This document shows, piece after piece, positions 1-40,236 of a stretch of DNA of 40,236 nucleotides. The notes beneath the pieces are model-generated. The model did no database searches. It was not told the DNA's origin and worked only from the letters and a program-made list of their open reading frames with translations. This stretch comes from Frankia torreyi. Lineage in GTDB: Bacteria > Actinomycetota > Actinomycetes > Frankiales > Frankiaceae. The stretch is from the NCBI RefSeq assembly GCF_000948395.1, contig NZ_JYFN01000038.1:22459-62694 (forward strand), written 5' to 3'. The translations under genes were made by a program, and so were the position numbers. Each line of letters begins with the position of its first letter. Position 1 is the first letter of the stretch.

Positions 1-974
1 CCCCCGCCGTGCTCGCGCACGGGTGGCTCGCCGCGTGGGCCCAGGTCCCGCCCGGCGGTGCCCTCCCGGCCGGAGCCCCGGCCCCGTCCGTAGCTGTTGC
101 CGTAGCCGAACTCGCGGCCGTGGCCGTATCCGTGCCCCTGCCGGTGGTCGGCGGCGGTCTCCGACTCCTCGAGGCGCCCGCGCTGCGGCCCGCTCTCGGC
201 CACCCGACCGCTCTCGGCCACCCGACCGCTTTCGGCGCCCTGACTGCCCCCGGTGCCCTGGCCGCGGTCGGCGACCCGGCTGCGGTCGGCGTACTGACGA
301 TGCTCTCTGGCCCGCTGGGCCCGGCCGATGGGATACAGCGCGGGATCCCGGTCCAGATCGCGGCCACGGTGGCGGTCTCGACCGGGGCCGGTGCCCTCGG
401 CCCGGCCGTCGTCGCGCCGGCCCGAGCCGTCGTCCTGCGCGGCCCGGCGTTCGTGTTCGGTCCGGCGGGCCTCGGCGACCTCGGGCATGCCGAGACGGCG
501 GCGCAACGCGGCCAGCTCGGTCGTCGACGTGAGCTCGGCCGGACTCGCCGGACTCGCCGGACTGGACGGGGGCGGCGGGCCGGAGCGTCGCTGCTCCGTC
601 GGCGAGCTCTGCTCCGTCTGACGGTGCTGCTCTGCGGGCCGGTGCCGGTCTGCCGGGCGCTTCTGGTCCGTCCGCCGTTCCTGGTTGGGCGGCTGCGCCT
701 GGCCTGCGGGCAGGTCCTGATCGGTGAGCTGGTCCTGGTCGCGGGGCGCGGCGTTCGGGTCCGAGGGGGGCGCGTCCGAGCGGCGCGGGCGCGGCGCGGT
801 GAGGCGCTGGGTCGTCTGCGTGGTCGCGGGACCCGGCTCGACGCGGGTCACCGGAGGTCGCCCGCTCGGCCGCCGCGGCAGGCGGGTGGCCGGCGGACCA
901 CCCTGATCGTCGTCGGATGGGAATCCGTGGCCGGACTCATCCATCCACCGCCGACCGTCCTCTCCATGCCGCAT
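1..974 (-). CDS. Disordered, charged and Pro-rich hypothetical protein (3' end beyond window)
   Basis: This frame is open from an ATG at 974 to the left edge without a stop, about 324 residues. Codons are strongly G/C at position 3. The protein is low-complexity: an N-terminal part rich in Pro/Thr/Arg, a Gln/Asp/Glu/Arg-rich middle, one short segment that could be helical (LAALRRRLGMPEVAEARR), then Gly/Arg/His/Tyr-rich sequence with a duplicated ESGRVA unit. I see no catalytic domain, membrane segment or signal peptide. Start 974 has an AAGG 8 nt upstream. An in-frame ATG at 944 is possible but its GGAGAGGA lies 13 nt away. Plus-strand frames over the same interval translate to Arg- or Ala/Gly-rich sequence and look like shadows. 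The function is unknown; the missing C-terminus could hold a recognisable domain. Confidence 0.6.
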   Translation of the reverse strand, partial: MRHGEDGRRWMDESGHGFPSDDDQGGPPATRLPRRPSGRPPVTRVEPGPATTQTTQRLTAPRPRRSDAPPSDPNAAPRDQDQLTDQDLPAGQAQPPNQERRTDQKRPADRHRPAEQHRQTEQSSPTEQRRSGPPPPSSPASPASPAELTSTTELAALRRRLGMPEVAEARRTEHERRAAQDDGSGRRDDGRAEGTGPGRDRHRGRDLDRDPALYPIGRAQRAREHRQYADRSRVADRGQGTGGSQGAESGRVAESGRVAESGPQRGRLEESETAADHRQGHGYGHGREFGYGNSYGRGRGSGREGTAGRDLGPRGEPPVREHGG

Positions 975-1191
975 CAGCCCGACCTTGACCGGCGTATCCC
1001 GCCGGGGGCCACCGAGGTTCTCGCCCGGCGAACCCCACAGGGATCCACCGAGGCGCCGCACGCCTGGCAGCCAGCAGGTCGATGGTAGCCCGATATGGGT
1101 GGCTCTCCCGGGCCGGGCGGGCCGGATGTGCCGTACCCGACCGCTGCCGGGGCCGATCGATGCGATCTACCATGCCGGGGCCGCGGCGAGC

Positions 1192-1266
1192 GGAGGCGGT
1201 CCCGCCACCCGGTGCCGGTTTTGTTGGGCGGAGGCGGCCCCGCCACCCGGTGCCTGTTTGGTGGGC
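1192..1266. repeat. Imperfect 37-38 bp direct repeat, two copies
   Basis: Adjacent copies at 1192-1229 and 1230-1266 share the core CCGCCACCCGGTGCC followed by a T-rich stretch and TGGGC. It lies between genes and has no obvious coding role. Confidence 0.8.
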
Positions 1267-1288
1267 GGTCGGCGAGCCTTGCCCGCAT

Positions 1289-1326
1289 CCCTCCACATCG
1301 ACGATGGCCCTCCACATCGACGACGG
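1289..1326. repeat. 19-bp tandem duplication
   Basis: CCCTCCACATCGACGATGG at 1289-1307 is repeated at 1308-1326 with one difference (T to C). It is intergenic, downstream of the ABC exporter gene. Confidence 0.85.
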
Positions 1327-1418
1327 TGCAACACCTTGAGGACGACGGTGGCGATCGTAACAACCCGGGATGGGTCGGCAGGGGCGTTTGCGACGCCGTC
1401 CCTCCATTCGCCCCGGAT

Positions 1419-3155
1419 CTACGGGTGCCGGCGGCGCAGCGTCACTGCGGCGAGGCCGAGGGCGGCCAGGGTGCAGCCGGTGACGATCAGGATGTCGCGG
1501 GTCAGCCACCGGTCGACGTGCCGCGACGTCGACAGCCGGGCCATGGCGTCGACGACGTACGTCATCGGCATGACGGTGCTGATCGCGTCGAGCGTCGGCA
1601 GCATGCCGTGCCGCGGCACCAGGATGCCGCACAGCATGAACTGCGGGATGAGCACGGCCGGGATGAGCTGCACGGCCTCGAACTCGGTACGGGCGAAAAC
1701 GCTCATCCACAGGCCGAGCGCGGTGCCGAGGAAGGAACTGAGGATGGCCGCCACGAAGAGCATGGGGGCCGATCCCCGCACGGTCAGGCCGAGCGCACCC
1801 ACGGTCAGCGCGGTGGCGAACGCGGCCTGGGTCGCGGCGAGCACGGCGAACGCCAGCCCGTAGCCGACGAGCAGGTCCCCGCGGCCGACCGGGCTTGTCA
1901 GCAGCCGCTCCAGCGTGCCGGACGTGCGCTCGCGCAGCATCGCGACGGAGGTGACGAAGAACATCGTCATGAGCGGGAAGATCCCGAGCAGCGCAGGGCC
2001 CACCCGGTCGAAGGTGTCGGGGGACCGGTGGAACAGCAGGCGCAACGTCAGCAGCAGCACCGGCGGCAGCAACAGGACCAGGGCGAGGGTGCGGCGGTCG
2101 CGGCCGAGCTGGCGAAGCACCCGGGCGGCCGTGGCGCCGGTGCGCAGCTCGTCGATGGGCTTGCGGCGCGGGCAGGGTGCGACGCCGGGGGGATGGTCCG
2201 GCGGTGGATTCGGGGTGCGCGGCGCCTCGGTGGCGCCCCCAGTGGGTGTGGTCGGCGCGGGTCGGGCCTGCGGACCGGCGCGGTCGCCGGCCCCGGCCCC
2301 GGCCAGCCGGTTCGGCGCCTCGACGAGGCGTAGGAAGCCCTCCTCCAGGTCGGCGCAGGCGGTGGCGGCGAGCAGGTCCGCCGGTGTGCCCTGCGCGAGC
2401 AGCGTCCCCTCGTAGAGCAGCAGCAGGCGGTCACAACGGATCGCCTCGTCCATCACGTGCGAGCTGACCAGGATTGTCGTGCCGCGCTCGGCGAGCTGGC
2501 GGAAGTCGGCCCACAGCCGTCGGCGCAGCAGGGGGTCGGCCCCGACGGTGGGTTCGTCGAGGACGAGCAGGTCGGTGCCGCCGATCATCGCGACGGCCAG
2601 CGACACCCGCGAGCGCTGGCCGCCTGAGAGGTGGTTGACCAGCCTGGACGACTGCTCGGTGAGGCCGACATGGGCCAGCAGCGCGTCGAGGTAACCGGGC
2701 GCGCGGGTGGGGTCGTCGGGGTCGTCGGCCTGGGCGAGCGCGGCGAAGTAGCGCAGGTTCTCCCGCACGGTCAGGTCGCCGTACACCGACGCGGCCTGGG
2801 TGGCGTAGCCGACCCGCCGGCGCAGGCAGGCATCGCCGGCGGCGTAGCCGAGGACGCGCAGGTCCCCGTCCACCCCGCTCTGGACCCCGACGATCGCCCG
2901 CATCAGCGTGGTCTTGCCGCCGCCGCTCGGCCCGATCACCCCCGTCACGCTGCCGCGGGGCACGGTGAACGAGACGCCGTGGATGACAAGGTGACCGCCG
3001 CGGCCCCGCCGGCGCGCCCCGCGCCGGATCCGCACGTCGGTCGCGGAGACCGCAGCCACGTCTCTGTGCGCGCCGGGTGGGGCGCGGCGAGCGGCGACCC
3101 CGGCCGCGTTGGTCACGCTCGGCGTCGGTTCCAGTCCGGGGTGCACCCGCCGCAT
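1419..3155 (-). CDS. ABC exporter with ATPase and ABC-2 permease fused in one chain
   Basis: The N-terminal half is an ABC ATPase: Walker A GPSGGGKTT, signature LSGGQ, Walker B LLVLDEP followed by TVGADP, and the H-loop in ILVSSHVMDEA. A Pro-rich linker of about 60 residues leads to an ABC-2 type permease half with roughly six hydrophobic segments, including LALVLLLPPVLLLTLRLLF and a cluster ending before the RRRHP terminus. Bacterial ABC-2 exporters more often have the two halves on separate genes; the fused form is expected to dimerise and export a drug-like or lipid substrate. The substrate cannot be read from sequence. The start is uncertain. The ATG at 3155 gives 578 residues with only a short AGG next to it, and a GTG at 3116 is an alternative. 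The frame stays open to 3605 through a minisatellite, but that extension is not credible protein. Confidence 0.85.
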   Translation of the reverse strand: MRRVHPGLEPTPSVTNAAGVAARRAPPGAHRDVAAVSATDVRIRRGARRRGRGGHLVIHGVSFTVPRGSVTGVIGPSGGGKTTLMRAIVGVQSGVDGDLRVLGYAAGDACLRRRVGYATQAASVYGDLTVRENLRYFAALAQADDPDDPTRAPGYLDALLAHVGLTEQSSRLVNHLSGGQRSRVSLAVAMIGGTDLLVLDEPTVGADPLLRRRLWADFRQLAERGTTILVSSHVMDEAIRCDRLLLLYEGTLLAQGTPADLLAATACADLEEGFLRLVEAPNRLAGAGAGDRAGPQARPAPTTPTGGATEAPRTPNPPPDHPPGVAPCPRRKPIDELRTGATAARVLRQLGRDRRTLALVLLLPPVLLLTLRLLFHRSPDTFDRVGPALLGIFPLMTMFFVTSVAMLRERTSGTLERLLTSPVGRGDLLVGYGLAFAVLAATQAAFATALTVGALGLTVRGSAPMLFVAAILSSFLGTALGLWMSVFARTEFEAVQLIPAVLIPQFMLCGILVPRHGMLPTLDAISTVMPMTYVVDAMARLSTSRHVDRWLTRDILIVTGCTLAALGLAAVTLRRRHP

Positions 3156-3457
3156 CCTGTCAACGCCGCGTCCCGATCCGCGCGACCGGGCGTCCCGGCG
3201 AGTTCCGCCGCGGTTTCGCGCGCAGCGTCGCGTCCGGCGTCGGATGGGCGTCCGGCGTCGCCTGTACGGCCGGCCCTGCATGTTTGGCGGCTTGCGGTGG
3301 CGGCACCCCCAAGGGCGGACGAGCCGAGATGCCGACACGCCGAGATGCCGACATACAGGGATGCCGACATACAGGGATGCCGACATACAGGGATGCCGAC
3401 ACGCAGGGATGCCGACATACAGGGATGCCGACACGCAGGGATGCCGAGGTGAGGATG
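3156..3457. promoter_or_regulatory. Divergent intergenic region with minisatellite
   Basis: About 300 bp separating the minus-strand ABC exporter from the plus-strand F420 oxidoreductase, so promoters for both should lie here. The right half is occupied by the 16-bp tandem array, which runs up to a few bases before the oxidoreductase RBS (GAGGTGAGG at 3446-3454). I could not identify -35/-10 elements. Confidence 0.5.
3327..3448. repeat. 16-bp tandem repeat array, 7.6 units
   Basis: Units begin at 3327, 3343, 3359, 3375, 3391, 3407, 3423 and 3439 (the last partial). The consensus is GGATGCCGACATACAG, with a second variant in which ATACAG is replaced by ACGCAG. The period is not a multiple of 3, so all three frames stay open across it and yield spurious ORFs of Cys/Arg/His/Asp-rich peptide. 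The array ends immediately before the ribosome-binding site of the next gene. Confidence 0.95.
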
Positions 3458-4414
3458 ATGTCGTTCGTCGGGTATGCGCTGTCCTGCGAGGAGCACGGCG
3501 CCCGGGCGTTGGTCGGGCAGGCACAGGCCGCCGAGCAGGCCGGCTTCGACGGTCTGTGGATCTCCGACCACTTTCATCCCTGGAACGACGCGCAGGGACA
3601 GGCACCGTTCGTCTGGTCGGTCATCGGCGCGATCGGGCAGGTCACCGAGCGCGTTCCGCTGACCACCGCGGTGACCTGCCCGACCGTGCGGATCCATCCG
3701 GCGATCATCGCGCAGGCCGCGGCGACCTGCGCGACGATGCTGCCCGGCCGCTTCCAGCTCGGCGTGGGTTCCGGGGAGGCGCTCAACGAGCACGTGCTGG
3801 GCGACGGCTGGCCGGCCACCGAGGTCCGCCTGGAGATGCTGGAGGAGGCCGTCGCCGTCATCCGCGAGCTGTGGCGCGGCGGGATGGTCAACCACCGCGG
3901 CCGGCATTACACGGTCGACCGGGCGCGGCTGTACTCGCTGCCCGCCGACCCGCCGCCGGTGTATGTCTCCGGGTTCGGCCCGGCCGCGGTCCGCCTGGCG
4001 GCGCGGATCGGCGACGGGTACTGCGGGGTCGCTCCCGACGCCGACCTGTTGCACCTGTTCGACGAGGCGGGCGGCGCTGGACGGCCCAAGCAGGGCTCGC
4101 TGAAGGTCTGCTGGGCGCAGGACGAGGCCGAGGCCCGCAAGACCGTCCACGCGCTGTGGCCGAACAGCGCGCTGCCGGGCGAACTGTCCCAGGAACTGCC
4201 CACGCCGGCGCACTTCGAACAGGCCAGCGCGCTCGTCACCGAGGAGATGGCCGCCGCGTCGGCGGTCTGCGGGCCGGACGTCGAGCGGCACGTCCGCGCG
4301 GTCCAGGAGTACGTCGACGCCGGCTACACCGAGGTCTACGTGACCCAGATCGGCCCTGAGCAGGCCGGCTTCTTCGACTTCTACCGCCGCGAGATCCTGC
4401 CCCGCTTCCACTGA
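3458..4414 (+). CDS. LLM-class F420-dependent oxidoreductase, G6PDH family (TIGR03557-like)
   Basis: A luciferase-like TIM-barrel protein of 318 residues, expected to use cofactor F420 to oxidise or reduce a small substrate in the cytosol. Family-type sequence includes the early WISDHFHPWND, the HPAIIAQAAATCATMLPGRF segment, and GVGSGEALNEHVLGDGWP, typical of the F420-dependent glucose-6-phosphate-dehydrogenase-like subfamily. Near the end, AGYTEVYVTQIGPEQAGFFDFY completes the barrel. Two adjacent ATGs (3455 and 3458) follow GAGGTGAGG; 3458 gives the better spacing. The frame is open far upstream through the minisatellite, which I reject as coding. The gene is monocistronic and divergent from the ABC exporter. 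Glucose-6-phosphate as the actual substrate is not established. Confidence 0.9.
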   Translation: MSFVGYALSCEEHGARALVGQAQAAEQAGFDGLWISDHFHPWNDAQGQAPFVWSVIGAIGQVTERVPLTTAVTCPTVRIHPAIIAQAAATCATMLPGRFQLGVGSGEALNEHVLGDGWPATEVRLEMLEEAVAVIRELWRGGMVNHRGRHYTVDRARLYSLPADPPPVYVSGFGPAAVRLAARIGDGYCGVAPDADLLHLFDEAGGAGRPKQGSLKVCWAQDEAEARKTVHALWPNSALPGELSQELPTPAHFEQASALVTEEMAAASAVCGPDVERHVRAVQEYVDAGYTEVYVTQIGPEQAGFFDFYRREILPRFH

Positions 4415-4478
4415 CGTGCGCCCGCAACCCGCTGATTACACGTCCGCTGGGCGGCACCGCGCAGGCGCGTGGCTCTAG

Positions 4479-5114
4479 GGGATCAGATGGCGCAGACGAT
4501 CTGCGCTCCGCTCATCCCCAGTTCCGCTGCCGATCGACCCGGCGGCCGTCCTGCACACGGCGGATCAGGTGTACGGCCACCTGTTCTCCCCGGACACCCT
4601 CGACGACCTGGACCTCGGCGACGTCACCGAGAAGGACCTTCGCATCCCGCGGGAGTCAGCGGCCCTGGCGGCGCTGAATCGGGTGGAGATGTCCGAGGAG
4701 ATCTCCGACATCGGACCGGCGTGGTTCTTCCCCACCACTGCCCGGGTGGTGTTCGATCTCGACGCGGACGACGCCGAGCGGATCGACGCCCTTTACCGCG
4801 GAGGCTTCTTCAACGAGTACCGGCGACTCACCACCGTGAAGGCGCATGCCGCCCTCGGCGGCCGGTTCGTCCACGGCTGCCAGTCGTCACCGAACATGTC
4901 CGGCGGGGCCGTCGTGCCCTACGGCGTCGATCTGACCCGATTCCGCACCGACCTGGGCGCGTTCAAGCGGGACTGGATCGATCGGATCCTCGCCCTCACC
5001 GGACCCGTCCCGGCCGCCTGCCCCTGCCCTCCAGCCGACCGGCCGGAGACGGTACCCCGCCTCACCGGCCGGTCCCGTCCCGCTCGTTGCGGCGAGCCCC
5101 TCGGAGAGACACTC
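4479..5114 (+). pseudogene. Unrecognised coding remnant lacking its own stop, in frame with the downstream phosphotransferase
   Basis: From 4479 (after a TAG) an open frame with good codon bias runs to about 5000. It includes the segments YGHLFSPDTLDDLDLG, ISDIGPAWFFPTTARVVFDL and RTDLGAFKRDWIDRIL. After that the translation becomes Pro/Arg/Cys-rich and looks like intergenic sequence, continuing without a stop into the phosphotransferase. A GTG at 4569 is the first start-like codon in frame, with only weak SD; an ATG at 4487 is in another frame. No usual start and no stop suggest a gene decayed at both ends, or a missed frameshift near 4490-4540. I do not recognise the family. Alternatively 4569-6029 is one 486-residue fusion protein. 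Confidence 0.45.
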
Positions 5115-5117
5115 ATG
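5103..5117 (+). promoter_or_regulatory. Internal RBS and start that decide the phosphotransferase N-terminus
   Basis: GGAGAG at 5103-5108, six-base spacer, ATG at 5115. It lies inside a longer open frame and is the main argument that the phosphotransferase is a separate gene. Confidence 0.7.
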
Positions 5118-6029
5118 GATGCGCTGTCCCCGCTCCTGGCTGACCTGGCCGAACTGGCCCATCTGGGATCGCCGGTCGCTCGGGTCCACGTCCGGGCCTG
5201 GGCGCTGTCCGGAGTGGAACGGGTCCGCTTCGCCGGTGATCGTGAGATGATCTTCAAGTGGGCGCGGGAGCCGTTCACGGCAGAGGCTGACGTACTCCGA
5301 CACGTCCGCGGACAGGGTGTTCCCGTCCCGGTGGTATTCGCCAGCGTCGTTCGCGGCGGCCGGCTCGGCGTCCTGATGGAGGACCTCGGCGATGCGGACC
5401 GGGAAGCGACCATGGCCGACGCAGCTACCGCGGCGGTCACGGTGCACGAGGCGAAACCCGCCGATGCGCTGCCGGTTCTCGACCGGGTCGCGTTGACCGC
5501 CCTGCCAGGTCAGGCCATCGCCGGGCTGGAGGAGCTGCGGGCAGCGGGACGATGGACGGAAAGCACCGATCTGGACGAGCCGTTGGCGCGGCTCGCCGAT
5601 CACGCCGATCGCCTCGCCGACGGCGTCGAACTGGCACCGTTCGGGCTGTGCCACAGCGAGTTCCACCCGACCAGCCTGCACGTCCGCGACGACGGATGGC
5701 ACCTGCTGGACTGGGCGCGGTCCTTCATCGGGCCGGGCCTGCTCGACTTGGCTTCCTGGCAGGGAACCCAGCAGCCGGCGGACTCGGCGAGCCTGCGACG
5801 GCTGATCTGGGCCTACATCAGGGCCGGCGGGGCGGCAGAGGCGTCCCGTTCCCGCGCGGGCCTGCCGGCGGAACGGTGGGCGCTGGGCTGGCACCGGCTG
5901 TGGATCATCGCCTGGTACCTGGAACAGGCCACCACGTGGATGCCGAGTTTCGACCAGGACACCTTCACCGCCACCGTCATCCGACGACACCTCCACGAAG
6001 CAGGCACTTTCCTGTGGACCCCGTCCTGA
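5115..6029 (+). CDS. Aminoglycoside-phosphotransferase-like (APH-fold) protein
   Basis: From the ATG at 5115 this is 304 residues, a normal length for the APH/choline-kinase fold. GGAGAG six bases upstream is a strong RBS, which is why I start here and not at the upstream in-frame GTG (4569). The N-lobe has VRFAGDREMIFKWAREPF (putative ATP-anchoring Lys) and GVLMEDLGDA (hinge). The catalytic loop reads CHSEFHPTS where the family usually has HxDxxxxN: Glu replaces the catalytic Asp and Ser the metal-binding Asn. The later LLDWARSFIGPGLLDLA retains the metal-binding Asp. Activity may therefore be altered or lost. The substrate is unknown and nothing here shows antibiotic resistance. The next gene downstream is convergent. 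Confidence 0.75.
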   Translation: MDALSPLLADLAELAHLGSPVARVHVRAWALSGVERVRFAGDREMIFKWAREPFTAEADVLRHVRGQGVPVPVVFASVVRGGRLGVLMEDLGDADREATMADAATAAVTVHEAKPADALPVLDRVALTALPGQAIAGLEELRAAGRWTESTDLDEPLARLADHADRLADGVELAPFGLCHSEFHPTSLHVRDDGWHLLDWARSFIGPGLLDLASWQGTQQPADSASLRRLIWAYIRAGGAAEASRSRAGLPAERWALGWHRLWIIAWYLEQATTWMPSFDQDTFTATVIRRHLHEAGTFLWTPS

Positions 6030-6165
6030 TGAACGTCGCTGTCTGGGAGCGTCACGCCCGCGCTCGCATCGCGGCCGGTGACCTCCATCGGCCGCCCGGT
6101 CCTTCTCGATTCACCTGGACCCGCAATGGAGGCCAGGCCGGGTGCCGGACGGAAGTTCTGGTGCG

Positions 6166-7953
6166 TCAGGCGCGGTGGGGGAGGAGTTCCTGAACCTTGG
6201 TGCGCAGGCCGGCGGAGATGATGCCCCAGCGGTTCTCGTCGCCCTTGAGCAGGGCCTCGGCGGCGTCCTTGGCCTGCTCGAAGGTGGTGTGCGGCGGGAT
6301 CGGGGGGAAGTCCGGGTCGGTGCGGACGTCGAGGACGGTCGGGCGGTCGGCGGCGAGTGCCCGGTCCCAGGCGGGGCCGAGCTGGCCGGGCTCGTCGACG
6401 GCTATTCCGCCGAGGCCGACCGCGCGGGCGAAGTCGGCGTAGGAGACCTCGGGCAGCGTCTGCGACTCGGTGAACTTCGGCGCGCCCTGCATCGCCCGCA
6501 TCTCCCAGGTGACCTGGTTGAGGTCGTTGTTGTGCAGCACGGCGATGACGAACCGCGGGTCGGACCACTCGTGCCAGTAGCGGGCGATGGTGAGCAGCTC
6601 GGCCAGGCCGTTCATCTGCATGGCGCCGTCGCCCTCGAACACGACGACCGGCCGGTCCGGGTGGGCGTACTTCGCGCCGATCCCGTACGGCACGGCGGGG
6701 CCCATCGTCGCGAGCGTCCCCGACAGCGAGCCGCGCATGTCCCCGCGCAGGCGCAGGTCGCGGGCGTACCAGTTCGCCGCCGAGCCGGAGTCGGCGGCCA
6801 GGATGGTGTTGTCGGGCAGCCGGGCGGAGGCCTCCCAGAACAGCCGCATCGGGTTGATCGGCTTGCCCTCGACGTGCGCCTCCCGCTCGACGGTCTCCCA
6901 CCAGCGGGCGACGTTGCCCTCGATCGTCTCCCGCCAGGAGCGGTCCTCCTTGCGGTCGAGCAGGGGCAGCAGCGCCCGCAGGGTCGCCGCCGCATCCCCG
7001 ACCAGGTTGATCTCGTACGGGTAGCGCATCCCGATGTAGCGGGCGTCGAGGTCGATCTGCACGCCGCGGGCCTGGTGCAGATCGGGCAGGAACTGGGTGT
7101 AGGGGAAGCTTGAACCGATCGTGAGTAGCGTGTCGCAGTCCCGCATGAGCTCGTAGCTCGGCCGGGTGCCCAGCAGGCCGATGGCGCCGGTGACGAAGGG
7201 CAGATCGTCGGGCAGCACGTCCTTGCCGAGCAGCGCCTTCGCGACGCCGGCGCCGAGCCGGTCGGCGACCTCGATCAGCTCCGCCCGGGCGCCGCGGGCT
7301 CCCTGGCCGGCGAGGATCGCCACCTTCTTCCCGGCGTTGAGCAGCTCCGCGGCGGCCCGCACGCCGGCGTCGTCGGGGGACACCGCCGGCCAGCGCACCC
7401 CGAGGCTGGACGGCACCATCTTGAACGCGTGCGTCGGCGGGGAGTAGTCGAGCTCCTGCACGTCCGCGGGCAGGATGACGCAGGTCGGGGCCCGCTCGGC
7501 GAGGGCGACCCGCAGGGCCCGGTCCAGGACGTTGGGGAGCTGCTCGGGGACGTTGACGACCTGCACGTACTCGCTGGCCACGTCCTTGAACAGGCTGAGC
7601 AGGTCGACCTCCTGCTGGTAGGAGCCGCCCATCGCGCTGCGGTTGGTCTGGCCGACGATCGCGACCACCGGGACGTGGTCGAGCTTGGCGTCGTACAGCC
7701 CGTTGAGCAGGTGGATCGCGCCCGGCCCGGAGGTCGCCGCGCAGACCCCGACCTTCCCGGAGAACTTCGCGTACCCCACCGCCGAGAACGCGGCCATCTC
7801 CTCGTGCCGGGCCTGGATGAACCGCGGTCGGTTCTCGGCCCGCCCCCAGGCGGCGAGCAGCCCGTTGATGCCGTCGCCGGGATAGCCGAACACGTGCTCG
7901 ACGCCCCAGTCGCGCAGCCGGGCCAGGATGAAGTCGCCCACGGTCTGGCTCAT
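6166..7953 (-). CDS. ThDP-dependent enzyme, pyruvate oxidase / pyruvate:quinone dehydrogenase-like
   Basis: A 595-residue three-domain thiamine-diphosphate enzyme. The N-terminal PYR domain starts TVGDFILARLRDWGVEHVFG and carries the catalytic-Glu region QARHEEMAAFSAVGYAKFSG. The central domain contains KKVAILAGQGARGA. The C-terminal PP domain has the ThDP/Mg motif GDGAMQMNGLAELLT ending in HNNDLNQVTW. This pattern resembles PoxB-type pyruvate oxidases more than biosynthetic acetolactate synthases, so the likely reaction is oxidative decarboxylation of pyruvate to acetate (quinone-linked) or acetyl-phosphate. Exact chemistry is not provable here. The ATG at 7953 is preceded by GAGAGGAA at good spacing; the frame extends to 8037 but that part is repeat-derived. 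It is convergent with the phosphotransferase gene. Confidence 0.88.
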   Translation of the reverse strand: MSQTVGDFILARLRDWGVEHVFGYPGDGINGLLAAWGRAENRPRFIQARHEEMAAFSAVGYAKFSGKVGVCAATSGPGAIHLLNGLYDAKLDHVPVVAIVGQTNRSAMGGSYQQEVDLLSLFKDVASEYVQVVNVPEQLPNVLDRALRVALAERAPTCVILPADVQELDYSPPTHAFKMVPSSLGVRWPAVSPDDAGVRAAAELLNAGKKVAILAGQGARGARAELIEVADRLGAGVAKALLGKDVLPDDLPFVTGAIGLLGTRPSYELMRDCDTLLTIGSSFPYTQFLPDLHQARGVQIDLDARYIGMRYPYEINLVGDAAATLRALLPLLDRKEDRSWRETIEGNVARWWETVEREAHVEGKPINPMRLFWEASARLPDNTILAADSGSAANWYARDLRLRGDMRGSLSGTLATMGPAVPYGIGAKYAHPDRPVVVFEGDGAMQMNGLAELLTIARYWHEWSDPRFVIAVLHNNDLNQVTWEMRAMQGAPKFTESQTLPEVSYADFARAVGLGGIAVDEPGQLGPAWDRALAADRPTVLDVRTDPDFPPIPPHTTFEQAKDAAEALLKGDENRWGIISAGLRTKVQELLPHRA

Positions 7954-8252
7954 GAAGCCGTTCCTCTCGTCGCGCGTCGCCATTGCCCACGCCGGCCGCT
8001 GTCCGCGCCCGCCGGTGCCAACGCCCGCCGGTGCCAACGCCCGCCGCTGCCAACGCCGGTATGTCGGGTCCCCTACCCGCGCCCGACGTCCAAAACCGGC
8101 GGCGCTCCCGCCCGACCGAAAGCGGCGTGGATGACGCGGCCGTGGGGTTCCGGCCGGTTCTGTCGGTGCCCGGTCATAGGCTGCGGCCCGAGCGCGAACG
8201 GCCGTCGCGCGGCTGGAGCGGTCCGTCCTGTCCGTCGACGTGAGGAGTACCG
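7954..8252. other. Divergent intergenic region with a 16-bp repeat
   Basis: About 300 bp between the ThDP enzyme (minus) and the DUF2461 gene (plus). It holds a three-copy 16-bp tandem repeat (8006-8053) and presumably both promoters. No gene is visible. Confidence 0.5.
8006..8053. repeat. 16-bp tandem repeat, three units
   Basis: Unit CGCCCGCCGGTGCCAA at 8006-8021, 8022-8037 and 8038-8053 (third with one G to C change). It lies just upstream of the ThDP enzyme start. The period equals that of the array at 3327-3448, though the sequence differs. Confidence 0.92.
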
Positions 8253-8903
8253 ATGTCGGAGTTCACCGGTTTTCCGCCGGAAGCCCTGGTCTTCTACGAC
8301 GGGCTGGAGGCCGACAACAGCAAGGCGTACTGGACGGACCATCGCGAGATGTACGCCAAGGCCGTGCGCGGCCCGATGGTCGCCCTGCTCGACGCCCTGG
8401 AACCGGAGTTCGGCGAGCCGCACCTGTTCCGGCCGAACCGCGACGTCCGTTTCTCGAAGGACAAGTCGCCGTACAAGACGGTGATCGGCGCCCACAACGA
8501 GCACGGCGGCTACGTCCAGGTGTCCGCGGCCGGGCTGATGGTCGCCACCGGCTACTGGCAGACCGCGCCGGACCAGGTGGAGCGGCTACGGGCCGCGGTC
8601 GCCGACGACGTCACCGGCCCGAAGCTCGAAGCCGTCGTCGCGGGCCTGCGTAAGGACGGTTACGAGATCTCCGGCACCCGACTGAAGACCCGTCCGCGCG
8701 GCTACGACGCCGACCATCCGCGCATCGAGCTGCTGCGGCACCGCACGCTCACCGTCCACCGCGAGTTCGGCGAGCCGCCCTGGCTCGCCGAGCCCGAATG
8801 CGTCGACCGCGTCGCCGCCGCCTGGCGTGACATGCGCGTCCTGCGCGACTGGCTCGACCGCCACGTCGGCCCCACCCGCCTCCCCCAGGACCGCCGCCGC
8901 TGA
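8253..8903 (+). CDS. DUF2461 / TIGR02453 family protein
   Basis: A 216-residue cytosolic protein whose sequence is typical of DUF2461: FTGFPPEALVFYDGLEADN at the N-terminus, then WTDHREMYAKAV, the signature RPNRDVRFSKDKSPYKT, and a C-terminal PRGYDADHPRIELLRHR. No biochemical function is established for the family as far as I know. GAGGAG nine bases before the ATG supports the start. A perfect hairpin follows the stop at 8937-8978. The gene stands alone between a divergent ThDP enzyme and a convergent acyltransferase. Confidence 0.9.
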   Translation: MSEFTGFPPEALVFYDGLEADNSKAYWTDHREMYAKAVRGPMVALLDALEPEFGEPHLFRPNRDVRFSKDKSPYKTVIGAHNEHGGYVQVSAAGLMVATGYWQTAPDQVERLRAAVADDVTGPKLEAVVAGLRKDGYEISGTRLKTRPRGYDADHPRIELLRHRTLTVHREFGEPPWLAEPECVDRVAAAWRDMRVLRDWLDRHVGPTRLPQDRRR

Positions 8904-8936
8904 CGGAAGGGTCGAGCCCGCGCGTTCCGCGGGGGT

Positions 8937-8978
8937 CCCGCCCGGCCCGGCAACCGAGGCGGGGCCGGGCCGGGCGGG
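8937..8978. terminator. Perfect 15-bp GC hairpin between convergent genes
   Basis: The arm at 8937-8951 (CCCGCCCGGCCCGGC) pairs perfectly with 8964-8978 across a 12-nt loop. It sits between the DUF2461 stop and the acyltransferase stop, so it could end transcription from both sides. No T-tract follows, as is common in high-GC actinobacteria. Confidence 0.75.
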
Positions 8979-9000
8979 AGGATCTATTGCGCGGGCGGCG

Positions 9001-10851
9001 TCACTGCGCGGGCGGCTCGTCGGCGAGGAGGTCCTGCAGCTCGCGCAGGGCGATCGTGAGCTGCTCGGCGAAGGCGTGCAGGCCGTCGGCGACCGCGCGT
9101 GGGGTGCTCAGGTAGAGGTTGAACCGGTCCGGCAGCAGCACGTAGGCGACGCCGATGCACTGGCTGCTCGTCGAGCCGAAGCCGAAGAACTCGACGTTGA
9201 CCGACGGCGCCGAGCTGGTGCTCAGGAAGTCGTCACGCGTCTTCAACCAACCTGGGGTGTCGTAGAGCGCGATCGGCTCGCTCACCCCGAGTTCGGCGCC
9301 GCGGCGGCGGGCGATGAACTGCAGCTCCCACAGATGCTGCTCGGGCGCGCGCCCGGCCTGGCAGTCCTTCGCGCGGCGCACGTGCGCGTCGGCGGCGGCA
9401 CGGAACGCGGCCCGCTTCGCCGCCGGGTCGGCGGCCGGGTCCTGCATCGCCGCGACGAACTGATGGATCTGCGGGGTGACGACCCGCATCGCCTCGGTGC
9501 GTCCGCGCCGCCACTGCCGCGTCGCGATCGACTCGTAGGTGGCGCCCACATGCCCCTTGGCCCGGACGTGCGCGAGCTGGTAGGCGAGCTGGACGAAGGC
9601 ATCCGGCGAGGTCCGCAGCGCCTTGGCCCGGTTCTGGCCGAAGTCGTCGAAGGACAGCACGGTCGAGGCGGTCGCCGCGGCGAAGTCCGTGAACGACGCG
9701 CCGGCGTCGGCGATGTCCGCACGCAGGTCGGCGTCGAGGACGAACCCGACGGGCTCGACGGCGGGCAGGCCCTGCGGCTGGGCACCGGAGCTCGCCGAGT
9801 GCTCCTGCGGTGAGGTGGACAGCAGGTCGTCGACGAAGCTGAGGATCGTCGTGCCGTCCAGGCCGCAGTGCTCCACGTTGATGCCCGCCCGGCCGTCCGG
9901 GAACACGATCAGCGAGACGGCCTTGTCGAACCAGCGGTTGCCGGCGTCGCCGTGCAGGAGCTGGTCGCAGGCGGCGAGGTTGTCGGCCGGCGTGGCCTCC
10001 TCCAGGCAGAGGCAGAACAACGCGGTCTCGATGGTGTCAAGCGCGGCGGCGTTGGCTGGGTCGAGGGCGGACAGCCGCTCCCGGCTCTGCGCCCAGGCGG
10101 CGCGCGCCTTCGTGGTGAGCTGGCCGACCGCGGCGTCGGCCGGTACCCGCGTCGGCGCCGCCTTGAGCACGGCGGTGAGGCCCGCGGCGAGGTCGTCGAG
10201 CGTGTACGGGTGCCCGTCCGGGCCGACCACGTCGAGGCGGACGATGTTCCCCCGGTGGAGGACCACGATGTGGCGCGCGGGGGAGGGGCCGGGCCAGGCG
10301 TCGCTGTACGGGGTGCGCACGGTGTCCTGCACGGCGCCGGGGATCCGGGTGGTGGAGAACAGGTAGGTGTTCTGGGCCATCGACAGCACCTGACCGCGTT
10401 GCCGGACCGGTTCGATCCGCTCGTCGTCGAGGCGCAGCTTGTAGTCGACGGCCGCCGCGATCAGGCCCGCGGCCCGCTCGACCTGCGGCTGCTCCGCCGC
10501 GCCGGCGGCGTCGTCGTCGGTGAACAGGAAGATGTAGTTGGCGTTGAGCGCGATGCGGTCCCGCCGGCCGAGGTAACGGGAGTCCCAGAAGTCGTCCAGC
10601 CAGCTCTGCACGCCCTCGGTCGCCTCGTAGCGCTCCAGCGCGGCGTGCAGGACCGGACCGGGGCCATCGGAGCCCTGGAAGGCGGTCACGGCCGCCGCGG
10701 TCGTCGCGCGCTCGGCCGGGGTGAGCAGGGGGGCGGACCACTCGAGGAAACGCTCGCAGCTCGCCGCGAGCGTGGGCAGCGGCACCCGGGGCAGCAGGTC
10801 GTCGTAGGCGAAGGTTCCGGTGGTGCGCTGGTCGGATGGGGTCGCGTTCAT
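9001..10851 (-). CDS. Choline/carnitine O-acyltransferase family enzyme
   Basis: A 616-residue protein with the layout of carnitine/choline acyltransferases: N-terminal LPRVPLPTLAASCERFLEWSAPLL, the motif LLHGDAGNRWFDKAVSLIVF and the catalytic-His block GINVEHCGLDGTTIL, with His about residue 328. The family's C-terminal substrate region is represented by EFFGFGSTSSQCIGVAYVLL. The family moves acyl groups between CoA (or a carrier) and a hydroxyl such as that of carnitine. The enzyme is uncommon in bacteria. Downstream of a methyltransferase and an Fe/2OG oxygenase on the same strand, it may O-acylate a hydroxylated, methylated product (inference). The gene starts at ATG 10851 behind a 370-bp repeat-rich gap and ends before a convergent hairpin. 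Confidence 0.88.
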   Translation of the reverse strand: MNATPSDQRTTGTFAYDDLLPRVPLPTLAASCERFLEWSAPLLTPAERATTAAAVTAFQGSDGPGPVLHAALERYEATEGVQSWLDDFWDSRYLGRRDRIALNANYIFLFTDDDAAGAAEQPQVERAAGLIAAAVDYKLRLDDERIEPVRQRGQVLSMAQNTYLFSTTRIPGAVQDTVRTPYSDAWPGPSPARHIVVLHRGNIVRLDVVGPDGHPYTLDDLAAGLTAVLKAAPTRVPADAAVGQLTTKARAAWAQSRERLSALDPANAAALDTIETALFCLCLEEATPADNLAACDQLLHGDAGNRWFDKAVSLIVFPDGRAGINVEHCGLDGTTILSFVDDLLSTSPQEHSASSGAQPQGLPAVEPVGFVLDADLRADIADAGASFTDFAAATASTVLSFDDFGQNRAKALRTSPDAFVQLAYQLAHVRAKGHVGATYESIATRQWRRGRTEAMRVVTPQIHQFVAAMQDPAADPAAKRAAFRAAADAHVRRAKDCQAGRAPEQHLWELQFIARRRGAELGVSEPIALYDTPGWLKTRDDFLSTSSAPSVNVEFFGFGSTSSQCIGVAYVLLPDRFNLYLSTPRAVADGLHAFAEQLTIALRELQDLLADEPPAQ

Positions 10852-11224
10852 CCTGGGCCTCGGCTTGTCTCAGGGGGGCTCGGCTGGTCTCAGGGACTCG
10901 GCTGGTCGTGGCGGTGGGGCTGGCTGTGGCGGTGGGGCTGGTCGCGGCGGTGGGGCTGGTCTCGGTGTCTCGACTGGGCGCGGAGTCCCGGCCTGGTCCG
11001 AGCGCGCCGCCGGGGGCGCTGATCGGGTTGTGTCGGGTCCGGCGTCGCCGGGTCCGCCGGAGCTCGAGGGTCCCATGAGACGACCGGATCGTGCGGGTCG
11101 TCGCCACCCCTGGGTGGTACCGACTGGCTCACCACGGCGCTCGGGTCCGCCGCCACAGTCCTCGCGTCCGCCGCCACGGTTGTCAGGTCTGCCGTCACGG
11201 TTGTCAGGTTCGCCGTCACGGTTG
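10852..11224. other. Repeat-rich gap between acyltransferase and methyltransferase genes
   Basis: No gene is visible. It contains an 18-bp array (10903-10956) and a 21-bp array (11149-11232) that runs over the methyltransferase stop codon. Several frames are open because the repeats are G/C-rich and have periods divisible by 3, but their translations are low-complexity (Pro/His/Arg or Leu/Thr/Val units). Confidence 0.65.
10903..10956. repeat. 18-bp tandem repeat, three units
   Basis: Unit TGGTCGTGGCGGTGGGGC at 10903-10920, with close copies at 10921-10938 and 10939-10956. It is intergenic, upstream of the acyltransferase start. Confidence 0.9.
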
Positions 11225-11232
11225 TCAGGTTC
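11149..11232. repeat. 21-bp tandem repeat, four units overlapping the methyltransferase stop
   Basis: Units at 11149, 11170, 11191 and 11212; the last two are identical (GCCGTCACGGTTGTCAGGTTC), the first two diverged. The methyltransferase stop codon (11225-11227) falls inside the fourth unit. Confidence 0.92.
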
Positions 11233-12238
11233 GCCGCCCGGTCAGGGTGCCGGCGGGCTGCTGGCCGAAGACGGGCCGATTCGCCCCGCGGCCAGCGGCG
11301 CTGCGCGGTCTGGAGACATGCAACTGGGCGTAGAGCCAGCCCTCGGTCTCCAGCCCGCGGGGGTCCACGCCCACCGAGGCCAGCGTGTCGAGGACCTGCT
11401 CCTGCTCCTGGGCGGAGGCGAAGCGCCGCTGCGGGAACACCCCGTCGACATGGACGGTCTCGTAGCCGAGCTCGTCGAGCGTCTCGGTGAACGGCGCGAA
11501 GGGGAACATCCGCAGCACGAAGTGGGCCATCCAGGGTCGCCGGTCGCCGGCCGCGCGGGCCACCCGGGCGAGCGTCCGTTCGCTGACATAACCGATACAG
11601 CCCGTGGAGATGACGAGGTCGGCGCCGTCGAGGCGGGCGCGTTCGGCCTCGGTGGGGTCCCGCTGCTCCAGGTCGGCGCAGACGGCCTCGTCGAGGAAAC
11701 CCGCGGCCAGCGCGTAGGAGATCGCCGGCGCGGAGGTGTCCAGACCGACGAAGCGAGTCCCGCTCGGCCGGCGGTGGGCGCGGACGAGGTCGCGGTCGCG
11801 GTCCAGCAGGGCATCCCGACCCGGACTGGGCTGGCCGCCGTAACGCTCGAACAGGTCGTCCATCGTCAGGTCGCAGCGCAGCAGTGCGGCGTTGATCCCG
11901 TAGGAGCAGCCGATGTCCAGCACGGTCGGGGGGAGCCGACGCTGTGCCCGGCACTCGTCGATGAGCCGGCTGAAGAACGGCTTGGCGAGCTGGGGGATGT
12001 GGTAGCCGAGCGTCCGCAGGGTGCTGAAGTAGGCCTGCGGGTCGGGTTGCGTGTAGATGTGGTCGAGGGCGACCTTGCCGGTGTCGTCGAATTGCAGGCC
12101 GTCGTCGAACCGCAGGCCGTCGTCGAACTGGCCGGCCGGATCGGCACCGACGTCGATGGGTTGGGCGTCGACGGGATGGGCGTCGGTGGTGTTGGCGTCG
12201 GTGGGGTCGGCGTCGGTGGGGTCGGCGTCGGAATGCAC
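11225..12238 (-). CDS. Class I SAM-dependent methyltransferase with repeat-bearing N-terminus
   Basis: A 337-residue protein. The first about 55 residues are low-complexity Asp-rich repeats (DADPT-like pentads, then FDDGL/Q units). The folded part begins near VALDHIYTQPDPQAYFSTL and has the SAM-binding motif PTVLDIGCSYGINAALLRCD, an acidic position in FVGLDTSAPAI and GADLVISTGCIGYV as motif IV. GTG at 12238 follows GAGGAGGAG at good spacing. The methyl acceptor is unknown. The catalytic core probably ends near EGWLYAQLHVSRP; the last about 25 residues are poorly conserved in character and end inside a 21-bp repeat. With the oxygenase upstream and the acyltransferase downstream it probably belongs to one small-molecule pathway (inference). 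Confidence 0.8.
   Translation of the reverse strand: MHSDADPTDADPTDANTTDAHPVDAQPIDVGADPAGQFDDGLRFDDGLQFDDTGKVALDHIYTQPDPQAYFSTLRTLGYHIPQLAKPFFSRLIDECRAQRRLPPTVLDIGCSYGINAALLRCDLTMDDLFERYGGQPSPGRDALLDRDRDLVRAHRRPSGTRFVGLDTSAPAISYALAAGFLDEAVCADLEQRDPTEAERARLDGADLVISTGCIGYVSERTLARVARAAGDRRPWMAHFVLRMFPFAPFTETLDELGYETVHVDGVFPQRRFASAQEQEQVLDTLASVGVDPRGLETEGWLYAQLHVSRPRSAAGRGANRPVFGQQPAGTLTGRRT
12152..12226. repeat. 15-bp tandem repeat encoding Asp-rich pentads
   Basis: Five units from 12152 (GTCGATGGGTTGGGC) to 12226 (GTCGGTGGGGTCGGC), inside the 5' end of the methyltransferase gene. Each unit encodes a five-residue Asp-containing block on the minus strand, so unit-number changes keep the frame. 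Confidence 0.88.
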
Positions 12239-12314
12239 GCGGGACGCTCCTCCTCGAACGGCGGTGCGGCTGTCGGGACCGGCGGGGGCTCGCGGGGGCT
12301 CGACGAGGGCGGGT

Positions 12315-13184
12315 TCAGTCCAGCAGTGCGTCGACGCGCACGGCGCTCGCCTCCGCGGCCAGGTGGCCGGGCAGGACGCGACCGAAAAGCTGGCGGGTGC
12401 GGGCGACGCTGCCGACCACTCCCGGCCGCTCGGTGTACGCGAAGATCGCCGAATGTCGGGCGATTTCGCCCTGGACGGGGCTGACCCGGTGCATGGAATA
12501 ACGTCCGAGGAAGAGCTGCAGGTCGCCGGGGCGAAGGACCAGGCGCCGGACGAGGTGAGCGCCCTCGCCGGCCAGCACGGCTCGGACGGCGGGAAAGTTC
12601 TCCGCCTGCGCCGTGCGGATGTTCGGGCAGTACTCGAACTCGCCGCCGAACTCCGGCTCCTGGGTCAGCATGCTGACCGCGAACTCGTTGGTGTCGAAGT
12701 GCCAGGGGTGTTCCAGCCCCGGGGTGATCACGTTCAGGCAGAGCCCGGCCAGCGGATCGGCGAGTTCATGCACCTGCACCAGCCCGAAGCAGGCCGCGAC
12801 GAAGCGCTGGAACGGCTCGCTGCGGTAGAGCCAGTGGATGGCGAAGTCGGTGGGAATCTGGTCCCGGGCGACGAAGGCGTTACCCCGGCGCATGGCGATC
12901 CGGCCGGGGTGGTCGGCCGGCAGCGCGGAGTCGATCGCAATGTTGTAGGCGTTGACGGTCTCGATCTCGTCGTAGGCCAGCGGGGCCACGGTGGCGCATT
13001 CTCGGGCCAGGGCGGGAAACACGGTGGGATGAATGAATCCAGGTAGCACGCAACAACCGTCTGTGCGCAGATCGTGCCGCGCGCGGGAGACGGCGGTCCA
13101 CCACAGCGGGTTGGCCGGGTCGGCGAGGGGATAACTCGTCGTGTCGACCAACTCGCTGATTGATCGAGCGTCCGCCGCACTCAT
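12315..13184 (-). CDS. Fe(II)/2-oxoglutarate-dependent oxygenase, BesD/HalD-like family
   Basis: A 289-residue enzyme with the double-stranded beta-helix facial triad: His162 and Asp164 in HPWHFDTNEFAVSML and His232 in LGRYSMHRVSPV, plus Arg243 (IARHSAIF) well placed to bind 2-oxoglutarate. The sequence style around the triad resembles the BesD/HalD family of free-amino-acid halogenases and hydroxylases. Halogenases of this type replace the Asp with Gly or Ala; here Asp is kept, so hydroxylation is the expected reaction. The substrate is unknown; a free amino acid is plausible (inference). ATG at 13184 follows GAGGAG; the frame extends to 13202 but the RBS argues for 13184. It is the first gene of the trio, followed by the methyltransferase after a 76-bp gap. 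Confidence 0.8.
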   Translation of the reverse strand: MSAADARSISELVDTTSYPLADPANPLWWTAVSRARHDLRTDGCCVLPGFIHPTVFPALARECATVAPLAYDEIETVNAYNIAIDSALPADHPGRIAMRRGNAFVARDQIPTDFAIHWLYRSEPFQRFVAACFGLVQVHELADPLAGLCLNVITPGLEHPWHFDTNEFAVSMLTQEPEFGGEFEYCPNIRTAQAENFPAVRAVLAGEGAHLVRRLVLRPGDLQLFLGRYSMHRVSPVQGEIARHSAIFAYTERPGVVGSVARTRQLFGRVLPGHLAAEASAVRVDALLD

Positions 13185-13932
13185 GACACTCCTCTCCACC
13201 ACCCGTTCACGGCTGTTCCCGGCAACGTGAACCTTCCGTGACCGGAACGGGAATTACCCCATGTTGACCCGGAAGTCACGATGGTGAAGGTTAGTGTGAG
13301 ATGCGACACGATCGGTGGTTTGGCCGGCCGGAACTGTTGGCGTGTGCCGTTGTCCGGCTGCTAGGGCCAGGCTCGATCGACCGTAGCCGCCAGGACCGCA
13401 AAGGCAGGTGACCTGCACCTTTACGGTCGGCGGCGGACGGTGGGCCATACCGCGCCCGCCCGTGTGGACCGGGTTCACCTACCCGAACGTGCCACCAGGT
13501 GCGGCGGATCGCCGCGCACCCGGCCGCGCACCCGGCCGCGCGCCCGGCCGCGCGCCCGGCCGCGCGCCCGGCCGATCGCCTGGCGTTACGTCGACCTCCG
13601 GACCGACCCTGCGCCCGCGTAGCCTGCGCGAGCGCAGGAGCCGCGGGTCCGTGGGGGCGAGCGCGGGCTGACAATCCGATCCCCGGCGTTCCGCGCGGCC
13701 TGGTCCGTCGTCTCCTGGCCCGTCGTCCGGGTCACGTCCGGCCGGCCCGGCCCGCAGCGGCGCGGCTCCCCGCACGGTGCCCGGAGAGTGCCGCGGGCGG
13801 CGATCGAGATTCTCCGAACAGGCGAATCGGCGAGCGAATCTGAATACCATCTGTGCCAGCCCGATTCCGATTCCGCTTCCGGTGACGGCCGTGGGGAATC
13901 GCGGCCGGGGGAGAATCGAGAGGACGCCCGCA
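13185..13932. other. Long divergent intergenic region with a 12-bp repeat
   Basis: About 750 bp between the oxygenase and the antiporter. I find no credible gene; several open frames cross it but are Pro/Arg/Ala-rich. A less GC-rich patch near 13250-13320 is the likeliest promoter area for the oxygenase operon. A 12-bp array lies at 13513-13572, and an A-containing segment near 13800-13925 precedes the antiporter start. Confidence 0.55.
13513..13572. repeat. 12-bp tandem repeat, five units
   Basis: CGCGCACCCGGC twice (13513, 13525) followed by CGCGCGCCCGGC three times (13537, 13549, 13561). It is flanked on both sides by GATCGCC. Intergenic. Confidence 0.93.
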
Positions 13933-15288
13933 GTGGCCTCAGCCCCGCACGCGGACCATGTCGTCGCCGTTGTCTTCGCCGACGCGGCGCTCATCATCGC
14001 CCTCAGCGCGCTGTTCGCGCAGGTGGCCCGCCGATGCCGACAGCCCGTGGTGATCGGCGAGATCCTCGCGGGCCTCGCGCTCGGCCCGAGCCTGCTCGGC
14101 CTGCTGCCGGGAGATCTGCCGAGGACGCTGTTCCCCCCGGACATCCGGCCGTACCTGAACATCCTGTCCCAGCTCGGCCTGGTGCTGTTCATGTTCGTCG
14201 TCGGCTACGACCACGACCTCGGTGACGTCCGCCGTAGGGGAGGGCTGACGGCCGCCCTGACGGCCGCGTCGATCCTGGTGCCGTTCGGCAGCGGTATCGG
14301 CGCTGCCGCCATCCTGCATCCGTGGCATCGGAGCGTCGAGGGAAAGGCGGTCGGCCTCCTGCCGTTCGCGCTGTTTCTTGGCACCGCCATGTCCATCACC
14401 GCGTTGCCGGTACTCGCCCGCATTCTCACCGAGCGGCGTATGGCCGGCGACGTCGTCGGGAGAATGGCGCTGACCTGTGCGGTCATCGGGGATGCCGTCG
14501 GCTGGTGCACACTCGCGGTGGTCGTCGCCGTGGTGAATGCGAGCGGCCCGTGGGGATTCCTGCGCATGGTCGGCGAGCTCGCCGGCCTCGTCGCCGTGCT
14601 GGCGGTCGTCGTGGCGCCGCTGGCCCGGGTGCTGGCGCAGCGGGCGGCGGCGCGGGCGGATCCGCGCAGCGTCGGCCCGGCCCTGCTCACCTTCGCCGTC
14701 GTCGGCCTGCTGATCTGCTCGTGGGCGACCGCCGAGATCGGGCTGCACCCGGTGTTCGGGGCGTTCGCGTTCGGCGCCGCGCTGCCCCGGTCGAGCCTCG
14801 GCCGGCTCGCGCCGGACCTGGGTGTGAACATCGAGCGGTTCGGGGCGATCCTGCTGCCGGTCTTCTTCGTCGCAGCCGGCCTGTCGGTGGATCTCGGCGC
14901 CGTGGACGGGCGCGGCCTGCTGGAGATCCTGCTGATCGTGGCGGTGGCATTCGCGGCCAAGATCATCGGGGCGGGCGGTGCCGCCGCACTGGCCGGGCTG
15001 GGCCGCCGAGGGGCGACGACCTTCGCCGTGCTGATGAACACCCGTGGGCTCACCGAGATCGTCGTGGCTCAGATCGGCCTGGACATGGGCGTGCTCGACC
15101 GGACGACCTTCACGGCGCTGGTCGTGATGGCGCTGCTCACCACCGCGGCCACCAGCCCGCTGCTCGACCGCCTGGGCATTCCCGTGCCGCCGGTGACTCC
15201 CATCCCGGCCTCCCGGTCACCCCTCGACGCCACCGCGCCAACGCCGACCAGCGAGGCGAGCCGGCTGTCTCAGAAGCCGGCGAGGTAG
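13933..15288 (+). CDS. CPA2-type cation:proton antiporter (Na+/H+ exchanger family)
   Basis: A 451-residue polytopic membrane protein with about 12 hydrophobic segments. It starts with VVAVVFADAALIIALSALF and the typical RRCRQPVVIGEILAGLALGP. It includes the re-entrant-helix-like ALFLGTAMSITALPVLARIL and AFGAALPRSSLG, and ends in MNTRGLTEIVVAQIGLDMGV. It should exchange Na+ or K+ for protons across the cytoplasmic membrane. GTG at 13933 with GAGAGGA about nine bases upstream is preferred over the longer frame from 13777, whose extra residues look non-coding. No KTN or TrkA domain is attached. The last 19 bp overlap the 3' end of the convergent monooxygenase gene. Confidence 0.9.
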   Translation: MASAPHADHVVAVVFADAALIIALSALFAQVARRCRQPVVIGEILAGLALGPSLLGLLPGDLPRTLFPPDIRPYLNILSQLGLVLFMFVVGYDHDLGDVRRRGGLTAALTAASILVPFGSGIGAAAILHPWHRSVEGKAVGLLPFALFLGTAMSITALPVLARILTERRMAGDVVGRMALTCAVIGDAVGWCTLAVVVAVVNASGPWGFLRMVGELAGLVAVLAVVVAPLARVLAQRAAARADPRSVGPALLTFAVVGLLICSWATAEIGLHPVFGAFAFGAALPRSSLGRLAPDLGVNIERFGAILLPVFFVAAGLSVDLGAVDGRGLLEILLIVAVAFAAKIIGAGGAAALAGLGRRGATTFAVLMNTRGLTEIVVAQIGLDMGVLDRTTFTALVVMALLTTAATSPLLDRLGIPVPPVTPIPASRSPLDATAPTPTSEASRLSQKPAR

Positions 15289-16496
15289 GTGGCGGTCTTC
15301 GCCGGGTCGAGGAACCAGTGCTGGAAGTCGCTGGGATCGTCGAAGCCGTTGACGAAGCGGCGGGCGACGGCGTCGTGCGTCCCCGCCGCGCCGAGGATCT
15401 GCTGGACGTGCTCCGGCGGCGGGGCGAGCAGCGCGTTGGTCCAGGTGGTGACGTGCTGGGCGTAGTCCCAGTACCGGTCGAAGGCGCCCTGCATCCAGGC
15501 GCGGTCGAACGGCCTGTCGCCGTGGGCGAGGATGCTGTCGAGGTAGGAGGCGGCACACTTCGCGGCGTTGTTCGCGCCCTGCCCGGTGATCGGGTCGTTG
15601 GCGACGACGACGTCGGCCATCCCCAGCACCGCCCGGCCCGACGGCAGCTCGCCGACCGGCCGGCGCACAACGGGGGTGTAGCCGCCGGCGAGCGTGGCAT
15701 GGGTGTCGGTGAGCTCCACGTCGGTGCAGCGCTCGTGCTCCCACGGCACGTACGTCCGGGTCAGCTCGAGGATGCGGCGCAGGTGTTCGGCGGGCTCGGG
15801 GTGGTCGTCCCAGCAGTCCAGCGGGCCGCCGGGGATTCCCTCGAAGAACAGGATGTCGCAGTTCCCGCTGAGTGTGTACGCCGGGATGACGAACAGTTCC
15901 CCGACCCCGGGGGCGATGTTGAAGCGGACGCCGGGGGCGTCGGGGTGCTCGGGGCGCGGCGCGAGCCCGTGCACGTATGCCAGCGACAGCACCCGCTGCG
16001 GCGCGGTGTACGGCGAGCGGGCGGCGTCCCGGTCGAACAGACCGACCAGCTCGCCCTTGCCCGCCGCCACGATGACGAGGTCGTACAGCTCGGCGAGGTG
16101 GTTCAGGTCGGAGGTGGTGACCCCGGAGATGATGAGTTTGCCGCCGCGTTCCTCGAGCAGCTCCGACCAGCCGGCCATCTTCACCCGCTGGTCGATGGAC
16201 TGGGCGGGATGATCGAGCCGGCCGAACCAGTCCAGCGCCCGGGTGCCGTCCGGCGCGGCCAGCGACACGCCCAGCCCCTCGATCCCGACCGCGTCGGCCT
16301 CCCACAGGTTCAGCCCGTGGTCGCGCTCGTGCTGCAGCGCCGTGTGGAACATGGCCTGGGTGGACATCACCCGGCCGGTGCGGATCTCCTCGGGGGTGCG
16401 CGCCGACATCATCGTGACGTCGTAGTCGTGCTCCCGCAGAGTGAGGGCGAGCTGCAGGCCCGACTGGCCGGCGCCGACGATCAGGATCTTGCGCAT
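15270..16496 (-). CDS. Styrene/indole-monooxygenase-like FAD-dependent protein (StyA family)
   Basis: A 408-residue flavoprotein. Its N-terminal Rossmann motif is ILIVGAGQSGLQLALTL (residues about 4-20). Family-like blocks are RTGRVMSTQAMFHTALQHE, VIVAAGKGELVGLF and VVVANDPITGQGANNAAKCA. StyA-type enzymes epoxidise styrene or indole using FADH2 from a separate reductase (StyB); no reductase lies nearby. The gene is the last of a conservon operon, where redox enzymes are frequent companions, so it may act on a cellular signal or be an output module (inference). ATG at 16496 follows GAGGAGGAC. Its 3' end overlaps the convergent antiporter gene by 19 bp. Confidence 0.87.
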   Translation of the reverse strand: MRKILIVGAGQSGLQLALTLREHDYDVTMMSARTPEEIRTGRVMSTQAMFHTALQHERDHGLNLWEADAVGIEGLGVSLAAPDGTRALDWFGRLDHPAQSIDQRVKMAGWSELLEERGGKLIISGVTTSDLNHLAELYDLVIVAAGKGELVGLFDRDAARSPYTAPQRVLSLAYVHGLAPRPEHPDAPGVRFNIAPGVGELFVIPAYTLSGNCDILFFEGIPGGPLDCWDDHPEPAEHLRRILELTRTYVPWEHERCTDVELTDTHATLAGGYTPVVRRPVGELPSGRAVLGMADVVVANDPITGQGANNAAKCAASYLDSILAHGDRPFDRAWMQGAFDRYWDYAQHVTTWTNALLAPPPEHVQQILGAAGTHDAVARRFVNGFDDPSDFQHWFLDPAKTATYLAGF

Positions 16497-16512
16497 GGGT
16501 GCGTCCTCCTCG

Positions 16513-16566
16513 GGGTCAGGCCAGGGACGGTGGGTCAGGCCAGGGACGGTGGGTCAGGCCAGGGAC
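16513..16566. repeat. 19-bp tandem repeat covering the CvnD stop codon
   Basis: Units start at 16513, 16532 and 16551 around the core GTCAGGCCAGGGACGGTGG. The right-hand copy contains the CvnD stop (16554-16556) and last codons. The two others fill the gap between CvnD and the monooxygenase RBS, so they look like duplications of the gene's tail. Confidence 0.9.
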
Positions 16567-17093
16567 ATGGCGTAGCGGACCAGCGCCCGCAGGGCCTCGG
16601 CGGTCGACGCCGGGTCCCGCGCGTCACAGGTGATCAGCGGAATGCTCGGTCGCAACGCGAGGGCGTCCCGCACCTCGTCGAGGTCGTGCCACAGCCGGCC
16701 GTCGAACAGGTTCACCGCGACGAGGAAGGGCACCGTCGAGTCATGCTCGAAGTAGTTGACCGCGGCGAAGGACTGGTCGAGCCGGCGGGTGTCGGCGAGG
16801 ACGATCGCGCCCAGGGCGCCGCGGGACAGGTCGTCCCACAGGAACCAGAACCGCGCCTGGCCTGGCGTGCCGAACAGGTAGAGCACCAGGTCGGAGTCCA
16901 GCGAGATCCGGCCGAAGTCCATGGCGACCGTCGTGGTGGTCTTCTCGCCGTGCGGGGGCAGGTCGTCGACGCCCTCGCTGGCCTCGGTCATCCACGCCTC
17001 GGTGTTGATCGGCGGCACCTCCGACACCGAGCCGACCAGCGTCGTCTTGCCGACGCCGAACCCGCCGGCGATCACGATCTTCGCCGAGATCAT
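16554..17093 (-). CDS. cvnD: Conservon small GTPase-like protein (CvnD)
   Basis: A 179-residue P-loop protein: G1 motif GGFGVGKTTLVGS near residues 9-21, a Thr-rich switch (EKTTTTVAMDFG), G3-like LYLFGTPGQARFWF and a NLFD motif in place of NKxD. This is the pattern of CvnD proteins of actinobacterial conservons, which act with CvnA-C in a membrane-associated signalling complex compared to G-protein-coupled systems. Start ATG 17093; a TTG directly before it (17096) is also possible. It follows CvnC by 47 bp and ends within a 19-bp repeat. Confidence 0.88.
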   Translation of the reverse strand: MISAKIVIAGGFGVGKTTLVGSVSEVPPINTEAWMTEASEGVDDLPPHGEKTTTTVAMDFGRISLDSDLVLYLFGTPGQARFWFLWDDLSRGALGAIVLADTRRLDQSFAAVNYFEHDSTVPFLVAVNLFDGRLWHDLDEVRDALALRPSIPLITCDARDPASTAEALRALVRYAMSLA

Positions 17094-17140
17094 CAACTGG
17101 TCCGGGTCGGCGCCGGCGACCTGTCCCGGTGCGTGCCCGC

Positions 17141-17512
17141 TCAGACCGGCAGCTCCCGCAGCCCGCTGAGGATCCGCTCCAGCACACCGCGGTCGTGGGA
17201 GTAGGCGTGCGCCGTCGGATGGATGAACACCGCGCCCTGGGCGGCAAGATCGCTGATGAGCACGCGGACGACCCCGAGAGGGATCGACAGGATCGCCGAC
17301 AGCTCGGCGATCGACAACTGCGCGCGGGCCCGCTCGTAGAGCGCCTTCGACTCGGGCATCAGTGACTCGCTCAGTGCCGGGTCGTAGCGGGGGACCGAGA
17401 CCAGCGTCTCCACCAGCAGGTGGTGGCGGGTTCTGGTGCGTCCCCCGGTGAGGGCGTACGGGCGGATGCGCCGGCTGCGCGTCCGCGTCCGCGCCCGCGG
17501 TTCCGGCGTCAC
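17141..17512 (-). CDS. cvnC: DUF742 protein (CvnC)
   Basis: A 123-residue DUF742 protein with an Arg-rich N-terminus (RIRPYALTGGRTRTRHHLLVE with one break) and the DUF742 helix-turn-helix-like core AQLSIAELSAILSIPLGVVRVLISDL, then GAVFIHP. CvnC partners CvnA, B and D in conservons. GTG at 17512 overlaps the CvnB stop (GTGA), implying translational coupling. Confidence 0.9.
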   Translation of the reverse strand: MTPEPRARTRTRSRRIRPYALTGGRTRTRHHLLVETLVSVPRYDPALSESLMPESKALYERARAQLSIAELSAILSIPLGVVRVLISDLAAQGAVFIHPTAHAYSHDRGVLERILSGLRELPV

Positions 17513-17946
17513 AGTTGCCGGCCGGCGAGGACGCGGCGCAGGTCCGCGCGGGTCTGCGGGGTCAGCGCGTGGCCGGCGTGCAGCACGAACTGGGTCATCT
17601 CGTAGGCCACGACCTTCATGTCGCAGTCAGCGTCGGTGAGCACCGCGAGGCCCGCGCCCGCGTCGATGCCCATGAACAGCAGGTATCCCGACGACATCCG
17701 GACAATGATCTGCTCGCAGGTCCCCTTGTCGAACAGCGCGGCGCTGTTGCGGGCGAGGCTCAGCATCCCGCTGGCGATCGCGGCGAGCTGCTCACCCTCG
17801 ACGGTGCCGACCGTGTCCGAGGAGGTGAGCGACAGCCCGTCGGACGACAGGATCAGGGCGTGGGAAACCCCGTGCACTCTGGCGACGAAGTCGTTGATGA
17901 GCCAGGTGAAGTCGTCGTGTCCCTGGCGGTTGGTCGTATCCGTCAC
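17509..17946 (-). CDS. cvnB: Roadblock/LC7-domain protein (CvnB)
   Basis: A 145-residue roadblock/LC7 protein: FTWLINDFVARVHGVSHALI, SSDGLSLTSSDTV, and QLAAIASGMLSLARNSAALF followed by a later MGIDAGAGLAVLTDADCDM. In conservons this subunit is thought to regulate the CvnD GTPase. It starts with GTG at 17946, 8 bp after the CvnA stop, and shares GTGA with CvnC. Confidence 0.92.
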   Translation of the reverse strand: MTDTTNRQGHDDFTWLINDFVARVHGVSHALILSSDGLSLTSSDTVGTVEGEQLAAIASGMLSLARNSAALFDKGTCEQIIVRMSSGYLLFMGIDAGAGLAVLTDADCDMKVVAYEMTQFVLHAGHALTPQTRADLRRVLAGRQL

Positions 17947-17954
17947 GGCTTCTC

Positions 17955-19370
17955 TCAGGCCCCTCGCTGCTCGTCACGGGCGGTGCGTTCCCCCTCGGTG
18001 AACGCACCGAGGTCGGCGAGCAGCCGCTCGTGGTCCGCCACCTGGGCCGCCCCTGCCGCGGGCGGGGCCGCCGGCGGCGGGGCCGCGAGCGGGCCGGTGC
18101 CGTTCTTCAGACTGCGTGACACCCGGCGGGGCAGGCCGCTGGCAGTGGTCTCGACGGCGGCCGGGCCGGCGGCCGGGTTCGCTGGCCGGCTCGCTGGCGG
18201 GTTCGGCACGGGCCGCAGCGCCGGAGAGGCGGTCGGCCGCGCGGAGTGGGCCGCCGGCGCGGTCGGGCGCGGTCGGGCCAGGTGCGCGGACCGGCGTCCG
18301 GGCAGCCCGGCGGCCGTCGCCACGTGCGCCGCGGACCCGACGGTACGCACGGCGGAGACGGCGGGCGCGACGGTGACGGTCTGGGCGCCCGACCAGCTCG
18401 CCTCGGGCAGCTCGCAGATCAGCGCTGCGGGCAGCAGCACCGAGGCGGTCGTCCCGTGCGGGTGGCGGCGGTCGAGCCAGGTGCGCATCTCGTGCCGGGC
18501 CGCGATCCGACCGACCACGGCCAACCCCATGTGCCGCACGGCGTCGTCGTCGAGGGTCGGGCCGGCGCGCAGCCGCTCGTTGAGCCGGCGCATCCGCTCC
18601 GGGGGCAGGCCGATGCCCTCGTCCTCGACCCGTAGCAGCGCGCTGCCCTGCTCGGTCAGGTGCACGCCGACGCGCACCGGCGCGCTTGGCGGAGACGACT
18701 TGGTGGCATTGTCGAGCAGTTCTGCCAGCAGCCGGCCGACGTCCTCGGCGGCGAATCCGACCACACCGAGCGGGACGACCCGGCCGATGGCGATGCGGGA
18801 GTAGTGGTCGATGGAGGACATGGCCGCGCGGATCACGTCGACCATCGCCGCGGTGTCCGACGCCGTCTCGCTGGCGTCCCGCCCGGCGAGGATGCGTAGG
18901 TTCTCGGCGTTACGGCGCAGCCTGGCGGCGAGGTGGTCGAGCTGGTAGAGCTCGTCGAGCCGCTCGGCGTCCTCCTCACGGGCCTCCATCTCCTCGAGCT
19001 GGGAGAGCAGGGAGTCCACCAGGTTCAGGTCGCGCAGCGCGACGTCGGCGCAGATCGCCGACAGCGCCTGCGCCGCGGCCGCGGTCATGGCCGCGGCCGG
19101 GTCGCCGTCCGCAGGGAGGGCGGTTCCCGCGGGTAGGGCGGTGTTCGCGGGAAGGGCGGTGTTCGCGGGAAGGGCGGTGGCCGCCGGCTGGGCGGTGGTC
19201 GGCGCCGGCATGGCTGTGGAGCCCGGCGCGGGTCTCGTCGGCGCCGCGGCGGGCGGGACCGCCGGGCGGGAGTGCGCCCCGGGCGAAGCGAGGAGCTGCG
19301 CGGCGACCTCGCGGGAGTTTCCGAGCAGTGCGCGCGATCGTTGGAACAGTTCTCGGGCTCGTGTCGTCAT
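17955..19370 (-). CDS. cvnA: Conservon sensor histidine-kinase-like protein (CvnA)
   Basis: A 471-residue protein. An Ala/Pro-rich N-terminal region with a near-perfect six-residue repeat (TALPAN-like, about residues 65-85) is followed by the dimerisation helix LDHLAARLRRNAENLRILAG and a GHKL ATPase domain: N-box LLAELLDNATKSSPPSAPV, G1 RVEDEGIGLPPERM and a later GLAVVGRIAARHEM. A long Ala/Pro-rich C-terminal tail follows. I see no transmembrane segments, unlike the usual membrane CvnA, so this copy appears truncated or cytosolic. ATG at 19370 follows AAGGA; the frame extends to 19439. It is the first gene of the conservon operon ending in the StyA-like gene. Confidence 0.87.
   Translation of the reverse strand: MTTRARELFQRSRALLGNSREVAAQLLASPGAHSRPAVPPAAAPTRPAPGSTAMPAPTTAQPAATALPANTALPANTALPAGTALPADGDPAAAMTAAAAQALSAICADVALRDLNLVDSLLSQLEEMEAREEDAERLDELYQLDHLAARLRRNAENLRILAGRDASETASDTAAMVDVIRAAMSSIDHYSRIAIGRVVPLGVVGFAAEDVGRLLAELLDNATKSSPPSAPVRVGVHLTEQGSALLRVEDEGIGLPPERMRRLNERLRAGPTLDDDAVRHMGLAVVGRIAARHEMRTWLDRRHPHGTTASVLLPAALICELPEASWSGAQTVTVAPAVSAVRTVGSAAHVATAAGLPGRRSAHLARPRPTAPAAHSARPTASPALRPVPNPPASRPANPAAGPAAVETTASGLPRRVSRSLKNGTGPLAAPPPAAPPAAGAAQVADHERLLADLGAFTEGERTARDEQRGA
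19114..19185. repeat. 18-bp tandem repeat inside cvnA
   Basis: About four units around GGAAGGGCGGTGTTCGCG encode six-residue TALPAN-type repeats in the N-terminal linker of the sensor protein. The period keeps the frame. Confidence 0.85.
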
Positions 19371-19964
19371 CCCGTCCTTACTGCTCTCTCTCGTGCGGGT
19401 CCCTCCCGCCTCCGGCACCCCCGTCAGGCTGGTATGCAATCAGACGCCCGCCGGCCTCGTCCAACCGACTTGCCCGATCCCGGGGTGAGATGTCCCTAGT
19501 TGTTCCGATCGACGGCGGGAATGGGCGCGGCTATCTGCCGCGGTGCCGCCGGTAACACCGGATGAACGCGGTGGGCGGGCGACTGGCCTGCGGCTACGGC
19601 GGGATCCCCGGATGTGGTCGGGGTCAACCGCGCCCGGCACAACCCGTGGACAGCGCATTGCGCGGACCCGTTCCCCATGGCGGCGGCAATGCGCCCGCCG
19701 GGATGCCCGTGGGGCCCGCAATACCGCCCGGCGCATCGACGGCACGGCAGATTTCCCGTTACCCGGAGAACTATGTGGGACCAACAGGGTCGCTACGGCG
19801 TGGATCGGTGCGGGCGGGTCCGTGGTTGGTCCGACCGGCGCCGCCGGCCGCGGACTGCGCGCGAGGGCGTCGACCGCCTGCCCCCGCCGGCACGGTGCCC
19901 GCCCGCGCCGGCTAGCCTCTGCTCCTTCCACGAGCAAGGGGAGTTCCACGAGCAAGGGGAGCCG
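19371..19964. other. Divergent intergenic region
   Basis: Nearly 600 bp between cvnA (minus) and the lipoprotein gene (plus). Open frames cross it but lack coding character. It ends in an 18-bp duplication that doubles the lipoprotein RBS. Promoters for both neighbours should be here; I cannot place them. Confidence 0.5.
19926..19961 (+). repeat. 18-bp duplication carrying two RBS-like AAGGGGAG sequences
   Basis: TTCCACGAGCAAGGGGAG is perfectly repeated at 19926-19943 and 19944-19961. The second copy lies 3 bp before the lipoprotein ATG, so its purine tract is the working RBS and the first is a spare copy. Confidence 0.93.
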
Positions 19965-20396
19965 ATGAAGAACTGGCGGGCGCTCGCTCTGACCGCCCTC
20001 GTCGCCGTTCTCGCAGCCTGCGGCGGTTCTGGGGGCGCTGGCGGCGCCGGGGGATCCGGCGGGCCGCCCGCCGGGGCCACGCCCAGCGCCGGCGCGTCGG
20101 CCGCGGGCGGGGGGAGCGCCTTCGACCTGATGCACGACTCGGAGGCGGCGGCGGCGTTCGTGACGGCCTTCCGTGCGCAGTTCCCCGCCCTCGCCGCCGG
20201 CCGCAGCGACACCGCCCTGCGCGACGACGGCACCCACCTCTGCCTCGACGACCTCCCCGAGGGTGGCGACCGCCTCGCGCTGACCCGCATCCCGGCCCGG
20301 TTCGCCGACGGCGGCATCACCCCCGACCAGCCGACCTCCGGCGCCATCCTGGCCCTGGCCCGGTCGACGGTCTGCGCCGCCGCCTCGACGCCGTAG
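19965..20396 (+). CDS. Small secreted lipoprotein (DUF732-like)
   Basis: 143 residues. The N-terminus MKNWRALALTALVAVLAACGG is a lipoprotein signal peptide with the lipobox Cys at residue 19. A Gly/Ala/Ser-rich spacer leads to a helical domain with two Cys (HLCLDD and STVCAA) that could form a disulphide, as in DUF732-type secreted proteins. It is predicted to be anchored on the outer face of the membrane. Function unknown. The ATG is set by AAGGGGAG. The gene ends 49 bp before the convergent nuclease-kinase gene. Confidence 0.82.
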   Translation: MKNWRALALTALVAVLAACGGSGGAGGAGGSGGPPAGATPSAGASAAGGGSAFDLMHDSEAAAAFVTAFRAQFPALAAGRSDTALRDDGTHLCLDDLPEGGDRLALTRIPARFADGGITPDQPTSGAILALARSTVCAAASTP

Positions 20397-20444
20397 CGCC
20401 GGGGCCGTCTCGCACCGCTGCGGCTGCCGCGCACCGCCAGGTCG

Positions 20445-22055
20445 TCAGTAGCCCCAGCGGGCGAGATGGTCGGCGCCGACCCGGAAGGCGTCGGCGAGGA
20501 CGCGGATGCGGGCGGGCCGGCGTGCCGGATCCGAGTCGAGCGCCCGGACCAGCACCTCGTCGAGGGTGTCCGGCACCGGAAACGGCAGCGGAAGCCCACG
20601 CAGCGGCGCCGGCCCGCCGCGCGCCGGCATGACGCCGGTCAGGCAGTGGTAGGCCATGGCCGCCAGCCGGAACACGTCCGTGCGCACCCCGATCCGCGGT
20701 TTGTGCAGCCCGAGGCGCTCCTGCTCGGGGGCCCGGTACTCGGCCGGCCCCTCCTCGGCGTGGCGGGCGACTGTGGCGAGCCCCAGGTCGCGCAGCGTCG
20801 GCGGTCCCGCCTGCGGGTCGGCCCCCGGCAGGATCAGGCCATCAGGGGTCAGGGCCCGATGGCTGTGCCCCGCCTCGTGCAGGGCCGCGAGGACGTCACC
20901 CGCGCCCGCGGCGGTGCGCAGCAGGGCGACGGCGGTCGAGGGGTTCGGTGCCCAGGTGCGGCCCAGCGCCGCCCGGCCCTCACCCGGCGGCGCACCCCAG
21001 AGCCTCGGGCCTGCCGTCGGGCGCGGGGACGGGTAGCCGGGTCCGGTCGGCCGTACCGGATGGAGGCGGGGCCGGGTCGGCCCCCGGTCGGCGCGGCGCG
21101 GGGGGCCGAAGACCTCCCGCCAGGTCGGACCCGCCAGCCGGCCGGAGAGCAGGCCGGCCTCCACCGGCGTCACCTGGCCCTCGATCAGGTCGGGCAGGCC
21201 GCGCCGACCACCGATCTCGGCGAGCAGGCGGATCTGACTGTCCACGGTCGCGAGCTTCGCGTCCGCCGCGAACCCCGGCCGGCGCACGAGGACGTGGCGA
21301 AACCACACCGGGCGCGGCGGCGGACCCGGCAGTGAGGCGGTTCCCTCCCGCAGCACCCAGGATCCGTCGCCGCCGCGCCGTTCCCACGGATTCCCCTCCA
21401 ACAGGCAGGTGCGGGCTGCCACCCGCACCGTCTCACCGCCCAACCAGGACACGTCGGCGGGCGTGGTGCGGCGTGCGGGCCGGGGATCCGTGACCGGCGT
21501 CGGCCCGTCCGCCATGCCGGACCAGGCGTAGCCGGCCGCGCGGGGCCAGGCGTAGTAGGCGGCGCGCACGTGCGCGGCCACCGGCCGGCCGAGTCGGGCC
21601 CGCAGGCCGTTCTCGTCCCACATGTCGATGCGGATCGAGGTTGCCGCCTGCTGCTCGCGCCGCCAGCGGTCCCACCACATCGCCGTCGGCTGATCCAGCG
21701 AACCGGGAACGCAGAGAATCCACCGGTCGATCCCATAGCCGTACTCGCGTGCATTCCGCACCGCGGCCCGGAACGAGTCCCTGATCTGCGCGCGATGGCT
21801 CTCCCGCACCAACGGCAGGAGGTATTTGGCCTGCCAAGCGATGATCCGGTCATCGAGGTGGCCGAGGAAGACATCGATCCCCGCGGACCCGGGGTTGGCG
21901 CCTATCAGCCGGATCAGCCGGAAGCCCGGATGCAGCGCATCGACGAGCTGGGCGATCATCTGTTCGAAATCGTCCCGTGCGCCGGCCTCGCTGTGCGTGC
22001 GCAGGCCGTGCACGCGAAAGTCGACGGGGAACGGGCCAAGGCGCGGATCCGGCAT
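20445..22055 (-). CDS. Mrr-like PD-(D/E)XK nuclease fused to a degenerate protein-kinase domain
   Basis: 536 residues in two parts. Residues about 25-165 look like a restriction-endonuclease-fold nuclease: Glu31 in a helix (DDFEQMIAQLVDAL), Asp61 in GIDVFLG and Gln75-x-Lys77 in IIAWQAKYL, the E...D...QxK signature of Mrr-type enzymes. It then continues with DRWILCVPGSLDQPTAMWW. Residues about 200-536 have a kinase C-lobe layout, but the catalytic loop is HRALTPDG (His399; HRD Asp replaced by Ala401, Asn by Gly) with DLG at about 423 and APE at 442-444. No Gly-rich loop is clear. It is therefore probably a pseudokinase used as sensor or scaffold for a nuclease. Such architecture suggests a defence or stress effector (inference). 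ATG at 22055; the frame extends to 22277. Confidence 0.78.
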   Translation of the reverse strand: MPDPRLGPFPVDFRVHGLRTHSEAGARDDFEQMIAQLVDALHPGFRLIRLIGANPGSAGIDVFLGHLDDRIIAWQAKYLLPLVRESHRAQIRDSFRAAVRNAREYGYGIDRWILCVPGSLDQPTAMWWDRWRREQQAATSIRIDMWDENGLRARLGRPVAAHVRAAYYAWPRAAGYAWSGMADGPTPVTDPRPARRTTPADVSWLGGETVRVAARTCLLEGNPWERRGGDGSWVLREGTASLPGPPPRPVWFRHVLVRRPGFAADAKLATVDSQIRLLAEIGGRRGLPDLIEGQVTPVEAGLLSGRLAGPTWREVFGPPRRADRGPTRPRLHPVRPTGPGYPSPRPTAGPRLWGAPPGEGRAALGRTWAPNPSTAVALLRTAAGAGDVLAALHEAGHSHRALTPDGLILPGADPQAGPPTLRDLGLATVARHAEEGPAEYRAPEQERLGLHKPRIGVRTDVFRLAAMAYHCLTGVMPARGGPAPLRGLPLPFPVPDTLDEVLVRALDSDPARRPARIRVLADAFRVGADHLARWGY

Positions 22056-22351
22056 GCGAGATCGCTCTTCCCGGGGCGGCGGAGGGAGACATCGGCCGAC
22101 CGATTCTAGCTGAATCGTCCTGCTCCGGCTTGCTTCCGGACGTTCCGCCCGGCTCGTCGCCGCAGCGCGCCGGGCGTCACGCGGACGCCGCCACGAGCGG
22201 CCCCGTGCGGCGCCGGCGGCATTTCCTGCCGCGCCGCACCACGCCGCTCGCGACCGCTGACTTCCGCGCGGTTTCACGAATGCGAGCCGCCTATTCGGGA
22301 TATCTTCGCGCCCTACCCGGTCTTCCGTTCATCGCGCCAGAGGAGCAGGCC
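22056..22351. other. Divergent intergenic region
   Basis: About 300 bp between the nuclease-kinase gene and a methyltransferase gene. It contains relatively AT-richer patches near 22095-22125 and 22280-22300 that could hold promoters. No gene seen. Confidence 0.45.
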
Positions 22352-23083
22352 ATGCAACGGTTTTCCCGCCGCGGGCGGGCCGCCCGGCCCGTGCCCAGCG
22401 CAGTGGAGGCGGCGGCACCCGAGGTTCGCGCCGCCGCCGAAACCTACGGATGGGCGGCCCTCGCGTTCTACGACATCTCGGTGACCTGGTTGAACAACCG
22501 GTATGTGTGGCGTTGTCCGGCCGCCGTGATCAACCGACAGTACAATGCGTACGCGACCGTCCGGCATCTCGAGGTCGGCGTCGGTACCGGCTATCACCTG
22601 GCGCGGGCCCGCTGGCCGGGGCGGGCGGCGATCACCCTCGCCGACCTCAACGAGAACACTCTGCGCTGGACGGCCCGCCGGATCCGCCACCACGAAGTGA
22701 GCACCGCCGTCGTCAACGCGCTGGAGCCCTTTCCCGACCTGCCCGGGGCGCCGTTCGCCTCGGCCGGGGTGGGCTACTTGCTGCACTGCATCCCCGGCCG
22801 GCTCGACGAGAAGGCCCCCGCGGTCCTCGGCAACATCGCCGCGGTGCTCGAACCGGGCGGGGTGGTGTTCGGCAGCACGATCCTCGCGCCGGGGCCGGGG
22901 ACACCGCCGCGCGCCCGCCGGATGATCCGGCTGCTGAACCGCCGCGGCATCCTGAACAACACCGAGGACACCGCCGCCGACCTCGACCGCGCGCTCGGCA
23001 CCGTCCTCGCCGAGCACACCCTGGAACAGGTCGGCGAGGTGGCCCTGTTCACCGGCCGCACGGCGGCCCCCGACGGGAGTTGA
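22352..23083 (+). CDS. Class I SAM-dependent methyltransferase
   Basis: 243 residues. Motif I is HLEVGVGTGYHLARA; ITLADLNENTLRWTARRI holds the acidic residue after strand 2; AGVGYLLHCIPGRLDEKA is motif IV-like, followed by VLEPGGVVFGSTIL. It resembles small-molecule (UbiE/type 11-12) methyltransferases, not DNA methylases. The substrate is unknown. AGAGGAG six bases before the ATG supports the start. The upstream frame to 21977 overlaps the divergent gene and is rejected. It is convergent with recQ. Confidence 0.85.
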   Translation: MQRFSRRGRAARPVPSAVEAAAPEVRAAAETYGWAALAFYDISVTWLNNRYVWRCPAAVINRQYNAYATVRHLEVGVGTGYHLARARWPGRAAITLADLNENTLRWTARRIRHHEVSTAVVNALEPFPDLPGAPFASAGVGYLLHCIPGRLDEKAPAVLGNIAAVLEPGGVVFGSTILAPGPGTPPRARRMIRLLNRRGILNNTEDTAADLDRALGTVLAEHTLEQVGEVALFTGRTAAPDGS

Positions 23084-23110
23084 CCCGCGCCCCGGGCGGC
23101 GTGGGGGCCT

Positions 23111-23131
23111 CGGCACGCCGGCCGGGTGCCG
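23111..23131. terminator. Weak hairpin between methyltransferase and recQ
   Basis: CGGCAC (23111-23116) can pair with GTGCCG (23126-23131) over a 9-nt loop that is itself GC-rich. Only six pairs, so this is a tentative bidirectional terminator. Confidence 0.35.
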
Positions 23132-23146
23132 TCGCCGAGTGCACCT

Positions 23147-23218
23147 CGCCGGTTCAACTCGGGTCGCCGGTTCAACCCGGGTCGCCGGTTCGACCCGGGT
23201 CGGTGGTTCAGTCCGGTT
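23147..23218. repeat. 18-bp tandem repeat, four units, running over the recQ stop
   Basis: Units at 23147, 23165, 23183 and 23201, consensus CGCCGGTTCAACCCGGGT; the fourth is diverged. The recQ stop (23208-23210) lies in the fourth unit. The other units are 3' of the gene. Confidence 0.92.
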
Positions 23219-25175
23219 CGGGAGGCTCGGCGGACCCGGCGAGGACGTCGAGGAGCTGCTCGCCGTACTTGGCCAGCTTGTTCTCGCCGACGCCGCTGAT
23301 CGTGGCGAGGTCGGCGAGACTCGTCGGCAGCTGCGTGGCGATCTCGCGCAGCGTCGCGTCGTGGAAGATCACGTAGGCGGGGACGCCCTGCTCCTTTGCG
23401 GTGGCGCCGCGCCACGCCCGCAGCTTCTCGAACACCGGCGCGGCCTGCGCCGGCAGATCTACCGACGCGGTGCGCCGGGCCCGGCCCGCGCCGGCCGAGG
23501 CGGCGTCGCCGCCGGCTCTGGCACTCGACCGCGCGACCCGCTCGGGCTCGCGGCGCAGCGCCACCGTGCGCGTCCCGCGCAGCACGTCCGCGCTGGCCTC
23601 GGTGAGCGCCAGCGTGCCGTGTTCGCCCTGGACGGCGAGCAACCCCTGGGCCAGGAGCTGGCGCACGACCCCGCGCCAGTCGAGCTCGCGCAGATCCTCG
23701 CCGACGCCGAAGACGGTCAGGGTCTCGTGGCGGTGCTGGGTGACCTTGGGCGTCGACCGGCCCAGCAGGATGTCGATGACGTGGCCCGCGCCGAAGCGCT
23801 GATGGCGCTCCCGATCGAGGCGCAGCACGGCGGAGAGCAGTTTCTGGGCGGCGACCGTGCCGTCCCAGGACTGCGGCGGCTCGAGGCAGGTGTCGCAGTT
23901 GCCGCAGGCCGCGGTGCCGCGCTGGCCGAAGTAGGCGAGCAGGCCGACGCGGCGGCACTCGACCGTCTCGCACAGGGCGAGCATGGCGTCGAGGTGGGTG
24001 CCCAGCCGGCGGCGGTGCGCCGCGTCGCCGGGGGAGGCGTCGATGAGCCGGCGCTGCTGGACGACGTCCTGCAGTCCGTAGGCCAGCCAGGCGGTCGAGC
24101 GCAGGCCGTCCCGACCGGCGCGCCCGGTCTCCTGGTAGTAACCCTCGACGGACTTCGGCAGGTCGAGGTGGGCGACGAAGCGGACGTCCGGTTTGTCGAT
24201 GCCCATGCCGAAGGCGATCGTCGCGACCATGACGATGCCGTCCTCGCGCAGGAAGCGGGCCTGGTTCTCGGCCCGGACGCGGTTGTCGAGCCCTGCGTGG
24301 TACGGCAGCGCGGGGATCCCCTGACCGGCCAGGAACTCGGCGATCTTCTCGACCGACGCCCGGGACAGGCAGTAGACGATGCCCGCGTCACCGGGGTGCT
24401 CGGTGCGCAGCAGGTGGAGCAACTGCGCCTTCGGCTCCTTCTTCGGCACGATGCGGTACTGGATGTTCGGCCGGTCGAAGTCCGCGACGTGGTGGTAGGC
24501 GTCCGCCAGGCCCAGCCGGGTGGTGATCTCCTTGTGCGTCTCCGGCGTCGCGGTGGCGGTGAGCGCGACGCGCGGCACGCTCGGCCAGCGTTCGTGCAGC
24601 ATCGACAGCATCAGATAGTCGGGCCGGAAATCATGCCCCCACTGCGCGACGCAGTGCGCCTCGTCGATCGCGAACAGCGAGATCCTGCCCCGGTCGAGCA
24701 GGCGCAGCGTCGCCTCGACGCGCAGCCGTTCCGGCGCGAGGTAGAGCAGGTCGAGCTCGCCGGCGAGGAAGGCGGCCTCGACTGTCCGCCGCTGGTCGAG
24801 GTCCTGGCTGGAGTTGAGGAAGCCGGCCCGCACGCCGAGCGCCCGCAGCGCGTCGACCTGGTCCTGCATCAGGGCGATGAGCGGGGACACCACGATTCCG
24901 GTGCCCGGGCGGACGAGGGCGGGGATCTGGTAGCACAGCGACTTGCCGCCGCCGGTGGGCATGAGAACCAGCGCGTCGCCGCCGTCGACGACATGCTCGA
25001 TGATCTCCCGCTGGCCCGACCGGAACGACTCGTAGCCGAAGACCCGCCGCAGGACCTGCGCGGCGGCGCCGGCGGTACCGGCGGTACCGGTGGCACCCTC
25101 GGCGCTCCCGGCGGCACCGGCGGAGGTGCCCGACGGGTCGGCGGGGTGCCCCTCGGGGCCGGGCGGCAAGGTCAT
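23208..25175 (-). CDS. recQ: ATP-dependent DNA helicase RecQ
   Basis: 655 residues, a 3'-5' helicase acting in recombination and replication-fork repair. The Ala/Gly-rich N-terminus is followed by the Q-motif region [14 protein letters not shown], Walker [15 protein letters not shown] and [18 protein letters not shown] (DEAH plus the RecQ aromatic loop). TATATPET and [10 protein letters not shown] are motifs III and VI. The RQC zinc site is [17 protein letters not shown]...CGNCDTC. A C-terminal HRDC domain starts near [17 protein letters not shown] and ends with [13 protein letters not shown]. All canonical helicase motifs are present. The start at 25175 is divergent from the kinase gene. Confidence 0.95.
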
Positions 25176-25413
25176 TTCGCCACCCTACGGCCATCCGTCC
25201 GGGTCGGTGGACCGCGGTCCGCGGCTTGTGGACAACCGCCGTGGTCCACAGCCCGGGACGTTCGTCGAGGTCGGGAAGCCGACGACCATGGGCGGACAGG
25301 CGCGGGCTCGCTACCATCCAGATGATTTGTCACCGCGACGCCCAGCACCGGCGGGAGTTGTCCACCCGTGGGCTCGGCGCGGCCGCGGTCCGGGCCGAGG
25401 AGAAGATCGCGTC

Positions 25414-27228
25414 ATGCCAACCGACCCGGAGCGGGGCGCGGTCGCGGCCCTGCGCCTCACCGACCCCGTCCAGGTCGGGCCTCACCGCCTGCTCGGCCGG
25501 CTCGGCGGCGGCGGAATGGGCGTGGTCTACCTCGGCGACGGCCCGCTCGGCCAGGTCGCCGTGAAAATCATCAGATCCGAGCTGGCCGACAACCCCAGCT
25601 TCCGGGTCCGCTTCCAGCGGGAGCTGCAGGCCTGCTTCCGGGTCCGCGGCCGGCACACCGCCAAGCTGCTCGACTTCGACATCACCGCCGAGCCGCCGTG
25701 GCTGGCCACCGAGTTCCTCGCCGCGCCCACCCTGGGCCAGCACATCACCCGCCACGGCCCCCTCGACGAGGCCGACCAGGTGCGGCTGGCGGCCGGGCTC
25801 GCCGACGCGCTCGTCTCGATCCACGCGGCCGGCCTCATCCACCGCGACCTCAAGCCGTCCAACGTGATGTGGACGGCCGCGGGGCCGATCGTGATCGACT
25901 TCGGGGTCGCCGCCGTGCGCGACGCCGATCAGCTCACCGCGACCGGAGTGCTGATCGGCACGCCGGCCTGGCTGGCCCCCGAACAGGTCACCGCCGGTGA
26001 GGCCGCCGTGGCCTCCGACGTGTTCGCCTGGGGTGGCCTGGTGGGCTACGGCGCCACCGGGCAGCCGCCCTACGGGGAGGGGCCGTCCGACGCGGTGACC
26101 TACCGCATCGTCCACGAGGAACCCCGGGTGGACTATGCGCGGATCGCCCCGTCGCTGCGGGAGCTTGTCGCCCGGTCGATGGCCCGCCAACCCACCGACC
26201 GGCCGACGGCTGCGGACCTGCGCGCGGCCCTCGCGGACGCGGCCGGCCTCGATGCGGCCGGCGGCGACGCCGCCGCGGGTCCGGGAGCCGTCTCCAGTCC
26301 GGGAGCCGCTTCGGGTTCAGGCGCTGTTTCGGGACCGGGCGCTGTTTCGGGACCGGGTGCTGCGGCCGGCGGGGGCGTGCTGATGGACGCCAGCCGACCG
26401 CACGACTCGGCTCGTCCAGCCGGGTCCGTCCCGAACCGGGATGTCACGCTGACCGTCCATGCACCCACCCCGCCGAGCGGCCCGCCGCCGACGATCCCGT
26501 CGCCGCCGACGCCCGCCGGCAGCCCGACGCCCGCTGGCACACCACCGTGGAACCTGTCCGGCCTCGCCGACGCCGCGGCGGGGGAGCGGACCTCCGCCGG
26601 CGCCTCCGCCGGCGGGCCGAAGCGTCGGCGCCGTGCCCGGCTGCTCGGGCTCGGCGTCGCGGTCGTCGTGCTCGCGGCGGCAGCGGTCACCGCCGTGCTG
26701 CTCACCCGCGGGGACTCCGGCGCGGACGGGCCGACGACCTTCAGCTACGCCGCCACCGGCCCCTGGCGGCTGGTCGTCACCGACCGCCAGTCGGGCAACG
26801 ACGTGGGCTGCACCCTGTCGCCGCACGGCGCCAACCCGTCGGGGCTGACCGGGTCGGACACCGTCTACGGGGAAAGGATGTTCCAGGTCCACCAGACCGG
26901 GCGGATCGAGTTGGCCGTGACGCCGTCCACCACGGGCTGCCAACTGAGCGCACTGGCCGGCGGCGGCGACGCGACCCTGCCGTTCACTGTCCAGCAGACC
27001 GGCGACAGCAGCGCCTTCCACGCCCCCAGCGCCGTCGAGGTCCAGGTCAAGGACTTCAACGGCAGCGAGTCCTGCGAATTCGTGCTGCGCGATCTCGCCA
27101 GCGGGGAGAACGTCGACTTCGCCACCGCCACCAAGGACGCGCCGGTCGTCAGGCTCGACCCCGGCGGCCGCAGCCAGGTCTACCTGGCCGCCAGTGACTG
27201 CTCGGTGCGGATCGGCGCCGCCGGCTGA
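25414..27228 (+). CDS. Membrane-anchored Ser/Thr protein kinase with extracytoplasmic domain
   Basis: 604 residues. The cytoplasmic kinase (about residues 12-275) has the Gly-rich loop RLGGGGMGVVYLG, AVKII Lys, catalytic loop HRDLKPSN, DFG and APE, so it should be active, unlike the neighbouring pseudokinase. A Pro/Ala/Ser-rich juxtamembrane region with short repeats (GPGAVS-type, encoded near 26280-26360) follows. A single transmembrane helix (LLGLGVAVVVLAAAAVTAVLL, about 410-432, one residue over a line break) leads to about 170 extracellular residues. That part is not PASTA-like: it looks like two beta-rich repeats with four Cys. It probably senses a cell-surface cue; ligand and substrates are unknown. 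GAGGAGAAG before ATG 25414. Confidence 0.9.
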   Translation: MPTDPERGAVAALRLTDPVQVGPHRLLGRLGGGGMGVVYLGDGPLGQVAVKIIRSELADNPSFRVRFQRELQACFRVRGRHTAKLLDFDITAEPPWLATEFLAAPTLGQHITRHGPLDEADQVRLAAGLADALVSIHAAGLIHRDLKPSNVMWTAAGPIVIDFGVAAVRDADQLTATGVLIGTPAWLAPEQVTAGEAAVASDVFAWGGLVGYGATGQPPYGEGPSDAVTYRIVHEEPRVDYARIAPSLRELVARSMARQPTDRPTAADLRAALADAAGLDAAGGDAAAGPGAVSSPGAASGSGAVSGPGAVSGPGAAAGGGVLMDASRPHDSARPAGSVPNRDVTLTVHAPTPPSGPPPTIPSPPTPAGSPTPAGTPPWNLSGLADAAAGERTSAGASAGGPKRRRRARLLGLGVAVVVLAAAAVTAVLLTRGDSGADGPTTFSYAATGPWRLVVTDRQSGNDVGCTLSPHGANPSGLTGSDTVYGERMFQVHQTGRIELAVTPSTTGCQLSALAGGGDATLPFTVQQTGDSSAFHAPSAVEVQVKDFNGSESCEFVLRDLASGENVDFATATKDAPVVRLDPGGRSQVYLAASDCSVRIGAAG

Positions 27229-27257
27229 GCCCAGGCGGTATCGGCCGGGCTCAGCCG
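27222..27257. terminator. 11-bp perfect hairpin between convergent kinase and hypE genes
   Basis: CGGCTGAGCCC (27222-27232) pairs perfectly with GGGCTCAGCCG (27247-27257); loop 14 nt. The kinase stop codon TGA (27226-27228) is part of the left arm, and hypE ends 6 bp to the right. It is a likely bidirectional terminator. Confidence 0.75.
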
Positions 27258-27262
27258 ACGCA

Positions 27263-28384
27263 TCAGCAGATGCGGGGGAGCTGCTCGCCGAGCGGTCGGT
27301 CGACGATGCGGGTCCCGCCGAAGGCGGTGCGGGCGACGACGACGCCCGGGTGCTCCGCGGTGACGGAGCCGATCACCACCGCGTCGCGTCCCGCCGGGTG
27401 CGCCCGCATCGCGGCGAGCACCGCGTCCGTGTCGGCCTCGGCGACGAACGCGACGAGCCGGCCCTCGCAGGCCACGTGCAGCGGGTCGAGGCCGAGGAAG
27501 CCGCAGGCCGCCTCGACCACGGGCGGCACCGGTACCGCGGACTCGGTGAACTCGACGCCGGCACCGGCCGCGGCGGCGATCTCGCACAGCGCGGTCGCCA
27601 GGCCCCCGCGGGTCGGGTCGCGCAGCGCGTGCACCCCGGGGATGGTCGCGGCCAGCATGGCGGCGACCAGCCCGTGCAGCGCCGCGGTGTCGGAGCGGAC
27701 GTCCCCGCCGAACTCCAGCCCCTCACGCACGCTGAGCACCGCGATCCCGTGCTCGCCGATCGGCCCGGAGACGATGATCCGGTCCCCGGGCGCCGCCCGG
27801 TCGGGCCGGACGTCCACTCCGGGCGGGACGAGCCCGACGCCGCTGGTGTTGACGTACAGGCCGTCGGCGAGGCCGCGCTCGACGACCTTGGTGTCGCCGG
27901 TGGCCAGCCGCACCCCCGCCGCCGCGGCGGCGTGGCCCATCGCCTGCGCAACCCGGCCGAGGACGGCGAGCTCCAGCCCCTCCTCCAGGATGAACCCGGC
28001 CGACAGTGCCAGCGGGACCGCGCCGCGGCAGGCCAGGTCGTTGACGGTGCCGTGGACGGCGAGCTCGCCGATCGAGCCGCCGGGGAAGAACAGCGGCCGC
28101 ACGACGTAGGAGTCCGTCGTGAACGCCAGCCTGATCCCGCCGACGGCCAGGACCGCCGCGTCCGCCAGTGCCGCGTCCGCCGAGGCTGCCGACGCCGCGT
28201 CCAGCAGTGCCGCAGCCGGGTCACGTCGCGCTGTCGACCCGCCTGCGGCGAACGCCGGGAGGAACAGGTGTTCGATCAGCTCGCTGGTCAGCACGCCGCC
28301 GCCGCCGTGGCCCAGCACGATCCGCTGATGGTCACGCAGCGGGGTCGGGCAGGCCCAGCCGGTCATGTCCGCCAGGTCGGTCAT
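27263..28384 (-). CDS. hypE: Hydrogenase maturation protein HypE (carbamoyl dehydratase)
   Basis: 373 residues. HypE takes the carbamoyl group from HypF onto its C-terminal Cys and dehydrates it to thiocyanate, the source of the CN ligands of the [NiFe] site. The protein ends [10 protein letters not shown], so the catalytic C-terminal Cys is present. The PurM-like fold shows in [39 protein letters not shown] and [16 protein letters not shown] at 28384 overlaps the hypD stop (ATGA). It is the last gene of the hydrogenase operon and is followed by a hairpin. Confidence 0.95.
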
Positions 28385-29526
28385 GCCTCCACCGCCGCTG
28401 CCGGCCCGGCGGAGTCCGAGGTGTGGGCCCTGCCGGCCGGGGCGAGGCGCCGGTACTGGAAGTAGGCGGCGCACGCTCCCTCCGCCGAGACCATCGTCGC
28501 CCCCAGCGGGCGGCGCGGCGTGCAGGACGTGCCGAACGCCGCGCAGTCCGGCGGCCGGAGCAGCCCCTGCAGCACCGCGCCGCTGCGGCACGCCGCCGGT
28601 TCGGCGACGGTCAGGCCGCCGACGTCGAAACGGATCTCCGCATCGAAGTCGCGCCACGCGTCCGCGAGCCGCCAGCCCGAGTCCGGGATCGTCCCGATGC
28701 CCCGCCAGGCCCGATCGCACACCGTGAACACCTCGGCCAGGATCGCCCGGGCGGCCGGGTTGCCCTCGGGCTGCACCGCCCGCCGGTAGGCGTTGGCGAG
28801 CTCGGCCCGGCCGGCCTCGAGCTGCGCGACGGCGTGGCGCACCCCGTCGAGCAGGTCCAGCGGCTCGAACCCGGTGACGACGATCGGCATCCGGTGCGCG
28901 GCGACCAGCGGCTCGTACTGCTCGGTGCCCATCACCGTGCACACGTGGCCGGCGGCGAGGAACGCCTCCACCCGGTTGCCCGGGGCGGTGGCGACCGCAC
29001 TCATCGCCGGCGGGACCAGCACGTGGCTGACGAGCATCGAGAAGTTCGCCAGCCGGCGGCGCCGTGCCGTCACCGCCGCCAGCGCGTTGGCCGGTGCGGT
29101 CGTCTCGAAGCCGACCGCGAAGAACACGACCTGCCGGTCGGGATGCGCCTCGGCGAGGTGGACGGCGTCCAGCGGCGAGTACACCACCCGGACGTCCCCG
29201 CCACGGGCCTTCACCGTGAACAGGTCCGTGTCGCTGCCCGGCACCCGCAGCATGTCCCCGAACGAGCAGAAGATCACCTCCGGGCGGGCGGCGATCGCCA
29301 GCGCCCGGTCGATCGTCTCCAGCGGCGTCACGCAGACGGGGCAGCCGGGCCCGTGGATGAACTCGACCTGGTCGGCGAGGAGCTGGTCGAGCCCGTGCCG
29401 GATGATCGCATGCGTCTGGCCGCCGCAGACCTCCATCAGCGTCCAGCGCCGGCTCGCGGTGGCGGCGATCGCGTCCAGCAGCCACCGGGCCAGCTCCGGG
29501 TCGCGGAACTCCGTCAGGTACTTCAC
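28381..29526 (-). CDS. hypD: Hydrogenase maturation protein HypD
   Basis: 381 residues. HypD holds a [4Fe-4S] cluster and, with HypC, is the scaffold on which Fe(CN)2CO is assembled. Diagnostic blocks: [27 protein letters not shown] (conserved CxxC), [15 protein letters not shown] and [16 protein letters not shown]-terminal Cys include those in EPAACRSG and [16 protein letters not shown] at 29526 overlaps the hypC stop (GTGA) and is preceded by GAGGTGGG inside hypC. Confidence 0.96.
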
Positions 29527-29789
29527 CGGCCCACCTCGGCTTCGGCCGCGCCGAGCTCCTCGTCGAGCAGCCCGAGTTCGCGGAACATCGCCAGCGTCTG
29601 CCGCGCCGCGTCCTCGTCCACGGTCGTCAACGCGAAACCGGCATGAATGATCGTGTACTGCCCGACGGTGACATCGGACAGGTAGGCCAGGCACACGGTC
29701 CTGGTGACGCCGCCGAAGTCGACGAGCGCCATCCGGGTGCCGCGGTCATCCCAGATCTCGATGATCCGGCCGGGTATCCCCAGGCACAT
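29523..29789 (-). CDS. hypC: Hydrogenase assembly chaperone HypC
   Basis: 88 residues. It begins MCLGIPGRI with the essential Cys2 that binds the Fe(CN)2CO precursor; [15 protein letters not shown] and [13 protein letters not shown] complete the OB-like fold. A helical, Glu-rich tail follows. It lies 4 bp after hypF and overlaps hypD by 4 bp. Confidence 0.97.
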
Positions 29790-29793
29790 CGCG

Positions 29794-32256
29794 TCACATT
29801 TCCTTCCCGTCGGCGACCGGCGCCGGATCCTGATCGCCGGCCAGCGCCGCGACGGCGGCCTGGCCGAGCGCCAGCCCGCCGTCGCCCGCCGGTACCTCCT
29901 GATGAACGAGCACGTCGAAACCGGCGGCGGCCAGCCGCGCCCGGCAGGCCCGCAGCAGCACGACGTTGGCGAAGACCCCGCCGGTCAACCCGACCAGGCC
30001 GACGCCGTATCGCCGCCGCGCGACCTCGGCGACGCGGGCCACCGCGTCCGCGACGGCGAGGTGGAACGCGGCGGCCAGCGCGGGCACCCCCACGCCCGCC
30101 CGCAGGCCGTCGACGAGGCCCGCCAGCACCGGCGCCGGCTCCAGGACGCCGTCGGCCAGCCCGAAGGCAAGCGGCCGCCGCCCCGCGACGACCGCGATCG
30201 GCCCGGCGGCCTCGGGTCTGCTGTCACCGCCCCGCCGGCCAGCGCCGAGACCGTGGGCCGCGAGACCGTTGGCCGCGAGGGCCTCCAGCTCGACGGCGGC
30301 CTGCGCCTCATAGGTGGTCCGCTGGCGCACCCCGAGCAGCGCCGCCACCGCGTCGAACAGCCGGCCCATGCTGCTGCTGGGCGTGCAGGCCACGCCCCGG
30401 TCCAGGGCGGTGCGCACTGTGCTCAACTCCGCGGCGGAGCAGGCCCGCACCGGGGCGAGATCCGCCGACCAGGCCAGGCCCGCCGCGGCCAGGTGGGCCA
30501 GCGCCACCCGGCACGGGTTGCGCACCGCGGCGTCGCCGCCGGGCAGGCCGACCGGGCGCAGGTGGGCGATGCGCTCGGCGCGGGTGACGTCGGAGCCGAC
30601 GAGGAGCACCTCGCCGCCCCAGATCGTGCCGTCGCCGCCGTAGCCGGTGCCATCGAAGGCGACGCCGACGGTGGGCTCGCCGAGTCGGCCGTGCTCGGCG
30701 AGCAGCGCCGCCACGTGCGCGTGGTGGTGCTGCACCAGCCGCAGGGGGCGGTCGGTGCCGGCGGCTCGTTGCGCCCAGGCCCGGGTGGCGTAGCCGGGGT
30801 GGGGGTCGGCGGCGAAGGCCGCGGGTTCGACGCCGTACAGGCGTGCCATCCGCGCGCCGGACCGCTCGAACGCCGCCATGGCCGCGAGGCTGCCCAGGTC
30901 GCCGTGATGCTGGGACAGGATCGCCCGCCGCCCGGTCGTCAGGCAGAGCGTGTTCTTCAGCTCGCCGCCGGCGGCGAGCACCGGCCCGACCGGGCGGGGG
31001 AGATCCACCGGCAGCGGGACGTGGCCGCGGGCTCGGCGCAGCGGCACGACCTGCTCGGCGTCGCAGCGCAGCACCGAGTCGTCGCACGGCGCCAGGATCG
31101 GCCGGTCGTGGGTGAGGAAGGCGTCGGCGAGTCCGGCGAGGCGGGTGCGTGCCTCGCCGTCGTCGAAGCAGATCGGCTCGCCGGAGCGGTTGGCGCTGGT
31201 CATCACGAGCAGTCGCGGCGGCGGGCCGCCGCCCGGGATCGGCGCGAACAGCAGGTGGTGAACCGGCGTGTACGGCAGCATCAGCCCGATGAGCGGGCTG
31301 CCCGGTGCGACCAGGGCCGACACGGGCGCCCCCGGGGCGCGGCCGGTGAGCACGATCGGCGCGGCCGGCGCGCCCAGCAGCGCCGCCACCGTCGGCGAGA
31401 CAACCCCGACTCGGGCGGCCGTGGCCAGGTCGCGGGCCATCACCGCGAACGGCTGGTCCGGTCGGTTCTTGCGCCCGCGCAGCCGGGCCAGGGCCTCGTC
31501 GTTCTCGGCGCGGCAGGCCAGGTGGTAGCCGCCGACACCCTTGACCGCCACGACCGCGCCGGCCGCCAGCGCCCGCTGGGCGGCCGCGAGCGCCGCGTCG
31601 GTGCCGGTCACCGCCGGCCCGTCCGCCGGGCTGAACCACAGCCGCGGCCCGCAGTCCGGGCAGGCGATGGGCTCGGCGTGGAAGCGGCGGTCGGCGGGGT
31701 CGGCGTACTCGGCCGCGCACCGCGGGCACATCGGGAAGCGGGCCATCGTCGTCGCCGCCCGGTCGTACGGCAGCGCCTCGATGATCGTGAACCTGGGGCC
31801 GCAGTTCGTGCACGTGATGAACGGGTGGCGGTGACGCCGGTCCGCCGGGTCGAACAGCTCGCGCAGGCAGTCCGCGCACACCGCGGCATCCGGCGGCACC
31901 AGGGTCCGCGCGCCGGCCGCGGCCGTGCTGGCCACGATCCGGAACGCGCCCCCGCCCGGATGGAGGGGATGGGGAACGGTGGTGACCGTGATGCGGTCGA
32001 CGCGGGCGAGGGGCGGCGCGGCCGGGGCCAACCGGCGAAGGAACTCGGCGACGTGGGCGGCGTCGCCGTCGACCTCCGCGAAGACCGAGGCCGAGTCGTT
32101 GCCGACGAAGCCGGTGAGCCCAAGGCTGCTGGCCAACCGGTGGACGTGGGGCCGGAACCCGACGCCCTGCACGATGCCCTCGACCACGACCCGTCGGCGC
32201 ACCCGCCCGTCCGGCGGGTGCGGCGCGGACCTCTCGCCGGCGCGCGGCGCGATCAT
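29794..32256 (-). CDS. hypF: Carbamoyltransferase HypF
   Basis: 820 residues, supplying carbamoyl-AMP-derived carbamoyl groups to HypE. Domain order: acylphosphatase-like ([20 protein letters not shown], with the conserved Arg), two zinc fingers (CADCLRELF...CTNCGPRF and MCPRCAAEY...CPDCGPRLW), a YrdC-like domain ([20 protein letters not shown]) and a Kae1-like C-terminal domain ([34 protein letters not shown]). All domains are intact. ATG at 32256 overlaps the stop of the NHL gene (ATGA). Confidence 0.96.
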
Positions 32257-33554
32257 GGCCGCCGTTCCCAGATGACGACCCGGTTGTTGCCGGAGTCCGC
32301 GACGGCGAGCCGGCCGTCGGACAGGGACAGGCCGTACGGCCAGCAGAACGTGTCGGCGGTGACGCCCGACCAGCGGTTCTCGCCCGTGTCGGCGAACGTC
32401 GGTTGGCCGAGTACGGCGGTGGCCGCCGCGCCGGTGACCTGTGGCAGGCCGTCCCAGAGCAGGATCCGGTTGTTGGCGGTGTCCGCGACGGCCAGCAGAT
32501 CGCCGTCGCAGTCGGCCGCGTAGGGGAAGCGCAGCGTGTCGGCCCGGCCGGGGGCGTAGGGGGATTCACCGCAGCCGGTCAGGTCGGCCTGGCCGAGGGC
32601 CAGGCCGGCGGCGGTGTCGGCGTCGGGATGGGGCGTCCAGCCGAGCAGCCGGTGGTTGCCGGCGTCGGCGACGAGCAGCCGCCCGGCGTTCCCGGCGACG
32701 TCATGCGGCCACCGGAAGGTGGCGGGCCCGGCCGGGCCCCCGCGGTTGTCCTCCCGGCTGGTCGGATCGGGCTGGCCCAGGATCAGGTCGGGGGCCTGAT
32801 CGGGGGAGGCTGGCAGGCCGCCCCACCAGCCCAGCACCCGCCGGTTGCCGGTGTCGGCGACGTAGAAGCGCCCGCCGATCACGGCCACGCCGAACGGCCA
32901 GTAGAAGGTGGTCGGTCCGCACGGCCCGCCCCGGTTCTCCCGCACGCTCGCCGCATCCGGTTGACCGAGGACCAGGTCGGGAGGGGTGTCGGTGGCCGTC
33001 GGGACCGTGTTCCAGACGAGGATCCGGTGGTGCCAGGCGTCGGCGACGACGAGCCGGCCGTCGGTGACGACGATCCCGGTCGGCAGGTGCATCCCCCGTT
33101 CGGGCCCGCGTCCGCCGGCCGCCGGGCCCTCGCTGCTCGCGTCGGCCTGGCCGAGCACGACGTCGGCGGGGGCACCGTCGCGGGCCGGGCGACCGTGCCA
33201 GATCAGCACCCGGTGGTTGCCCGAGTCGGCCACCACGAGCAGGTCGTCGCCGAGCCACACCCCGCGCGGCGCGTACAGCCAGGACGGCGACGGCCGCGCC
33301 GCGGGCAGCGCCAGCCCTCCCGGCGCCGGCGCGCCGAGCCACACCCTCGGTTCCCACCCCGTCGCGCCGCCGGCCGTCGCGCCGCCGGCCGTCGCGGCGT
33401 CGCCCGCAGCCGTTTCGCCGGCCGTCGCGATCTGTGGTGCCGTGCCGTCGTCCACCGCGTCCCGCGTCGGCGCACCCCCCGGCTCCGTGCCGTTCGCGGC
33501 GGCGGTACCCGTCCCGGTGCCGGGGACGGTGGCCGTCGACCGGGGGGACCTCAT
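32253..33554 (-). CDS. NHL-repeat beta-propeller protein in the hydrogenase operon
   Basis: 433 residues. After a low-complexity Thr/Ala/Gly N-terminus (about 65 residues, no signal peptide) there are six propeller-type repeats. Each has a VADxGNxRVLxW-like strand pair and a VLGQxDxxS spacer, for example [15 protein letters not shown] and [18 protein letters not shown] propellers usually bind proteins or ligands. It lies between the TPR gene and hypF with start/stop overlaps on both sides (ATGA each). I infer a hydrogenase-specific assembly or interaction role; no enzymatic residues are visible. Confidence 0.88.
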
Positions 33555-34882
33555 GCAGGTCCGGGCGCGCCGCGTCGGCGGGCGATCTCGTCGAGCACGC
33601 CGCGTACCGTCAGCGCCGCGTCGTCCGCCCCGGACTCCTCGAAGATCGTCCGTGCCTCGTGCAACACCGCAGTCGCCTGGTCGTAGGCGCCGAGATGGGC
33701 CAGTGCGTTGCCCTGGTTGGCCAGCGCGCGGGCGTGGCCGAGCGGATCGGTGTCCCGGTCGCGGGCGACGATGACCTGCTGGTAGCGGGCCGCCGCCTCG
33801 ATCAGGTTGTCCTTCTGATGCGCCGACGGCGCGTAGACCAGGGCGTTGGCCAGGTTGAGCTGGGTGCTGGCCCACTGCTCGGGGTGGGTCTCGGGGGTGT
33901 ACACGGCGAGCGCCGTGCGCAGGCCCTGGATCGCGACGCCGATCCGCAACTGGTCGGAGGCCTGGCTCATCGGCATCGCCAGGTAGGCGGTGGCCAGGTT
34001 GACCTGCACCGCGGCGAACAGCTCCGGGGCGCTGTCCACGCTGATGAGCCGGAGCGCGGCCAGGTAGTGCTCCACGGCGGTGCGCAGGGCCGCCGCATCG
34101 TCGCGGGCCCGCTCCTGGTGGGCCGCGCCGAGGGCCAGGCGCAGCTCGGCACGGGCGATCACGAGCTCGGTGGCGTCGAGGGCGGCGAGCGCCGCGGTCA
34201 GGTCGGCGAGGACGTCGTCCGTCGGCCCCTCGACGCTGCGGCGCAGGTCCGCCGCGGTGGACAACAGCTGCGCGGCGAGGCCCGGGGACGCCTCCCACGC
34301 CGCGGCGACGGCCCGGCCCAGCGCCCCCGCCGCCTCGCCGGTCCGCCCGGCGGCCATGGCGTGGGCGGCGTGCGCCGAGTGCACCAGCGCCGCGATCTCG
34401 CCGGTCTCCCCGGCCAACGGCGGGGGCTCGGCCAGATCGCCGAGGGCGAAGCGGACCACGTCGACGAGGATCCCGAGCTCGGCGCCGAGGGCCTGGCGAA
34501 GCCGCGCCGGGTCCTCCACCGGGGGACCTCCCGGGCGCAGGACGAACCGGTTGTACCGGTCGATCGGGTCGTCGCCGTCGAGCTGGGCGGCGGCGCCGAC
34601 GATGTCCCCGCGGTAGGCCAGCTCCAGCGCGAGCAGGCGCGCCGGCCAGGTGTCCGGGTGGCGCCCGGCGGCGAGCGTGCGGCGCAGCTCGGCCGTGTCG
34701 TCGCCGCCCGGCACCAGCAGGAAGCCGGCGGGCAGCGGGAACACCCCGACCGGCTGCGGCCGGGCACAGCACGCGGCGGTGTCGGTCACAGCGGCATCGG
34801 TCACAGCGGCATCGGTCACGGCGGCATCGGTCACGGCGCTGTCGGTCACAGCAGTGTCGGTCGCGGTGTCGCGGTCAGTCAT
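33551..34882 (-). CDS. TPR-like protein in the hydrogenase operon
   Basis: 443 residues. The first about 30 are a pentad repeat (AVTDA/AVTDS). The rest is alpha-helical, and the C-terminal half has TPR-type helices: QVNLATAYLAMPM, TQLNLANALVYAPSAHQ, ALANQGNALAHLGAYDQA. A CxC-like CC pair follows the repeat (TAACCARP). Probably a protein-interaction scaffold. Start ATG 34882 lies inside the end of hupD (8-bp overlap) and its stop overlaps the NHL start, so it is translationally coupled within the hup operon. The exact role is unknown. Confidence 0.85.
   Translation of the reverse strand: MTDRDTATDTAVTDSAVTDAAVTDAAVTDAAVTDTAACCARPQPVGVFPLPAGFLLVPGGDDTAELRRTLAAGRHPDTWPARLLALELAYRGDIVGAAAQLDGDDPIDRYNRFVLRPGGPPVEDPARLRQALGAELGILVDVVRFALGDLAEPPPLAGETGEIAALVHSAHAAHAMAAGRTGEAAGALGRAVAAAWEASPGLAAQLLSTAADLRRSVEGPTDDVLADLTAALAALDATELVIARAELRLALGAAHQERARDDAAALRTAVEHYLAALRLISVDSAPELFAAVQVNLATAYLAMPMSQASDQLRIGVAIQGLRTALAVYTPETHPEQWASTQLNLANALVYAPSAHQKDNLIEAAARYQQVIVARDRDTDPLGHARALANQGNALAHLGAYDQATAVLHEARTIFEESGADDAALTVRGVLDEIARRRGAPGPA
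34785..34874. repeat. 15-bp tandem repeat, about six units, encoding AVTDA pentads
   Basis: Unit GTCACAGCGGCATCG from 34785 onward with small changes (cagcgg/cggcgg, catcg/tgtcg). It encodes the N-terminal repeat of the TPR protein. Period 15 keeps the frame. Confidence 0.92.
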
Positions 34883-35447
34883 GGGTGTCTTCCTCGCTGT
34901 GCTGGTCGGACAGGTCGGCGAGGATCAGCTTCTGCATCCGTTCCATCGCGCGGCGCACGGGCGGGGTGAGGTCGGCCCCGGGTTCCAGGCCGCCGGCCTC
35001 GACGAGGTAGACGGTGACGTCGGCCGGGTAGTCGTCGCCGAGCAGCCAGCGGCCGAAGGCGAGTGCCTGGTCCCAGCGCACGGCGTGCGGGTGTGGCAGG
35101 TACAGGGGGAGATCGGTGAGTTCCGCGGCCGGCACCCGGTAGACGGTGCCCGGCGCGGCGCCGGTGCGGGCGGCGTCGACGATGACGACCCGGCGCGCGC
35201 CGCGCATCGCGAAGGCCGTGTCCATCCCGGCCGTGCCGCCGTCGACCAGGCGCACTCCGGCCGGCACGCCCGCCTCGGCGAGGCGGCGGATGAGGATCGG
35301 TCCCACCCCGTCGTCGCCGCGCAGCAGGTTCCCGCAGCCGATCACCGCCGCGTCGCAGCGCGGCGGCTCGAGGCCGGGCGGGTCGACCTGCACCCGCGGG
35401 CTGGCGGGTACCGGCCGTCCGGCGGGTACCGGCCGTCCGGTGTTCAC
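34875..35447 (-). CDS. hupD: [NiFe]-hydrogenase maturation endopeptidase (HupD/HyaD type)
   Basis: 190 residues. HupD-type proteases bind Ni in the folded large subunit and cut off its C-terminal peptide. The signature IGCGNLLRGDDGVGPILIRRL contains the metal-binding acidic residue; DGGTAGMD and VVIVDAARTG are further family blocks. The N-terminus bears a GRPVPA duplication (18-bp DNA repeat), so the true start might be later. GTG 35447 overlaps the hupL stop. The substrate is presumably the adjacent HupL. Confidence 0.92.
   Translation of the reverse strand: MNTGRPVPAGRPVPASPRVQVDPPGLEPPRCDAAVIGCGNLLRGDDGVGPILIRRLAEAGVPAGVRLVDGGTAGMDTAFAMRGARRVVIVDAARTGAAPGTVYRVPAAELTDLPLYLPHPHAVRWDQALAFGRWLLGDDYPADVTVYLVEAGGLEPGADLTPPVRRAMERMQKLILADLSDQHSEEDTHD
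35403..35438. repeat. 18-bp duplication in the 5' end of hupD
   Basis: GGCGGGTACCGGCCGTCC at 35403-35420 repeated at 35421-35438. It encodes a duplicated GRPVPA hexapeptide. Confidence 0.92.
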
Positions 35448-37051
35448 AGGTCCCCGTTGATGACGAACCTGCTCAGCTCCTTGCCGGTCCGCCCGTCGTA
35501 GGCGTGGACCGTGCAGACCAGGCAGGAGTCGAAGCTGCGGGCCACGTGGCCGAGCTCGATCGGATCGGCCGGGTCGGCGACCGGGGTGCCGACCAGCGCA
35601 GCCTCGATCGGGCCGGGTGTGCCGTCACCGTCGCGGGGCCCGATGTTCCAGGCCGTCGGCGTGACCACCTGGTAGTTCGCGATCTTGCCGTTCTCCAGGA
35701 CGATCCAGTCGGACAGCGAGCCGCGGGCCGCCTCCGTCGAGCCGAAGCCGCGCCCGTCGGCGCGCTGCACCGGCGTGGCGTGGAACGGCTCGTGCAGGTC
35801 GATCTGGTCCAGCCAGGCGCGCACCCACTGGTAGTACTTGGCCGCCTCGTGCATCCGGGCGAGCAGGCGCACCATCACCGACGGGCCGATCGCGTCGAGG
35901 ATGTCGCCGAACAGCGGGTCGTCGTCCTGGTGGGCGGCCGCGCCCGGGGCGGCGGCGGCGATCCGGCGGGCCAGCGGGCCGGCCTCCAGCGGCACGTACC
36001 CGAGGTTCGGCACGTCATAGCGGGGGGACTTCGCCCAGCTGTACTTGCCCTGCTCGCGGCCGCGGACCGGGTCGATCGGGTTGGTCTCCCCGTCGAACGG
36101 GTGACGCGCCGAAGTGCCCGCGTAGAACGAGTGGGTGACGTCCTCGCGCACCCGGGCCTGGTCGAACGCGGTGTAAGCGCCGCCGGCGTACACCCCGGAG
36201 CGGCCGATGAGCGCCGCGTTGCGGCCCTCGATCGTCGGCCGGCCGTACAGGTCGGGGGAGAAGTACGTCCCGGTTGCCAGGTAGTTGCCGATGCCCTGGC
36301 CGTAGCCGTCGAGGCCGATGTCGAGGCAGTAGCGCAGGAAGAAGCCGCAGTCGCTGTCGTGCTGGGCCTCGTTCTCGTACACCCAGGCGAGCACGTCCGC
36401 CCAGGTGCGGTTGGCCAGCCAGCGGTCCACCGAGCAGCCCAGCCACTGCTTCTCGAGCCACTCGGTCTTCCAGTGCTCCAGGATCGCGATGGAGCGGGTC
36501 ACGTCCGCGAGCGTCGGCGCGCACATCACCCCGCCCGGCACCATGAAACTGGAATGCGGCCACTGCCCGCCGAAGATGGCGTACACCTCGATCGGCTTGG
36601 CGGACAGCACCACCCCCGGGCCGTAGCTGGACCCGGTGAACGGGGTGAACCGGCGCACGGCCTCCGGGTAGAGCTGCGAGGAGGCGTATCGGGGGTTGGT
36701 CAGGTCGATGGCGAACAGCGCGTAGAAGCACCGCGGGATGCTCTGCAGCGTCTCGCACGCCTGCGCGATGTTGCGGATCAGCGTCGCGTTCGGCGGCAGC
36801 TCGGTCTGCCATGCCACGTCCAACGCGTACGCCGCCTTGTACAGGTGGCTGCCGCCGCAGATTCCGCAGATCCGCGGGGTCACAATGAGGCCGGCCTGCG
36901 GGTCCTTGCCCCGCAGGATGATCTCGAAGCCACGGAACATCGCCGCCTCGGTCCAGGCCGAGGCCACCACCCCGTCGTCGATCGTGACCCGGACGTCGAG
37001 GTCACCCTCGACGCGCCCCATCGGGCTGACGTTGAGATCGACGGTCGTCAT
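35444..37051 (-). CDS. hupL: [NiFe]-hydrogenase large subunit, group 1h-like
   Basis: 535 residues, carrying the Ni-Fe active site. The N-terminal motif is RICGICGGSH (Cys62, Cys65). The C-terminal motif is DSCLVCTVH (Cys510, Cys513, His516), with Ser replacing the usual Pro after Asp. A 19-residue extension follows His516 and should be removed by HupD after Ni insertion. Family-specific blocks such as SSFMVPGGVMCAPTLADV and CFYALFAIDLTNPRYASSQLY (one residue trimmed) fit the high-affinity actinobacterial type that oxidises atmospheric H2. ATG at 37051, GAAGAGA upstream; 68 bp after hupS. Confidence 0.95.
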   Translation of the reverse strand: MTTVDLNVSPMGRVEGDLDVRVTIDDGVVASAWTEAAMFRGFEIILRGKDPQAGLIVTPRICGICGGSHLYKAAYALDVAWQTELPPNATLIRNIAQACETLQSIPRCFYALFAIDLTNPRYASSQLYPEAVRRFTPFTGSSYGPGVVLSAKPIEVYAIFGGQWPHSSFMVPGGVMCAPTLADVTRSIAILEHWKTEWLEKQWLGCSVDRWLANRTWADVLAWVYENEAQHDSDCGFFLRYCLDIGLDGYGQGIGNYLATGTYFSPDLYGRPTIEGRNAALIGRSGVYAGGAYTAFDQARVREDVTHSFYAGTSARHPFDGETNPIDPVRGREQGKYSWAKSPRYDVPNLGYVPLEAGPLARRIAAAAPGAAAHQDDDPLFGDILDAIGPSVMVRLLARMHEAAKYYQWVRAWLDQIDLHEPFHATPVQRADGRGFGSTEAARGSLSDWIVLENGKIANYQVVTPTAWNIGPRDGDGTPGPIEAALVGTPVADPADPIELGHVARSFDSCLVCTVHAYDGRTGKELSRFVINGDL

Positions 37052-37119
37052 GGGAATCTCTTCTTTCCTGTGCGGTTCCTCGCGCCGCTCCCGGGCGGGA
37101 CGCGCGCCCTGCCGGCGGG

Positions 37120-38091
37120 TCAGACGACGAACATGTCCTTCTTCGACCATTCCGGCGCGGCCAGCCGGGCGGCCGCCGCCTGGGCCAGGTAGGTGAGGTG
37201 GCCGCTGCCCTCGGGGACCTCCCGCGGGATGACGCCGGCGACCTTCTGGGTCCCGAAGACCGTGCCGGGGGCGAGGTCGAAGAACGGGAACTCCGGCTCG
37301 GTGCAGCCGATGCAGGGCATGCCGGCCCGGGTCTTCGACGACTGCCGGTTCCACAGGATCCGGTTGCACGGGGAGTGCGTCATCGGCCCGCGGCAGCCGA
37401 ACTCGTAGAACAGGCAGCCCTGCCGCGTCCCGTCGCCGAAGGTCAGCGTCGACTGCTTGTACTCGAAGTACTGGTTACGAGTGCAGCCCGTGTGGGTGAA
37501 CGTGGTGAAGAACGTCTGCGGCCGGTGCAGCTCGTCGAGCGCGATGTCGGCGGCGCGGCCGGTGGCCAGCGCCACCAGGATCTGCGTGATCCAGTCCGGA
37601 TGGGCGGGGCAGCCCGGCACGTTGATGACGGGCAGCCCGGCTCGCGAGCGGAAGTCCGGGCCGAGGAACCCGCCCGCAGCGCGCTTGTGGAACTGCAGCC
37701 CGGTGGAGTCGGTCGGGTTCGGCGCCGTCGCCGGAACCCCGCCCCAGCAGGCGCAGTCCCCGATCGCCACGACCACCTGGGCCTGGCCGGCGAGGTCGCG
37801 CACCCAGTCCTGCATCGGCCGGTCGGCGAACACGTCGAAGCGGCCGCTGCCGTCCGGGCCGCGTATCACCGAGCCCTCGAAGACGAAGATGTCGACCGGC
37901 TGCTCACCCCGGGCGCAGTTCCAGAACAGCTCCCGCGCCTGCCCGCCGGTGGCCAGGCCCAGCGACGGATGCCAGAGCAGGTCCAGGCCGAAGTCGGTGA
38001 TCAGGTCGATGACGGTGGGTTCCTCGGCGTTCAGGAACGACATCGTGTTGCCGCTGCACGCCCCGCCCTGAAACCAGAGCACGGATGACAT
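37120..38091 (-). CDS. hupS: [NiFe]-hydrogenase small subunit, group 1h-like, no Tat signal
   Basis: 323 residues, the Fe-S electron-relay subunit. It begins directly at SSVLWFQGGACSGNTMSFL, without the twin-Arg signal of ordinary uptake hydrogenases. The proximal cluster region has a single Cys (Cys12) with Asn15 where others have CxxC. Further ligands: GDCACWGG, VPGCPAHPDW, HTGCTRNQ, the cluster FGCRGPMTHSPCNR and MPCIGCTEPEFPF. This arrangement fits the actinobacterial type, whose proximal cluster is known to use three Cys and an Asp. First gene of the operon; GAAGGGA before ATG 38091. Confidence 0.94.
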   Translation of the reverse strand: MSSVLWFQGGACSGNTMSFLNAEEPTVIDLITDFGLDLLWHPSLGLATGGQARELFWNCARGEQPVDIFVFEGSVIRGPDGSGRFDVFADRPMQDWVRDLAGQAQVVVAIGDCACWGGVPATAPNPTDSTGLQFHKRAAGGFLGPDFRSRAGLPVINVPGCPAHPDWITQILVALATGRAADIALDELHRPQTFFTTFTHTGCTRNQYFEYKQSTLTFGDGTRQGCLFYEFGCRGPMTHSPCNRILWNRQSSKTRAGMPCIGCTEPEFPFFDLAPGTVFGTQKVAGVIPREVPEGSGHLTYLAQAAAARLAAPEWSKKDMFVV

Positions 38092-38393
38092 CGGTGGTCC
38101 CTTCGTCGGATGGCCGGCAACCGGTGGGGCGGCGGATCGCGACCGGTCGCCGCGCGCCTCGCGTCGCATGGCTCAGGCCGCACGAGGACTGCCGGCACAG
38201 CGACGCTACGTGCCCGGGAAGGGGACGCCGATGCGTCGTGTGCGGAGGCTGCCACCAATGCGTGGTGGCGTTTGCCGCTGCGTGCCTGGCAGGACCACAG
38301 TGAGCCCGGCGGATGTTCAAGGAGTCCGGCGGGACGTCAGGAAGCCCGGCGGGACGTCAGGGAGCCCGGCTGGACGTCAGAGGGGGCAGGGCG
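38092..38393. promoter_or_regulatory. Divergent hupS-hypA control region with 20-bp repeat
   Basis: About 300 bp that must contain the hup and hyp promoters. The right third is a 20-bp tandem array ending just before the hypA RBS (AGGGGG). I see no confident -35/-10 pair and no obvious regulator palindrome. Confidence 0.5.
38301..38380. repeat. 20-bp tandem repeat, four units, upstream of hypA
   Basis: Units at 38301, 38321, 38341 and 38361, consensus GGAGCCCGGCGGGACGTCAG; the first is diverged. It ends 14 bp before the hypA GTG. Confidence 0.93.
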
Positions 38394-38756
38394 GTGCACG
38401 AGCTGTCGATCTGCCGTTCCGTCGCGGACATCGTCGCCCGGCACGCGGCCGGCCGGCCGGTGACCCGGGTGCATCTGCGGGTGGGGGCACTGCGGCAGGT
38501 GGTGCCGGACACCCTCGTCTACTGCTGGGAGCTGGCGCACGCCGACGCGGCCGGGGCCGAGGTACTGGCCGGGTCGGTGCTGGTTGTCGAGTCCGTCCCG
38601 GCCGGCGTGCGCTGCCGGCGGTGCGGCGTGCACAGCGAGCTCGCCGTGCCGATCCTGCGCTGCGCCGCCTGTGGCACCACCGACGTCGTCCTGGTCAGCG
38701 GCGAGGAGTTTCTCGTCACCTCCTTCGAGGTGGCGACCGACGCCGTGGAGGCGTGA
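38394..38756 (+). CDS. hypA: Hydrogenase nickel incorporation protein HypA
   Basis: 120 residues. The N-terminal HELSICRSVADIV supplies the Ni-binding His2 (after the GTG-encoded Met). The zinc site has two CxxC pairs, CRRCGV and CAACGT. HypA delivers Ni to HupL with HypB. GTG at 38394 follows AGGGGGCAGGG. It is 6 bp upstream of hypB. Confidence 0.95.
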   Translation: MHELSICRSVADIVARHAAGRPVTRVHLRVGALRQVVPDTLVYCWELAHADAAGAEVLAGSVLVVESVPAGVRCRRCGVHSELAVPILRCAACGTTDVVLVSGEEFLVTSFEVATDAVEA

Positions 38757-38762
38757 CGAACC

Positions 38763-39614
38763 ATGGGTCGATTCCATCCACACGCAAACAGCCAGCCACA
38801 CGCAAACAGCCAGCCACACGCAAACAGCCAGCCGCACCAGAACGGTCAGCCGCATGACCATCCGCACAAGGACGGTCACGCGCGGCCGCCCGGTTCGGTG
38901 GGGGACCATTCCGGCTACCGCACCGGCGCGGAACGGGTCGAGGTGCTGGAGCGGATTCTCGGGGAGAACGAGCGGGTCGCGCGGGCCAACCGGGCGGCAT
39001 TCGACGCGGCCGGCGTCACCGTGGTGAACCTGATGTCCGCGCCCGGCGCCGGGAAGACGACCCTGCTCGCCGAGACGCTGCGCCGCCTCGCGCCGCACCG
39101 GCGGATCGGCGTCATCGAGGGGGACATCGAGACCAGTCTGGACGCCGATCGCCTCGACGGGTTCGGCGCGTCGATCGCCCTGGTCAACACCGGCAACGGC
39201 TTCGGCGGGGAATGCCACCTGGATGCGCCGATGATCGCCTCCGCGCTGCCCCGGCTACCGCTCGCCGAACTCGACCTCATCATCATCGAGAACGTCGGCA
39301 ATCTGGTGTGCCCCGCCGAGTTCGCCGTCGGTGAGGACCGGCGCGCCATGGTGTTCGCCGTGACCGAGGGCGAGGAGAAACCGCTCAAATATCCGGTGAT
39401 GTTCCGCTCCGCAGATCTCGTGCTCGTCAACAAGACGGATCTGCTGCCCCATCTCGACTTCGACACCGAGGCGTTCCGGCGCAACCTCGACGCCGTCAAT
39501 CCGGGGGTGGACGTGCTTGCCGTCAGCGCTCGCACCGGGGAGGGCGTCAACGCCTGGTGCGACTGGCTGGCAGACCCGCTCGGAGCACCTGGTGCGGCCC
39601 CAGCCCGGCGTTAG
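38763..39614 (+). CDS. hypB: Hydrogenase nickel GTPase HypB with His-rich N-terminus
   Basis: 283 residues. The first about 45 are His/Gln/Asn-rich with three perfect PHANSQ repeats and a PHDHPHKDGH stretch, likely a Ni (or Zn) storage segment. The GTPase core: NLMSAPGAGKTTLLAET (P-loop), VIEGDIETSLDADRL, GECHLDAPM (conserved metal-binding Cys-His) and VNKTDLL. HypB uses GTP to load Ni with HypA. GGAGG lies about 10 bases before ATG 38763. Confidence 0.95.
   Translation: MGRFHPHANSQPHANSQPHANSQPHQNGQPHDHPHKDGHARPPGSVGDHSGYRTGAERVEVLERILGENERVARANRAAFDAAGVTVVNLMSAPGAGKTTLLAETLRRLAPHRRIGVIEGDIETSLDADRLDGFGASIALVNTGNGFGGECHLDAPMIASALPRLPLAELDLIIIENVGNLVCPAEFAVGEDRRAMVFAVTEGEEKPLKYPVMFRSADLVLVNKTDLLPHLDFDTEAFRRNLDAVNPGVDVLAVSARTGEGVNAWCDWLADPLGAPGAAPARR
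38778..38849. repeat. 18-bp tandem repeat encoding the HypB His-rich repeats
   Basis: Three perfect units CCACACGCAAACAGCCAG at 38778, 38796 and 38814 and a fourth degenerate one to 38849. Each encodes a six-residue PHANSQ block; these A-rich codons stand out from the rest of the gene. Confidence 0.93.
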
Positions 39615-39800
39615 GTCGTGCCCTGATTTAATTGACATTTCGGCGTCGGCGAGAAATCCGGTGGTGCGTCTCCGGTGGGTCGGCGATCCGGAGAAGATCG
39701 AACATTGGGTCGGCGGTTCTCGGCGCGTCGCGTCCGGTTATTGCGACCGGTCCGGTAGAAAGCCTGTGGTCGGGATTGCGGAACGCGGAAAGGTTGAGAC
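39615..39800. other. AT-richer intergenic segment with a possible promoter
   Basis: Between hypB and the small lipoprotein-like gene. TTGACA at 39632-39637 is the best -35-like sequence in the region, but no clear -10 lies 17 bp downstream, so a promoter here is only tentative. Minus-strand frames are open but short. Confidence 0.4.
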
Positions 39801-39965
39801 ATGCGCCCATCCAGCGGAAATCGCAGGCATTCACGTGACGCGGGTAAACGCAGGGTACTGGCAGCCGTCGCGGTGGCCGCCGCCTTCGGCTTCCTCACCA
39901 CCGCAGCCGGCTGCCCGCCGCCTCCGCCCTGCCAGCCCTACCCCCCGTCGTCGGCCGTCTGCTGA
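39801..39965 (+). CDS. Small Cys/Pro-rich putative lipoprotein (54 aa)
   Basis: A short gene after hypB. It encodes 54 residues: a basic N-terminus (SRDAGKRR), a hydrophobic stretch VLAAVAVAAAFGFL, a lipobox-like TTAAGC (Cys38), then a Pro-rich tail with Cys at 44 and at the very C-terminus (SSAVC). AAAGG eight bases upstream of the ATG is a usable RBS. Predicted to be membrane-anchored outside the cell. I do not recognise a family; a real gene is likely but not proven. Confidence 0.5.
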   Translation: MRPSSGNRRHSRDAGKRRVLAAVAVAAAFGFLTTAAGCPPPPPCQPYPPSSAVC

Positions 39966-39984
39966 CCCCTGCCGGCGGGAGGAA

Positions 39985-40236
39985 TCAACCGCAGCGTCCG
40001 CCGGAGCCCCTTTCCCATCGCCGGGCGGTGCTCGACGATGCGGCTCGGCGCAGGTCGTCGCCGCTGATCACCGTCTCGGCGGCTGGTCCGGCGATGGTGG
40101 CGGCGATCTGAAGATCCCCGCGGCCGGGCAGCGGTTCCACCCGCAGCACCGCGTAGGCGCGCCCGAGCCAGGACCCGGATCGCATGATGATCGCCGATGG
40201 CGGCCCAGGCATGGCCGGAAGGTCCGCACCGAGGGC
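39985..40236 (-). CDS. Hypothetical protein, 5' end probably beyond window
   Basis: Open frame on the minus strand from the right edge to a stop at 39985. An internal ATG at 40212 lacks an RBS, so the true start may lie outside. The translated part (about 80 residues) contains a plausible folded segment (WLGRAYAVLRVEPLPGRGDLQIAATIAG) and an Arg/Gly-rich end. No family recognised. Confidence 0.4.
   Translation of the reverse strand, partial: ALGADLPAMPGPPSAIIMRSGSWLGRAYAVLRVEPLPGRGDLQIAATIAGPAAETVISGDDLRRAASSSTARRWERGSGGRCG

Follow-up and report, generated by a model that had tools for sequence, protein, structure and literature searches.

Enzymes of the carnitine/choline acyltransferase family (PF00755) are textbook eukaryotic acyl shuttles. 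In human carnitine acetyltransferase, a Met limits the length of the transferred acyl group, and choline acetyltransferase has an Asn where the carnitine enzymes have their carnitine-binding Arg. The Arg that contacts the carnitine carboxylate in the human enzyme is Arg497 (PMC11820905), and carnitine biosynthesis has been stated as not observed in prokaryotes (PMC8085414). The oxygenase fold considered here is that of the halogenase BesD, in which E123 and D143 bind, or form salt bridges with, the lysine amines (numbering of PMC13244439). Here we discuss a Frankia torreyi locus in which a PF00755 protein (CAT) is encoded together with an oxygenase of this fold (OX) and a methyltransferase (MT). 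Searches of an open-access library, outside which most subscription journals lie, gave no description of this triad or of bacterial carnitine acyltransferases.

Layout and conservation of the OX-MT-CAT unit

The window, i.e., the whole analyzed stretch of 40,236 nucleotides, carries OX, MT, and CAT in this order and in the same direction (Table 1). A reading made from the sequence alone had named three co-directional genes of these families, and all three open reading frames and family calls were borne out. OX starts with GTG at 13202, with an alternative ATG at 13184. Tandem repeats at 10855-10983 and 11144-11242 belong to the MT-CAT gap region, and the N-terminal extension of MT has tandem repeats as well. 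No terminator-like site was found between the cassette genes, an Rfam scan of the window returned no RNA element, and no NCBIfam model covers OX, MT, or CAT.

Table 1. Positions of the cassette genes and the regions between them in the window
Feature	Position	Strand	Basis
OX, Fe(II)/2-oxoglutarate oxygenase, HalD/BesD fold	12315..13202	-	PF23169, AlphaFold/Foldseek, invariant residues
OX-MT intergenic gap, 76 bases	12239..12314	-	ORF coordinates
MT, class I SAM-dependent methyltransferase	11225..12238	-	model fold, invariant SAM-motif residues
MT-CAT intergenic region, 373 bases, tandem repeats	10852..11224	-	tandem repeats, gap distribution, fused frames
CAT, carnitine/choline acyltransferase family protein	9001..10851	-	PF00755, phmmer, invariant residues

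Of the 80 best-scoring OX loci from GTDB genomes, 76 show the OX-MT-CAT arrangement with order and strand unchanged. These loci span Frankia, Protofrankia, Actinomadura, Saccharopolyspora, Amycolatopsis, Actinokineospora, Streptomyces, Actinoplanes, and Micromonospora. Three others are OX-CAT with MT missing or decayed and one lies at a contig edge. The MT-CAT gap elsewhere is mostly about -7 to 150 bases, or none where the frames are fused, as in five loci in which MT and CAT form one stop-free frame (L028, L030, L034, L035, and L036). Moreover, in 58 relatives the three genes are present in the same 30 genomes and jointly missing from the others, the sole departure being one marginal partial MT match, and the OX, MT, and CAT distance matrices correlate pairwise with r 0.83-0.86. 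The trio behaves as a single unit, both in inheritance and in co-variation. The sequence-only reading had proposed a genome-neighborhood search, with lack of co-occurrence as the outcome that would speak against it; the families co-occur in both surveys (76/80 loci and 30/58 relatives). Chance adjacency is ruled out by the conserved loci together with the co-presence across genomes. A strict three-gene cassette did not hold up, as OX-CAT pairs without an intact MT occur in at least five genomes; judged from these loci, OX-CAT is the core of the cassette and MT is dispensable in some lineages. Such compact sets, of two or three enzyme genes, recur in many filamentous actinobacteria.

A plasmid or phage origin was rejected, as CAT matches none of 72,556 plasmids and none of 50,697 phage records. 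A larger conserved cluster was also discarded: the styrene-monooxygenase-like flavoenzyme, CPA2 antiporter, and DUF2461 protein are beside the cassette only within Frankia. Across genera no flanking family recurs, one loosely placed family excepted.

The oxygenase and the methyltransferase

OX matches PF23169 (HalD) only (45.8 bits with a cut-off of 26, E 6.2e-12) and falls outside the TauD family (PF02668). Its AlphaFold model has a pLDDT of 90.6, and the top Foldseek matches all belong to one family, HalB/HalD/BesD/HalA/lysine hydroxylase, with a VIA Z of about 21 against family members and 17 for the next non-family fold. The His-X-Asp iron site is intact (H168-F-D170 and H238) and R249 is the 2-oxoglutarate Arg; H165, H168, D170, H238, and R249 are invariant in 93 sequences. 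Hence, OX is expected to hydroxylate, not halogenate, as the sequence-only reading had anticipated for a BesD/HalD-like enzyme. The halogenase reading was rejected because the Gly (or Ala) of the HxG halogenases is absent, with D170 in the invariant set. OX combines a complete iron site of the hydroxylase type with the fold of oxygenases for free amino acids.

The substrate pocket was compared at about 15% identity, by two alignment methods and using HalD-family stand-ins from Frankia and Streptomyces, not BesD itself; in this comparison the invariant R106 and H165 align with the carboxylate-binding Arg and His of BesD, and the positions of the BesD acids E123 and D143 are taken by L151 and T171, neither of which varies within the cassette family. 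The pocket appears to need a carboxylate (R106 and H165).

Diverged OX homologues have neighbors of several kinds: a DddP-like M24 protein together with an OpuAC/ProX betaine-binding protein, MttB, 3-hydroxyisobutyrate-dehydrogenase-like enzymes, and, in four actinobacterial genomes, the formaldehyde-activating enzyme Fae. We count the onium and N-methyl metabolism genes among them as consistent with a methylated carnitine-like product, while these homologues (33-49% identity) may do other chemistry, for example N-demethylation.

The MT fold is confidently that of a class I SAM-methyltransferase (structural matches with Z 12-14), and the model has a pLDDT >90 over most of residues 70-310; the N-terminal extension, up to about residue 45, is rich in repeats and modeled with low confidence. 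The match to Methyltransf_23 is weak (21.5 bits, below cut-off) and a comparison with PDB sequences gave no match up to E=1. MT is homologous to the MT of the 76 cassettes, and in its SAM motif, D108-x-G-C-S-Y-G-x-N, residues D108, G110, S112, Y113, G114, and N116 are invariant. Its structural neighbors are generic class I enzymes, among which N-, O-, C-, and S-methyltransferases score no more than 1-2 Z apart, and no function was therefore assigned from them. Diverged MT homologues adjoin sarcosine oxidase, purU, and an ATP-grasp amino-acid ligase. From the cassette partners and these neighbors we infer that MT may be an amino-acid N-methyltransferase.

The acyltransferase and its acceptor site

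CAT covers the whole PF00755 model (positions 1-572; E 4.5e-160, 534 bits). It is nearest to carnitine acetyltransferase/CPT2/COT, with phmmer E 9.9e-65 against human carnitine acetyltransferase (1nm8) and E about 6e-55 against choline acetyltransferase. The family is found in 5/396 sampled genomes of the phylum (one of the five being a fragment) and in 0/14 control genomes; the rarity in bacteria claimed from the sequence thus holds within the phylum. Among 297 Actinomycetes genomes, 31 have PF00755, and 29 of these also have a HalD-family OX; the other two belong to one genus and carry a canonical Arg-type CAT. Within these 297 genomes PF00755 is almost confined to the cassette.

The catalytic His328 is kept, as are Y439, T452, and STS 544-546, all without variation in the cassette family, and H328 and D332 (HxxxDG context) are invariant in a 34-sequence alignment and in all correctly read cassette sequences. 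Judged by these residues, nothing of the family's catalytic machinery is missing from CAT. The human carnitine-carboxylate contacts Tyr431 and Thr444 correspond to Tyr439 and Thr452, and the third, Arg497, has been replaced by Gln505 throughout the cassette CATs; L197 and L198, two CATs from outside a cassette, keep the Arg. Further changes relative to human carnitine acetyltransferase are Val to Thr561 and the acyl-limiting Met to Phe556; the Phe that contacts the quaternary amine is kept. The invariant Gln, together with the Val to Thr change, makes carnitine unlikely as acceptor, though it keeps some probability, since Gln can hydrogen-bond a carboxylate. Given that His328, two carboxylate contacts out of three, and the Phe-amine contact are retained, the acceptor is probably like carnitine in outline and not carnitine itself. 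Of the carnitine-like acylated product proposed from the sequence, the acyltransferase family and its catalytic His stand; carnitine itself is made less likely by Gln505.

Proposed pathway, alternatives, and known systems

Collectively, we give about an even chance to the cassette being a stand-alone, putative operon for the synthesis of a carnitine-like small molecule that is O-acylated and probably N-methylated. The substrate of OX would be a small carboxylic acid, either an amino acid or the corresponding betaine, hydroxylated at an unactivated carbon. MT would methylate the product, most likely on nitrogen, and CAT would move a short acyl group from CoA onto the hydroxyl made by OX. The acyl group is suggested to be short (acetyl or similar) because Phe556 takes the place of the acyl-limiting Met. 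The likely flow is OX to MT to CAT, which is how the genes are ordered and which the fusion of MT with CAT would also mirror. The OX pocket would be just as compatible with a substrate that is methylated first, the sequence of steps in eukaryotic carnitine synthesis. In lineages that have lost MT, methylation may be done elsewhere or omitted, and the absence of MT from several OX-CAT loci suggests that methylation may be non-essential to what CAT acylates.

Several other readings have been considered. An oxidative N-demethylase role for OX, or another catabolic one, in a unit that trims or remodels a methylated onium compound is rather unlikely. This reading draws on Fae, which handles formaldehyde, beside the diverged OX homologue, and on the DddP-like M24 enzyme, MttB, and transporters beside others; however, those homologues lack the His165 common to cassette OX and the halogenases, the cassette itself has no conserved transporter, Fae, or catabolic gene next to it, and a methyltransferase with an acyl-CoA-dependent enzyme points to synthesis. 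Quite unlikely, too, is a prokaryotic carnitine/acetylcarnitine route, in which GABA, or 3-hydroxy-GABA, would be trimethylated by MT, the 3-hydroxyl would come from OX acting like gamma-butyrobetaine dioxygenase, and CAT would make O-acylcarnitine. The loss of Arg in all cassette CATs and its retention in non-cassette bacterial CATs, the placement of OX in the HalD and not the TauD family, and the stated absence of prokaryotic carnitine biosynthesis argue against this route, although CAT is closest to the carnitine enzymes, with His328, Tyr439, and Thr452 kept, and betaine uptake and quaternary-amine genes lie near diverged OX homologues.

The sequence-only reading favored free lysine, ornithine, or a close relative, hydroxylated and then methylated and acylated. 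The OX fold is that of lysine/ornithine halogenases and a lysine hydroxylase, and the carboxylate-binding residues of BesD have their counterparts, but Leu151 and Thr171 replace the amine-binding acids, which makes these substrates unlikely and the reading as a whole very improbable. We give the least credence to a choline-like alcohol ester, i.e., an acceptor without a carboxylate: choline acetyltransferase likewise lacks the carnitine Arg at the Gln505 position and is also similar to CAT, yet Tyr439 and Thr452 follow the carnitine enzymes and the OX pocket appears to ask for a carboxylate.

Returning to the carnitine-like product, we suggest tentatively, and with less assurance than for the proposed pathway, a widespread, undescribed class of actinobacterial metabolites in which an N-methylated, hydroxylated amino acid carries a short-chain O-acyl ester. 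This bacterial counterpart of carnitine would be made by a self-contained operon that recruited unrelated families of oxygenases and methyltransferases for carnitine-like chemistry. In many actinobacterial genera a bacterial PF00755 branch is bound to a single putative operon, and its acceptor site is altered. If the suggestion is true, plant symbionts (Frankia) and drug-producing Streptomyces, Saccharopolyspora, Amycolatopsis, and Micromonospora share a new metabolite class, which would account for the very presence of a carnitine-acyltransferase homologue in these bacteria. What bacterial carnitine acyltransferases acylate would then be directly testable with three purified proteins, and OX offers a clean hydroxylase branch for comparison with the BesD halogenases.

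Compared with known systems, CAT shares full-length homology, the catalytic His and following DG, the STS motif, the carboxylate-binding Tyr and Thr, and the Phe near the quaternary amine with the group of carnitine O-acetyltransferase, CPT2, carnitine octanoyltransferase, and choline acetyltransferase. It differs in Gln505, Thr561, and Phe556 (for Arg, Val, and Met), in being bacterial, and in being tied to a putative oxygenase-methyltransferase operon. OX has the fold of BesD/HalA/HalB/HalD and a lysine-hydroxylase homologue, and their HxWHx metal-binding segment; identity to this family is 14-20%, Asp170 replaces the Gly that lets chloride bind, and the amine-binding acids are missing. The bes (beta-ethynylserine) cluster, which contains BesD, resembles the cassette in having a BesD-fold enzyme, maybe acting on a free small acid, and no NRPS/PKS, whereas the cassette has no halogenase or BesC-like partner and its partner enzymes are entirely different. 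With eukaryotic carnitine biosynthesis (trimethyllysine and gamma-butyrobetaine dioxygenases, carnitine acyltransferase) the cassette shares the logic of a methylated amine, Fe/2-oxoglutarate hydroxylation, and O-acylation from acyl-CoA; however, its oxygenase is of another family, no aldolase or dehydrogenase step is linked, and carnitine itself is seemingly not the acceptor.

A three-gene unit in actinobacteria

Three consecutive genes encode a HalD/BesD-fold Fe/2OG oxygenase (OX), a SAM methyltransferase (MT) and a carnitine/choline acyltransferase homologue (CAT), and NCBIfam holds no family for any of them. In the window, both the N-terminus of MT and the gap between MT and CAT are longer owing to tandem repeats; the repeat-rich N-terminal extension is mostly missing from homologues of other genera.

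Positions and assignments of the features (window coordinates unless a locus is named)
Feature	Position	Strand	Assignment
OX	12315-13202 (or 13184 from ATG start)	minus	Pfam HalD (PF23169)
MT	11225-12238	minus	Pfam Methyltransf_23, sub-threshold
CAT	9001-10851	minus	Pfam PF00755, full-length, 534 bits
Tandem repeats	10855-10983, 11144-11242, 12083-12231
Styrene-monooxygenase-like FAD protein	15270-16496	minus	StyA model 237 bits (cut-off 550), Smoa_sbd 151 bits
Conservon-like set	16554-19439	minus	Sensor-kinase-like ATPase, Roadblock/LC7, DUF742, small nucleotide-binding proteins in a row
[NiFe] hydrogenase	29794-38169	minus	Small and large subunits, HypF
OX homologue + M24 pairs (Caballeronia, Pseudomonas, actinobacterium)	L098:8907-10130, L099:7946-9193, L141:8294-9493		L098 and L099 DddP-like

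The OX protein was compared with 84,980 species genomes, in which 465 stretches encode relatives, and the best 80 loci were searched with the window proteins by tblastn. In 76 of these 80 the three genes keep one arrangement, OX-MT-CAT on a single strand, in genera including Frankia, Protofrankia, Actinomadura, Saccharopolyspora, Amycolatopsis, Actinokineospora, Gandjariella, Streptomyces, Actinoplanes and Micromonospora. CAT directly follows OX at L049 and L094, a decayed MT remnant separates them at L048, and at L086 the contig ends just past OX. At five loci MT and CAT share one stop-free frame, and a phylum-wide sample adds two cassette-bearing genomes of another family. Among 58 relatives the three genes occur together in the same 30, all from the window's own family and hence not independent events, and are jointly missing elsewhere, one marginal MT match of ~30 residues aside. 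Moreover, 29 of the 31 PF00755-bearing genomes among 297 of the class encode a HalD-family oxygenase, the other two, of one genus, having a different, canonical CAT. Pairwise protein distances correlate at 0.83-0.86 for every OX/MT/CAT pair (70 loci). The co-occurrence in other genomes that the sequence-only reading called for is borne out, and OX-MT-CAT is established as a unit. A search across genera for conserved neighbour families found none beyond the cassette, and that it stands alone, without a wider cluster, is well supported.

MT is an optional member. Two further genomes (G629, G658) lack an MT gene between OX and CAT; a search of the L049 genome found no MT, the sole MT of the L094 genome is a diverged copy elsewhere, and the L048 genome has a second MT-CAT pair on a different contig. 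Because such MT-less loci exist, OX and CAT form the core pair, the simplest meaning of which would be that CAT acylates the OX product.

Some single observations concern the surroundings. The styrene-monooxygenase-like gene, just upstream of a CPA2 antiporter gene, adjoins the cassette only in several Frankia species. A typical actinobacterial cassette (60-67% identity; L066) lies on a contig binned as Candidatus Melainabacteria, probably a binning error and otherwise a transfer.

Active sites of the oxygenase and methyltransferase

The AlphaFold model of OX is confident (pLDDT 90.6), and Foldseek and VIA-align place HalB, HalD, BesD, HalA and a lysine hydroxylase homologue on top (Z 20-21; next family ~17). 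Across 93 sequences there is no variation in the iron-binding residues (H168, D170, H238) or in R249, the 2OG arginine. The site is of the hydroxylase type, since OX keeps an Asp where halogenases have Gly. HalB-like halogenase genes with an HxG motif are found in other Frankia genomes (L161-L163 in G005, G008 and G004, respectively); at L161 and L162 these overlap a haem-oxygenase-like gene (PF14518/TENA, tested for L161), an arrangement reminiscent of BesD/BesC.

The pocket was compared with three HalD-family proteins (L161, L162 and L164; two from other Frankia genomes), aligned by hhalign and MAFFT at ~15% identity. BesD binds the substrate carboxylate through a His, an Arg and W241, and the amine through E123 and D143 (PMC13244439). 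Invariant H165 of OX aligns with the His by both methods and invariant R106 with the Arg by MAFFT; W241 has no alignable position, and E123 and D143 align with L151 and T171. At this identity the comparison is only suggestive; it speaks against lysine or ornithine, the candidate substrates named previously, and a neutral substrate or one with a quaternary ammonium group could be accommodated.

MT has a clear class I fold with the motif D-x-G-C-S-Y-G-x-N. A sequence search of the PDB gave no match, and the structures that resemble it are too generic to tell which atom is methylated; alongside a carnitine-type acyltransferase, N-methylation would be expected.

The acyltransferase acceptor site

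Human carnitine acetyltransferase, with which CAT was compared, contacts the carnitine carboxylate through Tyr431, Thr444 and Arg497, with Phe545 at the quaternary amine and Val548 as a further contact (PMC11820905). In CAT, whose catalytic His is H328, Y439, T452 and F558 are kept, whereas Arg497 is replaced by Q505 and Val548 by T561. Human Met543, which bounds the acyl pocket, corresponds to F556. All correctly read cassette CATs have Q505, those of MT-less loci included, which argues against the previously implied carnitine identity. From these residues, the acceptor is probably a carnitine-like molecule other than carnitine itself, and the acyl group is probably short. In the 297 Actinomycetes genomes just two PF00755 proteins lie outside a cassette (L197 in G193, L198 in G648); both read DRHL, keeping the canonical Arg, and may be genuine carnitine acyltransferases.

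Proposed pathway and known systems

Diverged homologues provide a context for these predictions. OX homologues without MT or CAT adjoin a DddP-like M24 gene in Caballeronia, where an OpuAC/ProX-type betaine-binding protein is also encoded, in Pseudomonas and in the actinobacterial genome G123 (identified to the M24 level only); with scores of 330-347 bits, short of the 600-bit cut-off, the DddP-like proteins are relatives of DddP, not DddP. In Rhodobacteraceae, OX homologues adjoin MttB, aminotransferase and transporter genes, and in G317 and G140 3-hydroxyisobutyrate-dehydrogenase-like genes. Diverged MT homologues adjoin purU together with sarcosine oxidase in Mesorhizobium, or with an ATP-grasp L-amino-acid ligase in Rhizobium. 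Taken together, both homologue families are found in the context of onium and N-methyl amino-acid metabolism, which supports the betaine idea. The same neighbourhoods keep alive an OX that acts as an oxidative N-demethylase of a methylated onium compound: in four small actinobacterial genomes (L142-L145) a HalD-family oxygenase homologue directly adjoins Fae, the formaldehyde-activating enzyme, a pairing that suggests Fe/2OG N-demethylation passing formaldehyde to its handler.

The overall scheme of hydroxylation, methylation and acylation stands. OX would place a hydroxyl on a small carboxylic acid or its betaine, MT would methylate the amine, and CAT would form a short acyl ester on the OX-made hydroxyl; we consider this joint model to have an even chance of being correct. 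We found no description of the triad in the open-access literature searched, and carnitine synthesis has been stated as not observed in prokaryotes (PMC8085414). OX, MT and CAT each come from known families; as far as could be checked, neither their combination nor how widely it is spread nor the altered acceptor site of CAT has been described.
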